Below, piece after piece: positions 1 to 64,000 of a DNA stretch of 64,000 nt (the first letter of the stretch is position 1; each line of letters opens with the position of its first letter). Position numbers and translations under genes: made by a program. Below the pieces are notes generated by a model. The model was not told the origin of the DNA. It saw only the letters and a list, made by a program, of their open reading frames with translations, and did not search any database. Source of the stretch: Victivallis sp. Marseille-Q1083 (GTDB lineage Bacteria; Verrucomicrobiota; Lentisphaeria; Victivallales; Victivallaceae); assembly GCF_903645315.1 (NCBI RefSeq), contig NZ_CAHJXL010000001.1, forward strand, positions 1,974,001 through 2,038,000, written 5' to 3'.

Positions 1-247
1 GACGGCCGACCGGCAGCAGCGCCGAAACCGCCGGGCGGAACAGCTCTCCGACCGGCGTCGATCTGATCAATTTGGCCATCGCTTCGGCGGTCAGGCCGGA
101 GCCGTGCAGCGCGGCGACGATCGCGCCGGCGGAGCTGCCGCGATACTCGTCAAATTTGACGCCGGAAGCGTCGAGCGCCAGCAATACGCCGGTTGCGCAT
201 TCGATCTGCCGGCAGCCGCCGCCGTTGATGATACATAATGTTTTCAA
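1..247 (-). CDS. Patatin-like phospholipase, C-terminus beyond window
   Basis: The N-terminal 82 residues of a patatin-family lipid acyl hydrolase are visible. Residues 7-13 form the oxyanion-type glycine loop (INGGGCRQ). Residues about 40-45 carry the nucleophile elbow GSSAG (G-x-S-x-G). The start is a TTG at 247 preceded by AAGGAGG with 5 bases spacing, because no in-frame ATG exists near. The gene begins 10 bases after the tail-fibre stop, so it is the next gene of the tail operon. The catalytic Asp lies outside the window. Family assignment is good; a role (membrane damage at exit or entry, or a lysogen trait) is only inferred from position. Confidence 0.75.
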   Translation of the reverse strand, partial: MKTLCIINGGGCRQIECATGVLLALDASGVKFDEYRGSSAGAIVAALHGSGLTAEAMAKLIRSTPVGELFRPAVSALLPVGR

Positions 248-257
248 AACAACCTCC

Positions 258-3200
258 TTATGGTAAGAAAACGTAGCCTTCCAGCTCTTTGGGATCCGTC
301 ACCGGCGTCCTGGCGCTCCAGCTTGCCTCCGGCGTCCAGTTGTCGGCCAGCAGCGGCGCCAGCAGCAGCGTATTGATCGATACCGTTTCCCAGACGGTGA
401 ACTCGTTTTGATCCACCGCATAATCCTGGATCGGCACATGGCTGCGCCAGAGCGGCAGATTGTTTTGCAGGTAAACGGCGATGGCGCCGGCGTTGGGGCT
501 GACCGTGGAGCGCAGCCGGCCGGGCATCAGGCTCTTGTTGACTGCGGAGAAATTGGCGTCGCCGCGGGCGCTTTTGTTGAGCATCCAGACGTATCCGACC
601 GCGGAAGAGGCCAGGCCGTTGTTGCCAAAGGTGTATGCCGTAATGCCCGGCACCGGGTCGAAGGTGCCGTTGGCCCGGTTGAGTTCGTCGATTTTGGACA
701 AAAACCGGCACGGCGAGACTTTGCCGACGCCGGTGGTCATGGCGCGGCCGAGCGCGTTGGCGCCGGTCAGGTTGTTGACGCTGTGCTGGATCGCCGTTTT
801 GTATTTTTCCTCGCCGGTCAGGTAATAGGCGGCCGCCCAGAGCTGGCCTCTACAGCCCGGATGGCAATTGCCCCAGGCGACGGCGGCGGTGTAGTAGTTG
901 CCGGGCGGAAAGGTGACGTCACGGTAGGCAAATTGCGCCTGGGCGGAAATCCAGTAGTCGGCTTTGGCGATGATCCAATTGCGCATATAGTCGCGGTACG
1001 CCGGCAGGGCGTCCAGCTCGGCCAGCTCCCAGAAAACGTTGCGGAAAAAAGCGTCGTCGATATCGAACAGCCGCTGGTATTCCGCCCATGCTTCCCCGGT
1101 CATATAGGTCAAATACTTGGCATCGCCGGTCAGCAGATAGAGCTGTCCCGCTGCCCAGAATTGATATTGCATCCGGTAGGTCAGCCAACCGCGATCCGGG
1201 TTGTAATTTTCCGGCTCGTCAAAAGTGTACGTCTGACCGCCGAGCGATACCTCGAAGTGGGCCAGGTTGTCAATTCCCCAGTCAAAGGCCCGGATGGCGC
1301 TGTCGGCGTACAGATCGGCCTGTTTGACCGCGCCGGCCAGCTTGAGCGCCCGCGACAACTGCGCGGCGGTCAGCGCATAGTGCAGCGAGCTGCAGGCGGT
1401 CGGCTCGGACATGCAGAACGGCTCCATTTCGGCGGCCGCGTCGGCCTGGGTCGGATGGCGCGAACACTCGATCCAGCCGGATATCCCGCCGTGCGCGCGC
1501 TGGGTGCGCCGCCAGACATCGCACCCCCACATCGCCTCGCTTAAAATATCCGGGATCCCGTTGCCGCTCTCCGGCAGATTGAGCTGGTTGTCGGTAAACT
1601 TATCCGGATACATCAGATAGGCGCCGGCGAGCGAGCGGACGCCGCCCATGTGCATATCGCGGCGGTCCCAGTCGGCCGCGTCCCACCAGCCGCCGTAAAC
1701 ATCGCGGTGCGGCACATTGCGCCACTGATAGCGGATGATGTTAAAGGCGCTCAAGCTCGCCCAGTTGCCGGCCGAATCCTTGAACGCCTCCAGGTTTTTG
1801 TAGTCGCCCGGAAACGGCGCCTCATAGGTGATATCGTGACTTTTCGCCATCGGCCAGCCGGTGTGCGGCGCGGCTTTGGCGATGCCGGACCGCTGGTGAT
1901 ACAGTCCCCGCGCGTGGATAAAAAACAACTTTTCAGCGACTTTCCGGCCGATCGAAAACGGCCAGGACCAGCCGACGCCCGGCACGTGGATGCGATAAGT
2001 TCCCTCCGTCGTCAGTGCCGAAAAATCCATCTCATAGACAATTTCGCCGCTGATTTTACGGGTGGCGCCGAGCGTATAGCCGCTGTCTTCGACGTCGCGC
2101 AGCACCGGCGTCCCGGTGTGGACGGTCTCGCCGGCGGCGTTGACGACGGCAAAGCCGGCCGCGCCGACCTGATAAGTCCCATACGATCCGAGCCAGGCGC
2201 CGAGGTAAGCGACTTTGGCGGCCGAATCGGCCGGATACCCCTCCTGGTTGACCTTGATTGCCCGGCTTGGCGTCGCCTGGCCGGCAACAAACGTCACCGT
2301 GTTGCCGTCGCCGTCGGAGATTGTGTAACCGGTTCCGTCGACCATGTCGAACGGCAACCGCAGATAGGCGAAATGGGTGATGTTGGCCGCCTCGATCCGG
2401 TAGCGCCGGGTCTGATCGTAAACATCGGGCACTTCCCAGGCGCCGGAGGCGCTGGACCAGCTGCCCAGCCAGGTTGTCGCCTGGTTGTCAATCTGAAAAT
2501 AGTCGTCGGCGTCATAGTTGTCCAGGATACGCGGTTCGTAATCGGCCTGCAATTCGATCATCGAGTAGCGATAGTAAAAATCATGCAGGTATTCGGCTTT
2601 GTAGCCATTCCGGAAATTCTGCTCCATAGCCGGCAGCGTGCCGGTATACTCGGCCCGCAGCCTGGCGTTGTAAAAATCCTCATAATTGCCGCCGACGGCG
2701 ACAGTGTTTTTGTCGATCACAAACACTTTCAGATCGGCGGTCAGCGGGACGGCGGCGATATCGGCCGGCTTGCCCTCGCGGGCGCGCGGCGAATCATTGA
2801 GCTGCGGCGGCTTGGGCGTCGTTTCGCCGCCGCCCGGATCGTCCTCGAAGACGTAGCCGGCCAGCGACGCCTCCGATTGCACCTCGGCCAGCGTCAGCGG
2901 CCGGTCAAAGATTTTCACTTCATCGATCAACACATTGTCCTGGGTTTTGTTGTCGTGCATGCCGATGCCGAACGAGTGATCGGCGCCGCCGATGTTGGTT
3001 AACCGCGAGGCATGGCTTTTATAAACCAGCACCCGGCTGGTCTGTTTGGCGACGCCGTTGATGTACAATTGCGTGTCGAAATACCAGGCGTTGTTGAGTT
3101 CTGCGGCGGTCAGGCCGTCCGCCTCGGTCAGCGGCGGAGTGACGGTCAGGCAAAGATGGCTCCAGGCGTTTTGCGTCGCCCAGTCGCCGGTATAGGTCGG

Positions 3201-4472
3201 CGAGGTGTTCATCCAATACAGGCAAACCGCCTGATAGCTGAGGCTCAGCCCCAGGCAGGTTGTCGCGGTCGTCCCGTCGTACCAGCGTACTTTGGTGCTG
3301 TTGTTGCGTCCCGCGGATGCGGTTTTGACGAAAAACGACAGGCTGAAACCGCCGGCCGAGGGATCGATTTCGACGCCGTCGGTCCAGATGCCTTTTTTGC
3401 CCGGATCGGTCGTGTAAAGTTTGGTCTGATAAGAGGCGCCGCGAACGCCGTCGAGCGAGTAGTCGATCGCTTCACCCTCGACGGCGTTGGCGCCGGCCAG
3501 ATGGTGGACGATTTCCTCGGCGGAGTTGTTCAGCGGCCAGTGATAGGCCGGCTGCAAAGCGCTGGCGGCCCGGACCACCCGGTAAAAAGTCAGTTTGGCC
3601 GCTGCGTCGCCGTAGCCCCAGACGGTCGATTGGTCCGGCGTGACCGGCCTGGCGTAAAGATGCCCGAGATGGGCGCCGACGCCGAGATCGGCCGGCAGGT
3701 TGATTGTGACGGTCTGTGTCCCGGTATAGACCGTGGCCGGCAGATCAAAAAGATCGCATTCCAGCGTCCAGCACCCGGCCGGCGGGTACGGCGTCACGGT
3801 GACGGTAAAACTGTTTTCATCGACCGGAACGATTTTGGCCGGGTACTGCTCGCCCTCGACGGCCCGTTCGCCGGATACGCCGTCCAGCGACGACGACATC
3901 GACAACCGGTCATAGGCGGCCGGCGGGTACACCTGGGTATCGTCGTCGGCCTGTACCCGGACAACATCGCTGCGGATGCCGTCCCGGTAGATAAAAACAT
4001 CGACAATCGGCCGGGCAATGCCGCCGGTAAACGCCAACAGCGCGTTTTCATCGGTGACGCCGGCGACCGAATAGCCTTTGCCCTTGCGGACGGTGCCCAG
4101 CGTCGCCCAGTCGCCGGCGAACCAATAGACGGCGCGGCCGCCGGCGCCGTTGACCAGCGCCGGCGCGGCGTCAAGATCGACGGTGATATCCAGCGGCGCG
4201 GCCAGGGTGATCGCCTGTCCGTCAACCGCCAGGTTCAGCCCGGAGCCGGCCAGGGTGATTTGTCCGGTCAGGTCGCTGCCGCCGCACCGGATCGCCGACA
4301 TCGCCACATGGGTATGACCGGCCGCCGCTTTGCCGTCCAGCAACGTTTGCAGATTGGTCACATCGGCAATCGGATGATCATGGACGGCGTTCGCCAGGCC
4401 GAGCATTTCGGCCGTCAGCGTAAAATTGCCGTACTGATCGGGATAGTACCCTTTAATCGTATAAATACGCAT
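258..4472 (-). CDS. Tail fibre protein fused to a GH9 (cellulase-like) domain
   Basis: 1404 residues. Residues 1-60 carry a tail-fibre H-x-H repeat region (GKAAAGHTHV). About 315-540 form a LamG/concanavalin-like domain ending in IDEVKIFDRPLTLAEV. From about 737 (IKVNQEGYP) an Ig-like CelD_N module leads into a GH9 barrel: GGWWDAADWDRR at about 930-941 retains both Asp of the DAGD signature, PESGNGIPDILSEA is at about 965, and WETVSIN near 1360 supplies a candidate acid Glu. The start follows GGAGAG. GH9 enzymes hydrolyse beta-1,4-glucans, so as a virion fibre this would be a capsule- or glycan-degrading depolymerase. No signal peptide is seen, as expected for a virion protein. The GH9 call is strong; substrate unknown. 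Confidence 0.85.
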   Translation of the reverse strand: MRIYTIKGYYPDQYGNFTLTAEMLGLANAVHDHPIADVTNLQTLLDGKAAAGHTHVAMSAIRCGGSDLTGQITLAGSGLNLAVDGQAITLAAPLDITVDLDAAPALVNGAGGRAVYWFAGDWATLGTVRKGKGYSVAGVTDENALLAFTGGIARPIVDVFIYRDGIRSDVVRVQADDDTQVYPPAAYDRLSMSSSLDGVSGERAVEGEQYPAKIVPVDENSFTVTVTPYPPAGCWTLECDLFDLPATVYTGTQTVTINLPADLGVGAHLGHLYARPVTPDQSTVWGYGDAAAKLTFYRVVRAASALQPAYHWPLNNSAEEIVHHLAGANAVEGEAIDYSLDGVRGASYQTKLYTTDPGKKGIWTDGVEIDPSAGGFSLSFFVKTASAGRNNSTKVRWYDGTTATTCLGLSLSYQAVCLYWMNTSPTYTGDWATQNAWSHLCLTVTPPLTEADGLTAAELNNAWYFDTQLYINGVAKQTSRVLVYKSHASRLTNIGGADHSFGIGMHDNKTQDNVLIDEVKIFDRPLTLAEVQSEASLAGYVFEDDPGGGETTPKPPQLNDSPRAREGKPADIAAVPLTADLKVFVIDKNTVAVGGNYEDFYNARLRAEYTGTLPAMEQNFRNGYKAEYLHDFYYRYSMIELQADYEPRILDNYDADDYFQIDNQATTWLGSWSSASGAWEVPDVYDQTRRYRIEAANITHFAYLRLPFDMVDGTGYTISDGDGNTVTFVAGQATPSRAIKVNQEGYPADSAAKVAYLGAWLGSYGTYQVGAAGFAVVNAAGETVHTGTPVLRDVEDSGYTLGATRKISGEIVYEMDFSALTTEGTYRIHVPGVGWSWPFSIGRKVAEKLFFIHARGLYHQRSGIAKAAPHTGWPMAKSHDITYEAPFPGDYKNLEAFKDSAGNWASLSAFNIIRYQWRNVPHRDVYGGWWDAADWDRRDMHMGGVRSLAGAYLMYPDKFTDNQLNLPESGNGIPDILSEAMWGCDVWRRTQRAHGGISGWIECSRHPTQADAAAEMEPFCMSEPTACSSLHYALTAAQLSRALKLAGAVKQADLYADSAIRAFDWGIDNLAHFEVSLGGQTYTFDEPENYNPDRGWLTYRMQYQFWAAGQLYLLTGDAKYLTYMTGEAWAEYQRLFDIDDAFFRNVFWELAELDALPAYRDYMRNWIIAKADYWISAQAQFAYRDVTFPPGNYYTAAVAWGNCHPGCRGQLWAAAYYLTGEEKYKTAIQHSVNNLTGANALGRAMTTGVGKVSPCRFLSKIDELNRANGTFDPVPGITAYTFGNNGLASSAVGYVWMLNKSARGDANFSAVNKSLMPGRLRSTVSPNAGAIAVYLQNNLPLWRSHVPIQDYAVDQNEFTVWETVSINTLLLAPLLADNWTPEASWSARTPVTDPKELEGYVFLP

Positions 4473-4475
4473 CGG

Positions 4476-5360
4476 TCAACTCTCCACGATAAAAACTTGA
4501 TACTTGACGCCGGCAACTTTGGCAAACGCCTCCCATTGCGCCGCGGTGCCGACAAAGACCTTGAGCGTCGTGCCGTCAGCCGTCGCCAGGTTCTGTACCG
4601 CCGCCGCCGCGCCGGCTGCCGCCGCGTTGACATTGATCGTGATGGTGTTGCCGACGACGTCAAAGGCGACATTATCGCCGGGCGCCACCTGCACCGCGCC
4701 GGATATCACGCTGTTGCCGATCTGAATGCCGGAGACCAGCTCGTGCGTATGTCCGGAGTCCGCCTTGCCGGACAGCGCCGCGGAGAGGCCGGTAATCGAG
4801 GTGACGGCGTGTTGATGTGCGGCCGGCGCCGCATTGAGCAGTTCGGCGGTCAGGTTGAAATTGCCGTTTTCATCCGGAGAAGTGTGATTGACCGTGTAGT
4901 CAAGTGTCCCGCCGCCGGTGGCGCTGATGATTTTGGCGCCGGTTTCGGCATTGTCGGAGATTGAGATGTTGGCGCCGGCTTCCAGTTTCGGCGCGGCCGT
5001 CAACGCCTGCTGCGCTTTGTTCAATGCGTCGCCCGATTCGGTTTTGGCCGCCTGGGCCACCTGGGCCGCGCCGGTCGCCGCCGTCACCGCCGCCGTCGCC
5101 TCCTGCCGGGCGGCGCGGATATCCGCTGCCGACTGTTCGACCGCCGCCGTCGCTGCCGCCGCTGATTGTTCGATTGCCGACAGATCCTCCGCCAGCCCGG
5201 ATACCTCGCTGATAGCATGCCGGTGCTCCGCCGCCGCTTTGCCGGCCAACGCCCCCTCCAGGTTGACGATATCGCTTTGCGCGTGACGGTGGGCCGGGAT
5301 CGTGCCATCGCCGGCAGTCGGGCCGCCGCTCGGCACTTCAAATTTTACATCACTGGCCAT
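4476..5360 (-). CDS. Phage tail fibre protein with H-x-H repeats
   Basis: Three short repeats of the tail-fibre type are visible (IPAHRHAQSDIVNLEGAL, AAEHRHAISEV, SGHTHELVSGI). They flank an Ala-rich stretch at about residues 60-125 predicted to form a coiled coil. The C-terminal 40 residues (TLKVFVGTAAQWEAFAKV) resemble fibre tip segments. The ATG at 5360 fits a GGAG site better than the upstream TTG at 5366. The gene overlaps the end of the preceding gene by 11 bases and ends 3 bases before the GH9 fibre start, so the two are probably translated together. The sequence DYTVNHTSPDENGNFNLTAE is echoed at the start of the GH9 fibre (YYPDQYGNFTLTAE), which suggests a duplication or matching oligomerisation segments. 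Confidence 0.75.
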   Translation of the reverse strand: MASDVKFEVPSGGPTAGDGTIPAHRHAQSDIVNLEGALAGKAAAEHRHAISEVSGLAEDLSAIEQSAAAATAAVEQSAADIRAARQEATAAVTAATGAAQVAQAAKTESGDALNKAQQALTAAPKLEAGANISISDNAETGAKIISATGGGTLDYTVNHTSPDENGNFNLTAELLNAAPAAHQHAVTSITGLSAALSGKADSGHTHELVSGIQIGNSVISGAVQVAPGDNVAFDVVGNTITINVNAAAAGAAAAVQNLATADGTTLKVFVGTAAQWEAFAKVAGVKYQVFIVES

Positions 5361-6021
5361 AAACAATCTTCTCCAAAGTAATTTTTTTTACGCCGGCCAG
5401 GCTGTCTTTTCTGGCCCAACCATCCTCGATAACACCCCGGATGAATTTAACCGCGGCGGCATAGAGCGCCAGGTAATCTGCCGGACAGTCGATCGTCAGA
5501 TAGCCGTCCTGGGTCTTGATTTTGACCGGGTATATCAATGCATGGCGCAAATCGCATTCGGCCTTGAGATTGCATTGATTCTCAAGGCTCAGCCAAAAAC
5601 GATGATCTCGATAAACAAAGCCGGATAGTATCTTGGCATCGGTTTCGGCGTCAATCCGGCCGGAGGCGCGGCGCAGCAGCTCCGCCCGGTCGGAGGTCCA
5701 GCGGCCGTTGGTCAGGCGGTGACAGTCCGACGGCGGCGGTTCGGCCGAGCAGTCAGCCGGAAGCGGCCCGGGCGCATCGATGACGATGCCCTCCCGGTGT
5801 TCCTCGGAATAGACGGTTTTACCGCGGTGGTCCTCCTCCTGCAGCCATTCCCGGCCATTCCACCGCGCGACGTGTCCCACCTTGCGGCGCGGACGGACGG
5901 TGACGGCGTCAGGCGGAATCAGGTAACATTCCCGTTTCTCAACCCGGCTCAGCTCCGGATCGGTCGCGGCGTCACCGGAGCCGGAATAATACCCGTTTTT
6001 GTCAAAATAATAGAGCTTCAT
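5350..6021 (-). CDS. Tail-fibre-associated protein, DUF4376-like
   Basis: 223 residues. The N-terminus (MKLYYFDKNGYYSGSGDA) resembles small tail-fibre assembly or cap proteins. The central segment DAETDAKILSGFVYRDHRFW followed by SLENQ matches the DUF4376 pattern found in phage tail modules. Tail-fibre assembly proteins help the fibre trimerise, and that role is inferred from position between two fibre genes. A strong AAGGAGG site precedes the ATG at 6021. Confident as a phage tail-cluster gene, less so on function. Confidence 0.65.
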   Translation of the reverse strand: MKLYYFDKNGYYSGSGDAATDPELSRVEKRECYLIPPDAVTVRPRRKVGHVARWNGREWLQEEDHRGKTVYSEEHREGIVIDAPGPLPADCSAEPPPSDCHRLTNGRWTSDRAELLRRASGRIDAETDAKILSGFVYRDHRFWLSLENQCNLKAECDLRHALIYPVKIKTQDGYLTIDCPADYLALYAAAVKFIRGVIEDGWARKDSLAGVKKITLEKIVYGQ

Positions 6022-6037
6022 ATTAAAAAAGCCTCCT

Positions 6038-7048
6038 TCAGTAGCGGATTATGAATTTAACAGCGGCGTAGGGCGGCAGCACTTCGGCGGAATTTTCTTG
6101 GAGTGCGACATCGAAAGCGTACGCGTTCCCCTCGCGCCCGGTTGGGATGTGCGCGGAGCGGCCGCCGCCGGACGGGACCGTGACGACGCGCCCCGGGGAA
6201 TACCCGTATTCGGCGTCCAGCTCGCGGAAGGTCAGATCCAGCCCGGCTCGCGGCGACTGTCCGCCGCCGGTTTCGCCGGAAGCGGCGCCGCCGCGCAGAA
6301 ACCGGGTTCGCAGATTCGGCAGATTGAAGGTTGTGGCCCCGTCTCCCGCACCCCATGCCGTACCGATTGCGGTGAAAAGCGCCGCGTAAAGTGTCCGCGA
6401 CACCGCCGCGCCGGCACACTCGAGGAAACCGGCCGGGATAACGTTCCCGGCGTAAGGCATGATCGCGCCTGGCGGCATGGCCGAGAGCGGAGCGTAGAGG
6501 TCGCCGTGGGTATGCCCGATTGGCGAATAGCGGCTATCATGGCCGTGCCCGATTGGCGAATAGCGGTCGTCGTGGTTATGATTGAGCGGCGCGTACAGTC
6601 CGGACAAATCCTGCTGCCAGGTTTCAGCGTTTACGGTGATTCCGGTCAAGTCTGCGACGTTGACGATCTGCAGCCCGAAATTTTTGATGATTACATTGCC
6701 GGTTGAAAAGCCGGAAGTCTTGACTTTGTGCTGCGCCGGCTGCACCGCCACCGCCACCAGCGTCGAACCGGAAGCCAGGCCGACGATATTAAACGAGAAA
6801 TCGCCGACCGCGGCGTCCAGCACCGCCGACCAGACCGCGCAATCCGCCGCCAGCAGCCCGGAAGTAAGCGCCGTGGCGGTGTGTCGGGTCTCCGCCGCGG
6901 TCAGCGTGAAATCGGCCGGCGGCGCCGCCGAGACGTCGAGGCCGTCGCGATAGCCGAACAGCATTTTGTCGATGGCCAGCGCCTGGCGGTTCGCCTGGCA
7001 CGCGGCGATCAGCGCCCGCCCGGCGGTGGTGATAATACAGTTACTCAT
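6038..7048 (-). CDS. Tail collar-domain fibre protein (gpH-like)
   Basis: 336 residues. The N-terminal 150 residues resemble the fibre attachment region of P2-type gpH (TTAGRALIAACQANRQALAI). Three repeats follow at about 160-195 (HNHDDRYSPIGHGHDSRYSP). A tail collar domain sits at about 200-255 (PPGAIMPYAGNVIPAGFLECAG, NLPNLRTRFLRGG). The last 15 residues (LPPYAAVKFIIRY) are a typical collar-protein end. The Shine-Dalgarno site GGGGGAG lies inside a copy of the dispersed hairpin repeat that abuts the start codon. Confidence 0.85.
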   Translation of the reverse strand: MSNCIITTAGRALIAACQANRQALAIDKMLFGYRDGLDVSAAPPADFTLTAAETRHTATALTSGLLAADCAVWSAVLDAAVGDFSFNIVGLASGSTLVAVAVQPAQHKVKTSGFSTGNVIIKNFGLQIVNVADLTGITVNAETWQQDLSGLYAPLNHNHDDRYSPIGHGHDSRYSPIGHTHGDLYAPLSAMPPGAIMPYAGNVIPAGFLECAGAAVSRTLYAALFTAIGTAWGAGDGATTFNLPNLRTRFLRGGAASGETGGGQSPRAGLDLTFRELDAEYGYSPGRVVTVPSGGGRSAHIPTGREGNAYAFDVALQENSAEVLPPYAAVKFIIRY

Positions 7049-7052
7049 ATTG

Positions 7053-7145
7053 GCTCCCCCAAAAGTTGCCGCCCATCGGCCCGGTGCCCCGGGTCTTTTT
7101 TTCGCTTCGCGTCAAAAAGCCGCGGGTACTTTTCGCGGCCCCTGC
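7053..7145. repeat. Dispersed hairpin repeat, copy 1
   Basis: This copy fills the gap between portal and collar genes. On the plus strand it reads AAAAGTTGCC, then CCCCGGGTCTTT, then a T-rich hairpin loop, then GCGGGTACTTTTCG. The same order recurs at 8158-8565, 21460-21845 and 22520-22640. Read on the minus strand its end supplies GGGGGAG, the ribosome binding site of the collar gene. Confidence 0.7.
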
Positions 7146-7155
7146 GAGTATGGTT

Positions 7156-8139
7156 TCATTCATATTCTTTCACCTCGAAATTAAACTTGAATTGCAGATT
7201 TTTCGGCAAACGGCTGTTCAGATCCAGATAATTCTGGGCCAGCGCCACCACTTCGGTCGAGACGTACACTTTCGCCACCTTGACCGGGTCGCCGAGGCTG
7301 CCGGCTCCCTCCGGAGCCAGCCCCATCAGCACCGGCGGCACCCGGTGCGCGGCCCGCACGTCGTCGGCCGAAATGTTTTTCACATTCGCAAATTCGTCTT
7401 TCTGCGAAATGTCGCCGATGTTCATCAACTGAAAAGCGTTTTCGCCGCCGTTCGGAATATGCAGAAAAACCGATTTGAAGTTGCCGACGCCTTTGCCGTC
7501 GCGAAATTTTTCCAGCAAAGCATCGCGCAGCGCCGGCTGCAGCTTCGGATCGCGTGAGTAGAGGATATACCCCAAATGAGCGCCGTTGACGAAATAGCGA
7601 CGCCGGAACAATGTGGCGTCTTGATTCAGCAGCGCCGACTGCAATCCGCCTATCCAGTCCGGAATCCCGTAAATCTGCTGGCAGGGATCGTACTCTTTCA
7701 GGTGCAGCACCTGGTCGGGCGTATAGTCCTGATACCGGCCGCCGTTCAGCAGCCGGCGCAGCTTCACTCCGTCGGCCTTGACCCGCATGTTCAGTCCCGG
7801 CAGATGGCGCAATCCGGCAATGCCGCCCAGCCGGTTGCGTTCCACCAGCAAGTATGAATTGCCGAACGTCAATAAATCAATCAAGTTCGCGCGCAAATCC
7901 GCCACCGGCAACGGCCCGGAAATATAGGTTTTTGCCGTTTGATTGCGCCGGAACACAATGCAACTGCCGTGCTGGCCGTTGGCGCTGCGCATTTTCGCCA
8001 GGCCCCACAGGTCGATCGGCGGCACGTAGTATTCGCCGCACGGCGTCGGGAATACCCCCAGATAGTCCAGGATCCGTTCGCCGTGCACCGGCTCCGGCTC
8101 CCCGAATGTGAAACACGCCTTGTCAATGTCAATATCCAT
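7156..8139 (-). CDS. Phage portal protein (P2 gpQ family)
   Basis: 327 residues from the ATG at 8139 (AAAGGAA upstream). Conserved portal stretches are visible: FPTPCGEYYVPPIDLWGLAK near the N-terminus, LLTFGNSYLLVERN at about 90, DQVLHLKEYDPCQQIYGIPD at about 140, and ISADDVRAAHRVPPVLMG at about 260. The portal forms the dodecameric DNA gate of the head. P2-like phages carry it next to the terminase, but here it lies after gpI, about 18 kb from gpP. The protein itself looks complete. Confidence 0.9.
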   Translation of the reverse strand: MDIDIDKACFTFGEPEPVHGERILDYLGVFPTPCGEYYVPPIDLWGLAKMRSANGQHGSCIVFRRNQTAKTYISGPLPVADLRANLIDLLTFGNSYLLVERNRLGGIAGLRHLPGLNMRVKADGVKLRRLLNGGRYQDYTPDQVLHLKEYDPCQQIYGIPDWIGGLQSALLNQDATLFRRRYFVNGAHLGYILYSRDPKLQPALRDALLEKFRDGKGVGNFKSVFLHIPNGGENAFQLMNIGDISQKDEFANVKNISADDVRAAHRVPPVLMGLAPEGAGSLGDPVKVAKVYVSTEVVALAQNYLDLNSRLPKNLQFKFNFEVKEYE

Positions 8140-8157
8140 CAATCAAATTCCTTTCCC

Positions 8158-8565
8158 GCAGTTGCGGGTACGGCGCAAGCCGCACGCAATGACGGAGGGT
8201 GTGGCCTCCGAAAAGTACCCGGAGCTTTGCGGAGCAAAGACCCGAGCCTCAAATGGCGAGGGCAACTTTTTGGGAGAATCAATATGAACATCCATTCTCG
8301 AAGTTGTGAGTACGGCGCGAGCCGCACGGAACAACGAAGAGCGAGGCTCCGAAAAGTACCCGGAGCTTTGCGGAGCAAAGACCCGAGCCTCAAATGGCGA
8401 GGGTGGCAACTTTTTGGGAGAATCAATATGAACATCCATTCTCGAAGTTGTGAGTACGGCGCGAGCCGCACGGAACAACGAAGAGCGAGGCTCCGAAAAG
8501 TACCCGGAGCTTTGCGGAGCAAAGACCCGAGCCTCAAATGGCGAGGGTGGCAACTTTTTGGAGAA
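8158..8565. repeat. Dispersed hairpin repeat, three tandem copies
   Basis: The 428-base gap between gpI and the portal gene is almost wholly repeat. Three minus-oriented copies lie in tandem, and the last two share an exact 144-base period (ATG-AACATCCATTCTC at 8284 and 8428). Each holds GTACGGCG..GCCGCAC, AAAAGTACCCGGAGC, the hairpin CTTTGC-GGA-GCAAAG, CCCGAGCCT..GGCGAGGG and CAACTTTTTGGGAG. The reading frames through it are by-products of the period (a multiple of three). Confidence 0.8.
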
Positions 8566-8567
8566 CA

Positions 8568-9092
8568 TCAATAAACCGCCTTGAAATTATTGGTTGTGCA
8601 ATCAATAACGAACGGCCGGACGCCGAGCTGCCCCGGCGTCGCCGGCTGTTCAAGGATATAACGGCGGCAGGTGCGGCCGTAAAGCGCCACCAGCTGTTCA
8701 AACAACCCACGGTACGGCGCGAATTTCGCGTCGTCAAGCTGTACGACGATCACGTCCCAGTCCCGGCCGTCGGTGCGCTCATGCTGCACCAGGCTGCCGA
8801 GCTCCAGCCGTTCCCAGATCCGCATGAAGCCGACGACGCTTCCGGCGTCCAGCGAATTGGCGAACGCGTGTTTGACCCGGCGCCGGAAAAGCGCGTCGCC
8901 TTCACCGGACAGCCTGGTGACGCCGCGGTGCCAGGCGAGCAGCGCCAGCACCGGCTGTGGACAACTCTCCGCATCGGCCAGCGCCGACAGCCGATCGAGC
9001 GCCGCCCGCAACCGGTCGAACATCGCGCCGGCGACCGCCGCCACGTTCCGGAGCACCGGCCCGTTCTGCCAGAATTTCAGTTTGATATCCAC
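8568..9092 (-). CDS. Tail protein I (P2 gpI family)
   Basis: 174 residues, matching the usual size of gpI, a baseplate protein acting with gpJ. Family features are SCPQPVLALLAWHRGVTRLS at about 45 and GFMRIWERLELGSLVQHERTD at about 90. The GTG start at 9092 overlaps the gpJ stop codon TAG by one base, which implies coupled translation. It is followed by the triple hairpin repeat rather than by fibre genes. Confidence 0.8.
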   Translation of the reverse strand: MDIKLKFWQNGPVLRNVAAVAGAMFDRLRAALDRLSALADAESCPQPVLALLAWHRGVTRLSGEGDALFRRRVKHAFANSLDAGSVVGFMRIWERLELGSLVQHERTDGRDWDVIVVQLDDAKFAPYRGLFEQLVALYGRTCRRYILEQPATPGQLGVRPFVIDCTTNNFKAVY

Positions 9093-10288
9093 TATTCAGC
9101 CTCCGTCACCGTTACGCTGGACAGCTTCGGCAACTCCAGAGCGGACGCAATGTCGCCGCGGTTGAATTGGATGCTCAACAGCCCCGGTACCGCCGCATGC
9201 AATTCGCTGGCCAGCCGGGAAAAACTGAACGTCGAGAACGGCCAGCAATGAGTCATTGTAAAATTTGAATTATCCCAGAACGCGCATTTTATCCGCTGTT
9301 GAATTTCGGTCTTTGCCGCAGCAGCGGCGGCGGCGTCCAGCGCGGTGTCGAGCCGGACGGTCGCGGTCAACTCGTAGTACGTAACCGGGATGGTCTTGCA
9401 TTGCAAATCGTCGCCGTGGCCGTGGTTGCCCCGGGCCGCGATGTAATCGTTGAGATCGGCCAGATAATCGGTAGGCACGGTGCCGGCGTCGAAAATGATA
9501 AAACAATCCGCCGAGCCCGGCCCGCGCGGCGCCGAATGGTCGAAGTACACCCGATCCGGCCGGACGCCGGCGCGTTCGGAGATCATCGCGCGATACTTCG
9601 CGTCGGTGTGCCAGTCGCCGACGCTCAAAAACCGGTCGCGGATCCGGAGCCGCAGCTCCCCGTCGGTCTCCTCGTCCGCCCCCGGCTGCGCCAGATAGTC
9701 GGCCGCGTTGGTCACGGCGCCGAGCCGCGGCACGTCCGAATCCAAAATTGAATAATAACCGGCGCCGAGGTTGTAGCCGCTGCCGGCCGCTTCGGCTTCG
9801 ACCGGCACGACGGCCGTTTCGGCGTCTTCGGCGATCACCGCCGCCGCGGTGGTGGCGACGCGGTAAATTGTGCCGTTTACGGCAATCGTCCGGACACGGG
9901 TTCCGGCCGGGATTTCGACGGGGCCGACCGCGCCGGCCGCGCGTGAAAAGGTAATTTTGCCGGTCATCTTGACCGCCGGCTTGCGGGTCAGCCCATGCAG
10001 CCAGGCGTGCAGGTCAAGCGCCGCGCCGGTCGCGGTCTTGACATAAAAGCCCGGAACCGCCGCCGTCACCAGATAGCGCGCCAGTTCGCGCGCCGGCGCC
10101 GCGACCGCCGACCGGACGAAACACCAGAACGCCGAATATTTCGACGGGTTGGCGATCGGCAGATGCGCGGCGTCGGCCAACTGCCGCATGTCGGATTCAA
10201 ACGCCGCGTCGTCGGCCGGAAAGCCCGCCGCGATCACGCCGTCGAAAAAGATTTTCTGCTCCGGCGTCAATTTGCTTCGATCAATCAT
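9092..10288 (-). CDS. Baseplate assembly protein J (P2 gpJ family)
   Basis: 398 residues from the ATG at 10288, preceded by AAAGGAGAG. Baseplate J hallmarks are VEIPAGTRVRT at about 140, AGSGYNLGAG at about 185, and the ETDGELRLRIRDRF block at about 230 followed by DRVYFDHSAPRGPGSADCFI. It forms the baseplate wedge with gpI. An earlier in-frame start exists but would overlap the DUF4160 promoter on the other strand. Confidence 0.9.
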   Translation of the reverse strand: MIDRSKLTPEQKIFFDGVIAAGFPADDAAFESDMRQLADAAHLPIANPSKYSAFWCFVRSAVAAPARELARYLVTAAVPGFYVKTATGAALDLHAWLHGLTRKPAVKMTGKITFSRAAGAVGPVEIPAGTRVRTIAVNGTIYRVATTAAAVIAEDAETAVVPVEAEAAGSGYNLGAGYYSILDSDVPRLGAVTNAADYLAQPGADEETDGELRLRIRDRFLSVGDWHTDAKYRAMISERAGVRPDRVYFDHSAPRGPGSADCFIIFDAGTVPTDYLADLNDYIAARGNHGHGDDLQCKTIPVTYYELTATVRLDTALDAAAAAAAKTEIQQRIKCAFWDNSNFTMTHCWPFSTFSFSRLASELHAAVPGLLSIQFNRGDIASALELPKLSSVTVTEAE

Positions 10289-10320
10289 GAAAAAAACTCT
10301 CCTTTCCGCACCGTTGCGGC

Positions 10321-10349
10321 TTGACAAATCGCCGATTCAGCGTTAATTT
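10321..10349 (+). promoter_or_regulatory. Candidate promoter of DUF4160 pair 1
   Basis: TTGACA, 17 bases, then TAATTT. It lies 64 bases before the DUF4160 start and points against the tail operon. Downstream, AAACCTAAACGCTTG resembles the AACCTAACGTTTG found inside the promoter of the second pair. Confidence 0.5.
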
Positions 10350-10412
10350 GCTGTATAAACCTAAACGCTTGGGTTTTAATTATTATGTTTTGCAGGAAAG
10401 GTTTTGAGAACA

Positions 10413-10649
10413 ATGCCGACGATACTGCGGATCGGGCCTTATCGGTTCTTCTTCTACAGCAATGAGGATGGCGAACCGATCCATGTTCACGTGATACGCG
10501 ATCAGGTCGAGGCGAAATTCTGGATAAAACCGGCGCGTCTTGCCACAAATAAAGGCTTTCCCGAGCATGAATTGCAGAAAATCGCCCAACTGGTTGCAGA
10601 AAATGAGGAGACCATAGAAAATGAGTGGAATTGTCGAAAAAGCCGCTGA
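10413..10649 (+). CDS. DUF4160 domain protein, copy 1
   Basis: 78 residues covering a whole DUF4160 domain. The pattern RIGPYRFFFYSNED followed by EPIHVHV and AKFWIKPARLA is characteristic. The ATG at 10413 has GGAAAGG upstream; an in-frame TTG 9 bases earlier is less likely. The last 29 bases overlap the next gene, DUF2442, its usual partner. The pair is inserted against the direction of the tail operon between DUF2590 and gpJ. The biochemical role is not established; such pairs are often suspected to be toxin-antitoxin-like. Confidence 0.8.
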   Translation: MPTILRIGPYRFFFYSNEDGEPIHVHVIRDQVEAKFWIKPARLATNKGFPEHELQKIAQLVAENEETIENEWNCRKSR

Positions 10650-10995
10650 AGTGCGGTTCATCAGCCCCGAAGGGCTGTATCTCATCGTGGAGGGGCGCGG
10701 TTATTTCGCGGCTTTCCGCGACTTTCCATATTTGGCCGACTTGCGCGGGCGTGAAGTGTTCGACCTCGAATATTGCGGAAACGGCCATATCCGCTGGGAT
10801 GCCGCCGATATCGACTTGAGCACCGAAATTTTGTCCGCGCCGGAGAAATTCCCGCTGGTGATGCACCCGGCGGCGAATCCCGCCGCGCAACTTGGGAAAC
10901 GCGGCGGCGCCGTCCGTTCCGGACGCAAAGCTGCCGCCAGCCGTTCCAACGGGGCCAAAGGGGGCCGTCCGGCTAAAAAGAAAATTCTCGCGTAA
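10621..10995 (+). CDS. DUF2442 domain protein, copy 1
   Basis: 124 residues. A DUF2442 domain occupies about 8-80 (FISPEGLYLIVEGRGYFAAF, YLADLR, IRWDAADIDLS). A basic tail, SRSNGAKGGRPAKKK, resembles an AT-hook and suggests nucleic-acid binding. Translation is coupled by overlap with DUF4160. A paralogous pair with the same tail lies at 18287-18896. Confidence 0.8.
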   Translation: MSGIVEKAAEVRFISPEGLYLIVEGRGYFAAFRDFPYLADLRGREVFDLEYCGNGHIRWDAADIDLSTEILSAPEKFPLVMHPAANPAAQLGKRGGAVRSGRKAAASRSNGAKGGRPAKKKILA

Positions 10996-11022
10996 CGCCG
11001 CATAAAAAGCCAGTCCCAACCC

Positions 11023-11053
11023 GACGGCCAGCAAAACGGCCGCCGCTTTTCTT
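11023..11053 (+). terminator. Candidate terminator of DUF4160/DUF2442 pair 1
   Basis: GACGGCC-AGCAAAAC-GGCCGCC is followed by GCTTTTCTTTT. The stem is imperfect. The segment is clearly homologous in base sequence to the terminator at 20220-20252 that closes the four-gene cassette. Confidence 0.5.
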
Positions 11054-11371
11054 TTATTCATATTGTAAAGCCTCCGAAAAAGTTCCAAATTCATACGTGC
11101 GCCCGGCCAGCAGATAGCCGCCGGCTTCGGCCGTCAATATCACTGAACCGGGAACAATCCGCTTGTCATCTTCGGCCAGCGCGACAATCTTCTGCTCCGC
11201 CAGCTTGCGCCGCGCCGGCGACCGTTCGCCGATCAGCGCCGTCAGCAGCCCGCTTTCCCGCAGCGCATGTTGCAGATCCTGCAAAATCACGTCGCGGTCG
11301 TAGATGATCCGCGCCTGCACATCGTCCAGCGCCAGGTCGTCATCCAGAATTTCAATATCCGAATAAATCAT
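11054..11371 (-). CDS. DUF2590 phage tail protein
   Basis: 105 residues. The body YDRDVILQDLQHALRESGLL, LIGERSPARRKLAEQK and AEDDKRIVPGSV matches DUF2590, which sits between tape measure and gpJ in HP1/K139-type phages and is probably a baseplate component. The stop overlaps an ATG (ATGAATAA), opening a short frame MNKRKAAAVLLAVGLGLAF that runs antisense to the inserted DUF pair. That frame may be the remnant of a gene cut by the insertion. Confidence 0.75.
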   Translation of the reverse strand: MIYSDIEILDDDLALDDVQARIIYDRDVILQDLQHALRESGLLTALIGERSPARRKLAEQKIVALAEDDKRIVPGSVILTAEAGGYLLAGRTYEFGTFSEALQYE

Positions 11372-11373
11372 TT

Positions 11374-11408
11374 CAGTTAAGAGTTGAAAGTTTGAAAGTT
11401 GAAAGTTA
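11374..11408. repeat. TTGAAAG repeat, left copy flanking four-helix gene
   Basis: AGTTAAGAGTTGAAAG, then TTTGAAAGTTGAAAGTT. This is the reverse complement of the array at 11810-12033, so the four-helix-bundle gene is bounded by inverted repeats. Confidence 0.75.
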
Positions 11409-11433
11409 TGGGAATCCGGACTACAGTATCCAT

Positions 11434-11799
11434 ATGAGCAGTCCGATTCAGGAAAAATCTTATCAGTTTGCGCTTCGCGTGGTTAAAATGTATCAACATC
11501 TGACCGTGGAGAAGCGGGAATTTGTGTTGTCCAAACAGGTGTTGCGCTCCGGTACCGGAATCGGCGCCAACGTCCGGGAAGCCAATGGAGCGCAATCCGA
11601 TCGGGATTTTCTTGCCAAGCTGACGATCTCGTATAAGGAAGCGTTGGAAACCGAATACTGGCTGATGCTTCTCCGTGACACGGATTACCTCTCTGGAGAA
11701 GCCGCTGAAAGTATTCTCAGAGACTGCCGCGAACTCATGCGCATGCTCGGCAGCGCCAAAATCACACTTCAAAATAAACTTCACAATACCACCTCCTGA
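11434..11799 (+). CDS. Four-helix bundle protein (S23/IVP family)
   Basis: 121 residues from the ATG at 11434; a longer in-frame start inside the repeat is less likely. The family pattern is clear: SYQFALRVVKMYQHL, then LSKQVLRSGTGIGANVREAN, DFLAKLTISYKEALETEYWL and ILRDCRELMRMLGS. Relatives are encoded in intervening sequences of 23S rRNA, and the Avd subunits of diversity-generating retroelements share the fold; no reverse transcriptase is present here. It lies on the plus strand inside the minus-strand tail operon, between inverted TTGAAAG repeats. No clear ribosome binding site is visible. The molecular function of stand-alone members is unknown. Confidence 0.8.
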   Translation: MSSPIQEKSYQFALRVVKMYQHLTVEKREFVLSKQVLRSGTGIGANVREANGAQSDRDFLAKLTISYKEALETEYWLMLLRDTDYLSGEAAESILRDCRELMRMLGSAKITLQNKLHNTTS

Positions 11800-11809
11800 C
11801 ATTTTCTCA

Positions 11810-12033
11810 ACTTTCAACTTTCAAACTTTCAACTCTCAACTCTACCCTCTCTCCGCCTTTTCTCCCCCAACTTTCAACTTTCAAACTTTCAACTCTTAAC
11901 TCTACCCTCTCTCCGCCTTTTCTCCCCCAACTTTCAACTTTCAAACTTTCAACTCTTAACTCTACCCTCTCTCCGCCTTTTCTCCCCCAACTTTCAACTT
12001 TCAAACTTTCAACTCTTAACTCTACCCTCTCCT
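11810..12033. repeat. 60-bp tandem repeat (CTTTCAA array)
   Basis: About three and a half units with an exact 60-base period. Each contains AACTTTCAACTTTCAAACTT, then TCAACTCTTAACTC and a pyrimidine-rich spacer CCCTCTCTCCGCC. The first unit differs from the others by one base. The array abuts the tape measure stop codon. Single relatives lie at 11374, 16532, 21640 and 22337. Confidence 0.9.
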
Positions 12034-12034
12034 C

Positions 12035-14245
12035 TTAGCTTTGCAGCATCATATAGTCTTCAAGTTCGCCCGGCCCCGGAAACGCGGTCGTGTTGATTGT
12101 AACGCCTCCATAGTTGGTGGTTCGATTGTTGACGCTGCTCCGGATGCCGCCGGCTGCCACGTCGGGATTGCGGCGCTGCGCGGTCGCCTGGGCCATCACC
12201 GGCTCGTTTTCGCGCATGTCCCGGACTTCGACGCTGCCGCCGCCGGTGATCCAGCTCCAGAATTTGCCGATCGCGCCGGTAACGGCGTCGATCACGCCGA
12301 GCACCGTATCCAGCGCCGCCCGGACGCCGCCGGCGACACCGTCCCAGATCCAGCCGAAAAAGTCGCCGATCGCCGTTCCTATCGCCCGGATTTTCTCCCA
12401 CAGCCAGGCGAAGCCGGCCGCGACAAAGTTCCAGACGCCGGAAGCGATATCTTTTATGACGTCCCATTTCCGGAACGCCAGGACAATCCAGCCGACCGGC
12501 CCCAGCAATGCCAACAGCCATTCACCGAAGCCGGCAAAGAAAGCCTTGAGCTTCTCCCAGCACCACGCCGCCGCGCCGACGACCGCATTCCAGCAATCGA
12601 CGGCGGCCGCCGCAAGGTCATCCCACCAGTAAACCAGCGCCGCAATCGCCGCAATCAACGCGACAATGCCGACGACCAGCCAAGTGACCGGGTTGGCCAG
12701 GAGAGCCGCCGTGAACGCCCAGACCGCCGCAATCGCCGGCAGCAGCGCCGCGTTCAGCAGCCAGACTGCGCCGGCGTAAACCAGCATGCCGACTTTCTGG
12801 GCGATCATCACGGTATTCTGCCACACCAGCGCACCGGCCAGCTTGATGTTCGTCCAAGTGAACATACGGCATAATTTCACCGCCGGCCCCATTGTTTTGG
12901 CCCACAACATTTGCGTAACCGCGTTCAGGCGCTGGGCGAAAGTCATCGAATGCGTCGCCGCCGAATTTTTCAGGCACCAGGCCCAGACAATCCGAAGTTC
13001 CATTCCCAAAGCACGGATAAATTTAATTACGCCCATAACAGTCATTGCCGCGCCCCATGCCGTGGAAAAACCGGTAATGGCGATTGCCGTCAACGCGAAA
13101 GCCCAGCGCAGCGGCGGCAGATTGTCCAGCAGCCAGGCAATCATCGACATGAATCCGGACGCCGCCCATAGCGCGGCATTGACCGCCGGCAGCAAAGTAC
13201 GCCCCAACGTGACCCGGATTGAATTCAGCATTCCCTTGAAAGAATCCAGTTGATCGGTCAGATCCTTTGCCATCTTCTGCGCCGGGCCGGTGTCGGACAC
13301 TTTTTGCAATGTGGCGATATTGTCGCGCAACGCGGAGGTTTTGCCGAGCATGGAGGTGATCGCCGCCACCGCCTCGTCGGAGCCGAACGCTTTTTTCAGC
13401 TGCTGCGCCTCCATGATATCGATCGTGTCGCCATAGCGCGCCTGAATTTTGTCGAGAATATCGGCCATCGGCAGCATGTTGCCGGAGGCGTCGGCAAAAT
13501 TCATGCCGAGCTTTTGACCGGCTTCGCCGGCCTTGCCGAGAAACGCCCGGTACTGCGTCGCGGCGACGCTGCCGGAGCCGGTCACGGTCTGCAGCATGCC
13601 GAGCACGCTCATCTGTTCGTCCATGCCGACGCCCTTGCTGGCGCCGGCCGCGCCCAGTTGCGCGAAAGCCGCCTGCATGTTCATGCCGTCGGTGCGGAAC
13701 ATCTTGACCGCCTCGGCGGTCTTGCCGGTCAACCGGTCAATCCACTCGGCCCGGCCGATTTTCGCCGCGTCTTTCTCGAATACGCCGAGCATCGTCGACA
13801 TGTAGCCGGTGATCGTCCCGGCGTCGGCTTTGGTCGCCCTGGCCAGCAGCGCGCTGTTGACGGTGAACTTGGCCAGTTCGCCGTTCTCCAGTCCCTGAAA
13901 CGCGCTTTGAATCGCATAACCGGATTCGACGATATCGGCCGCGCTGCCGCCGAACTCGCGGGAGAATTTCAATGCCTCTTTGCCGAGTTTCTGAATCTCA
14001 TCTTCCGCCGCCCCCAAGGAACGGATGCCGCCGAGCGCTTTCTCAAATTCCCGCGCCGGGCCGGTCAGGCCGTTCAATGACAGGACTGCTCCGGTTAACG
14101 CCGCACTGCCTTTGCCAAACATTACAAATGCTTCGCGGCTTTTTTCCTGTACCTTTTCCAGCGATTTGCACAACCCTTTCGACGGGCCGCTCAATTTATC
14201 CAGCAGCAATACGCTGAACGTTAATTTTTCCAATGCCGAGTTCAT
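12035..14245 (-). CDS. Tail tape measure protein (TP901 family)
   Basis: 736 residues. The TP901 core domain (GLTGPAREFEKALGGIRSLG, ADIVESGYAIQSAFQGLE, GTITGYMSTMLGVFEK) covers about 55-330. Several hydrophobic helices follow at about 370-600, typical of tape measures, which set tail length and cross the host membrane. No good ribosome binding site lies before the ATG at 14245. The IS110 insertion sits just upstream and may have removed or replaced the native leader. Confidence 0.9.
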   Translation of the reverse strand: MNSALEKLTFSVLLLDKLSGPSKGLCKSLEKVQEKSREAFVMFGKGSAALTGAVLSLNGLTGPAREFEKALGGIRSLGAAEDEIQKLGKEALKFSREFGGSAADIVESGYAIQSAFQGLENGELAKFTVNSALLARATKADAGTITGYMSTMLGVFEKDAAKIGRAEWIDRLTGKTAEAVKMFRTDGMNMQAAFAQLGAAGASKGVGMDEQMSVLGMLQTVTGSGSVAATQYRAFLGKAGEAGQKLGMNFADASGNMLPMADILDKIQARYGDTIDIMEAQQLKKAFGSDEAVAAITSMLGKTSALRDNIATLQKVSDTGPAQKMAKDLTDQLDSFKGMLNSIRVTLGRTLLPAVNAALWAASGFMSMIAWLLDNLPPLRWAFALTAIAITGFSTAWGAAMTVMGVIKFIRALGMELRIVWAWCLKNSAATHSMTFAQRLNAVTQMLWAKTMGPAVKLCRMFTWTNIKLAGALVWQNTVMIAQKVGMLVYAGAVWLLNAALLPAIAAVWAFTAALLANPVTWLVVGIVALIAAIAALVYWWDDLAAAAVDCWNAVVGAAAWCWEKLKAFFAGFGEWLLALLGPVGWIVLAFRKWDVIKDIASGVWNFVAAGFAWLWEKIRAIGTAIGDFFGWIWDGVAGGVRAALDTVLGVIDAVTGAIGKFWSWITGGGSVEVRDMRENEPVMAQATAQRRNPDVAAGGIRSSVNNRTTNYGGVTINTTAFPGPGELEDYMMLQS

Positions 14246-14322
14246 ATTTGACTTTTTCGGAATAGCGTTATATAGTAATGTCAGTTAAGTATTTGGCGCT
14301 TGTTAAACAACGGTGGTGAAAC

Positions 14323-14409
14323 ATGGGCATTTTAATAGTTTTTATAGGACTTGTTTGTCCGATTTTGTTCATCATCCTTGCTCCTATTATGAAAAAGTCA
14401 AGAGACTGA
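14323..14409 (+). CDS. Possible 28-residue membrane peptide
   Basis: ATG at 14323 after GGTGG. The peptide is one hydrophobic helix (LIVFIGLVCPILFIILAPIM) followed by KKSRD. It lies between the tape measure and the IS110 transposase on the opposite strand. It may be real or chance; no homologue is recognised. Confidence 0.25.
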   Translation: MGILIVFIGLVCPILFIILAPIMKKSRD

Positions 14410-15950
14410 CTCTTTCTTTGTTTGTATTTTTCCTGTTATTTGTTGTTATTTGCGAAACTCCGCCTCAAAGGGCAGAGGACTTCCATCTGTAAATATTTTT
14501 ACAGTCTTCCAATTAAAGATTATCTTCTGGTTGCGGTTCGGGCAAAAATCGGACACTATTATTGACGACAACTCTTGAATGAATTCAAGGTTTCGCATTT
14601 TGCTGTTCCACTCTGAAATAGCACTCGCAAACTGTTTTACATGATCCCCTCGGATCAAGGAGCAAACGAACGACGTGCTAAAAAGAACCGAATTTCACAG
14701 TCACAGCAAACAGAATCTCCGAAACTACTTAAATCTTATTCACTTGCGGATACCATGTAATCACGTTCCTGGAGCCACACGGCCCGAAGCGCATAGAGCA
14801 ATTTCTTGCCGATGATCGAAATAGCCCGTTGTGGACTGGCCCCCTTATGAAGCAAGGCTCCATATCTGGCCCGAATCTCCAGATTGTACGACACCGACCT
14901 CCACGCCGACTGGATCAGGATGGCATGCAGTTGCTTTTTCTTGCGATTCCCGGCGGATTTGACGGCCTCGTGTTCGCCGCTGCCGACCAACCTCGGTGCG
15001 AATCCCACATACGAGCTCAGCGAATCCTTGTCTTCAAAGCGCAGCAAGTCCCACAATTCGGCCTGCAGCATCACCGCCGTATGAAACCCGACGCCAGGTA
15101 TACTCTGTAGATGCTTCTGTACTTTGTCGCGCTTCAAACGCTTCAGACACCGCCGTTCATCGCGGATCACATGCAGTTTCTCTTCTCTGAGAAAACGCAG
15201 TTCCCGCAACATGCTCTGCAAGGCATAATCGTAACGCTTTGCCGCGTCCGCATACATCATTTTCAAAGAACTTCCAGACCAACTTCCAAACTTCAACCCC
15301 ATGAAATTCAGGTGTCCTTTGATCCGGTTTTTGACCCTGGTTATATTGCCGGTCAGTTTCGTTTCACGTCTGACCAGGTTTCTCAATTCCAAATTATCTT
15401 CAGGCGGAATATAGATCCCTTCCAATGTCCGGTTCTCCAGCTTCCGCGCCAATTGTCGGCTGTCCACGGCATCGTTCTTGCGGTCGCGCTCCTTGCCGCT
15501 GGTCGGCACGTCCGCCGGGTTGATTACGATATTCTCAATCCCGAGCTCACACAATCGCCGGTGCGCCCAGAATCCGCTGAATCCTGCCTCGTAAACGCTC
15601 CGGTACTCGGCGCCCGGATAGTTCATCTTCAGATACTTCGCCAACATCTCAGGGCTCGGATTCATGCTGAACTTGTCCAGTTCACGGTGGCAATGCCGCA
15701 AATTCACCACCCAACTTTCCTTGTGCACATCAATTCCGACAAATATCACTTGACCTTCGAACGATACCGTGCTACATTTTCTCATGGCTGATGTCTCCTT
15801 TTGTGATGTTTTAACTGTCTGCATGACTCTGTCCGTCAGAGCCGATGTCTTATTTTACAGTATCACATCTTTGAGAATCAGCCTCTTTCATTTCATAACC
15901 GCTACCTCATTCCTTTTTACCATAGCAACTGTTTTTTTCATTGCCGGAAT
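14410..15950 (-). mobile_element. IS110-family insertion sequence (ends not resolved)
   Basis: A transposase gene with AT-richer flanks lies between the tail chaperone and the tape measure, where P2/HP1-type phages have no such gene. IS110 elements usually lack terminal inverted repeats, so the borders given are approximate. Of the 310 bases upstream of the transposase (15786-16095), the part nearest the gene is where IS110-group elements encode their bridge RNA. The 326 bases downstream (14410-14735) hold only a weak 70-residue minus-strand frame. Confidence 0.5.
14736..15785 (-). CDS. IS110-family transposase
   Basis: 349 residues from the ATG at 15785 (AGGAGA, 9 bases spacing). The N-terminal DEDD RuvC-like domain is intact: GIDVHKESW (D), YEAGFSGFWAHRR (E), KNDAVDSRQLARKL (two D). 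The C-terminal Transposase_20 domain begins at LQSIPGVGFHTAVMLQAEL and contains YVGFAPR and SAGNRKKKQLH. These enzymes recombine DNA guided by an element-encoded bridge RNA. The frame is complete, so the element may be active. Confidence 0.92.
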   Translation of the reverse strand: MRKCSTVSFEGQVIFVGIDVHKESWVVNLRHCHRELDKFSMNPSPEMLAKYLKMNYPGAEYRSVYEAGFSGFWAHRRLCELGIENIVINPADVPTSGKERDRKNDAVDSRQLARKLENRTLEGIYIPPEDNLELRNLVRRETKLTGNITRVKNRIKGHLNFMGLKFGSWSGSSLKMMYADAAKRYDYALQSMLRELRFLREEKLHVIRDERRCLKRLKRDKVQKHLQSIPGVGFHTAVMLQAELWDLLRFEDKDSLSSYVGFAPRLVGSGEHEAVKSAGNRKKKQLHAILIQSAWRSVSYNLEIRARYGALLHKGASPQRAISIIGKKLLYALRAVWLQERDYMVSASE

Positions 15951-16095
15951 CCGCATGGTTTATCATACCGTTTTCTGTCCGCCTAACCACCCGGCCAATA
16001 TCGCATTCCGCCGCCGCCGGTGGCTGGATGATCACCCGAACGCGTCTAAAACTCCGTTTGACGAAACACTGGCGAAAATCAAATCCGGCAAATAA
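15871..16095 (+). CDS. Possible small membrane protein
   Basis: From the TTG at 15871, 74 residues: a hydrophobic helix (FITATSFLFTIATVFFIAGI) then a basic soluble tail (FRRRRWLDDHPNASK). An internal ATG at 15955 would give only the tail. It ends 1 base before the stop of the frameshifted tail chaperone on the other strand. There is no clear ribosome binding site and no family match that I recognise; its N-terminal part may be IS110 sequence. Confidence 0.3.
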   Translation: MRISLFHFITATSFLFTIATVFFIAGIRMVYHTVFCPPNHPANIAFRRRRWLDDHPNASKTPFDETLAKIKSGK

Positions 16096-16526
16096 TCACC
16101 CGCCGAACATCGTTTTCAACCGTTCCCAATAATCCCATTCCAGGAATTGCGCTTCGGCCAGGCAGTCCGCGTCGATCGGCCGGCCCGGGAACCATTTCCG
16201 GGCGTAGACGCAGAGCAACGCGTAACTGCCTTTGTCATTTTTCAATTGCTCGAAGCGCCGTCCGACTTTTTTAATTCAATCTCGACTTTCGGCCGGAACT
16301 CCTCGATCAGTTTGCCGGCGATATCCACCGCCAGCCCCTGGCCGATCAATTCGTTCAGCGCCGCGAGCTGCGCCTTGTCGGCCAATGCCCGGCGGACAAA
16401 ATTCGTCGCCGGCACCGTCTTGCTGGTCGCCTGGATCGCGTCGACAAATTCGTTATAAAGAGCCAGCGAAACATTAAACGCAAAATCAATCTTCCCGATA
16501 ATCAGAACAATACTTTTTTCTTTCAT
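16096..16526 (-). CDS. Tail assembly chaperone, -1 frameshift product
   Basis: Ribosomes reading the 95-residue chaperone frame and slipping -1 at A AAA AAG (16266-16272) continue for 56 more codons to the TGA at 16096-16098. The extension reads RRFEQLKNDKGSYALLC then WDYWERLKTMFGG. It has no start codon or ribosome binding site of its own. The product is about 143 residues and is the equivalent of P2 E+E' or lambda G-T, which escort the tape measure. Frameshifting is inferred from the motif, the position before the tape measure and the otherwise orphan frame. Confidence 0.7.
16242..16526 (-). CDS. Tail assembly chaperone (zero-frame product)
   Basis: 94 residues from the ATG at 16526 (EKSIVLIIGKIDFAFNVSLA onward). 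An alternative upstream TTG would start in the TTGAAAG repeat. Size and position between tail tube and tape measure fit the HP1/K139 tail chaperone. The sequence ends in VEIELKKSDGASSN shortly after the slippery site. Confidence 0.65.
   Translation of the reverse strand: MKEKSIVLIIGKIDFAFNVSLALYNEFVDAIQATSKTVPATNFVRRALADKAQLAALNELIGQGLAVDIAGKLIEEFRPKVEIELKKSDGASSN
16266..16272 (-). promoter_or_regulatory. -1 ribosomal frameshift site A AAA AAG
   Basis: In the chaperone reading frame the codons are TTA AAA AAG, giving the heptamer A AAA AAG, one of the most efficient bacterial -1 slippery sequences. The overlapping -1 frame is open for 56 codons downstream. No stimulatory hairpin was modelled. 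Confidence 0.75.
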
Positions 16527-16531
16527 GGTCT

Positions 16532-16614
16532 TCACTTTCAACTTTCAAACTTTCAACTCTCAACTCTCAACTCTTCCCCAACTTTCAACTTTCAAACTTT
16601 CAACTCTTAACTCT
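16532..16614. repeat. TTGAAAG repeat, solitary copy
   Basis: Two units of CAACTTTCAACTTTCAAACT followed by CAACTCTCAACTC or CAACTCTTAACTC fill the gap between tail tube and chaperone. They lie directly upstream of the chaperone start and replace any usual ribosome binding site. Confidence 0.85.
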
Positions 16615-16616
16615 TC

Positions 16617-17063
16617 TTACTCTTCCTCGGCCGGAACGTAGGGTACGCCGTCGATCTTCACGAAATCCGGGCTGGTCACGTCGAACGGCAGTTCGAAAGC
16701 GGCTTCGTCCGAACTCGACTTGTCGATATCCAGGAGCTTGTTGACTTTTACCAGGCAGCCGAACACCTCGATCTTCAATTCGTCGTTGTCGCCGGCGGTG
16801 GCGAACGCCACAATGTCGAACGTGTCCATCTCCTGCCAGCTTCCGGCCGCTTTTGCCAGTTCGGTAAACGCCCGGAGGCCGTCGCGGTCGACGGTGATGG
16901 TTCCGGAGGCTTCCACGTCGCCGCGCAGCCGCCCGTTCGGCCGGCCGTTCCGCTTGGCGGTGGTCGAGTTGTCGGTAATGTCGAGGGTGAATTTCTGCAC
17001 TTTCAGCGCCGCGACGCCGAGGTCGAGCGTGAAGCTCATGCCGTTGAATCTTTTTACAGTCAT
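16617..17063 (-). CDS. Tail tube protein, DUF2597 (HP1 family)
   Basis: 148 residues. Diagnostic stretches are TLDITDNSTTAKRNGRPNG, GDVEASGTITVDRDGLRAF, KAAGSWQEMDTFDI and the end VTSPDFVKIDGVPYV. DUF2597 proteins are the tube subunits of HP1/K139-type contractile tails. The start follows AAGGAGAA, and the gene lies 18 bases after the sheath stop in the same operon. Confidence 0.85.
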   Translation of the reverse strand: MTVKRFNGMSFTLDLGVAALKVQKFTLDITDNSTTAKRNGRPNGRLRGDVEASGTITVDRDGLRAFTELAKAAGSWQEMDTFDIVAFATAGDNDELKIEVFGCLVKVNKLLDIDKSSSDEAAFELPFDVTSPDFVKIDGVPYVPAEEE

Positions 17064-17081
17064 AATATCGGGTTCTCCTTA

Positions 17082-18200
17082 TTAGTCGTTGGACAAATCC
17101 AATCCCAGATACACAGTAATCTTCTTCGGGCAGTTGTAGGGTTGCGCGGTGATGGCGATCGCCACCTCGGTCTTGCCCGTCCAGGTGATGGCGATCGCGT
17201 CGTCGCCGGGCGGATAGATCATCGCCGGAAATTCAATCCCGCCCATCACGAAAGATTTTGCCGCGTCGCGCAGCGGCCCGGCGAAATAAGTCTTATTCTG
17301 GGCAATCGACGCGGCGGTGCTGTTCAGCCGCCGGTCGCCGATCCGCCGGATCGCCCGGATTCGGACGCGGCGCGCCAGGTAGTCGATAATCCGCCGGTAC
17401 TCCACCACCTGGAAGTCGCCGCCCTCGGCGTCGAGCATCGGATGGTCAGCCCAGTAAATGCCGTCGTAGCCCGGATACCACTGGGGGACGCTGAACCGCG
17501 CCTCGGCCAGCGCCTTGATCGTCGGCATATCCAGCGGCGCTCCCGGCCCGTCGACCGGAGCCGCGCCGAGGCCGGTCACCGCGCCGGTCATCGTCCGCAT
17601 CGGCGTGTCGGCGATCGAGGCGGACGGATTGCACAAGCGGCCGCACACCGCGCCCAGGTTGTTGCCGTGCAGCAGCGGCACGATCGCCACCCGGTCGGCG
17701 GCGACGCCGGTATTCAGTTCTTTGAGCTTGGCCAGGTAGGCCGACCAGCTTTCGGCCGAACCGATCGAGGCGCAACAAAGGTTCACAAAAACGAATTTCG
17801 CATAGCGCGAAACGATGCTTTCGGCGCAGCTCTGCGCCGCCAGGACTTCCGCCTGGCTGCTTACCGGGTCACAGACTGCGATCGCTTCGACGTTCAAATC
17901 GTGCGGTTTTTCCAGCGCGGCCAAAACCGCGGTTTTCCAGTCCTCGTCCGCCTCCAGCGCGATCGCGTAGGCGAAAAATTCCGTGTCTTGCGCGTTGGCG
18001 ACCGCCGCGGCGAGTTGCGTTTTAAGGTTGCTCGCCCCGGCGCCGAACAAACTGTCCAGGTCGCTGCCGGCGCCGACGGTCAGAATGCCCGCCTGTGCGC
18101 CGTCCGCCGCCGTCCCCACGTACAGAAAAGTTTTCTCGCACTGCTTGAACGCGCCCTGCGAATCGTTGACCTGTGTTACCGTAACGCTGCCGATTGCCAT
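17082..18200 (-). CDS. Tail sheath protein, DUF2586 family
   Basis: 372 residues. MAIGSVTVTQVNDSQGA at the N-terminus and the run VEYRRIIDYLARRVRIRAI then NSTAASIAQNK and YLGLDLSND match DUF2586 proteins of HP1/K139-type phages. These take the place of the contractile sheath. AAAAGGAAAAAATT precedes the ATG. It heads the tail block of this operon. Confidence 0.85.
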   Translation of the reverse strand: MAIGSVTVTQVNDSQGAFKQCEKTFLYVGTAADGAQAGILTVGAGSDLDSLFGAGASNLKTQLAAAVANAQDTEFFAYAIALEADEDWKTAVLAALEKPHDLNVEAIAVCDPVSSQAEVLAAQSCAESIVSRYAKFVFVNLCCASIGSAESWSAYLAKLKELNTGVAADRVAIVPLLHGNNLGAVCGRLCNPSASIADTPMRTMTGAVTGLGAAPVDGPGAPLDMPTIKALAEARFSVPQWYPGYDGIYWADHPMLDAEGGDFQVVEYRRIIDYLARRVRIRAIRRIGDRRLNSTAASIAQNKTYFAGPLRDAAKSFVMGGIEFPAMIYPPGDDAIAITWTGKTEVAIAITAQPYNCPKKITVYLGLDLSND

Positions 18201-18230
18201 AATTTTTTCCTTTTTTTTTAAGATTTTTCC

Positions 18231-18259
18231 TTGAAAAACCTAACGTTTGCTTATATATT
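18231..18259 (+). promoter_or_regulatory. Promoter of DUF4160 pair 2
   Basis: TTGAAA, 17 bases, TATATT, 27 bases before the DUF4160 start. The spacer contains AACCTAACGTTTG, similar to a motif upstream of pair 1. Confidence 0.65.
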
Positions 18260-18286
18260 TTATGAACTGAGCTTAAGGATTGCATC

Positions 18287-18526
18287 ATGCCGATAATATT
18301 TTATTTTAAAGGATTCGCCATCAAGTTTTGGTTGAACGAGGAATCGCGCTGTCATGTCCATGCCGTAAGTCCCGAGGCCAAAATAAAAATCTGGCTGGAG
18401 CCGAAGATTGAAGTGGCGCAGATTGCCGGCAACATAAATCCATCGTTGTTGAATGAACTACTGAAAGAGGTGAAAAAGCATGAACGGGAATGTCGAAAAA
18501 AGTGGAATGAACGTTTTCCAGGCTGA
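18287..18526 (+). CDS. DUF4160 domain protein, copy 2
   Basis: 79 residues: FYFKGFAIKFWLNEESRCHV then HAVSPEAKIKIWLEPKIEVA. Same fold and partner as at 10413, but the two copies are divergent, so they are not a recent duplication. It is inserted against the structural operon between tail sheath and gpS. The last 47 bases overlap DUF2442. Confidence 0.78.
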   Translation: MPIIFYFKGFAIKFWLNEESRCHVHAVSPEAKIKIWLEPKIEVAQIAGNINPSLLNELLKEVKKHERECRKKWNERFPG

Positions 18527-18896
18527 GTTTCTCAGTCTCGACCAGGAAGGAATTCATGTTGTGATTCACGGGCGGAACTACCACCTGAAGCACGCGGATT
18601 ATCCTTGGTTCCGTTATTGCACTCTGGAAGAACTGTGCCATGTCACCGCCGACCGTTGGGGCGTTTACTGGCCTCAGGCCGAAATCGACTTGGAAATCGA
18701 ATCCCTGGAACATCCGGAAAATTATCCGCTCAAGGTCAGCGTCGACAAGTGGATGGAAATCCGCCGCCGCAAGGCTGCCGCCGTCATGGGCCGGATGACT
18801 TCCGCCCGCAAGGCTTCCGCCAGCCGCGCCAACGGCGCCAAAGGCGGCCGCCCGAAGAAGACCGCCGCTCCCGCTCCGGAATTGGCCGGTCATTAA
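18480..18896 (+). CDS. DUF2442 domain protein, copy 2
   Basis: 138 residues. The DUF2442 core (AEFLSLDQEGIHVVIHGRNY, YPWFRYCTLEELC, WGVYWPQAEIDLEIESLEHP) is followed by a basic tail with SRANGAKGGRPKK. That tail is almost identical to the one in copy 1, although the cores differ. Translation is coupled to DUF4160. The following hairpin at 18916-18947 with a T-run can terminate transcription. Confidence 0.78.
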   Translation: MNGNVEKSGMNVFQAEFLSLDQEGIHVVIHGRNYHLKHADYPWFRYCTLEELCHVTADRWGVYWPQAEIDLEIESLEHPENYPLKVSVDKWMEIRRRKAAAVMGRMTSARKASASRANGAKGGRPKKTAAPAPELAGH

Positions 18897-18913
18897 TTCT
18901 TCCGCGTTTCCGC

Positions 18914-18952
18914 ATACCGCGGCTTGACAAACGTCAAATGCCGCGGTATTTT
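18914..18952 (+). promoter_or_regulatory. Hairpin with embedded promoter, leader of cassette 1
   Basis: ACCGCGGC and GCCGCGGT arms enclose TTGAC-AAAC-GTCAA, followed by TATTTTTAT. The same bases give TTGACA, 17 bases, TATTTT. The counterpart at 29471-29508 keeps the TTGACAAACGTT core, the 17-base spacing and the pairing of the arms while changing the arm bases. It may be terminator of DUF2442, promoter of the cassette, or both. Confidence 0.6.
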
Positions 18953-19076
18953 TATTTCCAGTTGCGATTAACGTCGCAACTCGCCAAGTCAACCGCGGAG
19001 CTACCAACTCCGGAAAATGGCGTGAGGTTGATTTTTTTATGTATGTTGCAAAACAGCATAAAAAGGGTACAATTTT

Positions 19077-19150
19077 AGGCTTTTGGAGGAAACCGTTACG
19101 GGTGGTGCCGGCGGGATGGTGCGTTAACACCGAATCCAAAAGCCTTTTTT
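19077..19150 (+). ncRNA. Structured leader RNA of cassette 1
   Basis: AGGCTTTTGGA and TCCAAAAGCCT form an 11-bp closing stem followed by a T-run. Inside are CCGTTACGG and GGTG-CGTTAA-CACC hairpins. TTGCAA, 16 bases, TACAAT just upstream (19046-19073) could start it. The copy at 29285-29366 has GGGCTTTTGTG pairing with CACAAAAGCCC: the base pairs change together, which supports a conserved RNA structure. It resembles no riboswitch class that I recognise. Confidence 0.55.
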
Positions 19151-19170
19151 GCGCCCGCGGAGGTTTTCTC

Positions 19171-19428
19171 ATGAGAAACCGTTTCACCAGTTGGCAGCCC
19201 TCGTTCCGGGAGCTGGTCGCGCTGAAAGTCGAACTGTCCAAACTCCGGAAGCAGACCGCGCGGCTCCGCGAACGGCTTGCGGCGCTCGGCCTGGCGGACG
19301 CGGAACTGCCGGAACTCTCCGACGTGCAGCCCGCATACGCGGCGATCGGCCGCGAAATCGTTTCCCGGAGGCTCTGCCCGTGTTTCAGCGTTTGCGCGAA
19401 AGCGCAGGGAAAGGCGGTGTCGAAATGA
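19171..19428 (+). CDS. Cassette gene A, copy 1: 85-residue coiled-coil protein
   Basis: FRELVALKVELSKLRKQTAR and LRERLAALG predict a coiled coil. A cysteine cluster LCPCFSVCAK lies near the C-terminus. Start ATG follows GGAGG. About 80 percent of residues match copy 2 at 29013-29270. It overlaps gene B by ATGA. No family recognised. Confidence 0.75.
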   Translation: MRNRFTSWQPSFRELVALKVELSKLRKQTARLRERLAALGLADAELPELSDVQPAYAAIGREIVSRRLCPCFSVCAKAQGKAVSK

Positions 19429-19802
19429 GCGGCGGAATCATCGACTCGTGCAAACCGGGCATTTTCGCCGGGCCGAACGAACTGGAACGCCTCGCCGGCA
19501 TCCAGCGGAAATTGACGCTGGTCGGAGTTGCGGAACGGCGGCACGCCTCGCTCTATTTTGAATCCCGGATGGTGCCGGCCCATACGCTGGTCGACGTCCC
19601 GATGGACAAGCTGCGCCGGCTGCTCGGCAGCGATTATCCGGAGCTGGACAAGCTCAACGACCGGCAAATCGCCTCGGTCTGCGCGCTCCTGGCCAACTCC
19701 TGCAACGACCTCAAATACCGCCTCGGCGAAGCGGTGCTGGAATGTCCCGGGCTTGCCGACGCCGAACGGTCGGTGGTTTACCTGGCGATCATCAACGCCT
19801 GA
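19425..19802 (+). CDS. Cassette gene B: 125-residue unknown protein
   Basis: ATGA overlap with gene A implies coupled translation. It is a soluble, mildly acidic protein with SVCALLANSCNDLKYRLGEA near the middle of its C-terminal half. It is present only in cassette 1; in copy 2 all but its first four codons has been deleted. No function can be assigned. Confidence 0.7.
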   Translation: MSGGIIDSCKPGIFAGPNELERLAGIQRKLTLVGVAERRHASLYFESRMVPAHTLVDVPMDKLRRLLGSDYPELDKLNDRQIASVCALLANSCNDLKYRLGEAVLECPGLADAERSVVYLAIINA

Positions 19803-19817
19803 ACGGAGATAAAAGCG

Positions 19818-20063
19818 ATGAAAAATCAGACCGAAAACTTGTTGGCCGCCGACTTCAGCGGCGAAAACCGTCAGGAAATCATGCACCGCTTCATCACCGC
19901 GCACCCGATGCTTGCCGGGCTGCGGCCGGAGCAGACCGTTGAAATCGTCCGGCTGGTCGATTACGCGAACGGCGTTTTGAAAGAGCAGCTCCGCGGCGAA
20001 TTGCGGAAATCCGGGTTGAACACCCGTCAAATCCGGCTGCTGCTGCCGATGCTGTTCAGTTAG
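19818..20063 (+). CDS. Cassette gene C, copy 1: 81-residue helical protein
   Basis: ATG at 19818 after CGGAGATAAAAG. The last 60 residues (IMHRFITAHPMLAGLRPEQT onward) are almost identical to those of copy 2 at 28747-29016. That level of conservation in base and protein suggests recent duplication or selection. Helical, charged, no membrane segment, no family recognised. Confidence 0.75.
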   Translation: MKNQTENLLAADFSGENRQEIMHRFITAHPMLAGLRPEQTVEIVRLVDYANGVLKEQLRGELRKSGLNTRQIRLLLPMLFS

Positions 20064-20073
20064 GAGCCCGGCC

Positions 20074-20202
20074 ATGAATGACCCGCCGGTCAAAGGCGGC
20101 TGCGGCCATTCGGACGCGGAAGCCGAGTTCTCCGGGCTGGCCGGCGGCTGGTGCCTGATCGCGGCGGCCCTGTTCGCCGTCGTCGCGGCATTCGCGGCAT
20201 AA
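20074..20202 (+). CDS. Cassette gene D, copy 1: 42-residue membrane peptide
   Basis: Start follows AGGAGCCC. The N-terminal half PVKGGCGHSDAEAEFSG is soluble with Cys and His. The C-terminal half (CLIAAALFAVVAAFAA) is one membrane helix. Copy 2 at 28608-28736 keeps KGGCGHSDAEA exactly and varies the helix, so the soluble part is probably the functional one. Confidence 0.7.
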   Translation: MNDPPVKGGCGHSDAEAEFSGLAGGWCLIAAALFAVVAAFAA

Positions 20203-20219
20203 GCCAACCATTCCAACCC

Positions 20220-20252
20220 GGCGGCCAATAAAACGGCCGCCGTTTTTCTTTT
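20220..20252 (+). terminator. Terminator of cassette 1
   Basis: GGCGGCC-AATAAAAC-GGCCGCC followed by GTTTTTCTTTT. Perfect 7-bp stem with T-run. It ends 14 bases before the convergent gpS stop. Confidence 0.85.
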
Positions 20253-20265
20253 CGCATCGCCCACT

Positions 20266-20958
20266 TCAGTTCACCAGATGTTGATAATTTTTCTTTTTGA
20301 ACTTCACCTCAAGGTCGCGCAGCATGGCGTCGCCCCACAGCTTGCGCTGCTTCGGGTTCGCGCCCAGGAACGGCCGCGCCGGCGTTTTAATGTTCCAGGA
20401 CGCTTTCACTTTCTTCAGATAACCGGCGGCCAGCGACACCGGAACATTCTCCATAATCCATTTCAGCGGCCGACGAAATCCGCACCGGATCAATTCGGCG
20501 GCCAGCTTTCTATCGCACTTTTCCAGCCATTGTTTGCCAGGATCCGCGACGAGGTTCTCCAGCTTTGCCCGCTGGTATTCTTCAATTCCGCCATACTGCT
20601 GCCGATAAGCGACTTCGCCGACCGAGATTTTGCGCCGGCCGCCGTCTTTCATTTTGGTCGGCTTGTACGGGAAATACACTTCGGCGGCATTGTCGCCGAC
20701 CATCCGGACGCCCATCCAGCGCCCTTTGGCGATTTTTTTCAGCATCGGCCCGGTCTTGCCGGAACGCGGACTGCGCGGCGCGAACGGCGCGCCGTCCACC
20801 GTCTTCTGCCGCTCGGTATTCTTGCGGGCCTGCATTTTCGCCAGGTAGCCGACCCGCTTCAGGTACCGCCGCTTTTCCGCCGGCGACAGCTGCAGCAGTT
20901 TCACCGCCTCCAGCGCCTCCTTCATGCCGATCATTTTCATTTGTACGGCGTCAGCCAT
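20266..20958 (-). CDS. Tail completion / virion morphogenesis protein (gpS-like)
   Basis: 230 residues from the ATG at 20958 (AGGAATAACACG upstream). Family features are NTERQKTVDGAPFAPRS at about 45 and the C-terminal ARPFLGANPKQRK with DLEVKFKKK. P2 gpS and Mu gpG relatives help complete or join the tail. It starts 4 bases after the gpR stop. An internal insertion makes it longer than the roughly 150 residues of P2 gpS. Confidence 0.8.
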   Translation of the reverse strand: MADAVQMKMIGMKEALEAVKLLQLSPAEKRRYLKRVGYLAKMQARKNTERQKTVDGAPFAPRSPRSGKTGPMLKKIAKGRWMGVRMVGDNAAEVYFPYKPTKMKDGGRRKISVGEVAYRQQYGGIEEYQRAKLENLVADPGKQWLEKCDRKLAAELIRCGFRRPLKWIMENVPVSLAAGYLKKVKASWNIKTPARPFLGANPKQRKLWGDAMLRDLEVKFKKKNYQHLVN

Positions 20959-20962
20959 CGTG

Positions 20963-21457
20963 TTATTCCTCCGACTCGGTCGGCGCCTGATTGACGGTGC
21001 CGCGCTCGGCGTAATCGACCAGGTATTCGGCGACGCTCCATTTGCGGCCGCACCAGTCCAGCGCCTCCGGATCGTCGTCACCGGCCGGCGCCAGGTAGAC
21101 CGGGTCGACAAACTCGACCGGCAACAGCACATCGATCAGCGTGTCGTCGTCCAGCGGGATGATTTCAGCCTCCGGATCCGGCAGCTTGTATGCGCCGCGG
21201 GTGTCGTCGTTGTCGTCGAGCCACGACCGCACGTACAGCGCCAGCAGCGACAACTGCGCTTCGGGCAGGCGCTCAATATAAATCCGGCCCGTGTAACGGA
21301 AATTGCAGAGGTGGTAGCCGTCTTCCGTTTCGTTGTGCCCGCCCTCCGGCAGCGCCAGCTTGTCGATCCAGGCGTCGAACTGCTCCGGCCGAATGCCGAG
21401 CAGAGTTAATTTTGTTTTGAGATACTTCCGCAATTCGTCAAATCGGTTTCTGATCAT
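20963..21457 (-). CDS. Tail completion protein R (P2 gpR family)
   Basis: 164 residues from the ATG at 21457. IRNRFDELRKYLKTKL and YTGRIYIERLPEAQLSLLAL followed by VRSWLDDND fit the P2 gpR pattern (head-proximal tail end). Its ribosome binding site GGGGGA is the terminal part of a dispersed hairpin repeat (21460 onward), as for the collar gene. Confidence 0.78.
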   Translation of the reverse strand: MIRNRFDELRKYLKTKLTLLGIRPEQFDAWIDKLALPEGGHNETEDGYHLCNFRYTGRIYIERLPEAQLSLLALYVRSWLDDNDDTRGAYKLPDPEAEIIPLDDDTLIDVLLPVEFVDPVYLAPAGDDDPEALDWCGRKWSVAEYLVDYAERGTVNQAPTESEE

Positions 21458-21459
21458 GA

Positions 21460-21845
21460 TTCCCCCAAAAGTTGCCACCCGTCGGCCACGGGCCTCGGGT
21501 CTTTTTTTCGCTTCGCTTCAAAAAGCTGCGGGTACTTTTCGTAGCCCCTTGTGGGGTGCTGGCAACCCTTCGGGTTCCCATCCCCGCTCTCCGGTGTTCC
21601 GTGCGGCTTGCGCCGGACTCGCGCCCGCGAGATTTGAACTTTTAACTTTCAAACTTTCAACTTTGAACTCCTTTCCCAAGCCGGAGGAGGCAACTTCATT
21701 TTTTTTTTCATTCCTTTCCCGCCGTTCCGAGTACGGCGCAAGCCGCACGGAGGAACAGAGGGCGTGGCCTCCAAAAAGTACCCGAAGCTTTCGGCTTTGC
21801 TGAAAGTCCCGAGGCTCAAACGCCGAGGGAGGCAACTTTTTGGAG
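21460..21845. repeat. Hairpin repeats in inverted pair, plus one TTGAAAG-type copy
   Basis: The gap between gpL and gpR holds no gene. A plus-oriented hairpin repeat (21466-21615: AAAAGTTGCCACCC, GGCCTCGGGTCTTT, GCGGGTACTTTTCG) faces a minus-oriented copy (21735-21842: GTACGGCGCAAGCCGCACGG, AAAAGTACCCG, GGAGGCAACTTTTTGG). A short AACTTTCAAACTTTCAACTT copy lies at 21640-21663. The inverted pair could form one long hairpin in the operon mRNA. Confidence 0.75.
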
Positions 21846-21847
21846 AT

Positions 21848-22302
21848 TCATATTAGCTCCACATAAATCCGGTTGTTGCCGATGATCGCGGCGATCGCGT
21901 CGGCGGCAAATTCCCGGTATTTTTCTTCGGTGGCGTCGCCGCTTTTCACTGCGTTTTCGGCTTCCTTGCGCCGGTCGGCCTCATCGTTTCGCGCAGCAGT
22001 TCCGCTTTCGCCTCGCAATAAACCGCCCGCTCGAAATAGAGCGTCAACGCGCCGACGCCATCCACCGCATCCTGCGCGATCTCCGCCATCGTCGCGGCCG
22101 TCTGCCGTTCGCGCCACCGGCGCAACTGCCGGCAGACGGTCAACCCGGCCAGCCGCAGCTGCTCGATTACAATCTCATTCGGCAATTCGGCCGGGATCCG
22201 GTACAGCCGGCGAAACTTCCCGCCGCTGATGGTCGGCCAGAACCCGCCGAAATCCACATCCGGCAACGCGTCCGGCGCGCTTTTTTCGCCCCATTGCACC
22301 AT
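21848..22302 (-). pseudogene. Head completion protein gpL, frameshifted
   Basis: The first frame (start 22302, AAAGG upstream) reads ELPNEIVIEQLRLAGLTVCR and RRWRERQTAATMAEIAQDAV, then FERAVYCEAKAELLRET, typical gpL. It then runs off family and stops at 21946. The expected remainder, DEADRRKEAENAVKSGD to AAIIGNNRIYVELI, continues in the -1 frame from about 21990 to 21848. The combined length of about 151 residues fits gpL, which finishes DNA-filled heads. No classical slippery site is at the junction, so a frameshift mutation or sequence error is more likely than programmed shifting. Confidence 0.75.
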
Positions 22303-22336
22303 TTTAACCTTTCCCGTCAGCCATCTTCCCGGCTTT

Positions 22337-22421
22337 CAATTTTCAAACTTTCAACTCTTAACTATCTTCCCTCTTCCCTCTCCCCCAACTTTCAACTTTC
22401 AAACTTTCAACTTTGAACTCG
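22337..22421. repeat. TTGAAAG-type repeats
   Basis: Two copies: CAATTTTCAAACTTTCAACT at 22337 and AACTTTCAACTTTCAAACTT plus TCAACTTTGAACTC at 22387-22421. They lie in the gene-free 355 bases between gpL and gpM. The stretch 22422-22519 shows nothing I can assign. Confidence 0.75.
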
Positions 22422-22519
22422 ATAAGGGCGGCCGGCGGTGACGGCGCGGCAGGATCAGTTCTTAAAAGGCCGATCAAGCCATCCGTCAACCGCCGCCCGC
22501 GGGGTGAGTTATTCTTCCC

Positions 22520-22640
22520 CGAAAAGTTGCCACCCTCGCCGTTTAAGGCTCGGGTCTTTTCGCTCCGCGAAAAGCTGCGGGTACTTGTCGGGGGCCCCGC
22601 TCTCCGCCATTCCGTGCGGCTTCGCCGTACTCATGGCTTC
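22520..22640. repeat. Dispersed hairpin repeat, plus orientation
   Basis: CCCCGAAAAGTTGCCACCCT, GGCTCGGGTCTTTTCGC, GCGGGTACTTGTCGG, then CCGTGCGGCTTCGCCGTACT. Here the GGGGAA end is not next to a gene start, unlike the copies at 7053 and 21460. Confidence 0.7.
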
Positions 22641-22658
22641 GAGCAAGGTACTTTTTCA

Positions 22659-23417
22659 TTATTCTTCCGTTTCCGTACCGCCGCCGCCGGCGTCCGGTTC
22701 TTTCGGCGCGCGCCGTCCGGCCTCGGCTTTTGCCGCCGCCGCCTTTTCCAGCCGGGCGATCAGGGTTTTCACCTTGACCGCTCCGGCGCCGACGTCCCGC
22801 GCCGCGACCGCATAGGCCAGCGCCTCGTCGATCGCTTCATTTTTTTCAGCGATCAGCGCCGCCAGCTTGTAGTATTTGGCCTTTATCACATCGTGCACCG
22901 GCCATTCCATCACCCGGCCGAACATGTCCGGGAAATACGGGTTCACGCTGCGGCCCGCGGCAAACTCCAGCGTCGCCCAGGTCAATACCGAATCCGCCCA
23001 GAACAGTTTCACGGTGTAGTCCTTGCCGAACGGCGGATGCGGCATCGCCTGATTGCGTTCGATCGCGGCGTCGGCCAGCCGCTGCGCGCCGGCCAGGTCG
23101 CCGATATCACAGCTCCAGATCAGACACCACATCAACACCGGGTTCTGATAATTTTCCGGCCCGGCCAGAAACGCTTCGACCATCGGCAGATATTGCGCGA
23201 GCAGCCGCTTTTTCCGTTCGCGCCTGGCTTCGCCCTGCGGCAGCTCGTGCAGCGCTTTCCGCGCGTTTTCGAGTTCCACGGTCAACAGCTCGAACGCGGC
23301 GTTTCCTTTGGCGGCGTCGGCCAGCGCCGCGGCGTCCTGCCGGCGCAGGATTTCAAGTTGCCGCCGGGCCGCTTCCTCGGCCCGCACCCGTTTCTGGTGT
23401 CGCATTCCGATGCTCAT
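22659..23417 (-). CDS. Terminase small (endonuclease) subunit, P2 gpM family
   Basis: 252 residues, close to P2 gpM. Conserved blocks are LLAQYLPMVEAFLAGPENYQ, NPVLMWCLIWSCDIGDLAGA, ADAAIERNQAMPHPPF, WATLEFAAGRSVNPYFPDMF. gpM cuts cos ends together with the gpP ATPase. Start overlaps the capsid gene end within 3 bases. The tail is Ala/Glu-rich. Confidence 0.85.
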   Translation of the reverse strand: MSIGMRHQKRVRAEEAARRQLEILRRQDAAALADAAKGNAAFELLTVELENARKALHELPQGEARRERKKRLLAQYLPMVEAFLAGPENYQNPVLMWCLIWSCDIGDLAGAQRLADAAIERNQAMPHPPFGKDYTVKLFWADSVLTWATLEFAAGRSVNPYFPDMFGRVMEWPVHDVIKAKYYKLAALIAEKNEAIDEALAYAVAARDVGAGAVKVKTLIARLEKAAAAKAEAGRRAPKEPDAGGGGTETEE

Positions 23418-23419
23418 GA

Positions 23420-24442
23420 TTACACCGCCGGGTCTTCGACTTTGGCGTGATCGAGCGCGGCGATCGCGTCGAGGTCGCCGATCTGGTAATCCATATTCTG
23501 GCTCTGATAGGTCTCGATCTGGTCTTTGGCCGGTTCGTCCTTGATCTGCTTGCGGATCGTGCCGTCCTGTACATAATACTGCAAATTGACCGGGTCGGTC
23601 ACCATCATCCCCAGGTCGGGGAAGCCGGCCGGCGTCACCGCCTCCATGCCGGCAATGCCTTTTTTCAGCACCTGCATCGCCTGTTTTTCGGTCGGCTTCT
23701 GGCCGTACAGCTCAAACAGGATATCGACCTCCCAGGCCAGCAGGCCGCGGCCGATCAGCACGATTTCGCGGCCGGTGCGGTGTTCGATCGGGATCATCGA
23801 CAAGAGGTCGTTGCCGGCCTGGTCGAGATTCTTGTAATCGCCGGACGCGCCGAAAGTGATCTTCGGCGACGGCACGCTCTCGGTCGCCGCCGGAGAAACG
23901 AAATTCGCCGGCTTCTGGGTTTTCAGCCGCTCGAACCAACCGGTCAAAACATCTTCCAGCAACGGATTACTGGTGATGTCGGTGTCGGCCGCCGCGCTTT
24001 TGCCGTACCAGCCCATGCACAAAAGATCAAGCGCCATCTGCCGGTTGACCATCGCGGCGATCCGGGCCGCGTAATCGGAATACCGCCGCCAGACGTCGAT
24101 TTCGTTGTAACGCAACGCATAGTCGAAGTTGGTCTGCGTGACCAGGTATTTGCGCCCGTCTTTTTTGGAGATCGGCAGCGCCTGCCGTTTGCCGGAGCCC
24201 GAGGTGTCGGTGCGGCCGGCCAGCCGGCGCGATAATCCGAGCGTCACCACTTCGCCGGTCGTGTCGGTGGTCGAAATCAGCGCGCAGCGGCTCAAAAACG
24301 CGTCGGACTCCTGAACGGCGTTCAGCAGCCGCTGCGCCATCGGCGTGGTCACCTCAAAACTTTCACGGACGTCGGCGACGCCGTAAGTAACGGCGAGCTG
24401 TTTCTGCATCGCCTCGAATTGCAGTCTGGATTCAAAACGCAT
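23420..24442 (-). CDS. Major capsid protein, P2 gpN family
   Basis: 340 residues, matching the family. FEVTTPMAQRLLNAVQESDA at about 29, FLSRCALISTTDTTGEVV, the DTSGSGKRQ segment, QTNFDYALRYNEIDVWRRY at about 110 and GWYGKSAAADTD are family hallmarks. It builds the shell after gpO-assisted assembly. AAGGAGC precedes the start. Confidence 0.92.
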   Translation of the reverse strand: MRFESRLQFEAMQKQLAVTYGVADVRESFEVTTPMAQRLLNAVQESDAFLSRCALISTTDTTGEVVTLGLSRRLAGRTDTSGSGKRQALPISKKDGRKYLVTQTNFDYALRYNEIDVWRRYSDYAARIAAMVNRQMALDLLCMGWYGKSAAADTDITSNPLLEDVLTGWFERLKTQKPANFVSPAATESVPSPKITFGASGDYKNLDQAGNDLLSMIPIEHRTGREIVLIGRGLLAWEVDILFELYGQKPTEKQAMQVLKKGIAGMEAVTPAGFPDLGMMVTDPVNLQYYVQDGTIRKQIKDEPAKDQIETYQSQNMDYQIGDLDAIAALDHAKVEDPAV

Positions 24443-24455
24443 GATAAATTGCTCC

Positions 24456-25295
24456 TTACATGATGAACGGCGCCGCGCCGTCGGCCGCGCCGGTCGAGTT
24501 TTTTTCCGTTTCGCCGGGAACGTCTTTCAACGCCGCTTCAACCTTGCCGGCCAGTTCGGCATACTTGCCTACCAGTTCGGCGTATTTGCCCTCCAGCGCG
24601 GCGTACTTCGCCTTGTAATCATCGTCGGGCGCAACCGGGGATTTTCCGGCTCCGGCGGCGGCGTCGCCGTTGTCCGGCGCCGAAAATTTTTCTTCGAGCT
24701 TCTCCAGCCGTCCGGCCAGCGGGTTCACCGCCTCGGCCACGGCCGCCGTCAATTCTTCTTTCGTCATGTCGTCTTCCTTTGGTTCATGGTTGAAAAAATC
24801 CTTCAACGCGCCGAGCAGCGCGCTTTTCAGGGATTCGCGGGCCGGAAGGCCGGCGTCGGCCAGCCGGACGGATTCTCCGCGCATATAATTGTCGCGGTCG
24901 GCGTCGGCACTGAAATGCAGTTCGGTGGTGCCCAGGCTCGCCGGGTTGTCCGTCGCCGCCAGGCCGATCAAGTAGGGTTTTTTGGTTTCGGCAAAATTTT
25001 TGACCAGCTCCATCGAGAAGAACAGCCCCATTTCGTTGCTGTTGAACATGTAGTAATACAGGTTCGGCCGAAGCCGGGCCTGCAGCTCGACATAGTCGCC
25101 TTTGTCCGCCGCCCGCAATTCGCGGACACTGCCCAGATTGCCGTAAAGATGGTTGTAATTGATAATCGCGGTATAGGTTTCCGGATTGTAATTTTTCGCC
25201 GCGGCCTTCAGCGCTTCAGGATCAATTTTCCGGCCGTCCACCGTCGGGCCGCTGCGGCCGATCGTCACCCAGTTGGTCAAACACATTCCAGGCAT
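24456..25295 (-). CDS. Capsid scaffolding protease, P2 gpO family
   Basis: 279 residues from the ATG at 25295 (GCGAGGTGCAGC upstream); upstream in-frame codons run into the divergent promoter. The N-terminal serine-protease half shows NYNHLYGNLGSVRELRA (catalytic His region) and KPYLIGLAATDNPASLGTTE. The C-terminal third (about 190-255) contains a coiled coil with KYAELVGKYAELAGKVEAAL, the scaffold part. It cleaves capsid subunits and itself during maturation. Confidence 0.88.
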   Translation of the reverse strand: MPGMCLTNWVTIGRSGPTVDGRKIDPEALKAAAKNYNPETYTAIINYNHLYGNLGSVRELRAADKGDYVELQARLRPNLYYYMFNSNEMGLFFSMELVKNFAETKKPYLIGLAATDNPASLGTTELHFSADADRDNYMRGESVRLADAGLPARESLKSALLGALKDFFNHEPKEDDMTKEELTAAVAEAVNPLAGRLEKLEEKFSAPDNGDAAAGAGKSPVAPDDDYKAKYAALEGKYAELVGKYAELAGKVEAALKDVPGETEKNSTGAADGAAPFIM

Positions 25296-25385
25296 TGCTG
25301 CACCTCGCAAAAAAGTTGATTTTTCATGTATCGCAATGAAAGATCGCCCGATGGAACCAAGTTTGCAATTCATTGATTTTGTGCG

Positions 25386-25424
25386 TTTTTGTGATAATCG
25401 GAAAATCACAGGAAATCACAAAAA
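25386..25424. promoter_or_regulatory. Palindromic operator between gpO and gpP
   Basis: TTTTTGTGAT (25386-25395) and ATCACAAAAA (25415-25424) are a perfect 10-bp inverted repeat, with a third half-site ATCACA at 25405-25410. It lies in the 170-base divergent intergenic region, the place where P2-like phages carry late promoters activated by Ogr. Binding protein unknown. Confidence 0.55.
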
Positions 25425-25465
25425 ATCTTGCTTTTCTTCCAATTTATCGGCGGTAATTTTGCGAT

Positions 25466-27238
25466 ATGAAATATTCCGAAACACAAAAGGCGGCGGCGCG
25501 AAGCCGGTATTTCGACGGCGAAACGGTCGAGGTGATCGCCGACGCGCTGGCGATTGAGCGCCGCACGCTTTACAACTGGATCAGAACCGGCGGCTGGCGG
25601 CCGGCGGCCGGCCGGGAGAACGTCGACGGCCTGATCGAATGCCGGATATCGCAGCTCCTGCGGCAGGAAGAAAAGAGCCTGCCGCAATTGCTGGAGCTTG
25701 AACGGCTGCTGGAGCATGTTGAGCGCCGCAAACTCAATGCCGCGCGCCTGGCCGACAAACGGCGGTCGGCCGCCGCCGCCGAAAGCGACGCCGAACCGGC
25801 GGCCGCCGCGCCCCCGGAAACGGCGCCGCGGAAAAAACGCGGCCGCAAACCGGGCAAAAACGACTTCACCGCTATCGACGAAATCGACCTGATGGACAAG
25901 TTCCGCGACGGGCTGTTCGCCTATCAGCTCCAGCTCTGGGAAAAGCGGCGGGAGCGGACGCGGAATATTCTGAAATCGCGCCAGATCGGCTTGACCTGGT
26001 ATTTTGCGCGCGAGGCGTTCACCGACGCATTGTTGACCGGCCGCAATAAAATCTTCATTTCGGCCAGCCGGGCGCAGTCGGAGATTTTCAAGGACTATAT
26101 CCGGGAGCTGGCGCTCGAATGGTTTGAAATCGACCTCAAGGGCAGCGACAAAATCGTCATTCACACGCCGCACGGCGTCGCCACCTTGTATTTCCTCTCC
26201 ACCAACAGCGCCACCGGCCAGGGCCGCCACGGCGACGTCTACATCGACGAATATTTCTGGATCCCGAATTTCAGCAAGGTCAAAAAACTGGTCGGCGCTT
26301 CCTCCGCCCAGGCGCAATGGTCGCGCACCTTTTTCTCGACGCCAAGCGCCACCACCCATGAGGCGTACCCGTTCTGGACTGGCGACGAATACAACGAACG
26401 GAACCGGAAAACCAATAAAAAACTGGCGGAATTTCCGGGCCGGAAAGAATTGCGCGACGGGTTCCGGCTCTGTCCGGACGGCCAGTGGCGGACGATTATC
26501 ACGCTGGACGACGCCGAGCGGATGGGCTGCACGCTGTTCAACCGCGCCGACCTCGAGCTGGAATACTCCCCGGAAGAGTTCCGGCAGTTGTTCGGCTGCG
26601 AGTTCATCGACGACGCCGGCAGCGTTTTCTCGTTCAGCCAGTTGTGCGCCTGCCTCGGCGACAAAAACCTGTTCCCGCCCGGCCTCGACAAGCAACCGGT
26701 CTGGATCGGTTACGACCCGTCGCGCAACCGCGACGGCGCCTGCATCGTCGTCGTCGCGCCGCCGGGCACTTATCGCGGCACGTTCCATGTGATCGAAAAA
26801 ATCACGCTGCACGATGTGAGCTGGCCCGCGCAGGCGGACTTCATGAAGGGGTTGACCAAAAAGTATCATGTCCAACGGATCACGATGGACGCGACCGGCC
26901 CAGGCTCCGGCGTCTCCGAATACGTGCAATTGTTTTTCCCGCGCGCCGACGGTATCGTCTACACGCCGGAGCAGAAAAATCAGCTGGTATTGAAGGCGCA
27001 GCAGGTGATCGGCGACGGCCGGATCAAATGGGACGCGTCATGGTCGGATATCGCCGCCGGCTTTTTGCAGGTCAAGCGCGCCGTCGGCGCGAAAAGCGAC
27101 AAAATCCTGTACTACGCCAACCGCAGCGAAAAGACCGGCCACGCCGACGCCGCCTGGGCGATCATGCAGGCGATTTCCAACGAAGGTTTGATCCTGCCGG
27201 ACCAGGAGCGCAAAAGCCGCTGGTCGATCGGCGCTTGA
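25466..27238 (+). CDS. Terminase large subunit (ATPase), P2 gpP family
   Basis: 590 residues. N-terminal helix-turn-helix (about 1-45, GETVEVIADALAIERRTLYN). A low-complexity Ala/Lys linker lies at about 95-135. The ATPase has Walker A-like SRQIGLTW at about 171 and Walker B VYIDEYFW at about 258. The RNase-H-like nuclease has GYDPSRNRDG at about 415 and DATGPGSG at about 475. It packages DNA through the portal. It is transcribed away from the gpO operon as in P2, but without gpQ beside it. Confidence 0.92.
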   Translation: MKYSETQKAAARSRYFDGETVEVIADALAIERRTLYNWIRTGGWRPAAGRENVDGLIECRISQLLRQEEKSLPQLLELERLLEHVERRKLNAARLADKRRSAAAAESDAEPAAAAPPETAPRKKRGRKPGKNDFTAIDEIDLMDKFRDGLFAYQLQLWEKRRERTRNILKSRQIGLTWYFAREAFTDALLTGRNKIFISASRAQSEIFKDYIRELALEWFEIDLKGSDKIVIHTPHGVATLYFLSTNSATGQGRHGDVYIDEYFWIPNFSKVKKLVGASSAQAQWSRTFFSTPSATTHEAYPFWTGDEYNERNRKTNKKLAEFPGRKELRDGFRLCPDGQWRTIITLDDAERMGCTLFNRADLELEYSPEEFRQLFGCEFIDDAGSVFSFSQLCACLGDKNLFPPGLDKQPVWIGYDPSRNRDGACIVVVAPPGTYRGTFHVIEKITLHDVSWPAQADFMKGLTKKYHVQRITMDATGPGSGVSEYVQLFFPRADGIVYTPEQKNQLVLKAQQVIGDGRIKWDASWSDIAAGFLQVKRAVGAKSDKILYYANRSEKTGHADAAWAIMQAISNEGLILPDQERKSRWSIGA

Positions 27239-27266
27239 CATAAGCTGTTATACAATATATTGTATA
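27235..27266 (+). promoter_or_regulatory. Promoter and palindromic operator of ogr-like gene
   Basis: TTGACA (27235, overlapping the terminase stop), 17 bases, TATTGT. A perfect 18-bp palindrome TATACAATATATTGTATA at 27249-27266 covers the -10 region, so a dimeric repressor could block it. Confidence 0.6.
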
Positions 27267-27300
27267 GCAATCCCCAAAAACAGGAGATCAATACAAAATA

Positions 27301-27567
27301 ATGCGCATCACTTGCCCGCATTGCCAATCCCGGGCCCTGATTACCCACAGCTCCCGTCTCTCCCGGACGGTGGCCGAAATTTACTGCGTCTGCAAATCGG
27401 ACGATTGCGCCGCGCGCTTTGTGATGCGGATCGCTTTTTCGCACGACGTCACCCCGCCGGCTTCGACGCTCACCAACTCGCTTTATGAGCAGATTGCCAA
27501 TTTACCCGAACGCGACAAGGCCGAGCTGCTGCGCACATTCGCGCCGCATCAGCCCAAATTGCTTTAA
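27301..27567 (+). CDS. Ogr/Delta-type zinc-finger late activator
   Basis: 88 residues. The zinc motif is CPHC at 5-8 with CVCKSDDC at about 30-37, spaced as in P2 Ogr and P4 Delta, followed by ARFVMRIAFSH. Those proteins bind upstream of late promoters and contact RNA polymerase. It is the likely activator of the structural operons. The start follows CAGGAGATC. Confidence 0.88.
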   Translation: MRITCPHCQSRALITHSSRLSRTVAEIYCVCKSDDCAARFVMRIAFSHDVTPPASTLTNSLYEQIANLPERDKAELLRTFAPHQPKLL

Positions 27568-27600
27568 AATAAAAAAGGCGGCCCCGGTCAAAGGCCGCCC
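27567..27600 (-). terminator. Terminator of glycosyltransferase gene
   Basis: Minus strand: GGCGGCC-TTTGACCGG-GGCCGCC then TTTTTTATTTT. It lies between convergent ogr and glycosyltransferase ends and can also weakly stop plus-strand transcripts. Confidence 0.8.
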
Positions 27601-27613
27601 GAATTGCTTATTT

Positions 27614-28474
27614 TCAAGCTGTTTCGCGGCGCAGAAACTTCCGCCAACGCCCGGCCACGATGCCGGCCGCGCCGCTGCAGTGCTGCAGCACCCGGTAGAC
27701 CAATGCGCGCGGCAGCTCCCTGCAGCGGCCGGTTCGCCAAGCCAGTTGCAGGTCATGGCAGCAGCCGCCCGGAAGCCGCCAGAACAGATGCCGGCAAATC
27801 GACGTGTGCCGGCCGATTTCCACATGGGCCAGTTCTTCCCGAAAACAACGGCGGCAAAAGGCCCGGAACGGGTAATTGTGAGAATGTTCAACCACCGCGC
27901 CCGGCACGTAAACGACGCGCCGCCCGGCGGCCCGCAGCCGCAGCGCCCATTCGGTATCTTCCGCATAGCGCAGATCCTCGCGAAACGGACACGCGAGTAA
28001 AGTTTCGCGCCGCGCCGCCGCCGATACGATTGAAAAAAAGTCATCGGCGCCCGGCCCGTCGCCGAACACGCCGCGGTAATCGACCACCACCGGCAGCCAG
28101 GCGTCCGCGCGCGGCGTCTGCCGGGCATAGACCGCGCCGACGCCCGGAGCCGCCAGCGGCGCGATCAGCGCCCCCAGCCAGCCGGGAGCCGCCACCGCGT
28201 CGTCGTTCTGGAACACCAGTATTTCCCCGGCCGCGGCGGCCGCCGCGCGGTTCATCACCCGGCCCGGCACGTATTCGGACTGTTTGACCGGCAAATGATG
28301 TATATCCGGATAATCGGCCAGAATCGCTAAATTGCGGCTGCCCGGCTCGCAGTCTACGGTCATCACCTCGCAGCCGGCCGGCAGTTCGGCATACAGCGCC
28401 GCCAGCACCCGATCCAGCAGCCGGGTTTCGCCGCCGACGCGCAAAATCACCGTAATTTTGATTAACTCTTTCAT
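27614..28474 (-). CDS. Glycosyltransferase family 2 (possible lysogenic conversion)
   Basis: 286 residues from the ATG at 28474. The GT-A fold is visible: IKITVILRVGGETRLLDRVL at the start, NRAAAAAAGEILVFQNDDAV (DxD-like NDD) at about 75-95, and late motif YAEDTEWALRLRAAGRRVVY at about 165-185 (ED catalytic base region). It has its own promoter and terminator and no membrane helix. Placed inside the prophage beside the terminase, it may alter host surface sugars; that is inference. Confidence 0.8.
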   Translation of the reverse strand: MKELIKITVILRVGGETRLLDRVLAALYAELPAGCEVMTVDCEPGSRNLAILADYPDIHHLPVKQSEYVPGRVMNRAAAAAAGEILVFQNDDAVAAPGWLGALIAPLAAPGVGAVYARQTPRADAWLPVVVDYRGVFGDGPGADDFFSIVSAAARRETLLACPFREDLRYAEDTEWALRLRAAGRRVVYVPGAVVEHSHNYPFRAFCRRCFREELAHVEIGRHTSICRHLFWRLPGGCCHDLQLAWRTGRCRELPRALVYRVLQHCSGAAGIVAGRWRKFLRRETA

Positions 28475-28487
28475 TGTTCGATAATTA

Positions 28488-28516
28488 AATATATGTTTGA
28501 CAAAATGAACTTGCAA
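28488..28516 (-). promoter_or_regulatory. Promoter of glycosyltransferase gene
   Basis: Minus strand TTGCAA (28511-28516), 17 bases, TATATT (28488-28493), 14 bases before the ATG. The 90 bases around it are AT-rich compared with neighbours. Confidence 0.65.
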
Positions 28517-28557
28517 TTGTAGAAAACAATGGTTTTCAAGAAAAATTAAGTTTTTTT

Positions 28558-28592
28558 GACAAAAAAAGCGGCCCCGTTAAGAGCCGCCCGGT
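28558..28592 (-). terminator. Terminator of cassette 2
   Basis: Minus strand GGGCGGC-TCTTAACGG-GGCCGC then TTTTTTT, 15 bases after the last cassette gene. Confidence 0.8.
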
Positions 28593-28607
28593 TAAGAGTT
28601 TATTTAC

Positions 28608-28736
28608 TTATACGATCAGCGCCGCCGGCAGCGCCAGAACCGGCGCCGCGATCAGGCAGGCCGCGCCGGCCAGTCCGGAAAACCCGGCTTCCGCGTCCGA
28701 ATGGCCGCAGCCGCCTTTCACCAGTGGTTCGTTCAT
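28608..28736 (-). CDS. Cassette gene D, copy 2: 42-residue membrane peptide
   Basis: Counterpart of 20074-20202. EPLVKGGCGHSDAEAGFSG is conserved; the membrane helix (CLIAAPVLALPAALIV) is not. Same length and same place at the end of the cassette. Confidence 0.7.
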   Translation of the reverse strand: MNEPLVKGGCGHSDAEAGFSGLAGAACLIAAPVLALPAALIV

Positions 28737-28746
28737 GGCCGGGCTC

Positions 28747-29016
28747 CTAACTGAACAGCATCGGCAGAAGCAGCCGGATTTGACGGGTGTTCAACCCGGA
28801 TTTCCGTAATTCGCCACGGAGCTGCTCTTTCAAAACGCCGTTCGCGTAATCGACCAGCCGGACGATTTCAACGGTCTGCTCCGGCCGCAGCCCGGCAAGC
28901 ACCGGGTGCGCGGTGATGAAGCGGTGCATGACCTCCAGCCGGCCGGCGCCGCTGAAGTCGGCGGCCAGCAATTTTTCGGTTTCGCCGCCCGAACGGATCG
29001 CGGTTTCTCCACTCAT
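28747..29016 (-). CDS. Cassette gene C, copy 2, with start of gene B fused
   Basis: 89 residues. It begins MSG as gene B does and overlaps gene A by ATGA, then continues as gene C from EKLLAADFSG onward. About 390 bases of gene B have been lost by an in-frame deletion. The last 60 residues differ from copy 1 at about one position, against an N-terminus that differs at many. Confidence 0.75.
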   Translation of the reverse strand: MSGETAIRSGGETEKLLAADFSGAGRLEVMHRFITAHPVLAGLRPEQTVEIVRLVDYANGVLKEQLRGELRKSGLNTRQIRLLLPMLFS

Positions 29017-29270
29017 TTCGCCACCGCCTTTCGCTGCGCTTTCGCGCAAACGCTGGAACACGGGCAGAGCCGGCGCAAAACGATTTCGCGGCCGATCGCC
29101 GCATAAGCGGGCTGCACGTCGGAGAGTTCCGGCAGTTCCGCATCCGCCAGGCCGAGCGCTGAAAGCTGTTCGCGGATCAGCGCGGTCTTCTTCCGGAGCT
29201 TGGACAATTCGACTTTCAACGCGACCAGCTCCCGGAACGAGGGCTGCCAATGGGGGTAACGGTTTTTCAT
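29013..29270 (-). CDS. Cassette gene A, copy 2: 85-residue coiled-coil protein
   Basis: WQPSFRELVALKVELSKLRK and the LCPCSSVCAK cysteine cluster are shared with copy 1. GGAGG lies before the ATG at 29270 and directly after the leader RNA stem, so the RNA could control translation. Confidence 0.75.
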   Translation of the reverse strand: MKNRYPHWQPSFRELVALKVELSKLRKKTALIREQLSALGLADAELPELSDVQPAYAAIGREIVLRRLCPCSSVCAKAQRKAVAK

Positions 29271-29284
29271 GGTGATTTCCTCCG

Positions 29285-29366
29285 TCCGGAAACAAAGAGG
29301 GCTTTTGTGGTCGGTGGTGACACACCTTCCGGCGGGTAATGAATCCGCCGGTTCACACAAAAGCCC
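29285..29366 (-). ncRNA. Structured leader RNA of cassette 2
   Basis: GGGCTTTTGTG and CACAAAAGCCC form an 11-bp stem. Extending it outward, the sequence TGTCCGGAAA just 5' of the element pairs with TTTCCGGAC, which abuts the GGAGG of gene A. Inside, CCGGCGG-ATTCATTAC-CCGCCGG and GGTG-TGTCAC-CACC are hairpins. Positions match the leader of cassette 1 with compensating changes. Confidence 0.55.
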
Positions 29367-29470
29367 AAAATTTCCGGACAAAAAAAATGTTTTCTGTTTT
29401 ATGCCGTTTCGCTGGTCATTACTCCAGCTGAAAACTTTTCGGCAGTCGCGATGTCACTCGCAACGTGAAT

Positions 29471-29508
29471 AAAATAGCACCCGGTTCAACGTTTGTCAAA
29501 CCGGGCGC
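29471..29508 (-). promoter_or_regulatory. Hairpin with embedded promoter, leader of cassette 2
   Basis: Minus strand TTGACA (29494-29499), 17 bases, TATTTT (29471-29476). Arms GCGCCCGGTT and AACCGGGTGC enclose the core. Geometry is the same as at 18914-18952 although arm bases differ. Confidence 0.6.
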
Positions 29509-29528
29509 CGGAAATAGCCGGGAGCGCT

Positions 29529-29591
29529 GGTGTATTGTCAATACACCACAAAATAAATTGTGTATAGTAAAAAGTATTTCGCCATACACAA
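29529..29591. promoter_or_regulatory. GTGTATT operator-like palindromes
   Basis: A perfect palindrome GGTGTATTGTCAATACACC lies at 29529-29547. A second inverted pair TTGTGTAT (29558-29565) and ATACACAA (29584-29591) adds two more half-sites. They lie between the antitoxin 3' end and the cassette 2 leader. Likely binding sites of a dimeric regulator. Confidence 0.55.
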
Positions 29592-29597
29592 AGTTTC

Positions 29598-29966
29598 TTA
29601 TCCGAGCGCGTCCATAAACTTTTCCGGATAGGTGTTCAACGCTTCCGCCAGCTTTTCGGCCGTCTTGCGGGTGATTTTGCGCTTGCCGTTCTCGTACTCG
29701 CTAAGCATGGATTTCCGAATGCCGGTGCGCTCGGCGAGCGCCTTTTGCGTCAATCCAGCCCGAAACCTTGCCCCGGCCAGAACCCGGTGCTTGTTCTCTT
29801 TCCAGAACTGAGTGTCTTCAAAATCAATTGCTTTATCGTCGCTCTCCGGAGAGGTGACAACATTCACCTGGCAGTGCTGCTCCAGCAATTTCATCAATTC
29901 GTCGGCTCCGACTCCGGAGCAGCAGATTTCCAGATCAATATGGGGCGCTTTCACGACTGCCAACAT
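29598..29966 (-). CDS. XRE-family antitoxin
   Basis: 122 residues from the ATG at 29966 (TGAGGTG upstream, overlapping the toxin gene by 32 bases). The C-terminal HTH is clear: ARFRAGLTQKALAERTGIRK then SMLSEYENGKRKITRKTAEK. The N-terminal half would hold the toxin. It probably represses its own promoter at 30227-30269. Confidence 0.82.
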   Translation of the reverse strand: MLAVVKAPHIDLEICCSGVGADELMKLLEQHCQVNVVTSPESDDKAIDFEDTQFWKENKHRVLAGARFRAGLTQKALAERTGIRKSMLSEYENGKRKITRKTAEKLAEALNTYPEKFMDALG

Positions 29967-30201
29967 AGTACACCTCAATGGTTATGGTTTCTTCCGTCGC
30001 CGTCCAGCAGGCGACGTAATGGTGGTTTAAATGACAATGATATTTTGTTTTATTCAATTTCGAGTAATTCGGCCATTCCGGCTGTTCAGCCCCTTTGTAT
30101 TTCAGATCAAGCAGAAGTTCGGCAAACAGCGCCCGGACTTTTGGCGGCATGAGACGACTATTTTTATCCGCCTTACGTTTTACTGTCACTTGCCATGTCA
30201 T
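29935..30201 (-). CDS. RelE/HigB-type toxin
   Basis: 88 residues. The basic N-terminus (TWQVTVKRKADKNSRLMPPK) and TKYHCHLNHHYVACWTA then TITIEVYYVGSRESAPY fit RelE-superfamily mRNA interferases. Toxin-first order with an overlapping XRE antitoxin is the HigBA-type layout. AGGAAAGGAAC precedes the start. Confidence 0.78.
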   Translation of the reverse strand: MTWQVTVKRKADKNSRLMPPKVRALFAELLLDLKYKGAEQPEWPNYSKLNKTKYHCHLNHHYVACWTATEETITIEVYYVGSRESAPY

Positions 30202-30226
30202 TGGCCGTTCCTTTCCTGTATGACAT

Positions 30227-30269
30227 ATTATATCGCAAAGTGTTCACTTTTTCAAGATAAAAAGTGAAC
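30227..30269 (-). promoter_or_regulatory. Promoter and operator of the toxin-antitoxin operon
   Basis: Minus strand TTGAAA (30250-30255), 17 bases, TATAAT (30227-30232). GTTCACTTTTT and AAAAAGTGAAC (30242-30252, 30259-30269) make an 11-bp inverted repeat covering the -35 hexamer, fitting autorepression. Confidence 0.8.
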
Positions 30270-30274
30270 TAAAA

Positions 30275-30430
30275 TCACTTTTTATTATTTATTCGCCCAG
30301 CTTCGACGATCACTTTATAAGTTTTCCGGTCGGCAAATTCCGCCTGCTTGCCTTTGTTCCAATTGGACACCGGCCGAAAGTAACCGCAAACCCGGCTGTA
30401 AATCTCACACTTTTCGTTGCATTTCGTCAT
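30275..30430 (-). CDS. Stand-alone NrdD C-terminal-like zinc protein
   Basis: 51 residues from the ATG at 30430 (an upstream ATG at 30460 would add 10). CNEKCEIYSRVCGYFRPVSN then WNKGKQAEFADRKTY is the C-terminal zinc/glycyl-loop region of anaerobic ribonucleotide reductase. In NrdD this segment follows the catalytic barrel; here it is alone. It may complement or modulate the host enzyme; that is inference. Confidence 0.7.
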   Translation of the reverse strand: MTKCNEKCEIYSRVCGYFRPVSNWNKGKQAEFADRKTYKVIVEAGRINNKK

Positions 30431-30553
30431 TTTCCGCTGTTCCTTGCATTTATATTTCATTTATGATATTGTATTCACCGGCGGAGTCATCCATGCCTGG
30501 GCCCGGCTCCGCCATGCGCAGCGGCGGAGTGTAGCCCGCCGCCGCGCTCCTTT

Positions 30554-30754
30554 TTACTCGCCCTCGTCGTCCGCGCGTTCCAGCACAACGTCGGTGCCGC
30601 CGCAGGTCAGCCGGATCACGCCCTGCTCCGAATCGTCGAGGTGCGGGCAGCACAATCCGCATAACCTGTTTGGCACGCTGCTGCAATATGATTCATACTC
30701 AACACCATTGCGGATAATACTCATTCCCCCGAATCTATTAAATTTCACTTTCAT
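30554..30754 (-). CDS. Cysteine-rich 66-residue phage protein
   Basis: AGGGAGAAAAG precedes the ATG at 30754. The pattern SYCSSVPNRLCGLCCPHLDD suggests a metal site. The C-terminus is acidic. No family recognised. Confidence 0.55.
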   Translation of the reverse strand: MKVKFNRFGGMSIIRNGVEYESYCSSVPNRLCGLCCPHLDDSEQGVIRLTCGGTDVVLERADDEGE

Positions 30755-30771
30755 CTTTTCTCCCTTTCTGG

Positions 30772-30882
30772 TTATTCCGCGTCCGGTATTTCGGCCGCCG
30801 CTTCGTCGTTGGCCAGTCGCCCGATTTCGTCGCGCGACAACTCGCGGTTGTCGACGCATCGTATCTCGTTCAAGTTAATCAT
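30772..30882 (-). CDS. 36-residue acidic peptide
   Basis: ATG at 30882 overlaps the stop of the winged-helix gene (GATGATT). The peptide ends EAAAEIPDAE. Supported only by start-stop overlap in the early operon and spacing. Confidence 0.4.
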   Translation of the reverse strand: MINLNEIRCVDNRELSRDEIGRLANDEAAAEIPDAE

Positions 30883-31223
30883 CGCCCGGTCCCTTCGGTT
30901 ATTTGTTCCAGAAGCGTTTCTCCGGCCTCCGTTAAGGCCAGCGACCGTTTCCGTTTGTCCGCAAAATTTTTGTCCTCGGTGATAAAGCCGTAACGGCTCG
31001 AGCCCGGCCGGGTCTTGCGGCCGCCGGACAAGAGCGCGATCCGCAGCTGCGCGGTCTTGCGCGATATCCCGGCGATTTCCGCCGCGCTGGCGACCGTCAG
31101 CCCCGGCAGTTCGGCGATTATCTGCAACAGCTTGATATCCAACAGATCAAGCCGCGGATATACCGACGCGAGTTTGCATATGTTGTTCACGAATACCCCT
31201 GTAATTTCCGTAATTTCTGTCAT
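30879..31223 (-). CDS. Winged-helix (MarR-like) DNA-binding protein
   Basis: 114 residues from the ATG at 31223. LDLLDIKLLQIIAELPGLTV and AAEIAGISRKTAQLRIALL form the helix-turn-helix, and RYGFITEDKNFADKRKRSLA with LTEAGETLLEQI the wing and last helix. It lies downstream of the primase and beside the TAATT repeat array, to which it may bind. Confidence 0.65.
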   Translation of the reverse strand: MTEITEITGVFVNNICKLASVYPRLDLLDIKLLQIIAELPGLTVASAAEIAGISRKTAQLRIALLSGGRKTRPGSSRYGFITEDKNFADKRKRSLALTEAGETLLEQITEGTGR

Positions 31224-31440
31224 AACCTTTGCAATCAATGGTTTATGATTACAAAACAATGTAATTCGGCGTAATTTTTTGTAATTTTCCCCGAAAAATA
31301 AATGTAATTTAATTACGGGTAAATTACGGAATAATTACAATTTAAATTATTTGTAATATATTGATTATAAACATATAACATTCATTATAAAATTGAGATT
31401 ACAAAAATTACACGTTTTTTTGCATACCATCTTTTTTTAT
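31201..31440. other. AT-rich TGTAATT/AATTACA repeat array, candidate replication origin
   Basis: About 240 bases very rich in A and T with over ten copies of GTAATT or AATTAC in both orientations, for example TGTAATTTAATTAC and GTAAATTACGGAATAATTAC. It sits between the primase-helicase 3' end and the winged-helix gene. In P4-type replication the alpha protein binds iterated sites near its gene. It could instead be an operator array for the winged-helix protein. Confidence 0.5.
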
Positions 31441-31465
31441 TTCATCCCGTTTCAAAAACAAAAAA

Positions 31466-34132
31466 TTATTCGCTATCACCTTTGGCGGAAAATACATAGC
31501 ATCGAACCGACTGGCCAGGGCGAATCGCCGAATTTACCGGCTTGTTGGCGATCAGCCGATAACGCTTGCCGATCGGAAACAGCCGTTTCAATTCATTCAA
31601 GGGCAGCATTTCCAAACGATAATTCAAAGCGAGGTTTTGAAAGTGCTGCAGATTGATCGCGATTTCACCCGGCGTTTTGGAATGGTTGAGCTGGTTTTTC
31701 GTCGAACCGGCCTCCAGTTGCGCCGTCTGGATAAACTCGTACTGTTCCCAGAATTGCGCCAGCAGCGGGTGGTCGGCCGCGCAGCGCGCCTGGCGATCCT
31801 GCGCCCGGCTCCATAGATAGGAAGTCAGATAGTCGAGCCAGTCGCCCCGCATGCGATTGCCGAACAGTTCCGGCAAGGTGTGCAGCCAGGCCGCCACCAT
31901 CGCGTGATTGTGGACGATGCGGTTCTGAATATCGTGGTTGGCCAGCCATTCGCCGTCGAGCTTTTCAAAGTTGGCCCGGAAAGACCGTAAAAGCCGTCTT
32001 TCATTGGTTACGGCTGCGCCGATGAACCCGCACAAGTCGGCGGTCGGCATTCGATTCAGCCGCAGCGCCATCTGTTCGCCCTCCGGCGTGAAGTGTTCCT
32101 TGGTGCAATGGACATGCACGATGCGGGCCAGCACCGCGTCCGACTCCGTGGCCACTGTCGCGTTCTGGGCGATCATCACGCCGCCGCGGAACACGCCCTC
32201 GATCGTTTCGTTGCCGCTGGTCTTGACGCCGATCGCCCGGCCGTAGCGGCCGTTATACAACATTTTAATTTCGTTGTAATCCCAGGTCTTGCCGCTTTCC
32301 CGGTCGCCCTCCAGCAGCACCACCGGCAAATTGGCCACCTGCTGGAACGTCCGGCTTCGGCCGACCAGCGTCGACTTTGACGGGTCGAACCCTTCGTATT
32401 CGCTCCGGCCGCAGCAGCGCCACAGAAATTCGATCATCTGGGTTTTTCCGGTGCCCTGTTCGCCGGTTACTTCCATCACCGGCCAATAGCCGAATTCGGC
32501 GCGGATCTGCTCGGCGAACAAGGTGCCGAGCCACCAGGCCAATACCACCATGCCGTTCCACGAAAATGCGCCCTGGTAATCGGTCAGCCAATCCGGCGTG
32601 AAAGCGCCGGGCTTCATGTATGAGTTCATTTCATTACGCTCCTGTCCTTTGGGGGTTTTCACTTTCAAACTATGTTTGCCTGCTTCAAAAAAATCGTTTT
32701 CGTTCTTGGCCAGGATCCGGCCGTTATGGCACGCCCAGTCATGAAACACATAGACGCCGGTCGATTTATCGTATCCGACGAACGGCAGGCTCCGGACGTA
32801 TGTAGTCCCATAATTAAACCAACGGTCTTTCAGAATGGCGAGGTCGACTTTTTTTCCATCGAAATACCGGCCGGAGGTCAGCGACATCAACGTCTTGCTG
32901 AAGGTATCAGGCGACGCCAGAACGCTGCCGTCCAGCGCAATCGTTTCATTCTCAATACGGCCGTAGCGGCGGAGCGGCGCCCGGAAGAAATATTCCTGCG
33001 CGCCGGTCACCGAATCGCGCTCAAAATACAGAAATTCCGGCGTTGTGTTGGCGATTTCGTCGATATCGTCGACAACTTCCCGGAATGCGCCGATCTCAAG
33101 CGGTATATCGAACCGGCCATCGAGGCCGTTAGTAAATCCGCTGGTGTCGCTGTTCATCTTGCAGGAAAACAGCCGGCAGTCAAAATCAAACAGAAAATAG
33201 CCGGAGCGTTCACGGGCGAAAATCCAGGCCGCTTTTTCAACCCGGCTTTTGGCCATGTCGACCCGGCCGCGCCAGACGCTTTCCTGGTACATTTTCGGAC
33301 CGAGCGCCCCCTTGCGGAAAAGGTCGTCCCAATCCTCCCCCTTGCGCCGCGGAAAGGCGACCAGATATCGCTGTTTCAAGTCGGTCATGATCTGGACGAA
33401 TTTTTCGGCGTTTTCATGACCGGCCGTGTCATTGTCCAGCGCCAATACCCAAAGGATATTTTTGTCGGCGTGCTCCTTGATCGTTTTGACCGGGATATTG
33501 CCGGCGCTCATGCCGGTAATGGATTTATACGGCTTGCCGGTCTCGTCCTTGACATGCAGCCAGGCCATCGACTTGAAAATTCCTTCGGTGATAATAATCC
33601 GGTCGTCCCGGCAAATCTCCATGCCCGGCGGGATCCAGGCTCTTCCCTTGATCGCGCCGGCGCTGCCGTTGCTGAACATCGCCTTGCGGCCCTCGTTGGC
33701 GTCCACCGCGTCGGCGTCGATCAGGCGTTCCCAATAGTGCCCGTCCCACAACTGGACGCGGACGGTTTCGTACCATTTACCGCGGATATGCCGCGCGCCC
33801 TGCTGATACATACCTTTTATAATGTCGGAAGAAAACCCGCGGTCGAAACACATATATCCATCGGCGACGGCGTCGCGGTTGTCGCCGCCATAGAGGCGGG
33901 AAAAAATCAGAAAAAAATCCGGGGAAAGTTTTCCGGCGGGTTTACTCCCACCCCAAATCCCGGATCCGCATTTGACGAAAAAAAATTTTTCCGGCGTGAT
34001 AAAGCATTTTTTCTTGCCGCATTCCCGGCACATTCCATTGCGGAGCGGTTGCCCGCTTTTTAAGTTGAAACGCTGATCGTCCAACAACCGCTGCCGCACC
34101 AGCCGAACCAATTCCGGTGGATAATCAGGCAT
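31466..34132 (-). CDS. Phage primase-helicase (P4 alpha-like)
   Basis: 888 residues. A zinc ribbon uses C35, C38, C43 and C55 (CRECGKKKC ... VKC). A Toprim-like primase core has IIITEGIFKSMAWL at about 179 and LALDNDTAG at about 230. An SF3/D5-like helicase has Walker A GEQGTGKTQ at about 556 and LLEGDRESGK at about 600. One protein would unwind and prime phage DNA. Its ATG overlaps the previous gene by 8 bases. Confidence 0.88.
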   Translation of the reverse strand: MPDYPPELVRLVRQRLLDDQRFNLKSGQPLRNGMCRECGKKKCFITPEKFFFVKCGSGIWGGSKPAGKLSPDFFLIFSRLYGGDNRDAVADGYMCFDRGFSSDIIKGMYQQGARHIRGKWYETVRVQLWDGHYWERLIDADAVDANEGRKAMFSNGSAGAIKGRAWIPPGMEICRDDRIIITEGIFKSMAWLHVKDETGKPYKSITGMSAGNIPVKTIKEHADKNILWVLALDNDTAGHENAEKFVQIMTDLKQRYLVAFPRRKGEDWDDLFRKGALGPKMYQESVWRGRVDMAKSRVEKAAWIFARERSGYFLFDFDCRLFSCKMNSDTSGFTNGLDGRFDIPLEIGAFREVVDDIDEIANTTPEFLYFERDSVTGAQEYFFRAPLRRYGRIENETIALDGSVLASPDTFSKTLMSLTSGRYFDGKKVDLAILKDRWFNYGTTYVRSLPFVGYDKSTGVYVFHDWACHNGRILAKNENDFFEAGKHSLKVKTPKGQERNEMNSYMKPGAFTPDWLTDYQGAFSWNGMVVLAWWLGTLFAEQIRAEFGYWPVMEVTGEQGTGKTQMIEFLWRCCGRSEYEGFDPSKSTLVGRSRTFQQVANLPVVLLEGDRESGKTWDYNEIKMLYNGRYGRAIGVKTSGNETIEGVFRGGVMIAQNATVATESDAVLARIVHVHCTKEHFTPEGEQMALRLNRMPTADLCGFIGAAVTNERRLLRSFRANFEKLDGEWLANHDIQNRIVHNHAMVAAWLHTLPELFGNRMRGDWLDYLTSYLWSRAQDRQARCAADHPLLAQFWEQYEFIQTAQLEAGSTKNQLNHSKTPGEIAINLQHFQNLALNYRLEMLPLNELKRLFPIGKRYRLIANKPVNSAIRPGQSVRCYVFSAKGDSE

Positions 34133-34337
34133 TTTGACCGCCTTTCCGCTGCAATTTTTCCGCGATTTCGCGAATATTGTTTTCTTCGGAATACTTCAGG
34201 CATGCGGCCCAGGCGTCTTCGCGTTCTCCCGGCGTCAGACGCGGGACATAGCCCGTCACTTTGGCGTCGGGTTTGTTGATGTCGGATTTCTTCCCGGTAC
34301 GGGATGCGGACGGTTTGGGGACACAATTGTCCTTCAT
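34125..34337 (-). CDS. 70-residue basic protein before primase
   Basis: A strong AAGAAGGAGG site precedes the ATG at 34337. N-terminal half Lys/Ser-rich, C-terminal half with AWAACLKYSEENNIREIAEK. The same frame is open upstream to 34619, but that part overlaps the structured RNA region and looks non-coding. Function unknown. Confidence 0.6.
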   Translation of the reverse strand: MKDNCVPKPSASRTGKKSDINKPDAKVTGYVPRLTPGEREDAWAACLKYSEENNIREIAEKLQRKGGQNA

Positions 34338-34407
34338 GGTCGACCTCCTTCTTGTTAGGCCGTTAATTTTGCGCCCCTTTCCGGTTTCGACGCCGGAAAT
34401 AAGAAGG

Positions 34408-34545
34408 GCCTGCAGGGTTCGAAACACGCAAGAAGTCGTGCCCGGCTTGCGCCGGCCCTGCAGGCCCACAATGCAATGGGACTGTAAATTACGGGAGTCC
34501 GCCGTATTGACGGTACGACTGCCGCTTCTTGCATGGGTTTCGAAG
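34408..34545 (-). ncRNA. Structured region, candidate P4-type immunity RNA
   Basis: Long-range pairing: TTCGAAACACGCAAGAAG (34418-34435) against CTTCTTGCATGGGTTTCGAA (34525-34544). Nested inverted repeats: GGGCCTGCAGGG with CCCTGCAGGCCC, and GCATGGG with CCCATGC. Position upstream of the primase in the early operon matches the P4 leader, where the CI RNA and complementary seq elements control immunity. An open frame across it (to 34619) has no recognisable family beyond faint likeness to Ash/Icd-type ORFs. Confidence 0.4.
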
Positions 34546-34611
34546 CCCATGCCTTTACAATAGGCGGCTTTCATTGTTGATTCAAGCGGAATATCAAAAA
34601 AAGTCGGATAA

Positions 34612-34851
34612 TCAGGCATTTTTCACCCCCTGAACCGCTGGCAGCTCCGGATGATCGAGCGGGTAAATACAACACCAGCGTTCCGGGCGGTCTTCCCGCC
34701 AGAACGTGATCGCGCCGTCGCGGTCAATTTTATTTCGGATAATGTGACGCGCTTCTTCGGCGTCCAGATATTTTCTTACACGGCTCAATATTCCGTCTTC
34801 CGAAACGGAGAACGCCTTGCCGTCAGACATTTCAAATATATTAACCTTCAT
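34612..34851 (-). CDS. 79-residue early protein
   Basis: Start follows GGCGGGAAAA; ATGA overlap with the gene before. FWREDRPERWCCIYPLDHPE near the C-terminus. Its stop overlaps an ATG in ATGCCTGA, the same junction sequence that joins the 70-residue gene to the primase. No family recognised. Confidence 0.6.
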   Translation of the reverse strand: MKVNIFEMSDGKAFSVSEDGILSRVRKYLDAEEARHIIRNKIDRDGAITFWREDRPERWCCIYPLDHPELPAVQGVKNA

Positions 34852-34997
34852 TTTTCCCGCCTGTTTCGTTGCGCTTCGAGCGCGAAATGATAAAGACGTT
34901 TCCGCGCCTGGAGCATCCGCTGCTGTGTGGCTGCCGGAATTTTGTCCATACCGGCAATTACGACCCTGATGTGCAGGGTAGCTGTTATTGTCTTCAT
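34848..34997 (-). CDS. 49-residue basic protein, copy 1
   Basis: TLHIRVVIAGMDKIPAATQQ then RMLQARKRLY are nearly identical to 36126-36254. ATGA overlap with the next gene. Tandem paralogues separated by an IS630 element. Function unknown. Confidence 0.6.
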   Translation of the reverse strand: MKTITATLHIRVVIAGMDKIPAATQQRMLQARKRLYHFALEAQRNRREK

Positions 34998-35027
34998 TTT
35001 TTAAATGAATTGGTCTTTGGCTTCCTC

Positions 35028-36143
35028 TATAGATTCGGCAATTAACATACGTGCAATATTTGCTTGATGGTGTATATTATCATCATGGAAACTCAAGATG
35101 CCCGAAAACTCGATAAGGTCGCTCTTGAAGAGCGGCGCAAGCAGGCCGTGAGATTGTATCAAAGCGGCAAATGTAATAATTGTACAGAAATCGGAAAAAT
35201 CGTCGGAGCGCACCGCAACACGGTGGGCAAGTGGATCAGCAGGTGGAAAAAAAGCGGCTTGCCTGCTTTGAAAGTAAAGAAATGCGGTCGTCCATTCGGC
35301 TTTGGACGCCGTCTGCTTCCGCATGAGGAGACCAAGATACGGAAAGATTTGGTCGATCATTGTCCGGATCAGTTAAGATTGCCATTTGCGCTTTGGACTC
35401 GTCAGGCGGTACGGTTGCACATCAAGATTTCGTTTGGAATCGAAATACCAGTCTGAACCATGGGGGAGTACTTGAAACGCTGGGGATTTACGCCGCAAAA
35501 ACCAGTTAAGAAAGCTTATCAGCGCAATGAGGCGCACGTTCAAAAATGGCTGATTGAGGAGTATCCCCGAATCAAAAAGCTGGCAAAATCAGAAGATGCG
35601 GATATCTTTTGGGGGGATGAAACAGGAATTCGCAATGACGAGGCTAAGGGCCGCAGTTATGCGCCGAAAGGCAACCCCCCGGTGCAAGCAGTCAATCCGG
35701 TACGCGAAAAAGTTAATATGATCAGCGCGATTACCAACCAGGGGAAAACTCATTTCATGTTTTACAGCGAAACGATGACAGCTCAACTCCTGATCCAATT
35801 CATGGAACGTCTGATTCGTCAAAATGAGCGGAAAGTGTATTTGATTCTGGATAACCTGCGGGTTCACCACAGCAAAACGTTGACTGGTTTTCTGCAGGAA
35901 AACGCGGCTTTCATCAGGCTATTTTACTTGCCGAGCTACAGTCCCGACCTGAACCCGGATGAATATCTCAACCGCGACTTGAAATCAAATCTGAGCAACA
36001 AGCCCTTGGGGCGCGCCAAAGGAAAAATAACCGAACATGCCAAGCTACATATGGAAATGATAGCTGAACAACCGGAACGAATCAAGAAATTATTCCATTC
36101 CAAGACTGTTTTATATGCAAGTTAGTTAGTTGCCGGTACAATA
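35028..36143 (+). mobile_element. IS630-family insertion sequence
   Basis: Imperfect terminal inverted repeats: left TATAGATTCGGCAATTAAC, right (reverse complement) TATTGTACCGGCAACTAAC. TA dinucleotides at both ends fit the TA target duplication of IS630. It lies between the tandem copies of a small early gene and truncates or abuts the second copy. Confidence 0.75.
35085..36125 (+). pseudogene. IS630 transposase interrupted by a TGA
   Basis: N-terminal HTH half (KCNNCTEIGKIVGAHRNTVG, WISRWKKSGL) ends FGIEIPV at a TGA (35454-35456). The same frame continues TMGEYLKRWGFTPQKP into the DDE domain (FWGDETGI, YLILDNLRVHHSK, SYSPDLNPDEYLN). A CGA-to-TGA change (Arg to stop) explains it. Three DDE acidic residues remain. 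Probably inactive unless read through or the second part is restarted at the ATG 35460. Confidence 0.8.
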
Positions 36144-36254
36144 AAGACGTTTCCGTGCCTGGAGCATCCGCTGCTGTGTGGCTGCCGGAATTTTGTCCAT
36201 ACCGACAATTACGACCCTGATGTGCAATGATGCATCAATTATCTTCTTTGTCAT
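36126..36254 (-). CDS. 42-residue basic protein, copy 2, end replaced by IS630
   Basis: SLHIRVVIVGMDKIPAATQQ then RMLQARKRLY as in copy 1. The last residues CTGN are encoded by the IS630 terminal repeat. Start ATG at 36254. Confidence 0.5.
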   Translation of the reverse strand: MTKKIIDASLHIRVVIVGMDKIPAATQQRMLQARKRLYCTGN

Positions 36255-36274
36255 AAAAATACTACTGTAATATT

Positions 36275-36442
36275 TTATGGCAAAAAAAGATTATCTTGAC
36301 TATTTATGGCGCGCTCTAAACCACGATTGATCATTTCCATCATTTTTAAGCCGTTTTCCTTTGCAAATTTTTTCAACTTATCCCTTACATTTCCATTAAT
36401 TCGAATAAGTGCGTATTCTGGGTTTTCAACTTTTTTGGTCAT
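36275..36442 (-). CDS. Ribbon-helix-helix-like early regulator
   Basis: 55 residues, strong AAAGGAGG. EYALIRINGNVRDKLKKFAK (strand and first helix) then ENGLKMMEMINRGLERAI (second helix) fit a small CopG/Arc-type fold. First gene of the leftward early operon, divergent from the repressor gene, so a Cro-like role is plausible. Confidence 0.65.
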   Translation of the reverse strand: MTKKVENPEYALIRINGNVRDKLKKFAKENGLKMMEMINRGLERAINSQDNLFLP

Positions 36443-36575
36443 TCTTACATACCTCCTTTCAGGCTATCTCTCATATAACGATAACATGTCAATAGTATAT
36501 TACAAGTATAAATGTAGCATAAAAATTGATTTTTTGATGTTTTTCTGTATTCTAATCATAGAAAGGAGTCACCAT

Positions 36576-37055
36576 ATGTCTGTAAATGCCATAAGAAAAC
36601 CGCAGGACATGGAAACAATCAGACAAGCCTGGAAAAAATACGAAGATATCGAAGGGCGTGGCGCACAAGCTAAAATAGTAGAGCGGACAAGATTAAAGCA
36701 GCCGTCATTAACTCGGTATTTTACCGGCAAGACAAAGTCGCTTCCATGGGATACATTTTTAAAGTTGGAGCCTTTTCTAAGAAAATATCTGCCAGCCGGA
36801 TATCTTGAGAAACTTGCCAAAGATTTGCACATTCCATTGATCTCTCAACAGACCAATGCCAGCCAGAATTCTGGAATTATCCAAAACAATATATCAGGCA
36901 TAAATCATGTGGATTATAATCCTGCTTGTGCCGAAGCGATAGACAAGGCTATCAAAAAATACCGAAATGATATTATCGATAGACTTATCAAATCGAAATT
37001 GACCCCAGAACAGAAAGGCATATTTATTGAATTTTTAGGGGATGATTCCAAATGA
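36576..37055 (+). CDS. Phage repressor-like HTH protein
   Basis: 159 residues from the ATG at 36576 (GAAAGGAG). HTH at about 25-60: GAQAKIVERTRLKQPSLTRY then FTGKTKSLPWDTFLKLE. The C-terminal part (about 100-155) is charged and helical, possibly for dimerisation. Divergent from the early operon and upstream of the integrase, as expected for a CI-type lysogeny repressor. The 36443-36575 gap has short AT-rich inverted repeats. Confidence 0.7.
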   Translation: MSVNAIRKPQDMETIRQAWKKYEDIEGRGAQAKIVERTRLKQPSLTRYFTGKTKSLPWDTFLKLEPFLRKYLPAGYLEKLAKDLHIPLISQQTNASQNSGIIQNNISGINHVDYNPACAEAIDKAIKKYRNDIIDRLIKSKLTPEQKGIFIEFLGDDSK

Positions 37056-37441
37056 AATATAAATTTAATACTATACCCGGCAGATATAATTCTTATGTCT
37101 TTGATAGATTCTATGATGAACGTATTAAAAATGGCGGTCTAACTGTCGTTATTTTCAAAACCGCTAAAAAAGCGGAAATAAAGTTTGATTGGGATGATGA
37201 TTCATCGGATGAAATGCGTTATCTTCAGAAAAAACACCACAAATTCGTTTATGACATTGAAAAAGAAATAATTTTAACTGCACAAGAATTTGTCCCTGAA
37301 AAAAATATCATCAGCTATGGCTCGGTAGGACGTATTAAGAATATTCCATTAGATCGAGTGGAAGCCTTAGCATCCAGAATATGTTATATTTACGAAAAAT
37401 ATCTTGATTGGATGCCGTTTGAAAATTCCGTGGCGCAATAG
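37052..37441 (+). CDS. Hypothetical 129-residue protein of the lysogeny operon
   Basis: Overlaps the repressor gene by 4 bases (ATGA) and ends 3 bases before the integrase. DWDDDSSDEMRYLQKKHHKF is the most striking stretch. AT-rich like its neighbours. No family recognised. Confidence 0.65.
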   Translation: MKYKFNTIPGRYNSYVFDRFYDERIKNGGLTVVIFKTAKKAEIKFDWDDDSSDEMRYLQKKHHKFVYDIEKEIILTAQEFVPEKNIISYGSVGRIKNIPLDRVEALASRICYIYEKYLDWMPFENSVAQ

Positions 37442-37444
37442 ACT

Positions 37445-38941
37445 ATGAATAATCAAGCTAAAACATATTTATTGTATGCGCGAGTATCACCTAAAGGATC
37501 AAGCTGGCATGGTGGCGAAACATCCGTGCCGCTCCAATTGGCAGAATGCCGCGATTATGTTCTGCGCCGCGATCCGGCTGCACGCTTTATTGAAGTAACC
37601 GATGAACTGAGATCCGGCAAAAGTTTGGATCGCCCAGGTATACAGCAAATCATTGCTGAACTGGATTCCGGAACTTGCGAGTGGGATTGTATCGTAGTCT
37701 GGCACCTCGACCGCTTAACACGGTCGCTTGCCGATTCTATCCCGCTTTTTCAACATCTCTATGATGCCGGCAAAGGCTTAATGTCAGTCCGGCAGAATAT
37801 CGACATGTTCAGCGCCGGCGGCCGCTTTATGCTAAACATTTTTGTCGCAGCAGCCCAATACGAGCGAGAAATGATATCGGAGAGAACCGCCATGAAAATG
37901 ACCAGTATCGCCCAAAAAGGCAAAATCCCATACGGCCGTATTCCCATTGGCTATAAGCGGACAGCCGGTAATCGTATTGTCGTTGATCCGGACGGCGCCG
38001 CCGTAGTCCGCGACATTTTCGATTCTTATGTTTCAGGAACGGCAACCAACGACGAGCTGTTCCAGCGTTACCATGACCGGATAAAATCCAAAAATACCTT
38101 TTATAAAATTCTGCGCAACCGGCTCTACATCGGAGAAGTCGAATACGACGGTAAAATTTTCAAAGGTGAACATGAGGCCATTATTGATCATGTTGTATTT
38201 GACCAGGTACAAAATATGCTCCCTGGGCACAAGTACAAGGCGCCTCGGCCAGGCGCCCAAAAGTATAAATATTTATTGGCAGGTTTGGTAAAGTGTTCTT
38301 GCGGTCGGCAAATGACCAATATATCCGTCCTTAAAAAAGGCCGGCGCTACGCTTATTATAAATGTACGGAACCAAGCTGTAAAAATGCCATCAATGCGGA
38401 AAAATTGGACACGGCGATTCTGGAAAAAATTAAATCCATTGCTCAAGATACCGATTTTTTACTACAGTTGTCAAAAGAATGCGAGCAAGAGCAAAAAGAC
38501 AAAAAGGTATCACTTTTACCGGAAATGCGGCAAATTGAGCAACAGCTTGCCAGCGCTCACGCAAGCGAAGTCAATATCGCTAATATGTTTAAAAGTGGGC
38601 TGGTCACGCGGGAAAATATGGTATATTGGAATGCTGAATTGTCTGCGGTCGTCCAACAGCAGACCGAGCTCCGCGAAAGGCAATCCCAAATTCAGCGCAA
38701 TATCGACTATCAGGAAAATGACCTGTCAAAACAAATCCTGCAGACGGCTTCCGGATGGGCGCAGCTCCTCGATAATTTAAGCGATGAAGAAGAATCTTAT
38801 TCAATCAAACGAAACTTAATTCTGGCCATCGTTCAAAATGTCGTCTGCACTGCAAAAGGCAGCTTTGATTTGAATTTGGTTATGTCTAAGAGTATAGAGT
38901 GGTACCCGGGAGAGGAATCGAACCTCCGACGCAGGGTTTAG
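37445..38941 (+). CDS. Large serine integrase
   Basis: 498 residues. Resolvase domain: catalytic Ser15 in YARVSPKG, RSGKSLDRPGIQQII, and VWHLDRLTRSLAD at about 85-95. Recombinase domain about 165-270 (GRIPIGYKR, YKILRNRLYIGEVEYDGKIF). Zinc beta-ribbon about 285-315 (CSCGRQM ... KCTEPSC). Coiled coil about 345-435. The last residues PGEESNLRRRV are encoded by the antisense of tRNA-Arg, so the attachment site probably lies inside the gene end. It integrates and, with a directionality factor, excises the prophage. Confidence 0.92.
   Translation: MNNQAKTYLLYARVSPKGSSWHGGETSVPLQLAECRDYVLRRDPAARFIEVTDELRSGKSLDRPGIQQIIAELDSGTCEWDCIVVWHLDRLTRSLADSIPLFQHLYDAGKGLMSVRQNIDMFSAGGRFMLNIFVAAAQYEREMISERTAMKMTSIAQKGKIPYGRIPIGYKRTAGNRIVVDPDGAAVVRDIFDSYVSGTATNDELFQRYHDRIKSKNTFYKILRNRLYIGEVEYDGKIFKGEHEAIIDHVVFDQVQNMLPGHKYKAPRPGAQKYKYLLAGLVKCSCGRQMTNISVLKKGRRYAYYKCTEPSCKNAINAEKLDTAILEKIKSIAQDTDFLLQLSKECEQEQKDKKVSLLPEMRQIEQQLASAHASEVNIANMFKSGLVTRENMVYWNAELSAVVQQQTELRERQSQIQRNIDYQENDLSKQILQTASGWAQLLDNLSDEEESYSIKRNLILAIVQNVVCTAKGSFDLNLVMSKSIEWYPGEESNLRRRV
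38900..38941. other. Putative prophage attachment site (right end)
   Basis: The integrase frame ends inside the tRNA 3' half, and host-type genes begin right after. Phages that use tRNA genes restore the 3' end on insertion. The partner copy should lie left of position 1 and is not visible. Confidence 0.45.
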
Positions 38942-38975
38942 GAAACCCACGCTCTATCCACTGAGCTACCCGGGC
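38900..38975 (-). tRNA. tRNA-Arg (anticodon CCT)
   Basis: 76 bases including encoded CCA. Acceptor GCCCGGG/CCCGGGT, D-arm GCTC..GAGC, anticodon loop TTCCTAA, T-arm GGAGG-TTCGATT-CCTCT. Pair 27-43 is a mismatch (T-T). The 3' 42 bases overlap the integrase gene on the other strand. Confidence 0.93.
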
Positions 38976-38998
38976 CGATGGCAAAAACAATATTTTAT

Positions 38999-39027
38999 AT
39001 TATATCACCGGAATACCGACATTGCAA
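38999..39027 (-). promoter_or_regulatory. Promoter of tRNA-Arg
   Basis: Minus strand TTGCAA (39022-39027), 17 bases, TATAAT (38999-39004), 23 bases before the tRNA. It lies on the host side of the integration site, so the tRNA stays expressed. Confidence 0.8.
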
Positions 39028-39087
39028 CCCGGCAGCCGCGTTTCAGGCAATTGATCCGATCGAAACACTCCGCGACAGCCGATAAAT

Positions 39088-39975
39088 TCAAGACGTTTTA
39101 CCGGTGTTCAACGGTTCCGGATGAATCGTGGCGGCAATGCCGAGTTGCCGCTGCAGGGCTTCTTCGAGCCGCTGCGTACAGTCATGCACTTCGCGCAGCG
39201 GCCGCTCACCCGGCAGCCGGATGTGAAAGGTCAATTCGCGGTGCTGGCCGTATTCATGCAGATGAAAGTGGTGCGTTTCCAGGTTTCCGCCGCAACATTC
39301 CCGGCAGATGTCCCGAACCTGGGCAATCAATTCCGGCGATGGCTGTTTGCCCAACAGATGACTGACTGCCGCTTTCAAAATTCCCCAGGCCGCCCAACCG
39401 ATCAGCAATGCCACCAGCATACTCAAAACACCGTCCACCCACCAATGGCCGCGCCCCAGCCCAATGCCGATCAGCACAATCAGGGAACTGACCGCGTCGC
39501 TGCGGTGATGATGGCCGTCCGCCACCAGGGAACTCAGCTTTGTCCGCCGGCCGGCCCAATAGGCATATTGCGCCATCGCCTCCTTGACGACGACACTGAT
39601 CACCATCGCCCAGACGGCTGCCGGTCCGTAGTCGGCCCCGGCATGCGCCCGCAATTGCGCGATGCCGCGCCCGAAGAATTCGACCGCCACCGCCGCCAGC
39701 ATCACGCCGATCAGCAGAGCGGCGATCAATTCCGCCCGGCCATGGCCGAAAGGATGCTGTTTATCGGCCGGCCGCTCGGAAATTTTCAGACCGATCAGCA
39801 ATACCACCGAAGAAAGAATATCGCTCAACGTATGCCAGGCGTCGGCGATGATTGCCACCGAACCGCTCAGCCAGCCGACATAAAACTTGAAGCCGAACAG
39901 GACGAAATTGCCGAATACCGAAAGATAACCCTCCAGCTTCGCCAGCATCAAATTCTGCTTATTCCATTCCGGCAT
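39088..39975 (-). CDS. Cation diffusion facilitator (CDF) metal efflux protein
   Basis: 295 residues from the ATG at 39975 (AAGGAGGGG). Six membrane helices. Metal-site motifs IADAWHTLSD (HxxxD) in helix 2 and VADGHHHRSDAVSS in helix 5. A cytoplasmic C-terminal domain with ETHHFHLHEYGQHRELTFHI binds further metal. CDF proteins export Zn, Mn, Fe or Co against protons; which one cannot be told here. Confidence 0.9.
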   Translation of the reverse strand: MPEWNKQNLMLAKLEGYLSVFGNFVLFGFKFYVGWLSGSVAIIADAWHTLSDILSSVVLLIGLKISERPADKQHPFGHGRAELIAALLIGVMLAAVAVEFFGRGIAQLRAHAGADYGPAAVWAMVISVVVKEAMAQYAYWAGRRTKLSSLVADGHHHRSDAVSSLIVLIGIGLGRGHWWVDGVLSMLVALLIGWAAWGILKAAVSHLLGKQPSPELIAQVRDICRECCGGNLETHHFHLHEYGQHRELTFHIRLPGERPLREVHDCTQRLEEALQRQLGIAATIHPEPLNTGKTS

Positions 39976-39995
39976 GGACAGCCCCTCCTTTTTCA

Positions 39996-40033
39996 AAGAA
40001 AAAAACAGCCGGAAACCGCCAAGCGCCTCCGGC
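39996..40033 (-). terminator. Terminator of guaB
   Basis: Minus strand GCCGGA, 14-base loop, TCCGGC then TGTTTTTTTC, between guaB and the CDF gene. Confidence 0.6.
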
Positions 40034-40063
40034 CGAACCGATCATTTTTTTCAGAATGCGAAA

Positions 40064-41560
40064 TTAGTGAGCCGTATAATTCGGCGCATCTTTCAGCATC
40101 GTCACGTCGTGCGGATGCGCTTCCCGCAAACCGGCTGCCGAAACCCGGATGATTTTGGCCTTGGCGTGAAACTCCTTCAACGTTTTGGCGCCGCAGTAAC
40201 CGAACGCATAACGCAGCCCGCCGACAAACTGATGGATGACATTGCAGACCGGGCCGCGGAACGGCACCAATCCCTCAATGCCCTGCGGCACCAGTTTGGT
40301 ATCGTCATCGACATCGCTCTGCCCGTAACGTTCGCGGCTGGCCTTGCCGTGTTTCATCGCTTCCAGGCTGCCCATGCCGCGGTAGATGACATAGCTGCGG
40401 CCTTGATGCAGCGTCACTTCGCCGGTGCTCTCCGCCGTCCCGGCCAGCGCCGAACCCATCATCACCGAAGAAGCGCCGATCGCCAGCGCCTTGGCCACAT
40501 CGCCGGACTGCTTGATGCCGCCGTCGGCGATCACCGGCAAATCCGCCGGCACCGATTTGACCACCTCGTAGACTGCCGTCACCTGCGGAATCCCGACACC
40601 GGCGACTACCCGGGTCGTGCAGATCGATCCCGGTCCGATGCCGACTTTGATACCGTCCGCGCCGGCGTCCGCCAACGCTCTGGCCGCCTCCGCCGTCGCG
40701 ATGTTGCCGGCTACCACATCCACCCGGTCGCCGTAGGTTTTTTTCAGCATCGTCAGCGTCTCGATGACGCCTTTGCTGTGGCCGTGCGCCGTATCGAGCA
40801 CCAGCACATCGACGCCGGCGTCAATCAACGCTGCCGAACGTTCCTCGTCATACGGTCCGATGCCGGCCGCGACGCACAGCTGATGCTGGGCATCGCGGTT
40901 ATAATCGGGTTCTTCGTTGTCGATCAGCGACTTGACATCCTGGAAGCTGTACAAGCCGGTCAACACGCCGGCGGCATTGACCAGCGGCAATTTGCCGACC
41001 TTGCGCTCCAGCATGATCCGATAGGCCTCAGTCATCGAAATGCCGTCCTGGGCCATCACCGGCGATTTGGTCATCACTTCGCGGATTTTCAATTTATAAT
41101 CGGTCAGAAATTTGATGTCGCGGGCAGTGATGATGCCAATCAGTTTACCGCCGTCATCGACGATCGGGAAGCCGGAAAATGAGAATTTCTTTACCCATTT
41201 TTCATTGAGCATCTCTTCGATCGTCTGGTCCGGATGAAAACAGACCGGCGATTTGATGATGCCGTTCAAATACAATTTGACCTTGCGGACCTCTTCCACC
41301 TGGCGTTCCAGCGACAAATTTTTGTGAATGACGCCCAGCCCGCCGAGCCGCGCCATCGCGATGGCCATCCTGCTCTCGGTCACCGTGTCCATCGCCGCGC
41401 TGACGAATGGAATGTTCAATTTCACATGACGGGAGAACCGGCTCTGGATATTGGCAGCATCCGGCAGGAAATCCGCATATTGCGTCACCAGCGAAACATC
41501 ATCAAACGTCAAGCCTTCGTAGGGGAAAGCCGCCATAAATTTATCAATATACTCGTTCAT
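40064..41560 (-). CDS. guaB: IMP dehydrogenase
   Basis: 498 residues. Catalytic loop GPGSICTTR with Cys near 312. Active-site [10 protein letters not shown] at about 390 and two CBS domains about 95-215 ([20 protein letters not shown]). It oxidises IMP to XMP with NAD+, the committed step to GMP. N-terminal [17 protein letters not shown] and [20 protein letters not shown] are typical. It is preceded by an 88-base gap after the YjbQ-family gene, so it may be in the same transcription unit. Confidence 0.97.
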
Positions 41561-41648
41561 TTGCCGGACCCTTCGTCGTTCTCTTGGGATAAATCTTGGA
41601 TAAGTAATTAAACTTTTAATATAGACAAATTTCCGGCTTTGTCAAATT

Positions 41649-42065
41649 TTATTCGCCAATAATTTTAATTAAAATTCGTTTCGGCCGTTTCCCGTCGAAT
41701 TCTCCGTAGAAAATCTGTTCCCAGGTACCGAAATCCAACTTGCCGCCGGTTACCGCGACGACGACTTCCCGCCCCATCAACTGCCGTTTCATATGGGCAT
41801 CGGCATTGTCCTCGAAACCGTTGTGCGCGTACTGCTCGTGCGGCTTTTCCGGCGCCAGCCGTTCAAGCCAGCGTTCGAAATCGCCGTGCAAGCCGTCTTC
41901 GTCATCGTTGATGAACACCGACGCGGTAATGTGCATGGCGTTGCACAGCAGCAACCCTTCCCGGATGCCGGACGCGCGCAACGCCTCCTCCACCTGCGGG
42001 GTAATGTTCAGGAAAGCCCGCCGCGTCGGCGTATTGACCGTCAATTCCTGCCGATAACTTTTCAT
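41649..42065 (-). CDS. YjbQ/UPF0047-family protein
   Basis: 138 residues from the ATG at 42065 (GGAGGAGAC). [40 protein letters not shown] and [19 protein letters not shown] are the family's conserved blocks, with the His/Asp cluster that binds metal or phosphate. Some members have weak thiamine phosphate synthase activity; the physiological role is unclear. 37 bases after comM. Confidence 0.9.
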
Positions 42066-42102
42066 CGTCGTCTCCTCCAGCTTCAGTATTGTTGAATCAT
42101 TA

Positions 42103-43641
42103 TTACCATTCATTGCGGTCGGCGCTGCGATAGCTGACCGCTTCCAGCAAATGCCGCTCCTGAATCGCCGTTTCGCCGGCCAGGTCGGCAATCGTCCTGG
42201 CCACCTTCAAAATCCGGTCATAGGCGCGCGGGCTGAGTTTGAAACTGCTGATCGCCTGCCGCAGCAGCAGTTGCGCCGCCGCCGTCACCCGGCAAGACGC
42301 CTGCAATTCCCGGCTGCCCATCATCGCATTGCAGTGACACGACCGGCCGTGGAAACGGTCCTGCTGCACAAGCCGCGCCGCCGTCACCCGATTCAGGATC
42401 GTTTCGCTATTTTCCCCGGATGGCGCCGCCAGCAGCTCCTCCTGCGTCAATTGCAAAACTTCCACATGCAGATCGATACGGTCCAGCAACGGCCCGGAAA
42501 TTTTCCGACGGTAACGTTTCTTTTCGTCCGGCTTGCAGCGGCATCCCAGTTCGGCATCTCCCATACCGCACGGACACGGATTCATCGCCGCCACCAGCAT
42601 GAAACGGGCCGGAAACGTACAACTGCCGTTGGCGCGCGACACGGTGATCCGGCCATTTTCCAACGGCTGCCGCAGCACTTCCAGCACATTGCGCTTGAAT
42701 TCCGGCAGCTCATCCAGAAACAGCACGCCGTTATGCGCCATGCTGATCTCCCCCGGCATCGGATTCCTACCGCCGCCAACCAGGCCGACATCGCTGATTG
42801 TGTGATGCGGCGCCCGGAACGGCCGCCGGTTCAACAACGGCTGCCCGTCCGACAGCAAGCCCAGCACGCTGTGAATTCGGCTGGTCTCCAGCGTTTCCGC
42901 CCATGTCATCGGCGGCAGGATTCCAGGCAACCGGCTGGCCAGCATCGACTTGCCGGTGCCGGGCGGACCGATCATCAGCACATTGTGCCCGCCGGCCGCG
43001 GCAATCTCCAACGCCCGCCGCGCCAGGTTCTGACCTTTGACTTCGTCGAAATCGCCGCCGGTTTCCCGATGGACCGCCAAATAATTTTTCACATCCGCCC
43101 GGTACGGCAATGGCGGCGTCCCTTGAAAAAACCGCACCGCCTCCGGCAGCGTATCGATCGGAAAGACCTGCAGACGGTCGCCGGCCGCCAGCGCCGCTTC
43201 TTCAACGTTGGCCCGCGGCACCAGCAGGAAATGCAAGTCCCGGCAGCTGCCGGCCGCCACCGCCACCGGCAGTACGCCGCGCACCGGCCGGACTGCGCCG
43301 TTCAAGGCCAATTCACCGACCGCCAGCGTCCCGTTCAGGCGTTCCCGGTCGAGCAGGCCGACGGCGGCCAGCATGCCCAGCGCAATCGGCAGATCGAACG
43401 CCGCTCCTTCCTTGCGTAAATCGGCCGGCGCCAGGTTGACCAGCGTCGCCCCCTCCGGATGCGGGAAGCCGCAGCTCTGCAGCGCCGAACGCACCCGGTC
43501 GCGGCTCTCCTTGACCGCCGTGTCCGGCAGCCCGACAATCGACACAAAACTCTGTTCGCCGCGGCCGGTCGCATTGACCTCCACTTCCACCGGATAAGCG
43601 TCGATGCCGATGACCGCCGCCGAAAATGTTCTGGCCAACAT
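42103..43641 (-). CDS. comM: ComM/YifB-family Mg-chelatase-like ATPase
   Basis: 512 residues from the ATG at 43641 (upstream in-frame codons lack a ribosome site). N-terminal Lon-protease-like fold about 1-165 ([18 protein letters not shown]). AAA+ domain with Walker [14 protein letters not shown] at about 221, Walker [12 protein letters not shown], arginine-rich sensor. Zinc-like CPCGMGD..LGCRC. C-terminal [19 protein letters not shown]. In naturally competent bacteria ComM is a hexameric helicase that aids branch migration of incoming DNA. Confidence 0.92.
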
Positions 43642-43891
43642 GGTAGTTGCAACCACTCCTGAATGAAATGCTGATAAATCACCGATAATATTAGCTCGGG
43701 AGAACATTAACCGCCTCAACGGCATTTTACAAATTGCCAATTGAATTTTTTTCGGAATGATTGCCTTCAATTCCCATTTTTCATTAAATTTAATTTATCA
43801 AAGAATAAAAATTTTTTTAAAATAACATTGATTTTATTGGTTACTGCATTACTCTAATCGATAGCAGGCAAAAATATGGAGGCCCGACCAA

Positions 43892-46495
43892 ATGACCGAC
43901 GAACTTTACTTTTATCACGGAATTCTGCAATTTATTGCCTGTCAATTGCCGCTGGGGGCATTGTTCGTCGTCGCGACAGTGACGTTGTATCTGGTATTGA
44001 AACCCCGTTGCCGGCGGCAGTTGCACTTCGAAACACCGCCGGAACCAAAAGAACTGGACAGACTTGCCGTTTCCGGCAGGATCGAGGCCGAAGCTCCCCG
44101 ACGGCTGGCGGAGCAGTGCAATGCGCTGCCGGAATCACCGGAATCCTCGCCGGTCCCAGACCTGCCGCTGAAGCTGGCATCGGCGCTGACGCGGATTTAC
44201 AGCCTGATGAAGCTATTGCTCTTTGCCGCCCGCGGCAGCGCTTTTCTGCTGGCCTGGCTCTTTTATCGGCAGGCCGCCGCCACCGACGGGTTCTCCTATC
44301 AGTTCAACAGCCGGAACGCCGGTTTGCTGCTGATGTTTTCGCTATTGGTCGTCCTCCTCTCGATCCTGGAATTCTTTGCCGCCAGAAACATCTGCCGCGG
44401 CAGCAAGTGGAGCCGCAATTACCTGATTTTCAATTGGCTGTTCGATTTCGCCTTTCTGCGTCTGGCGCTGGTCGGCTGCAATTCGCCGATCTATCTGCTG
44501 CTGGCGGTCGGCTGCGGCGTCTATACGCTGTATGTGCTGCTGTTCCGCCGCCGGGCGGTCGGGCAATTGGTGACGGACGGGCGGGAAACCTCACCGGCAG
44601 GCAAAGGAGTCCTTGCCGCGGCCGCACTGCTGGCGCTCTGCTGCGGATTCGGCGTCACCGGCTCAGAATACAAATATTGCTTCAACCGGGTCTCGACGAT
44701 CGTCCTTTCACAATCCTCCTCCAGCAGTTCGGGTCCGACCGCGCCGAAGCTTGAAACCCTCCTGCTGATCGAAGGCGCCCCGGATGCGACGACCCGGCAA
44801 CTGACCCGGCAACTGGCTGCCCTTCTGGAACAACAAACCGGTCTTTCCTGCCAGATTCAAACCTTCGAGACGACGCCGGAGTTGCGGCAAACCAATGATT
44901 TGCTGCCGCTGCTAATCCGGCAGGTCAGCTTGATCAAGCCGGAACCGCCGAGTTTCCACCTGCCGGGCAACTTGCCGGATAAAGCGGATATTGAAAAACA
45001 GATCCTGAACCATCTGCGGCTCACTCTGCCGCCGGAAACATTGAGTTTCCAGGATGCCCTGGATTCCCTCGCCGGAGATGCCGGCCATGAGCTGGCGTTC
45101 GAAGTGATCACTCTGACCGGCTTCGGTTCGCGCAGCGGTTCATTTCACCATCTGCGCCTGCCTTCCCCGGGGATCACGTTCCGGGCCAAAGCCGTCACCG
45201 GCTGCGATTCCGGTTCCGAGTCGGCGGCCATCGAACGGCTGGTGCAGCAATTTGCCGACGATTTCAGCCGGGCATACCGCCGCCAGCAGGAAATGCCGAC
45301 CGTCCGGATTCCCGCCATCGATACTCCCTTTCAGCCGTTTCCGGCTCTCGATCTGAGCAAGCTGGCCAATTGTCAGTTGATTTATCAGAGCCACAATCTC
45401 GAATATCAGACTTTTGCCGTTTACCGCTTCGACAAGCAGAATTATCGGCAGGACCTCGATTGCATCATCACTGCCATGCAGCAGATCGGCTTAACGCCCG
45501 GAAAAAACAAGATTGCCAACGATCGGCTCCTGTTCGAATCCCCGGAGCTCTTCGACCTCACGGCGGAGCTGCAGATGGGGCCGCCGCCCGGAGCCAACCG
45601 GATTATGGGCGACCTTGCGACTGCATCACCATATGGTTTATTGCTTTGCAAATCATTTCAAGGGTACGACAATACGCCGGACCCGGAACTGGTGCAGCGC
45701 TTCCGCCAGGATGATTTACGTTCTTTTGCGCTTGCCCGCGGCCTGGAGCTGCTGGAAAGCCCGGAATTTTCCGTCACTTTCGATGAATTTTTCGCGCTGC
45801 CGGATTTGACGTTCGAGGAGAAGGCCTTCGTCTGGTCCAATTTAAGCGAAGCGCATCGCCGGGAACTGGGCGAACGGGAATTTCAATTATTCCGGCAGTT
45901 GGTCGACGAAGCCATGGCAAGGAAATACGAAACCAATTTTCCGGAATATATGAGAACGCTGTTTCGCCAGTTGCCGGCCGAAGAACGCGCTTACCTGATC
46001 GAACAGCTCGGCCCACTGTATCACCGGGTGAAATTTCCGGCCGAACCGGACGGGGAGGGAATCTATCAGCTTCACTGTCAATTCGCTCTGCCGGGCCAGC
46101 CGGCCGCGCCGCTGGTGCTGGAGGTTGAATTGCCGGACCGCGATTATTGCAACTACACCGCTTTTTTCACGCTGGTCCCGGAAGCGGACGACCTTTATTA
46201 TGTCGGACTGCCCCACAGCAGCCGCAGCGGGATTTCCGCTGAAGCGCTGGCCGGAGAAAAATATTATTACACTCGCCGTGCATCCGATTTCCGCGGCAAA
46301 CCTTACAACTGGGATTTCGGCGGTTCAACTTCCGGAATTTATTCCGAGCTATTGCAGCGATCATTGCGGGACGGCGAGTTATCGACCGTCGTCCAAGTCG
46401 ATCCGGCCGTCAATGGTTACGATTTCGACATCCGTTTCCGGCCGCTGGCCGTAACAGAACCGGATTGTACGATTTCTTCGCCTGGTCCTCAATAA
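43892..46495 (+). CDS. Large membrane protein of unknown function
   Basis: 867 residues, start after ATGGAGGCC. Five or so membrane helices fall in residues 1-255 (FIACQLPLGALFVVATVTLY; LLLFAARGSAFLLAWLFY; LLLMFSLLVVLLSILEFF; VLAAAALLALCCGFGV). About 600 residues follow, likely outside the cytoplasm, with no domain I recognise. A serine tract SQSSSSSSG lies at 272-280. Alone between convergent neighbours. Confidence 0.7.
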   Translation: MTDELYFYHGILQFIACQLPLGALFVVATVTLYLVLKPRCRRQLHFETPPEPKELDRLAVSGRIEAEAPRRLAEQCNALPESPESSPVPDLPLKLASALTRIYSLMKLLLFAARGSAFLLAWLFYRQAAATDGFSYQFNSRNAGLLLMFSLLVVLLSILEFFAARNICRGSKWSRNYLIFNWLFDFAFLRLALVGCNSPIYLLLAVGCGVYTLYVLLFRRRAVGQLVTDGRETSPAGKGVLAAAALLALCCGFGVTGSEYKYCFNRVSTIVLSQSSSSSSGPTAPKLETLLLIEGAPDATTRQLTRQLAALLEQQTGLSCQIQTFETTPELRQTNDLLPLLIRQVSLIKPEPPSFHLPGNLPDKADIEKQILNHLRLTLPPETLSFQDALDSLAGDAGHELAFEVITLTGFGSRSGSFHHLRLPSPGITFRAKAVTGCDSGSESAAIERLVQQFADDFSRAYRRQQEMPTVRIPAIDTPFQPFPALDLSKLANCQLIYQSHNLEYQTFAVYRFDKQNYRQDLDCIITAMQQIGLTPGKNKIANDRLLFESPELFDLTAELQMGPPPGANRIMGDLATASPYGLLLCKSFQGYDNTPDPELVQRFRQDDLRSFALARGLELLESPEFSVTFDEFFALPDLTFEEKAFVWSNLSEAHRRELGEREFQLFRQLVDEAMARKYETNFPEYMRTLFRQLPAEERAYLIEQLGPLYHRVKFPAEPDGEGIYQLHCQFALPGQPAAPLVLEVELPDRDYCNYTAFFTLVPEADDLYYVGLPHSSRSGISAEALAGEKYYYTRRASDFRGKPYNWDFGGSTSGIYSELLQRSLRDGELSTVVQVDPAVNGYDFDIRFRPLAVTEPDCTISSPGPQ

Positions 46496-46684
46496 GCAAG
46501 CGGCCGGACTGCTGCGAACCCGGCTGTGGCGCGTACGTTTGCGACCGGGTTTCCCGGAATCGGCTCGCAATCCTGCCAATTCCGGGAAACCTCCTCATGA
46601 GCGTTCCGCTTGCTTCGGGAGAGGCCGCTTCGCCGGCGGTGCAAGCAAGCCATTGATACAAAAAACGGTACATGGCGTTATTCT

Positions 46685-47749
46685 TTATAGAGGCGTTGCT
46701 TCCGTCAGCCGGACCGGTGCGCCGGTCGCGGCACACTGGTAAATTGCATCCAACAGCCGGCTGATCAGGATTCCCTGTTCCGGGGAGCAGGGCACCGGCG
46801 TATCCTGCAGAATCACCTCCAGAAATGCCTGCCGAATCGTCGGAACCGGCGGCAACGTTTCCACCGCCGGTATCATATCGCACAATACGCCGTCCTGTTC
46901 CAGAAATAATTTTACCCGGATTTCAGAATTCGTTCCGACCTCAGTCTGAATCAGCGCGCCGCCTCTTTCTCCGTACAGCCGGACGGAAATCTCCTCATTT
47001 TCACGGTTGGACGCCCAGGAAGCCTCCAGCATCAGCAGCATACCGTTCCGCATCCGGATTGCCGCCGCGCCGAAATCTTCAAGTTCGAACGGAGCCAGCT
47101 TCCGCCGTTCCGCTTCCCGGGCGGCAATGCCGCAATAGGTGTTGCCGAGCACCCATTCCGGCTCCGGAAAACCGCACCACCACATCGCCCGGTCGAGAAC
47201 ATGGACGCCCAGATCCACCAGCGCGCCGCCGCCGCACATCTCGCGTGACAGCGGATACCACCAGGGTACCCCCCGCCGGCGTGACCAGCGACTTTTGACA
47301 TAATAGAGTTTCCCGAAACGGCCGGCATCAAGCCACTCCTTGAGCAGTGAATAAACCGGCGACTCGAACCGCTGATTGAAGTTGATCATCAGCTTCCGTT
47401 CACAGCGCTCCGCCGTCCGGGCCATCGCCAACGCCTCTGCCGCATTGCGCGCCATCGGCTTTTCACAGAGGACATGACACCCCGCCTCCAACGCCTGTAT
47501 GGAGAAAGAACGATGCAGTTTGTTCGGCAGGGCGATGCTGACCGCATCGGGGCGTTCCTGCCGCAGCATTTCGGTAAAATCGGCATAACCGCGCGCGCCG
47601 GGGTATTGATCAACCGCTTCCGCCAGCAAGGCGGTGTTGCAATCACAGAGCAGCAGTTCTCCGACGGCATCGCTGGCCGCGTAATCGGCCGCGTGCGCCC
47701 GGCCGACCCGCAGACCGACCACCGCAACTTTCAATTGTTTTTTCGACAT
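46685..47749 (-). CDS. Gfo/Idh/MocA-family oxidoreductase
   Basis: 354 residues from the ATG at 47749. Rossmann fold LKVAVVGLRVGRAHAADYAA, then the EKP motif (CEKPMARNAAEALAMARTAE) at about 95 that positions cofactor and substrate, and GGGALVDLGVHVLDRAMWW at about 175 with the active-site Asp/His. NAD(P)-dependent oxidation of sugars or inositols is usual; substrate not deducible. Follows the cupin gene by 13 bases. Confidence 0.9.
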   Translation of the reverse strand: MSKKQLKVAVVGLRVGRAHAADYAASDAVGELLLCDCNTALLAEAVDQYPGARGYADFTEMLRQERPDAVSIALPNKLHRSFSIQALEAGCHVLCEKPMARNAAEALAMARTAERCERKLMINFNQRFESPVYSLLKEWLDAGRFGKLYYVKSRWSRRRGVPWWYPLSREMCGGGALVDLGVHVLDRAMWWCGFPEPEWVLGNTYCGIAAREAERRKLAPFELEDFGAAAIRMRNGMLLMLEASWASNRENEEISVRLYGERGGALIQTEVGTNSEIRVKLFLEQDGVLCDMIPAVETLPPVPTIRQAFLEVILQDTPVPCSPEQGILISRLLDAIYQCAATGAPVRLTEATPL

Positions 47750-47762
47750 AGCCGCTTTCCTT

Positions 47763-48170
47763 TCACGCTTCCTGGCCCGCCGTCCGGCATGGAGAAGCAC
47801 AGATGACGATGATGCGCATCGCTTCGCTGCCGGTGTTGCGCAAACCGTGGCAACCGCCGGCATAGCAGACGGCGAGGTCGCCGGCCGTCATTTCATGTTC
47901 CCGGCCGTCAAGCATCATGACGCCTCTGCCGGACAGACAGTAATACCACTCCTCTTCCGGGCCGCCGGCATCGCCGCCATGACAATGAGCGCCGAACGTC
48001 GAACCCGGCGGAATGATATCGTCGTGAATGAATTTAATGAACAAAACTTCCGAAGCCGCCAGCGGAGCAAGCAAATCCCTGAAATACCACTCACCTTCAC
48101 CGCCATGGCACGGCGTTGTCATTTTCCGATGGGTTTGGCCGTCACCGGACAGAAATAGCGTTGTCGTCAT
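47763..48170 (-). CDS. Cupin-domain protein
   Basis: 135 residues. Cupin motif 1 GAHCHGGDAGGPEEEWYYCL then SGRG, and motif 2 AGDLAVCYAGGCHGLRNTG, with His/Glu metal ligands. Small single-domain cupins act as sugar isomerases or binding proteins; in front of an oxidoreductase a sugar-processing role is likely. Confidence 0.82.
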   Translation of the reverse strand: MTTTLFLSGDGQTHRKMTTPCHGGEGEWYFRDLLAPLAASEVLFIKFIHDDIIPPGSTFGAHCHGGDAGGPEEEWYYCLSGRGVMMLDGREHEMTAGDLAVCYAGGCHGLRNTGSEAMRIIVICASPCRTAGQEA

Positions 48171-48314
48171 CGTTTTTGACCTTTCTGATTACAGGTTCTG
48201 AAAATGATTTTTTCGGCGCCGGTTGTTACTATACGCTTGACCTGCGAACGGAAAAAGGCTATATTGGGCCACTTTTTAGGCAATCACCGACTGGAATTGG
48301 GCAAAAATCGACTT

Positions 48315-48839
48315 ATGGACCCATCAAAAATTTTTTACGGCGGTCATTGTGTGCCACACTGGACATGGCATGTGCCGCCCGGCCGGCATCCCGGCCAAAC
48401 CCTCTGGGGCGTTTTTGCCGGTGCCGGCCGACTGCGCGTCGGCGATGAAGAATTTTCGCTGAGCGCTGGCGATGTTTTCCGGCTGGATTACCAGCAGGAG
48501 GTGCACGGCATTCAAGATCGGGATGATTGGCTGAGAATTCGTTATGTCGATTTTGAGCCAGATGATGCGCTGCCGGTTCAGGCCATGCCGACATCCCGGC
48601 ATTTCGACCATCTGCAGTTTCTCGGTGAATTGTTCGACCGGCTTGAGCGGGCCTGCCGCCCGGAACAATCGGCGGAAAAAATAGTCTGGCTGGAGGCGCT
48701 GATGACGGAATACCAAATGGAAGCATCGCCACACCGTATGACGCTTTATTCGGCAAAAATCGACGCGCTGTGCCGCTTATTTCAGAGCCATGCCGGACCG
48801 GCCAGGCTCCGGGCCGGTTCGCCCGGACCGGTCGGCAGA
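48315..48839 (+). pseudogene. AraC-type regulator lacking its DNA-binding domain
   Basis: About 175 residues of AraC-type ligand-binding cupin are visible (HWTWHVPPGRHPGQTLWGVF, GDEEFSLSAGDVFRLDYQQE, LGELFDRLERACR). Sequence similarity ends near LFQSHAGPARLRAGSPG, and the two-HTH C-terminal half is missing. The frame then runs through the GH20 terminator and antisense of GH20. A deletion seems to have joined the remnant to the GH20 3' end. It is divergent from the cupin/oxidoreductase operon it may once have controlled. Confidence 0.65.
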
Positions 48840-48842
48840 CAT

Positions 48843-48877
48843 AAAAAATCCCGGACGGGAACTGATTCCCGTCCGGG
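48843..48877 (-). terminator. Terminator of GH20 gene
   Basis: Minus strand CCCGGACGGGAA-TCAG-TTCCCGTCCGGG then ATTTTTTAT. A perfect 12-bp stem. Confidence 0.9.
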
Positions 48878-48908
48878 TGCCTGCATATTCAAGCGGCAGC
48901 GGCCTGTC

Positions 48909-51680
48909 CTACTGTTCGGCGCTGATTGCGAAGAGATAGAACGGATAGCGATCCTCGCCGCCGCGCACGTCCAGTGTCCGGATTTCTTTATCCGGATAGG
49001 GGTTGTCGAAGGTCATATACCACATCCGGCAGGTATCGCCGTATTTCGACTGCCATTCCAGGGCTTCCCCCGGCTTCATGTATTTTGAATAGTCCGATTC
49101 CGGCATGTCGATATCGCGGCGGAACCGGACCGGAACCTCCACGCTGCTGCCGTCGGCATAATGAATTTTGTAATAGGCGATATGCTTGTTTCCCGAACTC
49201 CACTCGCCGTCCTGGCCGTGCAGCTCCTGGCTGCGCAGGAAATGCAGGAAATAGAGCTTTTTGGCCTTGACGTTCAGTTGAATGCCTTCCACTGCGGCCG
49301 GGAAATCCGGGTTGCTCTTCGACTGCAGCGCCACTGCCGCCAACTGGCCGTCGCGTTTGGCCAGCTCGAACTTCACCGTGCCGGTGTCGCCGGAGTGGTC
49401 AACCAGCCGGTCGATGTCCAGCGGATCTTCGAGCAGGAACGGCAGGCTGTTCGGCCGCAGCTCCAGGTTGGCGACATTGGAAAGATCGAATTTGATGCCC
49501 GAAGCGTGTTTGTTTTCCGGTTCGGCGAACATCTGGTCGTACAGCGCCTTGCCGGCCGAAGTTCCGGCCGGGAGACCCTTTTCGGCGTTCCACATCCAGC
49601 AGGCGGCGTCGATGTACTGGGCGATCTGTTTGAAGTTTTTCTCCTCCATCACATAGCTGTTGGTATAACCGGCCCAGGTCGTCGCCATCATGCCGAGCGC
49701 CTTCTTTTCCGCCGCCAGTCTGGTGAAGTTGGCGATATTCTGCGGTTCGTACCAGGTGCAGCCGAGCAGCTTGAAGCCTTCATCCGCCATCCGGACGAAA
49801 TCGCCCGACCAGCCGAGCGCCTTGCTGTAATCCCAATAGCACATGATGATGTCCTTCGGCAGTTGATCGCGCACCCCGGCCAGTCCGAAAATGCTGTCGC
49901 CGTCAGCCGAACCCTTCATGAACATGTCCTGCCACATCATCGTGCCGATGCCGCGTTCCTTCAGATAGTTGTAATAGAACATGATGTCGTCCATGACCAG
50001 CTTCTGGCCGCCGATCGCCTTATTCTCCTCGCGGTACGGGAACGGCGCGCCCAGCGTCACTTCGTCGTGGCCGATGTGCACGTAGGCCGGATGGTTGAAC
50101 ACATCGATAACCTCTTCGAGCACCGCCGTCATTAGCTCATAGGTGCGCGGGTTGGAAACGTTGTAGGCATACGGCTGCTCCGGGCATTCCGCCAGGTCGA
50201 GATTCTGGCCGTAAGCGAACAGCCATTCGCAGTGGCCGAGCGTCTGGAACAGCGGGTAAACGTCGATGAAGTTGTCGTTGGCCAGCGCGATCAATTTGCG
50301 CAGGTCGTCCTTGCTGATCGCCCACGGCTGATGAATGTTCTTCGTCGCATCCCAGGCGGCATACTCCGTTTCGATGATGATCGTGTTGTAACGCAGCGGC
50401 GCCAGCAGTTCGGTGATCTGCCTGCCGTGGTAATCCAGCGAACCGTTGTCCACCATCATCAGCATGCTGCGGAAGTCGAAATCCGGCCAGTCGGTCACTT
50501 CGACGCCGTCGAAACCCTGGCTGTTGCGGTAGCTGCGCAGGCTCTGCAGCCCGTAGAACGCTCCCCGCGCCGTCCGCGACACAATGGTGATGCCGTCCGC
50601 GCCGATTTTCAGACTGTAACCTTCCGGCTGTTCCGGTGCGGTAACGCCGTTGACTTCCCGGTCGGTGACTTCAATCGTGATGTTTTTACCGAATTCGGCA
50701 GCGTCCTCCGCCATCGTCACCGGCAGCACAAAATCGTTCAGCAGCAACTTTTCGGCGGCGCGTTTCAAGCGGCCGGCGTCCTGCTCCGAGGCCGCGCCGG
50801 GGCGCACCACCACTTTATCCATGCCGCCGATGATATACGGCGTTTCGGTCCGCTCCAACCGCTGCGGCGTCGGCAGCACCGGCAACGCCGGCTGGTAACC
50901 GCTCACCAGGTTGGCTTCCGGCACTTTTCGGACCTCCTTGGACAATTCCGGCAGCGGTTCCACCGCCTTGAAGCTGTCGGCATAATCGAATTTCAGCTCA
51001 AGCTGGTGATCGATATGCCGCTGCGCTTCATTGAACTCCGAGAACAGGCCGACCCACAACCCCGGATAACTTTCGCTGGTCGGCCCGAAACCGGTTCCAC
51101 GATAGTCGACCACGCTGAACGACGGACCTTTTTTCAGGGTCAGGGTCAGTTTGCCGACTTTGCTGTCGATGACGAATTCGGTCAAGTTTTCGCCGACTGG
51201 TTCGGTGCCGGTCCCTTCGAACTGAGCGCTGATCTGGCCGGAACCGCTCCGGCCGTCGGCTGATTTCCAATGGTATTGGCTGCCGTTGATCAGCACCTGC
51301 GGCAAAAACAACATCGAATATTCGATCTTGCCCGGTTCGTCGCCGAGCGCTTCGCCGTCCAGCGTGATCGTCACCGTGTCGTCATGCACCACCGCCGAAT
51401 AATCGTTCAATTTGAAATTCGGCATCTCCTGCGTCTGAATCATCCGCGCGTAGGCGTCGCCTTCCGGCGATACGCCGTTTTCAAAACGCGCCGGCGCCGT
51501 CACCGTGTAAAACCAGTGTTTCGTCCATCCCTTGTCCACGGCAACGAACCGCGAGAACGGTGAAATTTCGCCGAAATTGCCGATCTGCAGTCCGCGGTTG
51601 CTCATTGAAACGCCGATTTCCCCGGCACTCAGCCAGGAGGTCAGCCCCAACAGAGCCAACCAGGAAAGCTGTTTGAACAT
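48909..51680 (-). CDS. Secreted GH20 beta-N-acetylhexosaminidase-like enzyme
   Basis: 923 residues from the ATG at 51680. Signal peptide MFKQLSWLALLGLTSWLSA. Extra N-terminal beta-rich region to about 260. GH20b domain about 270-400 (LPTPQRLERTETPY, YSLKIGADGITIVSRTARGA). GH20 barrel from about 405 with catalytic pair in HIGHDEVTLG at about 533-542 (Asp-Glu). A C-terminal accessory domain follows from about 690. It would release terminal N-acetylglucosamine or N-acetylgalactosamine from glycans outside the cell. Divergent from the GH89 gene. Confidence 0.88.
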   Translation of the reverse strand: MFKQLSWLALLGLTSWLSAGEIGVSMSNRGLQIGNFGEISPFSRFVAVDKGWTKHWFYTVTAPARFENGVSPEGDAYARMIQTQEMPNFKLNDYSAVVHDDTVTITLDGEALGDEPGKIEYSMLFLPQVLINGSQYHWKSADGRSGSGQISAQFEGTGTEPVGENLTEFVIDSKVGKLTLTLKKGPSFSVVDYRGTGFGPTSESYPGLWVGLFSEFNEAQRHIDHQLELKFDYADSFKAVEPLPELSKEVRKVPEANLVSGYQPALPVLPTPQRLERTETPYIIGGMDKVVVRPGAASEQDAGRLKRAAEKLLLNDFVLPVTMAEDAAEFGKNITIEVTDREVNGVTAPEQPEGYSLKIGADGITIVSRTARGAFYGLQSLRSYRNSQGFDGVEVTDWPDFDFRSMLMMVDNGSLDYHGRQITELLAPLRYNTIIIETEYAAWDATKNIHQPWAISKDDLRKLIALANDNFIDVYPLFQTLGHCEWLFAYGQNLDLAECPEQPYAYNVSNPRTYELMTAVLEEVIDVFNHPAYVHIGHDEVTLGAPFPYREENKAIGGQKLVMDDIMFYYNYLKERGIGTMMWQDMFMKGSADGDSIFGLAGVRDQLPKDIIMCYWDYSKALGWSGDFVRMADEGFKLLGCTWYEPQNIANFTRLAAEKKALGMMATTWAGYTNSYVMEEKNFKQIAQYIDAACWMWNAEKGLPAGTSAGKALYDQMFAEPENKHASGIKFDLSNVANLELRPNSLPFLLEDPLDIDRLVDHSGDTGTVKFELAKRDGQLAAVALQSKSNPDFPAAVEGIQLNVKAKKLYFLHFLRSQELHGQDGEWSSGNKHIAYYKIHYADGSSVEVPVRFRRDIDMPESDYSKYMKPGEALEWQSKYGDTCRMWYMTFDNPYPDKEIRTLDVRGGEDRYPFYLFAISAEQ

Positions 51681-51720
51681 GATTCTTGTTTCCTTTTTGT
51701 TGTTCTTGCGGTTGTGTCGT

Positions 51721-51773
51721 TTTATCAATATCCGATAAATCATACACAAGAAATAAACATTTGTCAAGCGCTT
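51721..51773 (-). promoter_or_regulatory. Promoter and operators of GH20 gene
   Basis: Minus strand TTGACA (51762-51767), 17 bases, TATGAT (51739-51744). A palindrome TTTATC-N7-GATAAA covers +1 (51721-51739), and AAGCGCTT, the core of many LacI-type operators, lies at 51766-51773. The rest of the 318-base gap to GH89 is AT-rich with GTAAAC repeats. Confidence 0.7.
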
Positions 51774-51998
51774 TACTTTTGTTTACTTAAAGTTTACCAA
51801 TATTTTTATTTATTTTCCGATAAATGCTTTCGTCGCAATGCGCTTCAATTGCGTTCCGATTCTCCCGGCGGCTTTCCGACCGACCAGCCGCCGTTTTGAT
51901 TGCGTTCCGGCATTTTCCGGCAATTTTGTTTGGACGGCGGAGTTGTTTTCCGCCAAAACGCTCTTATACTATTTTGAAGGAAAAACGAAAAGGAAACA

Positions 51999-54257
51999 AT
52001 GCGAATGAAAAATTATATTCTGGCCGGATTTTTTCTGGCGCTCGGCCTGTTCTTCGGCAACCGGGCCGTGGCGGACAACGCCGCCCGGCTGCTGCAATCG
52101 CTGGCGCCGCAATACGTCGGCAAACTTGAACTCGAACTGGTGGAAAGCCCGGAAGAATATTTCGAAATTTCCGGCCGCAGAATTTCCGGCAGTACGCCGG
52201 TTGCGCTGGCGGCCGGTTTGAATCACTACTTCAAATACGCCTGCCAGGCGCATCTTTCCTGGTGCGGCGACCAGTGGGCGCTGCCGCCGGAACCGCCGGC
52301 GATGGCGGATTACAAACAAGTTTTTCCGTTGCCGCTGCGGCCATACCTGAACTTCTGCACCTTCGGCTATTCGATGCCGTGGTGGGACTGGCCGCGCTGG
52401 AAGCGGGAAGTCGATTTCATGGCCTTGAACGGCATCAACATGCCGCTGGCGGTCACCGGCATTGAAAAAGTCTGGTTCAATACCTTCGTCCGCCTGGGCG
52501 TCCCGGAGGAGGAGATGCTGAAGTTTCTCTCCGGCCCGGCTTTCCTGCCGTGGCAATGGATGATCAATCTGGACAGCCATGCCGGACCGATGCCGCGTCA
52601 CTGGCTGGAAACCCACGCCGAGTTGGGCAAACAAATTGTCGAATACCAATTGAGCTGGGGCATGCAGCCGATCCTGCCGGCGTTCAACGGGCAGGTGCCG
52701 GCCTACTGGGCCAGGCAGCATCCGGAAGCGGCGGTGCGTTCCAGCATGACCTGGTGTAATTTTCCCGCCTTGCAACTGCTCGATCCGACCGATCCGCAGT
52801 TCGCCGAAATCACCGCAATCTTTCTCGAAGAACTGCATAAGCTCTACGGCGATTCGATCCACCATTACGCGCTCGACCTCTTTCACGAACAGGCGGCGCC
52901 GGACGAATCGCCGGAATATCTCGCCAACTGCGGGCGCCTGACCTTCGAGAGTCTGCGGCGGGCCGATCCCGAAGCGGTCTGGGTCATGCAGGCCTGGACG
53001 GAACGGCGCCCGATCATTGAAGCGATCCCGAAGGAGGGTTTGCTGCTGCTGGATATCGGCAAAGAGCGGCTGAAAACGACCGGCGGCCTCTACGGTTATC
53101 CGACCGTCTGGGGAACGATCAACAGCTTCGGCGGCCATACCTTCGTCGGCGGTGATCTCGGCGCCATCGTTGCCGGCATCAACGAGCAGCGCCGGACTTT
53201 TCCGAACCTGGTCGGCGCCGGTGCCTTTCCGGAAAGCATTTTCAACAATCCGGTGCTGTTCGAACTGGTGTTCGAAACGGCGCTGCGCAGCGAACCGTTC
53301 GAGGTCGCCGACTGGGTCGCCGACTATCAGGCGCGCCGCTATGGCCGGGATACGCCGGAGGGACGCGCCGCCTGGCAATTGCTGTTGCGTGATGTCTACT
53401 CCAGTTGGCGCGGCGACACCATCTTCGGCGCCCGCCCCTGGACGCACATCGACCGGGCCAACGCCTGGTCGGAACTGGCGCCGGGCGACACGCCGGAACG
53501 CTTCTTTCCGGCCTGGGGCCAGTTGCTTGCCGCCGGGGACCGGCTGGCCGACCGCGACGGTTATCAGTTCGATGTCATCGACCTCGGCCAGCAGGCTCTC
53601 GCCGCCCTGGCGGTCCCGGTCTACCGCGCCGCGATGGAGGCATTCCGGCGCGGCGATGCCGTACAATTCCGTCTGCACCGTGACCGTTTCCTGCAGCTTT
53701 TGAAGGATACCGACCAATTGACCGGCACCCGGCCGGAATTCCGGCTCGACTGCTGGGTCGGCGACGCCCGCCGCTGGGGCATCGACGAGAAAGAACGCGA
53801 CTTTTACGAATACAATGCCAAATTGCAGTTGACGCACTGGGGGCCGATTCCCGGACCGCAGCCGCTGTTCGACTACTGCGCCCGCAATTGGAACGGGTTG
53901 TTGCGGGAATATTACCTGCCGCGCTGGGAGATGTTCTTTCAATTGCTGGACGACAAACTGGCGGCCGGCGAATCCTATGACGACAGCCGTCTGCCGCTGT
54001 CCGGCAACCGGCCGGCTTTGGAAGCCGACGACTTCTACCGGCGGATGTACCGGATGGAGTGCGACTGGCTCCGCCAAAAGACCGCTCCGACACCGGAAGT
54101 TTTAGAGCCGGGCGTCCCGCTGGCCGCCCGGCTGTATGAACACTACGACCGTTTGCGCCGCGAATACCGAAGCGAAAGCGCTTCGCCGACGCCGTCGCAG
54201 CGGGGCCTGCTCGGCGGCGGGGCGACCGAGGACATCGGCGACTTTTTCCATGAATGA
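51999..54257 (+). CDS. Secreted GH89 alpha-N-acetylglucosaminidase
   Basis: 752 residues. Signal peptide (ILAGFFLALGLFFGNRAVA). NAGLU N-terminal domain to about 115, then the barrel starting PYLNFCTFGYSMPWWDWPRW and KREVDFMALNGINMPLAVTG. Candidate catalytic Glu in LDLFHEQAAPDE at about 300 and FPESIFNNPVLFEL at about 410. A C-terminal helical domain follows. It removes alpha-linked GlcNAc, as in mucin caps or heparan sulfate. It forms a divergent pair with GH20. Confidence 0.9.
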   Translation: MRMKNYILAGFFLALGLFFGNRAVADNAARLLQSLAPQYVGKLELELVESPEEYFEISGRRISGSTPVALAAGLNHYFKYACQAHLSWCGDQWALPPEPPAMADYKQVFPLPLRPYLNFCTFGYSMPWWDWPRWKREVDFMALNGINMPLAVTGIEKVWFNTFVRLGVPEEEMLKFLSGPAFLPWQWMINLDSHAGPMPRHWLETHAELGKQIVEYQLSWGMQPILPAFNGQVPAYWARQHPEAAVRSSMTWCNFPALQLLDPTDPQFAEITAIFLEELHKLYGDSIHHYALDLFHEQAAPDESPEYLANCGRLTFESLRRADPEAVWVMQAWTERRPIIEAIPKEGLLLLDIGKERLKTTGGLYGYPTVWGTINSFGGHTFVGGDLGAIVAGINEQRRTFPNLVGAGAFPESIFNNPVLFELVFETALRSEPFEVADWVADYQARRYGRDTPEGRAAWQLLLRDVYSSWRGDTIFGARPWTHIDRANAWSELAPGDTPERFFPAWGQLLAAGDRLADRDGYQFDVIDLGQQALAALAVPVYRAAMEAFRRGDAVQFRLHRDRFLQLLKDTDQLTGTRPEFRLDCWVGDARRWGIDEKERDFYEYNAKLQLTHWGPIPGPQPLFDYCARNWNGLLREYYLPRWEMFFQLLDDKLAAGESYDDSRLPLSGNRPALEADDFYRRMYRMECDWLRQKTAPTPEVLEPGVPLAARLYEHYDRLRREYRSESASPTPSQRGLLGGGATEDIGDFFHE

Positions 54258-54384
54258 CATTCCGTGTCCCGAACACAGCTCAGCCGCCGTCCGGCATTTT
54301 CTTCCGGAACCGGAAAAATTGGTGGTTCCGCCGTCCCAACTGGCGCCGGTCTCAATGGCCGGCCGCCGTTTTTATGCATTGTCT

Positions 54385-54451
54385 GGCCGTACTCGCAATG
54401 CTTTGTCTTTTTGATGAATGGATTTTTCAATGGAATTTCCCTATAATTAAT
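54385..54451 (+). promoter_or_regulatory. Conserved promoter module of pseudopilin 1
   Basis: GTACTCGCAATGCTTTG, CTTTTTGATGAAT, then CTATAATTAAT. The interval from CGCAA to TATAAT is 48 bases, exactly as at 57661-57725. The -35 (TGGATT) is weak, so an activator at the upstream block is plausible. Confidence 0.65.
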
Positions 54452-54535
54452 GATAGAATTTTTGTTTTATGATCGTGAACTGATTCCAAAAAGGTTGGTG
54501 ACAAGTCAATTCCCAATGAAAAGGAGATTCCGAAA

Positions 54536-55255
54536 TTGAAAAAATTCACTCTTATCGAACTGTTGGTCGTGATTGCGATCATCGCCATTCTGGCCAGTAT
54601 GCTGCTGCCGGCGCTCGCCAAGGCGAAGGCGAAAGCGGTTGAAATCAAATGCGTCGGCAACCTCAAGCAGATCGGCCTGGCGGCATTTCTGTATTCCGAC
54701 GATTCCGATGACTGGTGCGTCGCCGCCCATGAACGGGCCGACGGGATGTCGCCCTGGCCGGTTACCTTGCTGGACAACCAGTATCTGGCTCCGCTCGAAG
54801 TAATGCAGTGTCCGAGCTCCGAGACGACGGTTTCGGGTAAAGATGACAGCAACTGGGGCGATTTCCTGTGGGGCTTGAAGACGAGTTACGGTTTGAACTG
54901 GCGTTCGTTCGGATACAATCATGGCTATCCGGAAAAATTGCAGTGGCAGGGATGCAAGCGCAGCCAGATCGGCAGCTTCGGCAGTGAAAGCAATCTGATC
55001 ATGTTCGGCGATGCCACCAATGTTTCCATACCGCCGGGCAAAAACGACAACGGCCATGTCATCGCCTGGGGCGGCGTTTATCCTTATGAGGACAACGGCC
55101 AGTGGTACATGCCTTATACCCGCCATGGCCGCCGGGCGAATTTCGCCTTCGCCGACGGGCATGTGAGCGCATTGTATACTGACGAAATCATGCAGGCGGC
55201 GGACCACTGGAATCCCTGCCGGAACAACGAAGGGGTGTTCTGCAACTTTTATTGA
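54536..55255 (+). CDS. Type II secretion-like pseudopilin 1
   Basis: 239 residues, TTG start after AAAAGGAGA. Prepilin signal [20 protein letters not shown] with Glu5 of the mature form implied by LIEL, then [10 protein letters not shown] and [16 protein letters not shown]-terminal [18 protein letters not shown] is the H-X9-DG motif. Such stand-alone pseudopilins are abundant in Lentisphaerota and Planctomycetes; role probably surface display or export of the neighbouring enzyme. Confidence 0.88.
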
Positions 55256-55379
55256 ATTTTCGGCCTGGAATCCATTGCCGCTCCCGGCCGGTCGTCAAAC
55301 TTTTCCCGGCCGGGAGGGATTCTTTTATTTTCATTCGGGATTTTCAGTGATACATTGTCCCGGTTCAACGAGAGGATCA

Positions 55380-57578
55380 ATGATGAACTATGTGCCGTAC
55401 TGTGTCGGACTGTTGAGTCTGATGTTGTCGATGTCCGCCGCCGAACCGTGCTGGCAGGAAACGTTTGAAAACGGCCTTTCCGGCTGGCAACTGCCGCCGG
55501 AGGCGCAAATCAGCAGCGAAGCGGCCTGTTCCGGCACTCACAGCCTGCGCCTGAGCGGTACGGGCCCGTTGGAAACTTTCGTCAATCTGCCGCTCGAGAG
55601 CGGCAGGCGCTACTGGGTTTCGATGCGGGTCAAAGTTGCCGACTGGGTGCCGGCCGGCCGTAATTTTTCGTTTGCCGTCGAATGGAATGACGCCGTTCAG
55701 GGCTTTTCCGACGACGGCGATTGGCGGACGCTGCGCTATCTGACCGGAGCCATGCCGCGCGATGACTCGCAACTGGGTCTGCAGAATTTCATGGGGCTGA
55801 AGCTGTATTTCGACCAGGGCGCTTCCGGTACGGTCTGGGTCGACGACATCACTTTGACGCCGCTGGAGGAAGAACCGCTGGCATTGCAGGTCGAACCGGA
55901 AATTGTCGTCGGCAGCGATGACACCGGACCGGTTCGCGTTTCGGTAACGGAAGCGCCGGCCGGAATGGCCGGTGAAGCGTGGACTGTCAAAGCCAGATTG
56001 ACTTCGCCGCCGTGGCAGCGGATTTTGCAGGAGCAAGTCCTGACCGCGGCGGAACCGGCCGCCTCCTTCGACACCGCTTCGCTGCCGGCCGGCAAATACA
56101 ACATCCTCTACACCTTCTGTTCGCCGGACGGCCGGGAACAGGCGCAGTATTTTTCACACAGCATCTGGAAGAAGGAGCCGCTTGAATGCCGGCCGATCCC
56201 GCACAGCGGCATCGTCGCCGAACGGGATCTGCCGCTGAACGTTCAATTGCGGGCCAACCGGGCCGGCCGGGCCGCCGCATCACTCTTCGACGCCGCCGGC
56301 AAGCTGGTCGCCCGCACCACTGCCGACCCGGCGGCCGGCGACAGCCTGACCTTGCCGCTGGCCGAAACGCTGACGCCCGGGCAATACCGGCTGGAAGCCA
56401 CCCTTGATGACCGGTTTCTCTCCGAGCAGGTCATCAACGTTCTGGCCGACGAGACCTTGCCGGACTGCATGTATCTGGCGCCGGACGGTTTTTTCCACCG
56501 CCGCGGCAAACGCTATTTCCCGCTGATCGTCTACGTGCATACCTGCGGAGAAACAATCGCCTGGGAGGGCGAGTTCGACCACCGCAACTGGCCGCTGGCG
56601 GAGCGGGTTCTCGATGACCTGGAAGGGACGCCGTTCGGTTTGCTCGATTACGGCACCCCGACCGGCGGTCTCGACGATACGCTGCGGTTCCTCCAGGAGT
56701 GTTCCCGGCGGAACATCCCGGTTGTTTTCGCCCTGAAGGATCTCTATGAGCGCCAGGGCTTTTTCCGCTTGAAACAAAAAGCCTACGGCGACGCCTCTCC
56801 GCAGCGGATCGTCGAAACTGTGCTCGCCGCAGTCAAAGACGACCCGAACGTGCTCGCCTATTATATCAACGACGAGTTGAGCAGTGAATTTTTCAACGAA
56901 CTGCGTTCGATGCGGGAGCTCTGCCACCGGCTCGACCCCGGCAAACCGGTGCTGCAGGTCCATTTCGAGCACGACTGCGTTGACGAACTGGCCCAAAGTT
57001 ATGACATCTGGGGCACCGAACAATATCCCTGGGCTTACCAGACGATCACCGCGGTATCCAACTGGGCCAAAGATACCATCGCCCAGCTGCCGCCGACCGC
57101 CCAATACTGGGGCTGTCTGAAAATTCAGGTGGATCACCGCGCCTCCGAACGGGACCGGGCGCTGGCCTACAGTTCGATCGCCGACGGAGCCAGGGGCCTG
57201 CTGTTCTACTCCTGGTTCGATGTCCAGGGGCTCGACCCGAATCCCCGGGAACGCTGGCGGGAATTTATCGAGATCGGCCGCGAACTCGAACGGGACCGGC
57301 CGATTTTTCTGCTCGACGCATCGGGCCGGCCGGTCACTTCCGATACGCCGGAACTGGCGCTGCGCACCTTCGAAAATGAAGCCGGCCGGTTCCTGCTGCT
57401 GGTCAACACCGCCGACCGCGACAACGAAGTACAACTGACCGTTCCCGCCTGCCGGACGCTGACCGACCGGGCCGGGTCCACGCTTGCCGTCCCGGATGGA
57501 GGCAATTTGTCATTGCTGCTGAAACCGCTGGAAGTCAAGATTTTCAGCTTGGATGGCGCGCCATTTCCAACCCCGTGA
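55380..57578 (+). CDS. Secreted glycoside-hydrolase-like protein
   Basis: About 732 residues from the ATG at 55380 (AGAGGA). Signal peptide LLSLMLSMSAA. Carbohydrate-binding-like jelly roll about 22-160 (CWQETFENGLSGWQLP, GTVWVDDITLTPLE). Beta domains to about 350. A TIM barrel from about 360 with YFPLIVYVHTC, NVLAYYINDELSSEFF (Asn-Asp-Glu, candidate acid) and DIWGTEQYPW (Glu, candidate nucleophile). No GH family can be named safely. Confidence 0.7.
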   Translation: MMNYVPYCVGLLSLMLSMSAAEPCWQETFENGLSGWQLPPEAQISSEAACSGTHSLRLSGTGPLETFVNLPLESGRRYWVSMRVKVADWVPAGRNFSFAVEWNDAVQGFSDDGDWRTLRYLTGAMPRDDSQLGLQNFMGLKLYFDQGASGTVWVDDITLTPLEEEPLALQVEPEIVVGSDDTGPVRVSVTEAPAGMAGEAWTVKARLTSPPWQRILQEQVLTAAEPAASFDTASLPAGKYNILYTFCSPDGREQAQYFSHSIWKKEPLECRPIPHSGIVAERDLPLNVQLRANRAGRAAASLFDAAGKLVARTTADPAAGDSLTLPLAETLTPGQYRLEATLDDRFLSEQVINVLADETLPDCMYLAPDGFFHRRGKRYFPLIVYVHTCGETIAWEGEFDHRNWPLAERVLDDLEGTPFGLLDYGTPTGGLDDTLRFLQECSRRNIPVVFALKDLYERQGFFRLKQKAYGDASPQRIVETVLAAVKDDPNVLAYYINDELSSEFFNELRSMRELCHRLDPGKPVLQVHFEHDCVDELAQSYDIWGTEQYPWAYQTITAVSNWAKDTIAQLPPTAQYWGCLKIQVDHRASERDRALAYSSIADGARGLLFYSWFDVQGLDPNPRERWREFIEIGRELERDRPIFLLDASGRPVTSDTPELALRTFENEAGRFLLLVNTADRDNEVQLTVPACRTLTDRAGSTLAVPDGGNLSLLLKPLEVKIFSLDGAPFPTP

Positions 57579-57660
57579 AGTTTCCGATGCGCGTCCCGGC
57601 CGGCCGTTTTCACCGCCGGCTGGGAATTCCGCTTCCGTCGTCCGATTCCTACCGGTTTGA

Positions 57661-57725
57661 CCATATTCGCAACGGTTTGGCTTTTTGCTGAATTGACTTT
57701 CCGGCGACATTCCACTATAATTAAT
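57661..57725 (+). promoter_or_regulatory. Conserved promoter module of pseudopilin 2
   Basis: CATATTCGCAACGGTTTGG, CTTTTTGCTGAATTGACT, 17 bases, TATAAT (57716-57721). Same layout as at 54385-54451. Confidence 0.75.
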
Positions 57726-57805
57726 CCTGTAATCAGTATGGTTGGTATGACCATAACAAAATGCCGGCCGGCAAATCAACTTCATAACGGGAAGGAATTC
57801 TTGCA

Positions 57806-58522
57806 TTGAAAAAATTTACATTGATAGAATTGTTGGTTGTGATTGCGATCATCGCCATCCTCGCCAGTATGCTGCTGCCGGCGCTCGGCAAAGCCAAGGC
57901 GGCAGCCCAGGGCATTCGCTGCCTCAACAACCTCAAACAGATCGGTTTGGCCAACGCCTTTTATCAGAACGATTATGAAGACTGGGTACTCAGTCCGATC
58001 GTCATCGAAGGCAACAATGCCCAGCGGCTGTTCTATGACGTACTGATGAAAGATTACGGTTTCGGGCTGGATTCGCTGATCTGTCCCGTCGCCAGCGGCG
58101 ACACCTCCAACGGCAATCTGTACGAGACCAGTTACGGCATCAATTACACCAGCTTCGGCATCGTCTGGACTTACCAGAACGGCCAGTCGCCGTACAATAA
58201 GCCGCACAAAGTGTCCGAGTTCGACCGCTTCGGCAACAACTCCGGGGTGATGTTCGCCGCCGACAGCTATCCGACCAGCGAAGGCAAGGCCGCCGGCATG
58301 CAGTCCTGGCATGAAAACAGCCTGCTGAGCGCCGACGGCGGCTGCTGGCCGAACAACAAAGGCTCCAGCAACTGCTATGCGGTCGTCGCCCGCCATAACA
58401 ACCGGGCCAACATGACCGCTCTCGACGGCCACGCCGAATCCATTCCCTCCGCCGCCTGGGTACCGTGGAATCCGCACTGGACGCCGCTGAACGGCGCCAA
58501 TGGATTGTATATGGTGGATTGA
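57806..58522 (+). CDS. Type II secretion-like pseudopilin 2
   Basis: 238 residues, TTG start after GGGAAGGAAT. The first 33 residues are almost identical to pseudopilin 1, while the rest diverges apart from [16 protein letters not shown] and the C-terminal [19 protein letters not shown] motif. It precedes the GH123-like gene by 79 bases, probably in one transcript. Confidence 0.88.
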
Positions 58523-58601
58523 GATCTTCCGGCCGTCATCCGACGGCCTTTTCAATCGATTTTATTCGACTTTCAGCCTGAATTGTGGAAAAGTTTCATC
58601 C

Positions 58602-61010
58602 ATGAAATATATCTTCTTGTCTTTTGCTCTTTTGCTTGCCGTTGCCGGCTTCGCCGCCGACCGCGGCACCAACGAATTGTCCGATGCCGGTTTTGAGAAC
58701 CTCGACTCCGGCGTCTGGGAGGGGTTCCAGGCCGGGTTCACGGTGGACCGGACCGACCGCCACAGCGGTGAAATCGCGCTGCGGCTTGACCGCGGTACCG
58801 CCGGCGAACAGGATACCGGTGTCTGGCAGACCATCCGCTATGAACAGCCGGACACCCGGCCGATTTTCGCCGCCGGCTGGAGCCGGACCGACGGCCTGGC
58901 CGGTTCGGAGGGCTGTCTCTATCTGGACATTTTTTATGAAGACGGCTCCGCCACTTACGGCGTTTCGGCCGCCTGGAGCGGCATGACGCCGGACTGGGAA
59001 TACACGGCGCTCTATTTCGAACCGCCGCAGCCGGTCAGGGAAATCCATTACTACATCCTGCTCCGGCGCGGCGCCGGGCGGATTCAGGTAGACGATTTCG
59101 AATTGTCGCGTGACGTGCCGGTGGAACAGGGCGGCATCATTCCGACCCGGCTGCAGGTGGTTTCCGACCGTCCCCGTTCTGGCGGCTGGCTTGTTCAGGC
59201 CGAATTGACCGGTTACTGCGGCGACTGGGATGGCGAACTGCTGCGGCAGGGCAGCCCTCTCGCCGTCTACCGCGGTTCGGGCCGGGAAATCCGTTTCCTT
59301 CACCGGCCCGCGCCGGCGGAACCGCGGCCGGATGAACTCCGCATCACCACGGCACGGGACGGCCGTACCGAACGGTTCCGCTACCGTTTTCCGGAGCGCA
59401 TTCCCGGTGAAGAAACGGTTCCGGACCTGCCGGAAGCGAGCTGGTGGATTCAACCGGCGACGGAAAAGGTGTATCCGGGCGCGCTGCCGCCGGCCGAGCC
59501 ATGCCATAAAATCGATGTGGCGCTGGCCGGCAATGAACGGGAAAATGTCCAGATCGCCTTGCGGCTGCCGAACGCCGAATCCAGGGAAATCGCCGTAAAA
59601 GTCAATCCTTTGCAGCATGATTCCGGGACGGCGGTCATTCCGGCCGACAACCTCAGAATAGCGTTGGCCGCCAACGTCTGGAATGCGCTGCCGACCAAAA
59701 ATCCGCTGGTCGAAGAAGCGCAATATCCGGCCTGGACGCCGGAAATCCTGATTCCGCAGCGTTCGTTCCGACTGCCCGGCGGCCTGACCCAAACCGTCTG
59801 GCTGGAAATCGCCGTTCCGGCCGGCCAGGCGCCGGGCTGCTACCGGGGGGTGCTCGAACTGGAATCTGCCCGGCCCGATGCGGCAATCGTCATTCCAATC
59901 GAAGTCGAAGTGTTCGATTTCGCCTTGCCGGTCCGGCCGTCGCTCCGGACCGCTTTTGCCCAGATGGATTCGTTCACTCGTTGCGTTTATCCGGAGATCA
60001 CGCCGGAACTGCGCCGGAAAATGCTCGATATCATGCTCGATTACCGGCTCAATCCCACCGACATCTCCCGCATCAATCCGCCGGAACCGGCCGACCTGCA
60101 ATATGCCGACAAGCGGGGCATGAACGCCTTCTGCGTCGCCAACCTGGTCACACCGATCCGTGCCGGGGAAAATCAGTTGTGGAAATGTTTCAGCCCGCTG
60201 TCCGATTACGACGACGCCTTTTTCGAGGAGTTGCCCCGCCGGCTCGACGATTTCGTCGCCTGGCTCGACCACTCCGGACTGGAAGCGCAGGGTTATGTTT
60301 ACGGGTTCGACGAACGGCCGCTTTCCTACGAAAGCGCGCTGAAACGGACGTTCGGCTTCATCAAACAGCGCTATCCGAATTTGAAAACCTTCACCACCGC
60401 GATCGGTTTTTACCGCCAGATGGCCGACAAGCCCGACGATTATCAGGATTACATCGACTGGTACTGTCCGCTGACTTCCGGTTACGACCTCGAACTGTCC
60501 CGGCGGCTGCGGCGGCTCGGCAAGGAAGTCTGGTGGTACGTCATGCTCGGGCCCTACTACCCGTACGCCAACTTTGCGATGCTTGACCATCCGTCGATCG
60601 AAGGCCGTCTGCTGCCGTGGCAAACCTGGCAGTTCGAGAGCGACGGGTTGCTGTTCTGGCACGTCAATCTCGGCTGGCATCTGGCGGAAAATCGGCCGAT
60701 CTCCGCCTGGCAGCCGTTCTGCGACTGGAATACCGGCTTCAGCGGCGACGGCAACCTGATTTATCCGGCGCCCGACGGGCCGCTTCCCGGTATCCGGCTG
60801 GTCAATCTGCGCGACGGCAGCGAGGATTACGAATATCTGACCATCTATGCCGCATTGAAAGGCCGCGAGGCGGCGTTGGCGTTCGCTGAACGGCTGTCCC
60901 GCTCGCTGACCGACTTTTCGCGCGACCCGGCGCTGCTCGAATCGGTCCGGCGGGAACTGGGGCATGCCATCGAACAAGCCAATCGGGAAAAAGCTTTTTC
61001 CGGAAAATAG
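58602..61010 (+). CDS. Secreted GH123-type (DUF4091) glycosidase
   Basis: 802 residues. Signal peptide KYIFLSFALLLAVAGFAA. CBM-like region about 22-170. GH123 N-terminal beta domain about 290-445 (YPAWTPEILIPQRSFRLPGG, TQTVWLEIAVPAGQAPG). Catalytic barrel from about 450 with YVYGFDERPLSYESAL (Asp-Glu pair) at about 567 and terminal NLRDGSEDYEYL. GH123 enzymes release beta-linked N-acetylgalactosamine; the exact specificity here is unproven. Confidence 0.82.
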   Translation: MKYIFLSFALLLAVAGFAADRGTNELSDAGFENLDSGVWEGFQAGFTVDRTDRHSGEIALRLDRGTAGEQDTGVWQTIRYEQPDTRPIFAAGWSRTDGLAGSEGCLYLDIFYEDGSATYGVSAAWSGMTPDWEYTALYFEPPQPVREIHYYILLRRGAGRIQVDDFELSRDVPVEQGGIIPTRLQVVSDRPRSGGWLVQAELTGYCGDWDGELLRQGSPLAVYRGSGREIRFLHRPAPAEPRPDELRITTARDGRTERFRYRFPERIPGEETVPDLPEASWWIQPATEKVYPGALPPAEPCHKIDVALAGNERENVQIALRLPNAESREIAVKVNPLQHDSGTAVIPADNLRIALAANVWNALPTKNPLVEEAQYPAWTPEILIPQRSFRLPGGLTQTVWLEIAVPAGQAPGCYRGVLELESARPDAAIVIPIEVEVFDFALPVRPSLRTAFAQMDSFTRCVYPEITPELRRKMLDIMLDYRLNPTDISRINPPEPADLQYADKRGMNAFCVANLVTPIRAGENQLWKCFSPLSDYDDAFFEELPRRLDDFVAWLDHSGLEAQGYVYGFDERPLSYESALKRTFGFIKQRYPNLKTFTTAIGFYRQMADKPDDYQDYIDWYCPLTSGYDLELSRRLRRLGKEVWWYVMLGPYYPYANFAMLDHPSIEGRLLPWQTWQFESDGLLFWHVNLGWHLAENRPISAWQPFCDWNTGFSGDGNLIYPAPDGPLPGIRLVNLRDGSEDYEYLTIYAALKGREAALAFAERLSRSLTDFSRDPALLESVRRELGHAIEQANREKAFSGK

Positions 61011-61011
61011 A

Positions 61012-61071
61012 TTGCATAACATCTGAAAAAATGCTATTATACGACGGCGCGGACGAATACCGTCCGCGCCG
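61012..61071 (+). promoter_or_regulatory. Promoter and hairpin of the XylR-like regulator gene
   Basis: TTGCAT (61012-61017), 17 bases, TATTAT (61035-61040), starting just behind the GH123 stop. A perfect hairpin CGGCGCGGACG-AATAC-CGTCCGCGCCG follows at the presumed +1, then GCCGCGATCGCGGC-AAAAAA. It may control the regulator's own synthesis. Confidence 0.65.
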
Positions 61072-61114
61072 CCGCGATCGCGGCAAAAAATTTGCTGAAA
61101 GTATTTTTTCAACG

Positions 61115-62245
61115 ATGACACGCAAACGAATTTTACTCTATCTGGACCGCTCTTTTCAGGAACTGAAGTCCGCCATTTTCAACTATGCGGAACAGACGGA
61201 TTGGCAATTGGAGGTGGCGACGATCCATTTTCCGTCCCGCTGGCACGGCGACGGCATCCTGACCGACTACCTCGAACCGGAGCAATTCGAATCGCTGTCG
61301 AAAGATATTCCCATCGTCGCCCGTTCCGCTTTTTTCGCGCCGAACGTCTACAATGTCATCGGCAATATGCGTTATTCCGCCCAACTGGCGGTGGAATATT
61401 TCTACAATCGCGGTTTTCGCCATTTCGCCACCGTCGAAGAAAACCGGCAGTACTATCCGGGTTTCCAGATGATCGAGGAGGAGATGGAGCGCCTGCTGCA
61501 GCGCTACCACCTGCCGCTGCATCTGCTCTACTGGAGCGGCGAGAATCGCGAATACGGCAAACTCTCTTACGAGCAGATTTATGAACGGGTCTGCAGTTTC
61601 CTGCGCGGCCTGCCGCTGCCCTGCGCGCTTTTTTCGCCGAACATCTCCTACGTGCCGATGCTGTCGCGGGCGATCAAGGATTGCGGCCTGAAAATTCCGA
61701 ACGACATCGCGCTGCTCAGCAACGGCGACGAACCGGATATTACGCTGCATACCGAGCCGCCGACTTCGGCGATCGCCGGCGAGCTGTATGAAATCGGCGT
61801 TCTGATGGCCAAAGCGCTCGACGACCTCATCGCCGGCCGCCCCGTTCCCAATCCGTTGCCGCAGCCGACCAACATGACCATCATCACCCGGCAGAGCACC
61901 GACATCCTTTCGATAGCCGATCCCCGTCTTTACCGGGCGATCAACTACCTGCGCCAGAATCATGCCAGTTCGATCAGCATCGTCGACGCCGCCGACGCCG
62001 CCGGTATTTCGCTGTCCCAGTTGAAGCTGCTGATGCGGCGGGAACTGCAGCTTTCGCCCGGTAAATTCCTCAAGGACCTGCGCTTGAGCCATGCCCGGGA
62101 ATTGCTGTTGAAAACCGATCAGCCGCTCGAGCCGATCGCCCGGCAATGCGGCTACAGCAGCGCCGCCGCGTTGATCCAGGCGTTCAAGCAAGCTTACGGC
62201 CATTCCCCCGGCAGCGAACGCTTCCGGCAGGGTAACCGGCCATAA
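61115..62245 (+). CDS. XylR-type AraC-family regulator
   Basis: 376 residues from the ATG at 61115. Residues 4-270 resemble a LacI/periplasmic-binding sugar sensor (RKRILLYLDRSFQELK, FRHFATVEENRQYYPGF, IALLSNGDEPDITLHTEPPT). Residues 278-372 form two AraC helix-turn-helix units (AADAAGISLSQLKLLMRREL, EPIARQCGYSSAAALIQAFK). It probably senses a sugar from the enzymes around it and activates their promoters. Confidence 0.88.
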   Translation: MTRKRILLYLDRSFQELKSAIFNYAEQTDWQLEVATIHFPSRWHGDGILTDYLEPEQFESLSKDIPIVARSAFFAPNVYNVIGNMRYSAQLAVEYFYNRGFRHFATVEENRQYYPGFQMIEEEMERLLQRYHLPLHLLYWSGENREYGKLSYEQIYERVCSFLRGLPLPCALFSPNISYVPMLSRAIKDCGLKIPNDIALLSNGDEPDITLHTEPPTSAIAGELYEIGVLMAKALDDLIAGRPVPNPLPQPTNMTIITRQSTDILSIADPRLYRAINYLRQNHASSISIVDAADAAGISLSQLKLLMRRELQLSPGKFLKDLRLSHARELLLKTDQPLEPIARQCGYSSAAALIQAFKQAYGHSPGSERFRQGNRP

Positions 62246-62370
62246 TTGCCCGCCGGGCTTGACGTAAGCGCCGGAAATACCGGCGCCGGTTCAGATACAG
62301 CTTCGCTCCGGTGGAGCCGGAGCGACCGGCAGTGTCCGCCCGCCGGGTACGCTCCGGGACGTTAAGTTTT

Positions 62371-64000
62371 TTATTTGCTCAACCATTCCAGCAGCCGGCG
62401 ATGTTGTTCAAGCAGCGCCCGGTCGCCGGTCTCATTGTACCGGTCGGGTTCATAAATAATTTCCTCCGCTTCCAGCAAATTCCGAATTTCCGGTTCCCGG
62501 CTGTCGGCATACCGCTTCGCCAGCAGTGAAAGCAGTTCGTAATCCTCGAAGCCGTCCCGCACCAGTTCCGCCCGCAATGACGGGTAGGGCAGCGATTTGC
62601 CGTCCGGCGCCGGATAGAACATCGAACCGTCGCCGTTGCCGTTCGGAAATGTTTCGGTGTCTTCCCACGGATTGACCCGCCAGTAATCCAGCCCCCAGTA
62701 CAAATAACCCTGCGAACCGTATTTGAACAGCCACCAGCCGAGCGCCCGGTGCCCGGTGCCGTAGAAATCAATCTTCCAACTGTCCGGATAACGGGTTCCG
62801 ACAGTACCGATACAGGTATATTGCCAATACTGTTTGCCGTTCCGCCGGCACTCTTCCCCGAATTCGGCGTCGAAAATATTGGCGTGCGGCACGAAAATAT
62901 CGATGTCGTCGCGATAGGCTTGTTCATTGTCGTGGCACGAGGTCAGCAGGATGTTCAGATTGGTGCCCTGGCGGTGAATCCAGCGGCAGACCTCCTTGAT
63001 CCTGTCGGCATCGGCCGGCGCCGGCTCGTCGAAGATATACATGTAGAAATCATTCTCCCAGCCTTTTTCGGCCAGATGCCGGCTGGTCAACTGTAATTTC
63101 TGCGCTTCGATTTCCGGCTCTTTCAATTCCGGCATCGCCGTAATCCAGCCCGGATAATAACCGAGGAAGGTGTTCTTGCCGGCGGCGCGCCAGGTTTCGA
63201 CCGCCCGGTCCCAGCCGCTCCAGTCGGCGCTGACTTTGCCGTTTTCATCGACCGTGAACACCGAATCCCACGGCAGCACGATGCTGGAGCCGAACTCTTC
63301 GGCATCGAAACGGTATTCCAGGTTCTGCCGCAGAAAAGCCAACTCCATCTCCTTCGTCCAATTCGCGCCGTAATAACGCGGATCGCGTCCCTCGTTGCGA
63401 TAGATCCAGCAGGTTTTCAAGCGGCCATTTTTCGGCACCGTCACCGGATAGACCTTCAACGCCACCGGCAGCGTTTCAGTGCGGCCGCCGCATTCGACGC
63501 TCACCGTGCCGCGATAATCGCCCGGCTCGGCCGTTTCCGGCACCCGGACGGTCAGCAACAGCGCCTGATTGGCAAAAGCCGCCAGTCGGAACGGCTCGTT
63601 CGGGCATAACGGGTCCGGGTAACGTCCTTTTTCGCCGAAACCGTTCGGCGCCGGCGTCGGCTTGCTCACCGGCACATAGCCGAGCAAGTAGAGTTTCGGT
63701 TCGATCTCGTTGCCGGTTTCGTCTCGCAACGCCGAAACGGCAACCTTGATTCCGTCAAGGGCCTCGCCGCCGGCGGCGACCAGCAACTGCAGCGATTCGC
63801 CTTCGCCACGCGCCGCATCCAGTTGCAGCGCCGGCAGAATCATCGTTTCGGCCGGAAATTGATCCTGGCGCAGTTTCAACGTCGACGGCAGCGCGCTGAC
63901 GCTGCACTCCTGCGGACGGGCGGCAAAAAACTGCGCGGCCGCCGCCAGCGAAGCGAGATTGATCGGCGCGACGGTATCGAACCACTCCTGCTGGGCAGAA
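62371..64000 (-). CDS. GH123-type (DUF4091) glycosidase, N-terminus beyond window
   Basis: The frame is open through the right edge, so the N-terminal part is missing; the TTG at 63879 is internal. Beta domain (RVPETAEPGDYRGTVSVECG, LPVALKVYPVTVPKNG) leads to a barrel with FYMYIFDEPAPADADRIKEV (Asp-Glu pair) and the family ending YPSLRAELVRDGFEDYELLS. A paralogue of 58602-61010 with the same layout. Convergent with the regulator gene. Confidence 0.82.
   Translation of the reverse strand, partial: SAQQEWFDTVAPINLASLAAAAQFFAARPQECSVSALPSTLKLRQDQFPAETMILPALQLDAARGEGESLQLLVAAGGEALDGIKVAVSALRDETGNEIEPKLYLLGYVPVSKPTPAPNGFGEKGRYPDPLCPNEPFRLAAFANQALLLTVRVPETAEPGDYRGTVSVECGGRTETLPVALKVYPVTVPKNGRLKTCWIYRNEGRDPRYYGANWTKEMELAFLRQNLEYRFDAEEFGSSIVLPWDSVFTVDENGKVSADWSGWDRAVETWRAAGKNTFLGYYPGWITAMPELKEPEIEAQKLQLTSRHLAEKGWENDFYMYIFDEPAPADADRIKEVCRWIHRQGTNLNILLTSCHDNEQAYRDDIDIFVPHANIFDAEFGEECRRNGKQYWQYTCIGTVGTRYPDSWKIDFYGTGHRALGWWLFKYGSQGYLYWGLDYWRVNPWEDTETFPNGNGDGSMFYPAPDGKSLPYPSLRAELVRDGFEDYELLSLLAKRYADSREPEIRNLLEAEEIIYEPDRYNETGDRALLEQHRRLLEWLSK

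Follow-up and report, generated by a model that had tools for sequence, protein, structure and literature searches.

A P2/HP1-like prophage of Victivallis sp. Marseille-Q1083 encodes, in a single open reading frame, a protein that begins as a tail fibre and ends as a GH9 module. The gene occupies positions 258..4472 on the minus strand of the window (the whole 64,000-nucleotide stretch of DNA analysed here), and its product of 1404 aa carries LamG, CelD_N and GH9 domains in its C-terminal part. The frame starts with an ATG preceded by a ribosome-binding-like GGAGAG, comprises 1404 codons with zero internal stops, begins 4 bases beyond the stop codon of the preceding fibre ORF and lies on a contig of 3.88 Mb. 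No signal peptide was recognised by eye in the polypeptide. About 900 residues are shared at 40% identity with an independent relative; given this relative, the E-values of the domain matches and the fold match reported below, chance is ruled out. The open frame and its tail-gene neighbours confirm the claim of an earlier note on this DNA that fibre and enzyme form one protein in a prophage tail operon. The module carried by the fibre is a real GH9 and is probably functional. We favour, as somewhat probable, the reading that the protein is a fibre-borne depolymerase.

All Pfam domains of the protein score above their curated cut-offs. The N-terminal fibre module (residues 1-120; 4113..4472, minus strand) holds a phage tail repeat (PTR) at residues 29-56, which passes narrowly with 27.7 bits against a cut-off of 27, and it matches the tail fibre family phrog_8443 (E 2.8e-5), bearing out the fibre-like N-terminus first described. 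These residues share ~39% identity with a section of the fibre gene that lies before this one, and 44-48% with separate small fibre ORFs of relatives. A linker delimited by sequence comparison follows (residues 121-310; 3543..4112, minus strand), of which residues 175-276 match the beginning of the LamG-GH9 ORF of the loci L043 and L040 discussed below (28-30%). The LamG domain that had been noticed is found by Pfam as Laminin_G_3 (residues 373-532; 2877..3356, minus strand), with low confidence in the AF2 model (pLDDT 48.9). The CelD_N Ig-like domain (residues 736-833; 1974..2267, minus strand; Pfam) precedes the GH9 catalytic domain (residues 894 to about 1377; 342..1793, minus strand), which was delimited by Pfam, family alignment and structure match. 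A further domain, specific to the family and conserved in its cellular and phage GH9 relatives, spans residues about 564-735 (2268..2783, minus strand) and is absent from the earlier account.

The family profile upholds the proposed GH9 assignment, PF00759 matching residues 894-1261 with 63.6 bits against a cut-off of 27.7 (E 2.9e-17). This match stops at profile position 389 of 444, and the family alignment and structure match extend the module to about residue 1377, beyond the late candidate catalytic Glu, E1357 (402-404). The DAxD pair, D931 (1680-1682) and D934 (1671-1673), aligns with the DAxD motif of 3x17, 6dht and CelD; the CelD_N plus GH9 unit is as complete as was first claimed. Both Asp, E1357 and a second Glu, E1362, are invariant in all 30 rows kept in alignment A1 (3 of 33 sequences, L037-L039, were dropped), other phage fibres included. 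The predicted structure has the (alpha/alpha)6 fold, and its alignment to CelD ends with model residue 818 on residue 575 of 1clc, which puts E1357 (model residue 797) near chain residue 554; we take the catalytic acid of CelD to be Glu555. A collapsed GH9 is rejected on the invariant residues and the intact fold match, but pLDDT falls below 50 in the two catalytic loops (model residues 372-376 and 794-797), which weighs against the depolymerase reading.

Among solved structures, the best relative by phmmer is 3x17 (E 4.1e-21), followed by BoGH9A (6dht) and the CelD/CbhA entries, and a family-profile search of the PDB gave 11 distinct sequences, all named as GH9-type cellulases except 6fhj, which is titled a xanthanase. 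CelD (1clc/4cj0), 3x17 and BoGH9A are alike to the window's protein from end to end of CelD_N and the GH9 fold and also have the DAxD pair and the late Glu, but identity is about 20-24% over aligned residues only, and the fibre fusion and the extra domain at 564-735 set our protein apart. Identity to the GH9 xanthanases PspXan9 (6fhj/6fhn) and MiXen is 19% over aligned residues; these are secreted bacterial enzymes, not virion parts, according to the accessible text of PMC10881899.

The genes upstream of the fibre-GH9 gene, all on the minus strand, encode a fibre with PTRs (4476..5366), a tail fibre assembly-like protein (5350..6021; phrog_1807, phrog_105), a tail-collar fibre (6038..7048; Phage_tail_fib and Collar), tail protein I (8568..9092; Tail_P2_I), a baseplate J-like protein (9092..10327) and a tape measure (12035..14245). 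Beyond the latter come genes for a contractile tail sheath (17082..18200; phrog_907), a tail tube-like protein, head completion, capsid, scaffold and small terminase. The gpP-like terminase large subunit (25466..27238) and a serine recombinase (37445..38941) lie on the plus strand; the recombinase adjoins a tRNA-Arg (38900-38975) and marks the probable integrase end of the prophage. No att repeats of at least 16 bases were found between positions 38601-39600 of the window and 1-18000 of L003. Downstream, past the window edge, follow a patatin-like gene, a gene for a LydA-type holin and two for baseplate proteins, one matching HP1 ORF34 and the other phrog_2258. The fibre-GH9 gene is thus encoded among tail genes. 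Because a transposase gene interrupts the prophage and the portal gene is displaced, the prophage may make no particles, which weighs against the depolymerase reading.

We propose that the protein would form the enzyme-bearing end of a tail or side fibre in a temperate phage with a contractile tail. Its PTR start and linker would join the fibre assembly whose PTR, assembly and collar components are encoded upstream, and the LamG domain, recognised by its Pfam match alone, would probably bind glycan. The CelD_N-GH9 end may then cut the beta-linked, probably beta-1,4, backbone of a surface polysaccharide of a Victivallaceae-type host and open a path to the host membrane. Virion depolymerases are a known class. 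By its anatomy the protein can be likened to tail fibre and tailspike depolymerases, which bear a glycan-cutting domain on a receptor-binding tail protein; it differs in that its putative catalytic part is a GH9, and no beta-helix tailspike was seen, the structure models beginning after residue 299. Our search of the open literature, preprints excepted, turned up no tail fibre described as having a GH9 for its catalytic part.

A scan of IMG/VR with the single window sequence gave zero relatives, and the window's fibre N-terminal part had no pattern match there. An alignment-based scan recovered nine loci, in all nine of which PF00759 exceeded its cut-off, on contigs that may include host DNA. 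On the 44.9-kb contig of L043, a LamG-GH9 frame of 1384 codons (1317 from its ATG), 34% identical to residues 175-1404 of the window's protein, comes directly after two small ORFs that share 44-48% identity with the fibre N-terminus of that protein; CelD_N and GH9 are over the Pfam cut-off and LamG is below. Terminase, portal, head-protease and tape-measure genes lie upstream and have no BLAST match to the window's prophage proteins, but both tape measures match phrog_28. When the portion of L043 that precedes GH9 was searched against 137 genomes of the order, three matched (G064, G122 and, weakly, G000). In G064, of another genus, the same gene is divided between two contigs ending at positions 7517 and 7523 of L043, with 93-95% DNA identity to it. 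In G122, of another family of the same order, an intact LamG-GH9 frame of 1349 codons, 82.5% identical to that of L043, is preceded by the same two small ORFs with a tape measure farther up; a second copy is fragmented, its pieces lying at the ends of contigs and one of them showing a change of frame.

Neither the GH9 end of the window's protein nor the GH9 of L044, another of the IMG/VR loci, had a match among 50,697 phage records, and those of L047 and L049 match one unannotated faecal fragment, MT837902.1. The N-terminal 371 aa matched 12 phage records, over 7-14% of the query only. A library of predicted viral-protein structures yielded no convincing GH9-like match: of its 259 matches, a single one reached E 0.001 or better, an unnamed protein with TM 0.20.

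Related phages maintain the enzyme. Between L041 and L043, NG86 dN/dS was 0.091 for the family domain with GH9, 0.109 for the last 510 codons, 0.146 for the LamG part (assigned by Pfam match alone) and 0.165 and 0.293 for the small fibre ORFs. Between L043 and L080, the G122 locus, it was 0.133 for CelD_N-GH9, 0.217 for LamG, 0.172 for the middle and 0.150 for the linker, and comparison with L082 gave 0.187 and 0.193. These values show strong purifying selection on the enzyme part.

Relatives of the protein occur in 40 of the 78 genomes of the family. The genome that holds the window also contains another GH9 gene, a cellular one with 37% identity, which the earlier account does not mention. 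The cellular LamG-GH9 proteins of Victivallaceae (L012-L015, L017-L019) show the same order of LamG, family domain, CelD_N and GH9 at 31-36% identity; they differ in their signal-peptide-like starts (by eye) and cellular contexts. With the whole L043 protein, GH9 matches at E 1e-20 or better were found in 82 of 387 genomes of the phylum, and neither G064 nor G122 was among the matches listed. In trees of 38 rows with a midpoint root, from which L047-L051 were left out and in which genes with duplicate records (L001, L004, L007, L008, L011) entered once only, the fibre GH9s cluster (support 96/89) outside the cellular LamG-GH9 clade, on long branches (1.34 for the window sequence); when one side was left out, the other was placed either outside the clade of cellular proteins or at a fork that the tree did not resolve. 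We tentatively suggest, as a possibility that is not the likeliest, that Lentisphaeria phages use GH9 as a mobile depolymerase cassette: a LamG-GH9 tip, of the same stock as the hosts' GH9, common to phages whose head genes are unrelated (one contractile and P2/HP1-like, the other of a different type), cutting a beta-linked surface glycan that the hosts' own GH9 help make or trim.

The substrate separates the depolymerase reading from its strongest rival, in which the fibre binds and trims plant beta-glucan, gathering virions where fibre-degrading hosts feed. We consider such a dietary anchor unlikely, although several results fit it. The closest solved structures (3x17, 6dht, CelD) act on cellulose or xyloglucan, and a cellulose-like version of the beta-glucan-like capsule proposed earlier for the host is not supported: the CelA cellulose-synthase model TIGR03030 reaches 22 bits in the host genome against a cut-off of 699, which also weighs against the depolymerase reading. 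None of the 78 family genomes passes this cut-off (four, G013, G015, G017 and G064, reach 410-437 bits), which was passed in 1 of 14 control genomes. A LamG-bearing cellular relative (L068, in G017) adjoins three sulfatase genes, typical of polysaccharide foraging.

Against the dietary anchor, surface-polysaccharide genes lie near cellular GH9 in 5 of the 8 contexts examined, a count made without a random-locus control. The own-genome paralogue adjoins a divergent GT4 gene; the genome has 21 GT4-type matches in 4.82 Mb, so by simple arithmetic such a neighbour would arise by chance about once in a hundred. The gene immediately after GH9 in G069 is a GT4, and Glf and GT2 genes lie farther on; near GH9, G075 carries RmlD together with an RmlB-type dehydratase, G063 a polysaccharide flippase-type gene (its neighbouring glycosyltransferase is below cut-offs only), and G076 WecG/TagA and GT4 genes 2.7 kb from GH9. 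The other three contexts, all LamG-bearing like the fibre, showed no surface-polysaccharide gene, which weighs against the depolymerase reading; besides that of G017 with its sulfatases, they are that of G013, which has an ABC_sub_bind gene and a PAS histidine kinase, and that of G003, where a pair looks alike by eye. A cutting anchor would, moreover, free itself from its substrate. Overall, the neighbourhoods lean moderately to a host surface glycan over a dietary glucan, and the earlier interpretation is partly supported: its anatomy, context and fold stand, and a cellulose-like capsule is not supported. Its view of GH9 as mainly a plant-polysaccharide enzyme omits the GH9 xanthanases, which cut a bacterial exopolysaccharide (PMC10881899, accessible text), and a rumen viral GH9 cellulase that, in the part of the paper available, showed activity on CMC once cloned (Yan et al. 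2023, PMC10465536).

The GH9 fold might instead have been retained as a receptor module that binds glycan and catalyses little or nothing. The long branch of the window sequence, the low-confidence catalytic loops and the fact that fibres often just bind are compatible with this; we nevertheless judge it quite improbable, since both Asp and both Glu are invariant in phage fibres too and the enzyme part is under strong purifying selection.

It is very improbable that the phage GH9 aids polysaccharide digestion by the infected host as an auxiliary metabolic gene (AMG), its fibre fusion being incidental. Free GH9 genes do occur on IMG/VR contigs: L044 to L048 have GH9 without the LamG-fibre part, L044 and L045 (the latter with two GH9 genes) alongside a UvsX-like recombinase, L046 with terminase and portal, and L047 and L048 near tail or head-type genes. 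In the text available for each source, GH9 is listed as a viral AMG (PMC8725595), other GHs are proposed as AMGs in Lentisphaerae phages (PMC11361711), and the rumen enzyme, likewise on a viral contig, is described as a free AMG related to Ruminococcus, with no mention of a fusion to a fibre (PMC10465536). Two apparent further sources were set aside, 'GH9' being a strain name in the available text of PMC6690015 and the match in that of PMC9535894 being GH95. The window's enzyme is not free-standing but the C-terminal part of a fibre polypeptide, sharing its ORF with the fibre N-terminus in an operon of late tail genes, and other phages repeat this fibre context. If the depolymerase reading is correct, viral GH9 counted as auxiliary metabolism may be infection tools, phages place a broader set of enzyme folds on their fibres, and the protein could serve directly as a probe for surface glycans of Victivallales, about which little is known.

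Finally, it is extremely improbable that faulty assembly or annotation put together a fibre gene and a cellular GH9 gene, and a chimera is rejected, the window frame being open throughout and LamG-GH9 occurring in the same fibre context in the tail operons of three independent assemblies, albeit as ORFs separate from the fibre repeats. LamG-GH9 fibres of the kind to be sought were found in phages (L043, G064, G122), but as two ORFs: in L043, L040 (G064) and L080 (G122), a fibre ORF of 148 aa overlaps the LamG-GH9 ORF in a different frame, so the single-ORF fusion is limited to the window's gene. The overlap contains an ATG with an upstream GGAGG, and coupled starts or a programmed frameshift are possible.

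The terminase and capsid genes of the prophage in the window lie at 22659-27238, a long way from its P2-type portal gene (7156-8142, phrog_68), which sits amid tail genes; the prophage therefore looks rearranged. Two transposase genes lie within it, at 14736-15824 (phrog_2199) and 35460-36125 (DDE_3), possibly a sign of decay. A repeat array of three near-identical units of ~144 nt each (8142-8548) separates the portal gene from that of tail protein I, and a portion of this unit is also present near positions 21808 and 22533.

The GH9 fibre gene is followed immediately by a patatin-like phospholipase gene, ahead of the holin gene (18472-19248 in L003, the sequence covering this downstream region; it overlaps window positions 2-247). 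In the 44.9-kb IMG/VR contig L043, a small fibre ORF (6176-6619) overlaps the LamG-GH9 ORF (6606-10556) in a different frame. This frame-changing overlap is conserved across L043, the G064 phage (L040) and G122 (L080), and may reflect either a coupled start or a programmed frameshift.

A family 2 glycosyltransferase gene (27614-28516) adjoins the terminase gene in the window, and the G064 phage carries a TibC/heptosyltransferase-type gene (L040, 2037-3308); both may serve lysogenic conversion by altering the surface.

GH9 genes also occur in other settings. L045, a phage contig that also encodes a UvsX-like recombinase, has two in tandem (7593-9965 and 10257-12629). At the cellular locus L070 (1888-5996), an ABC_sub_bind gene and a gene for a large PAS histidine kinase come after LamG-GH9, an arrangement that, judged by eye, is the same at a second cellular locus, L069.
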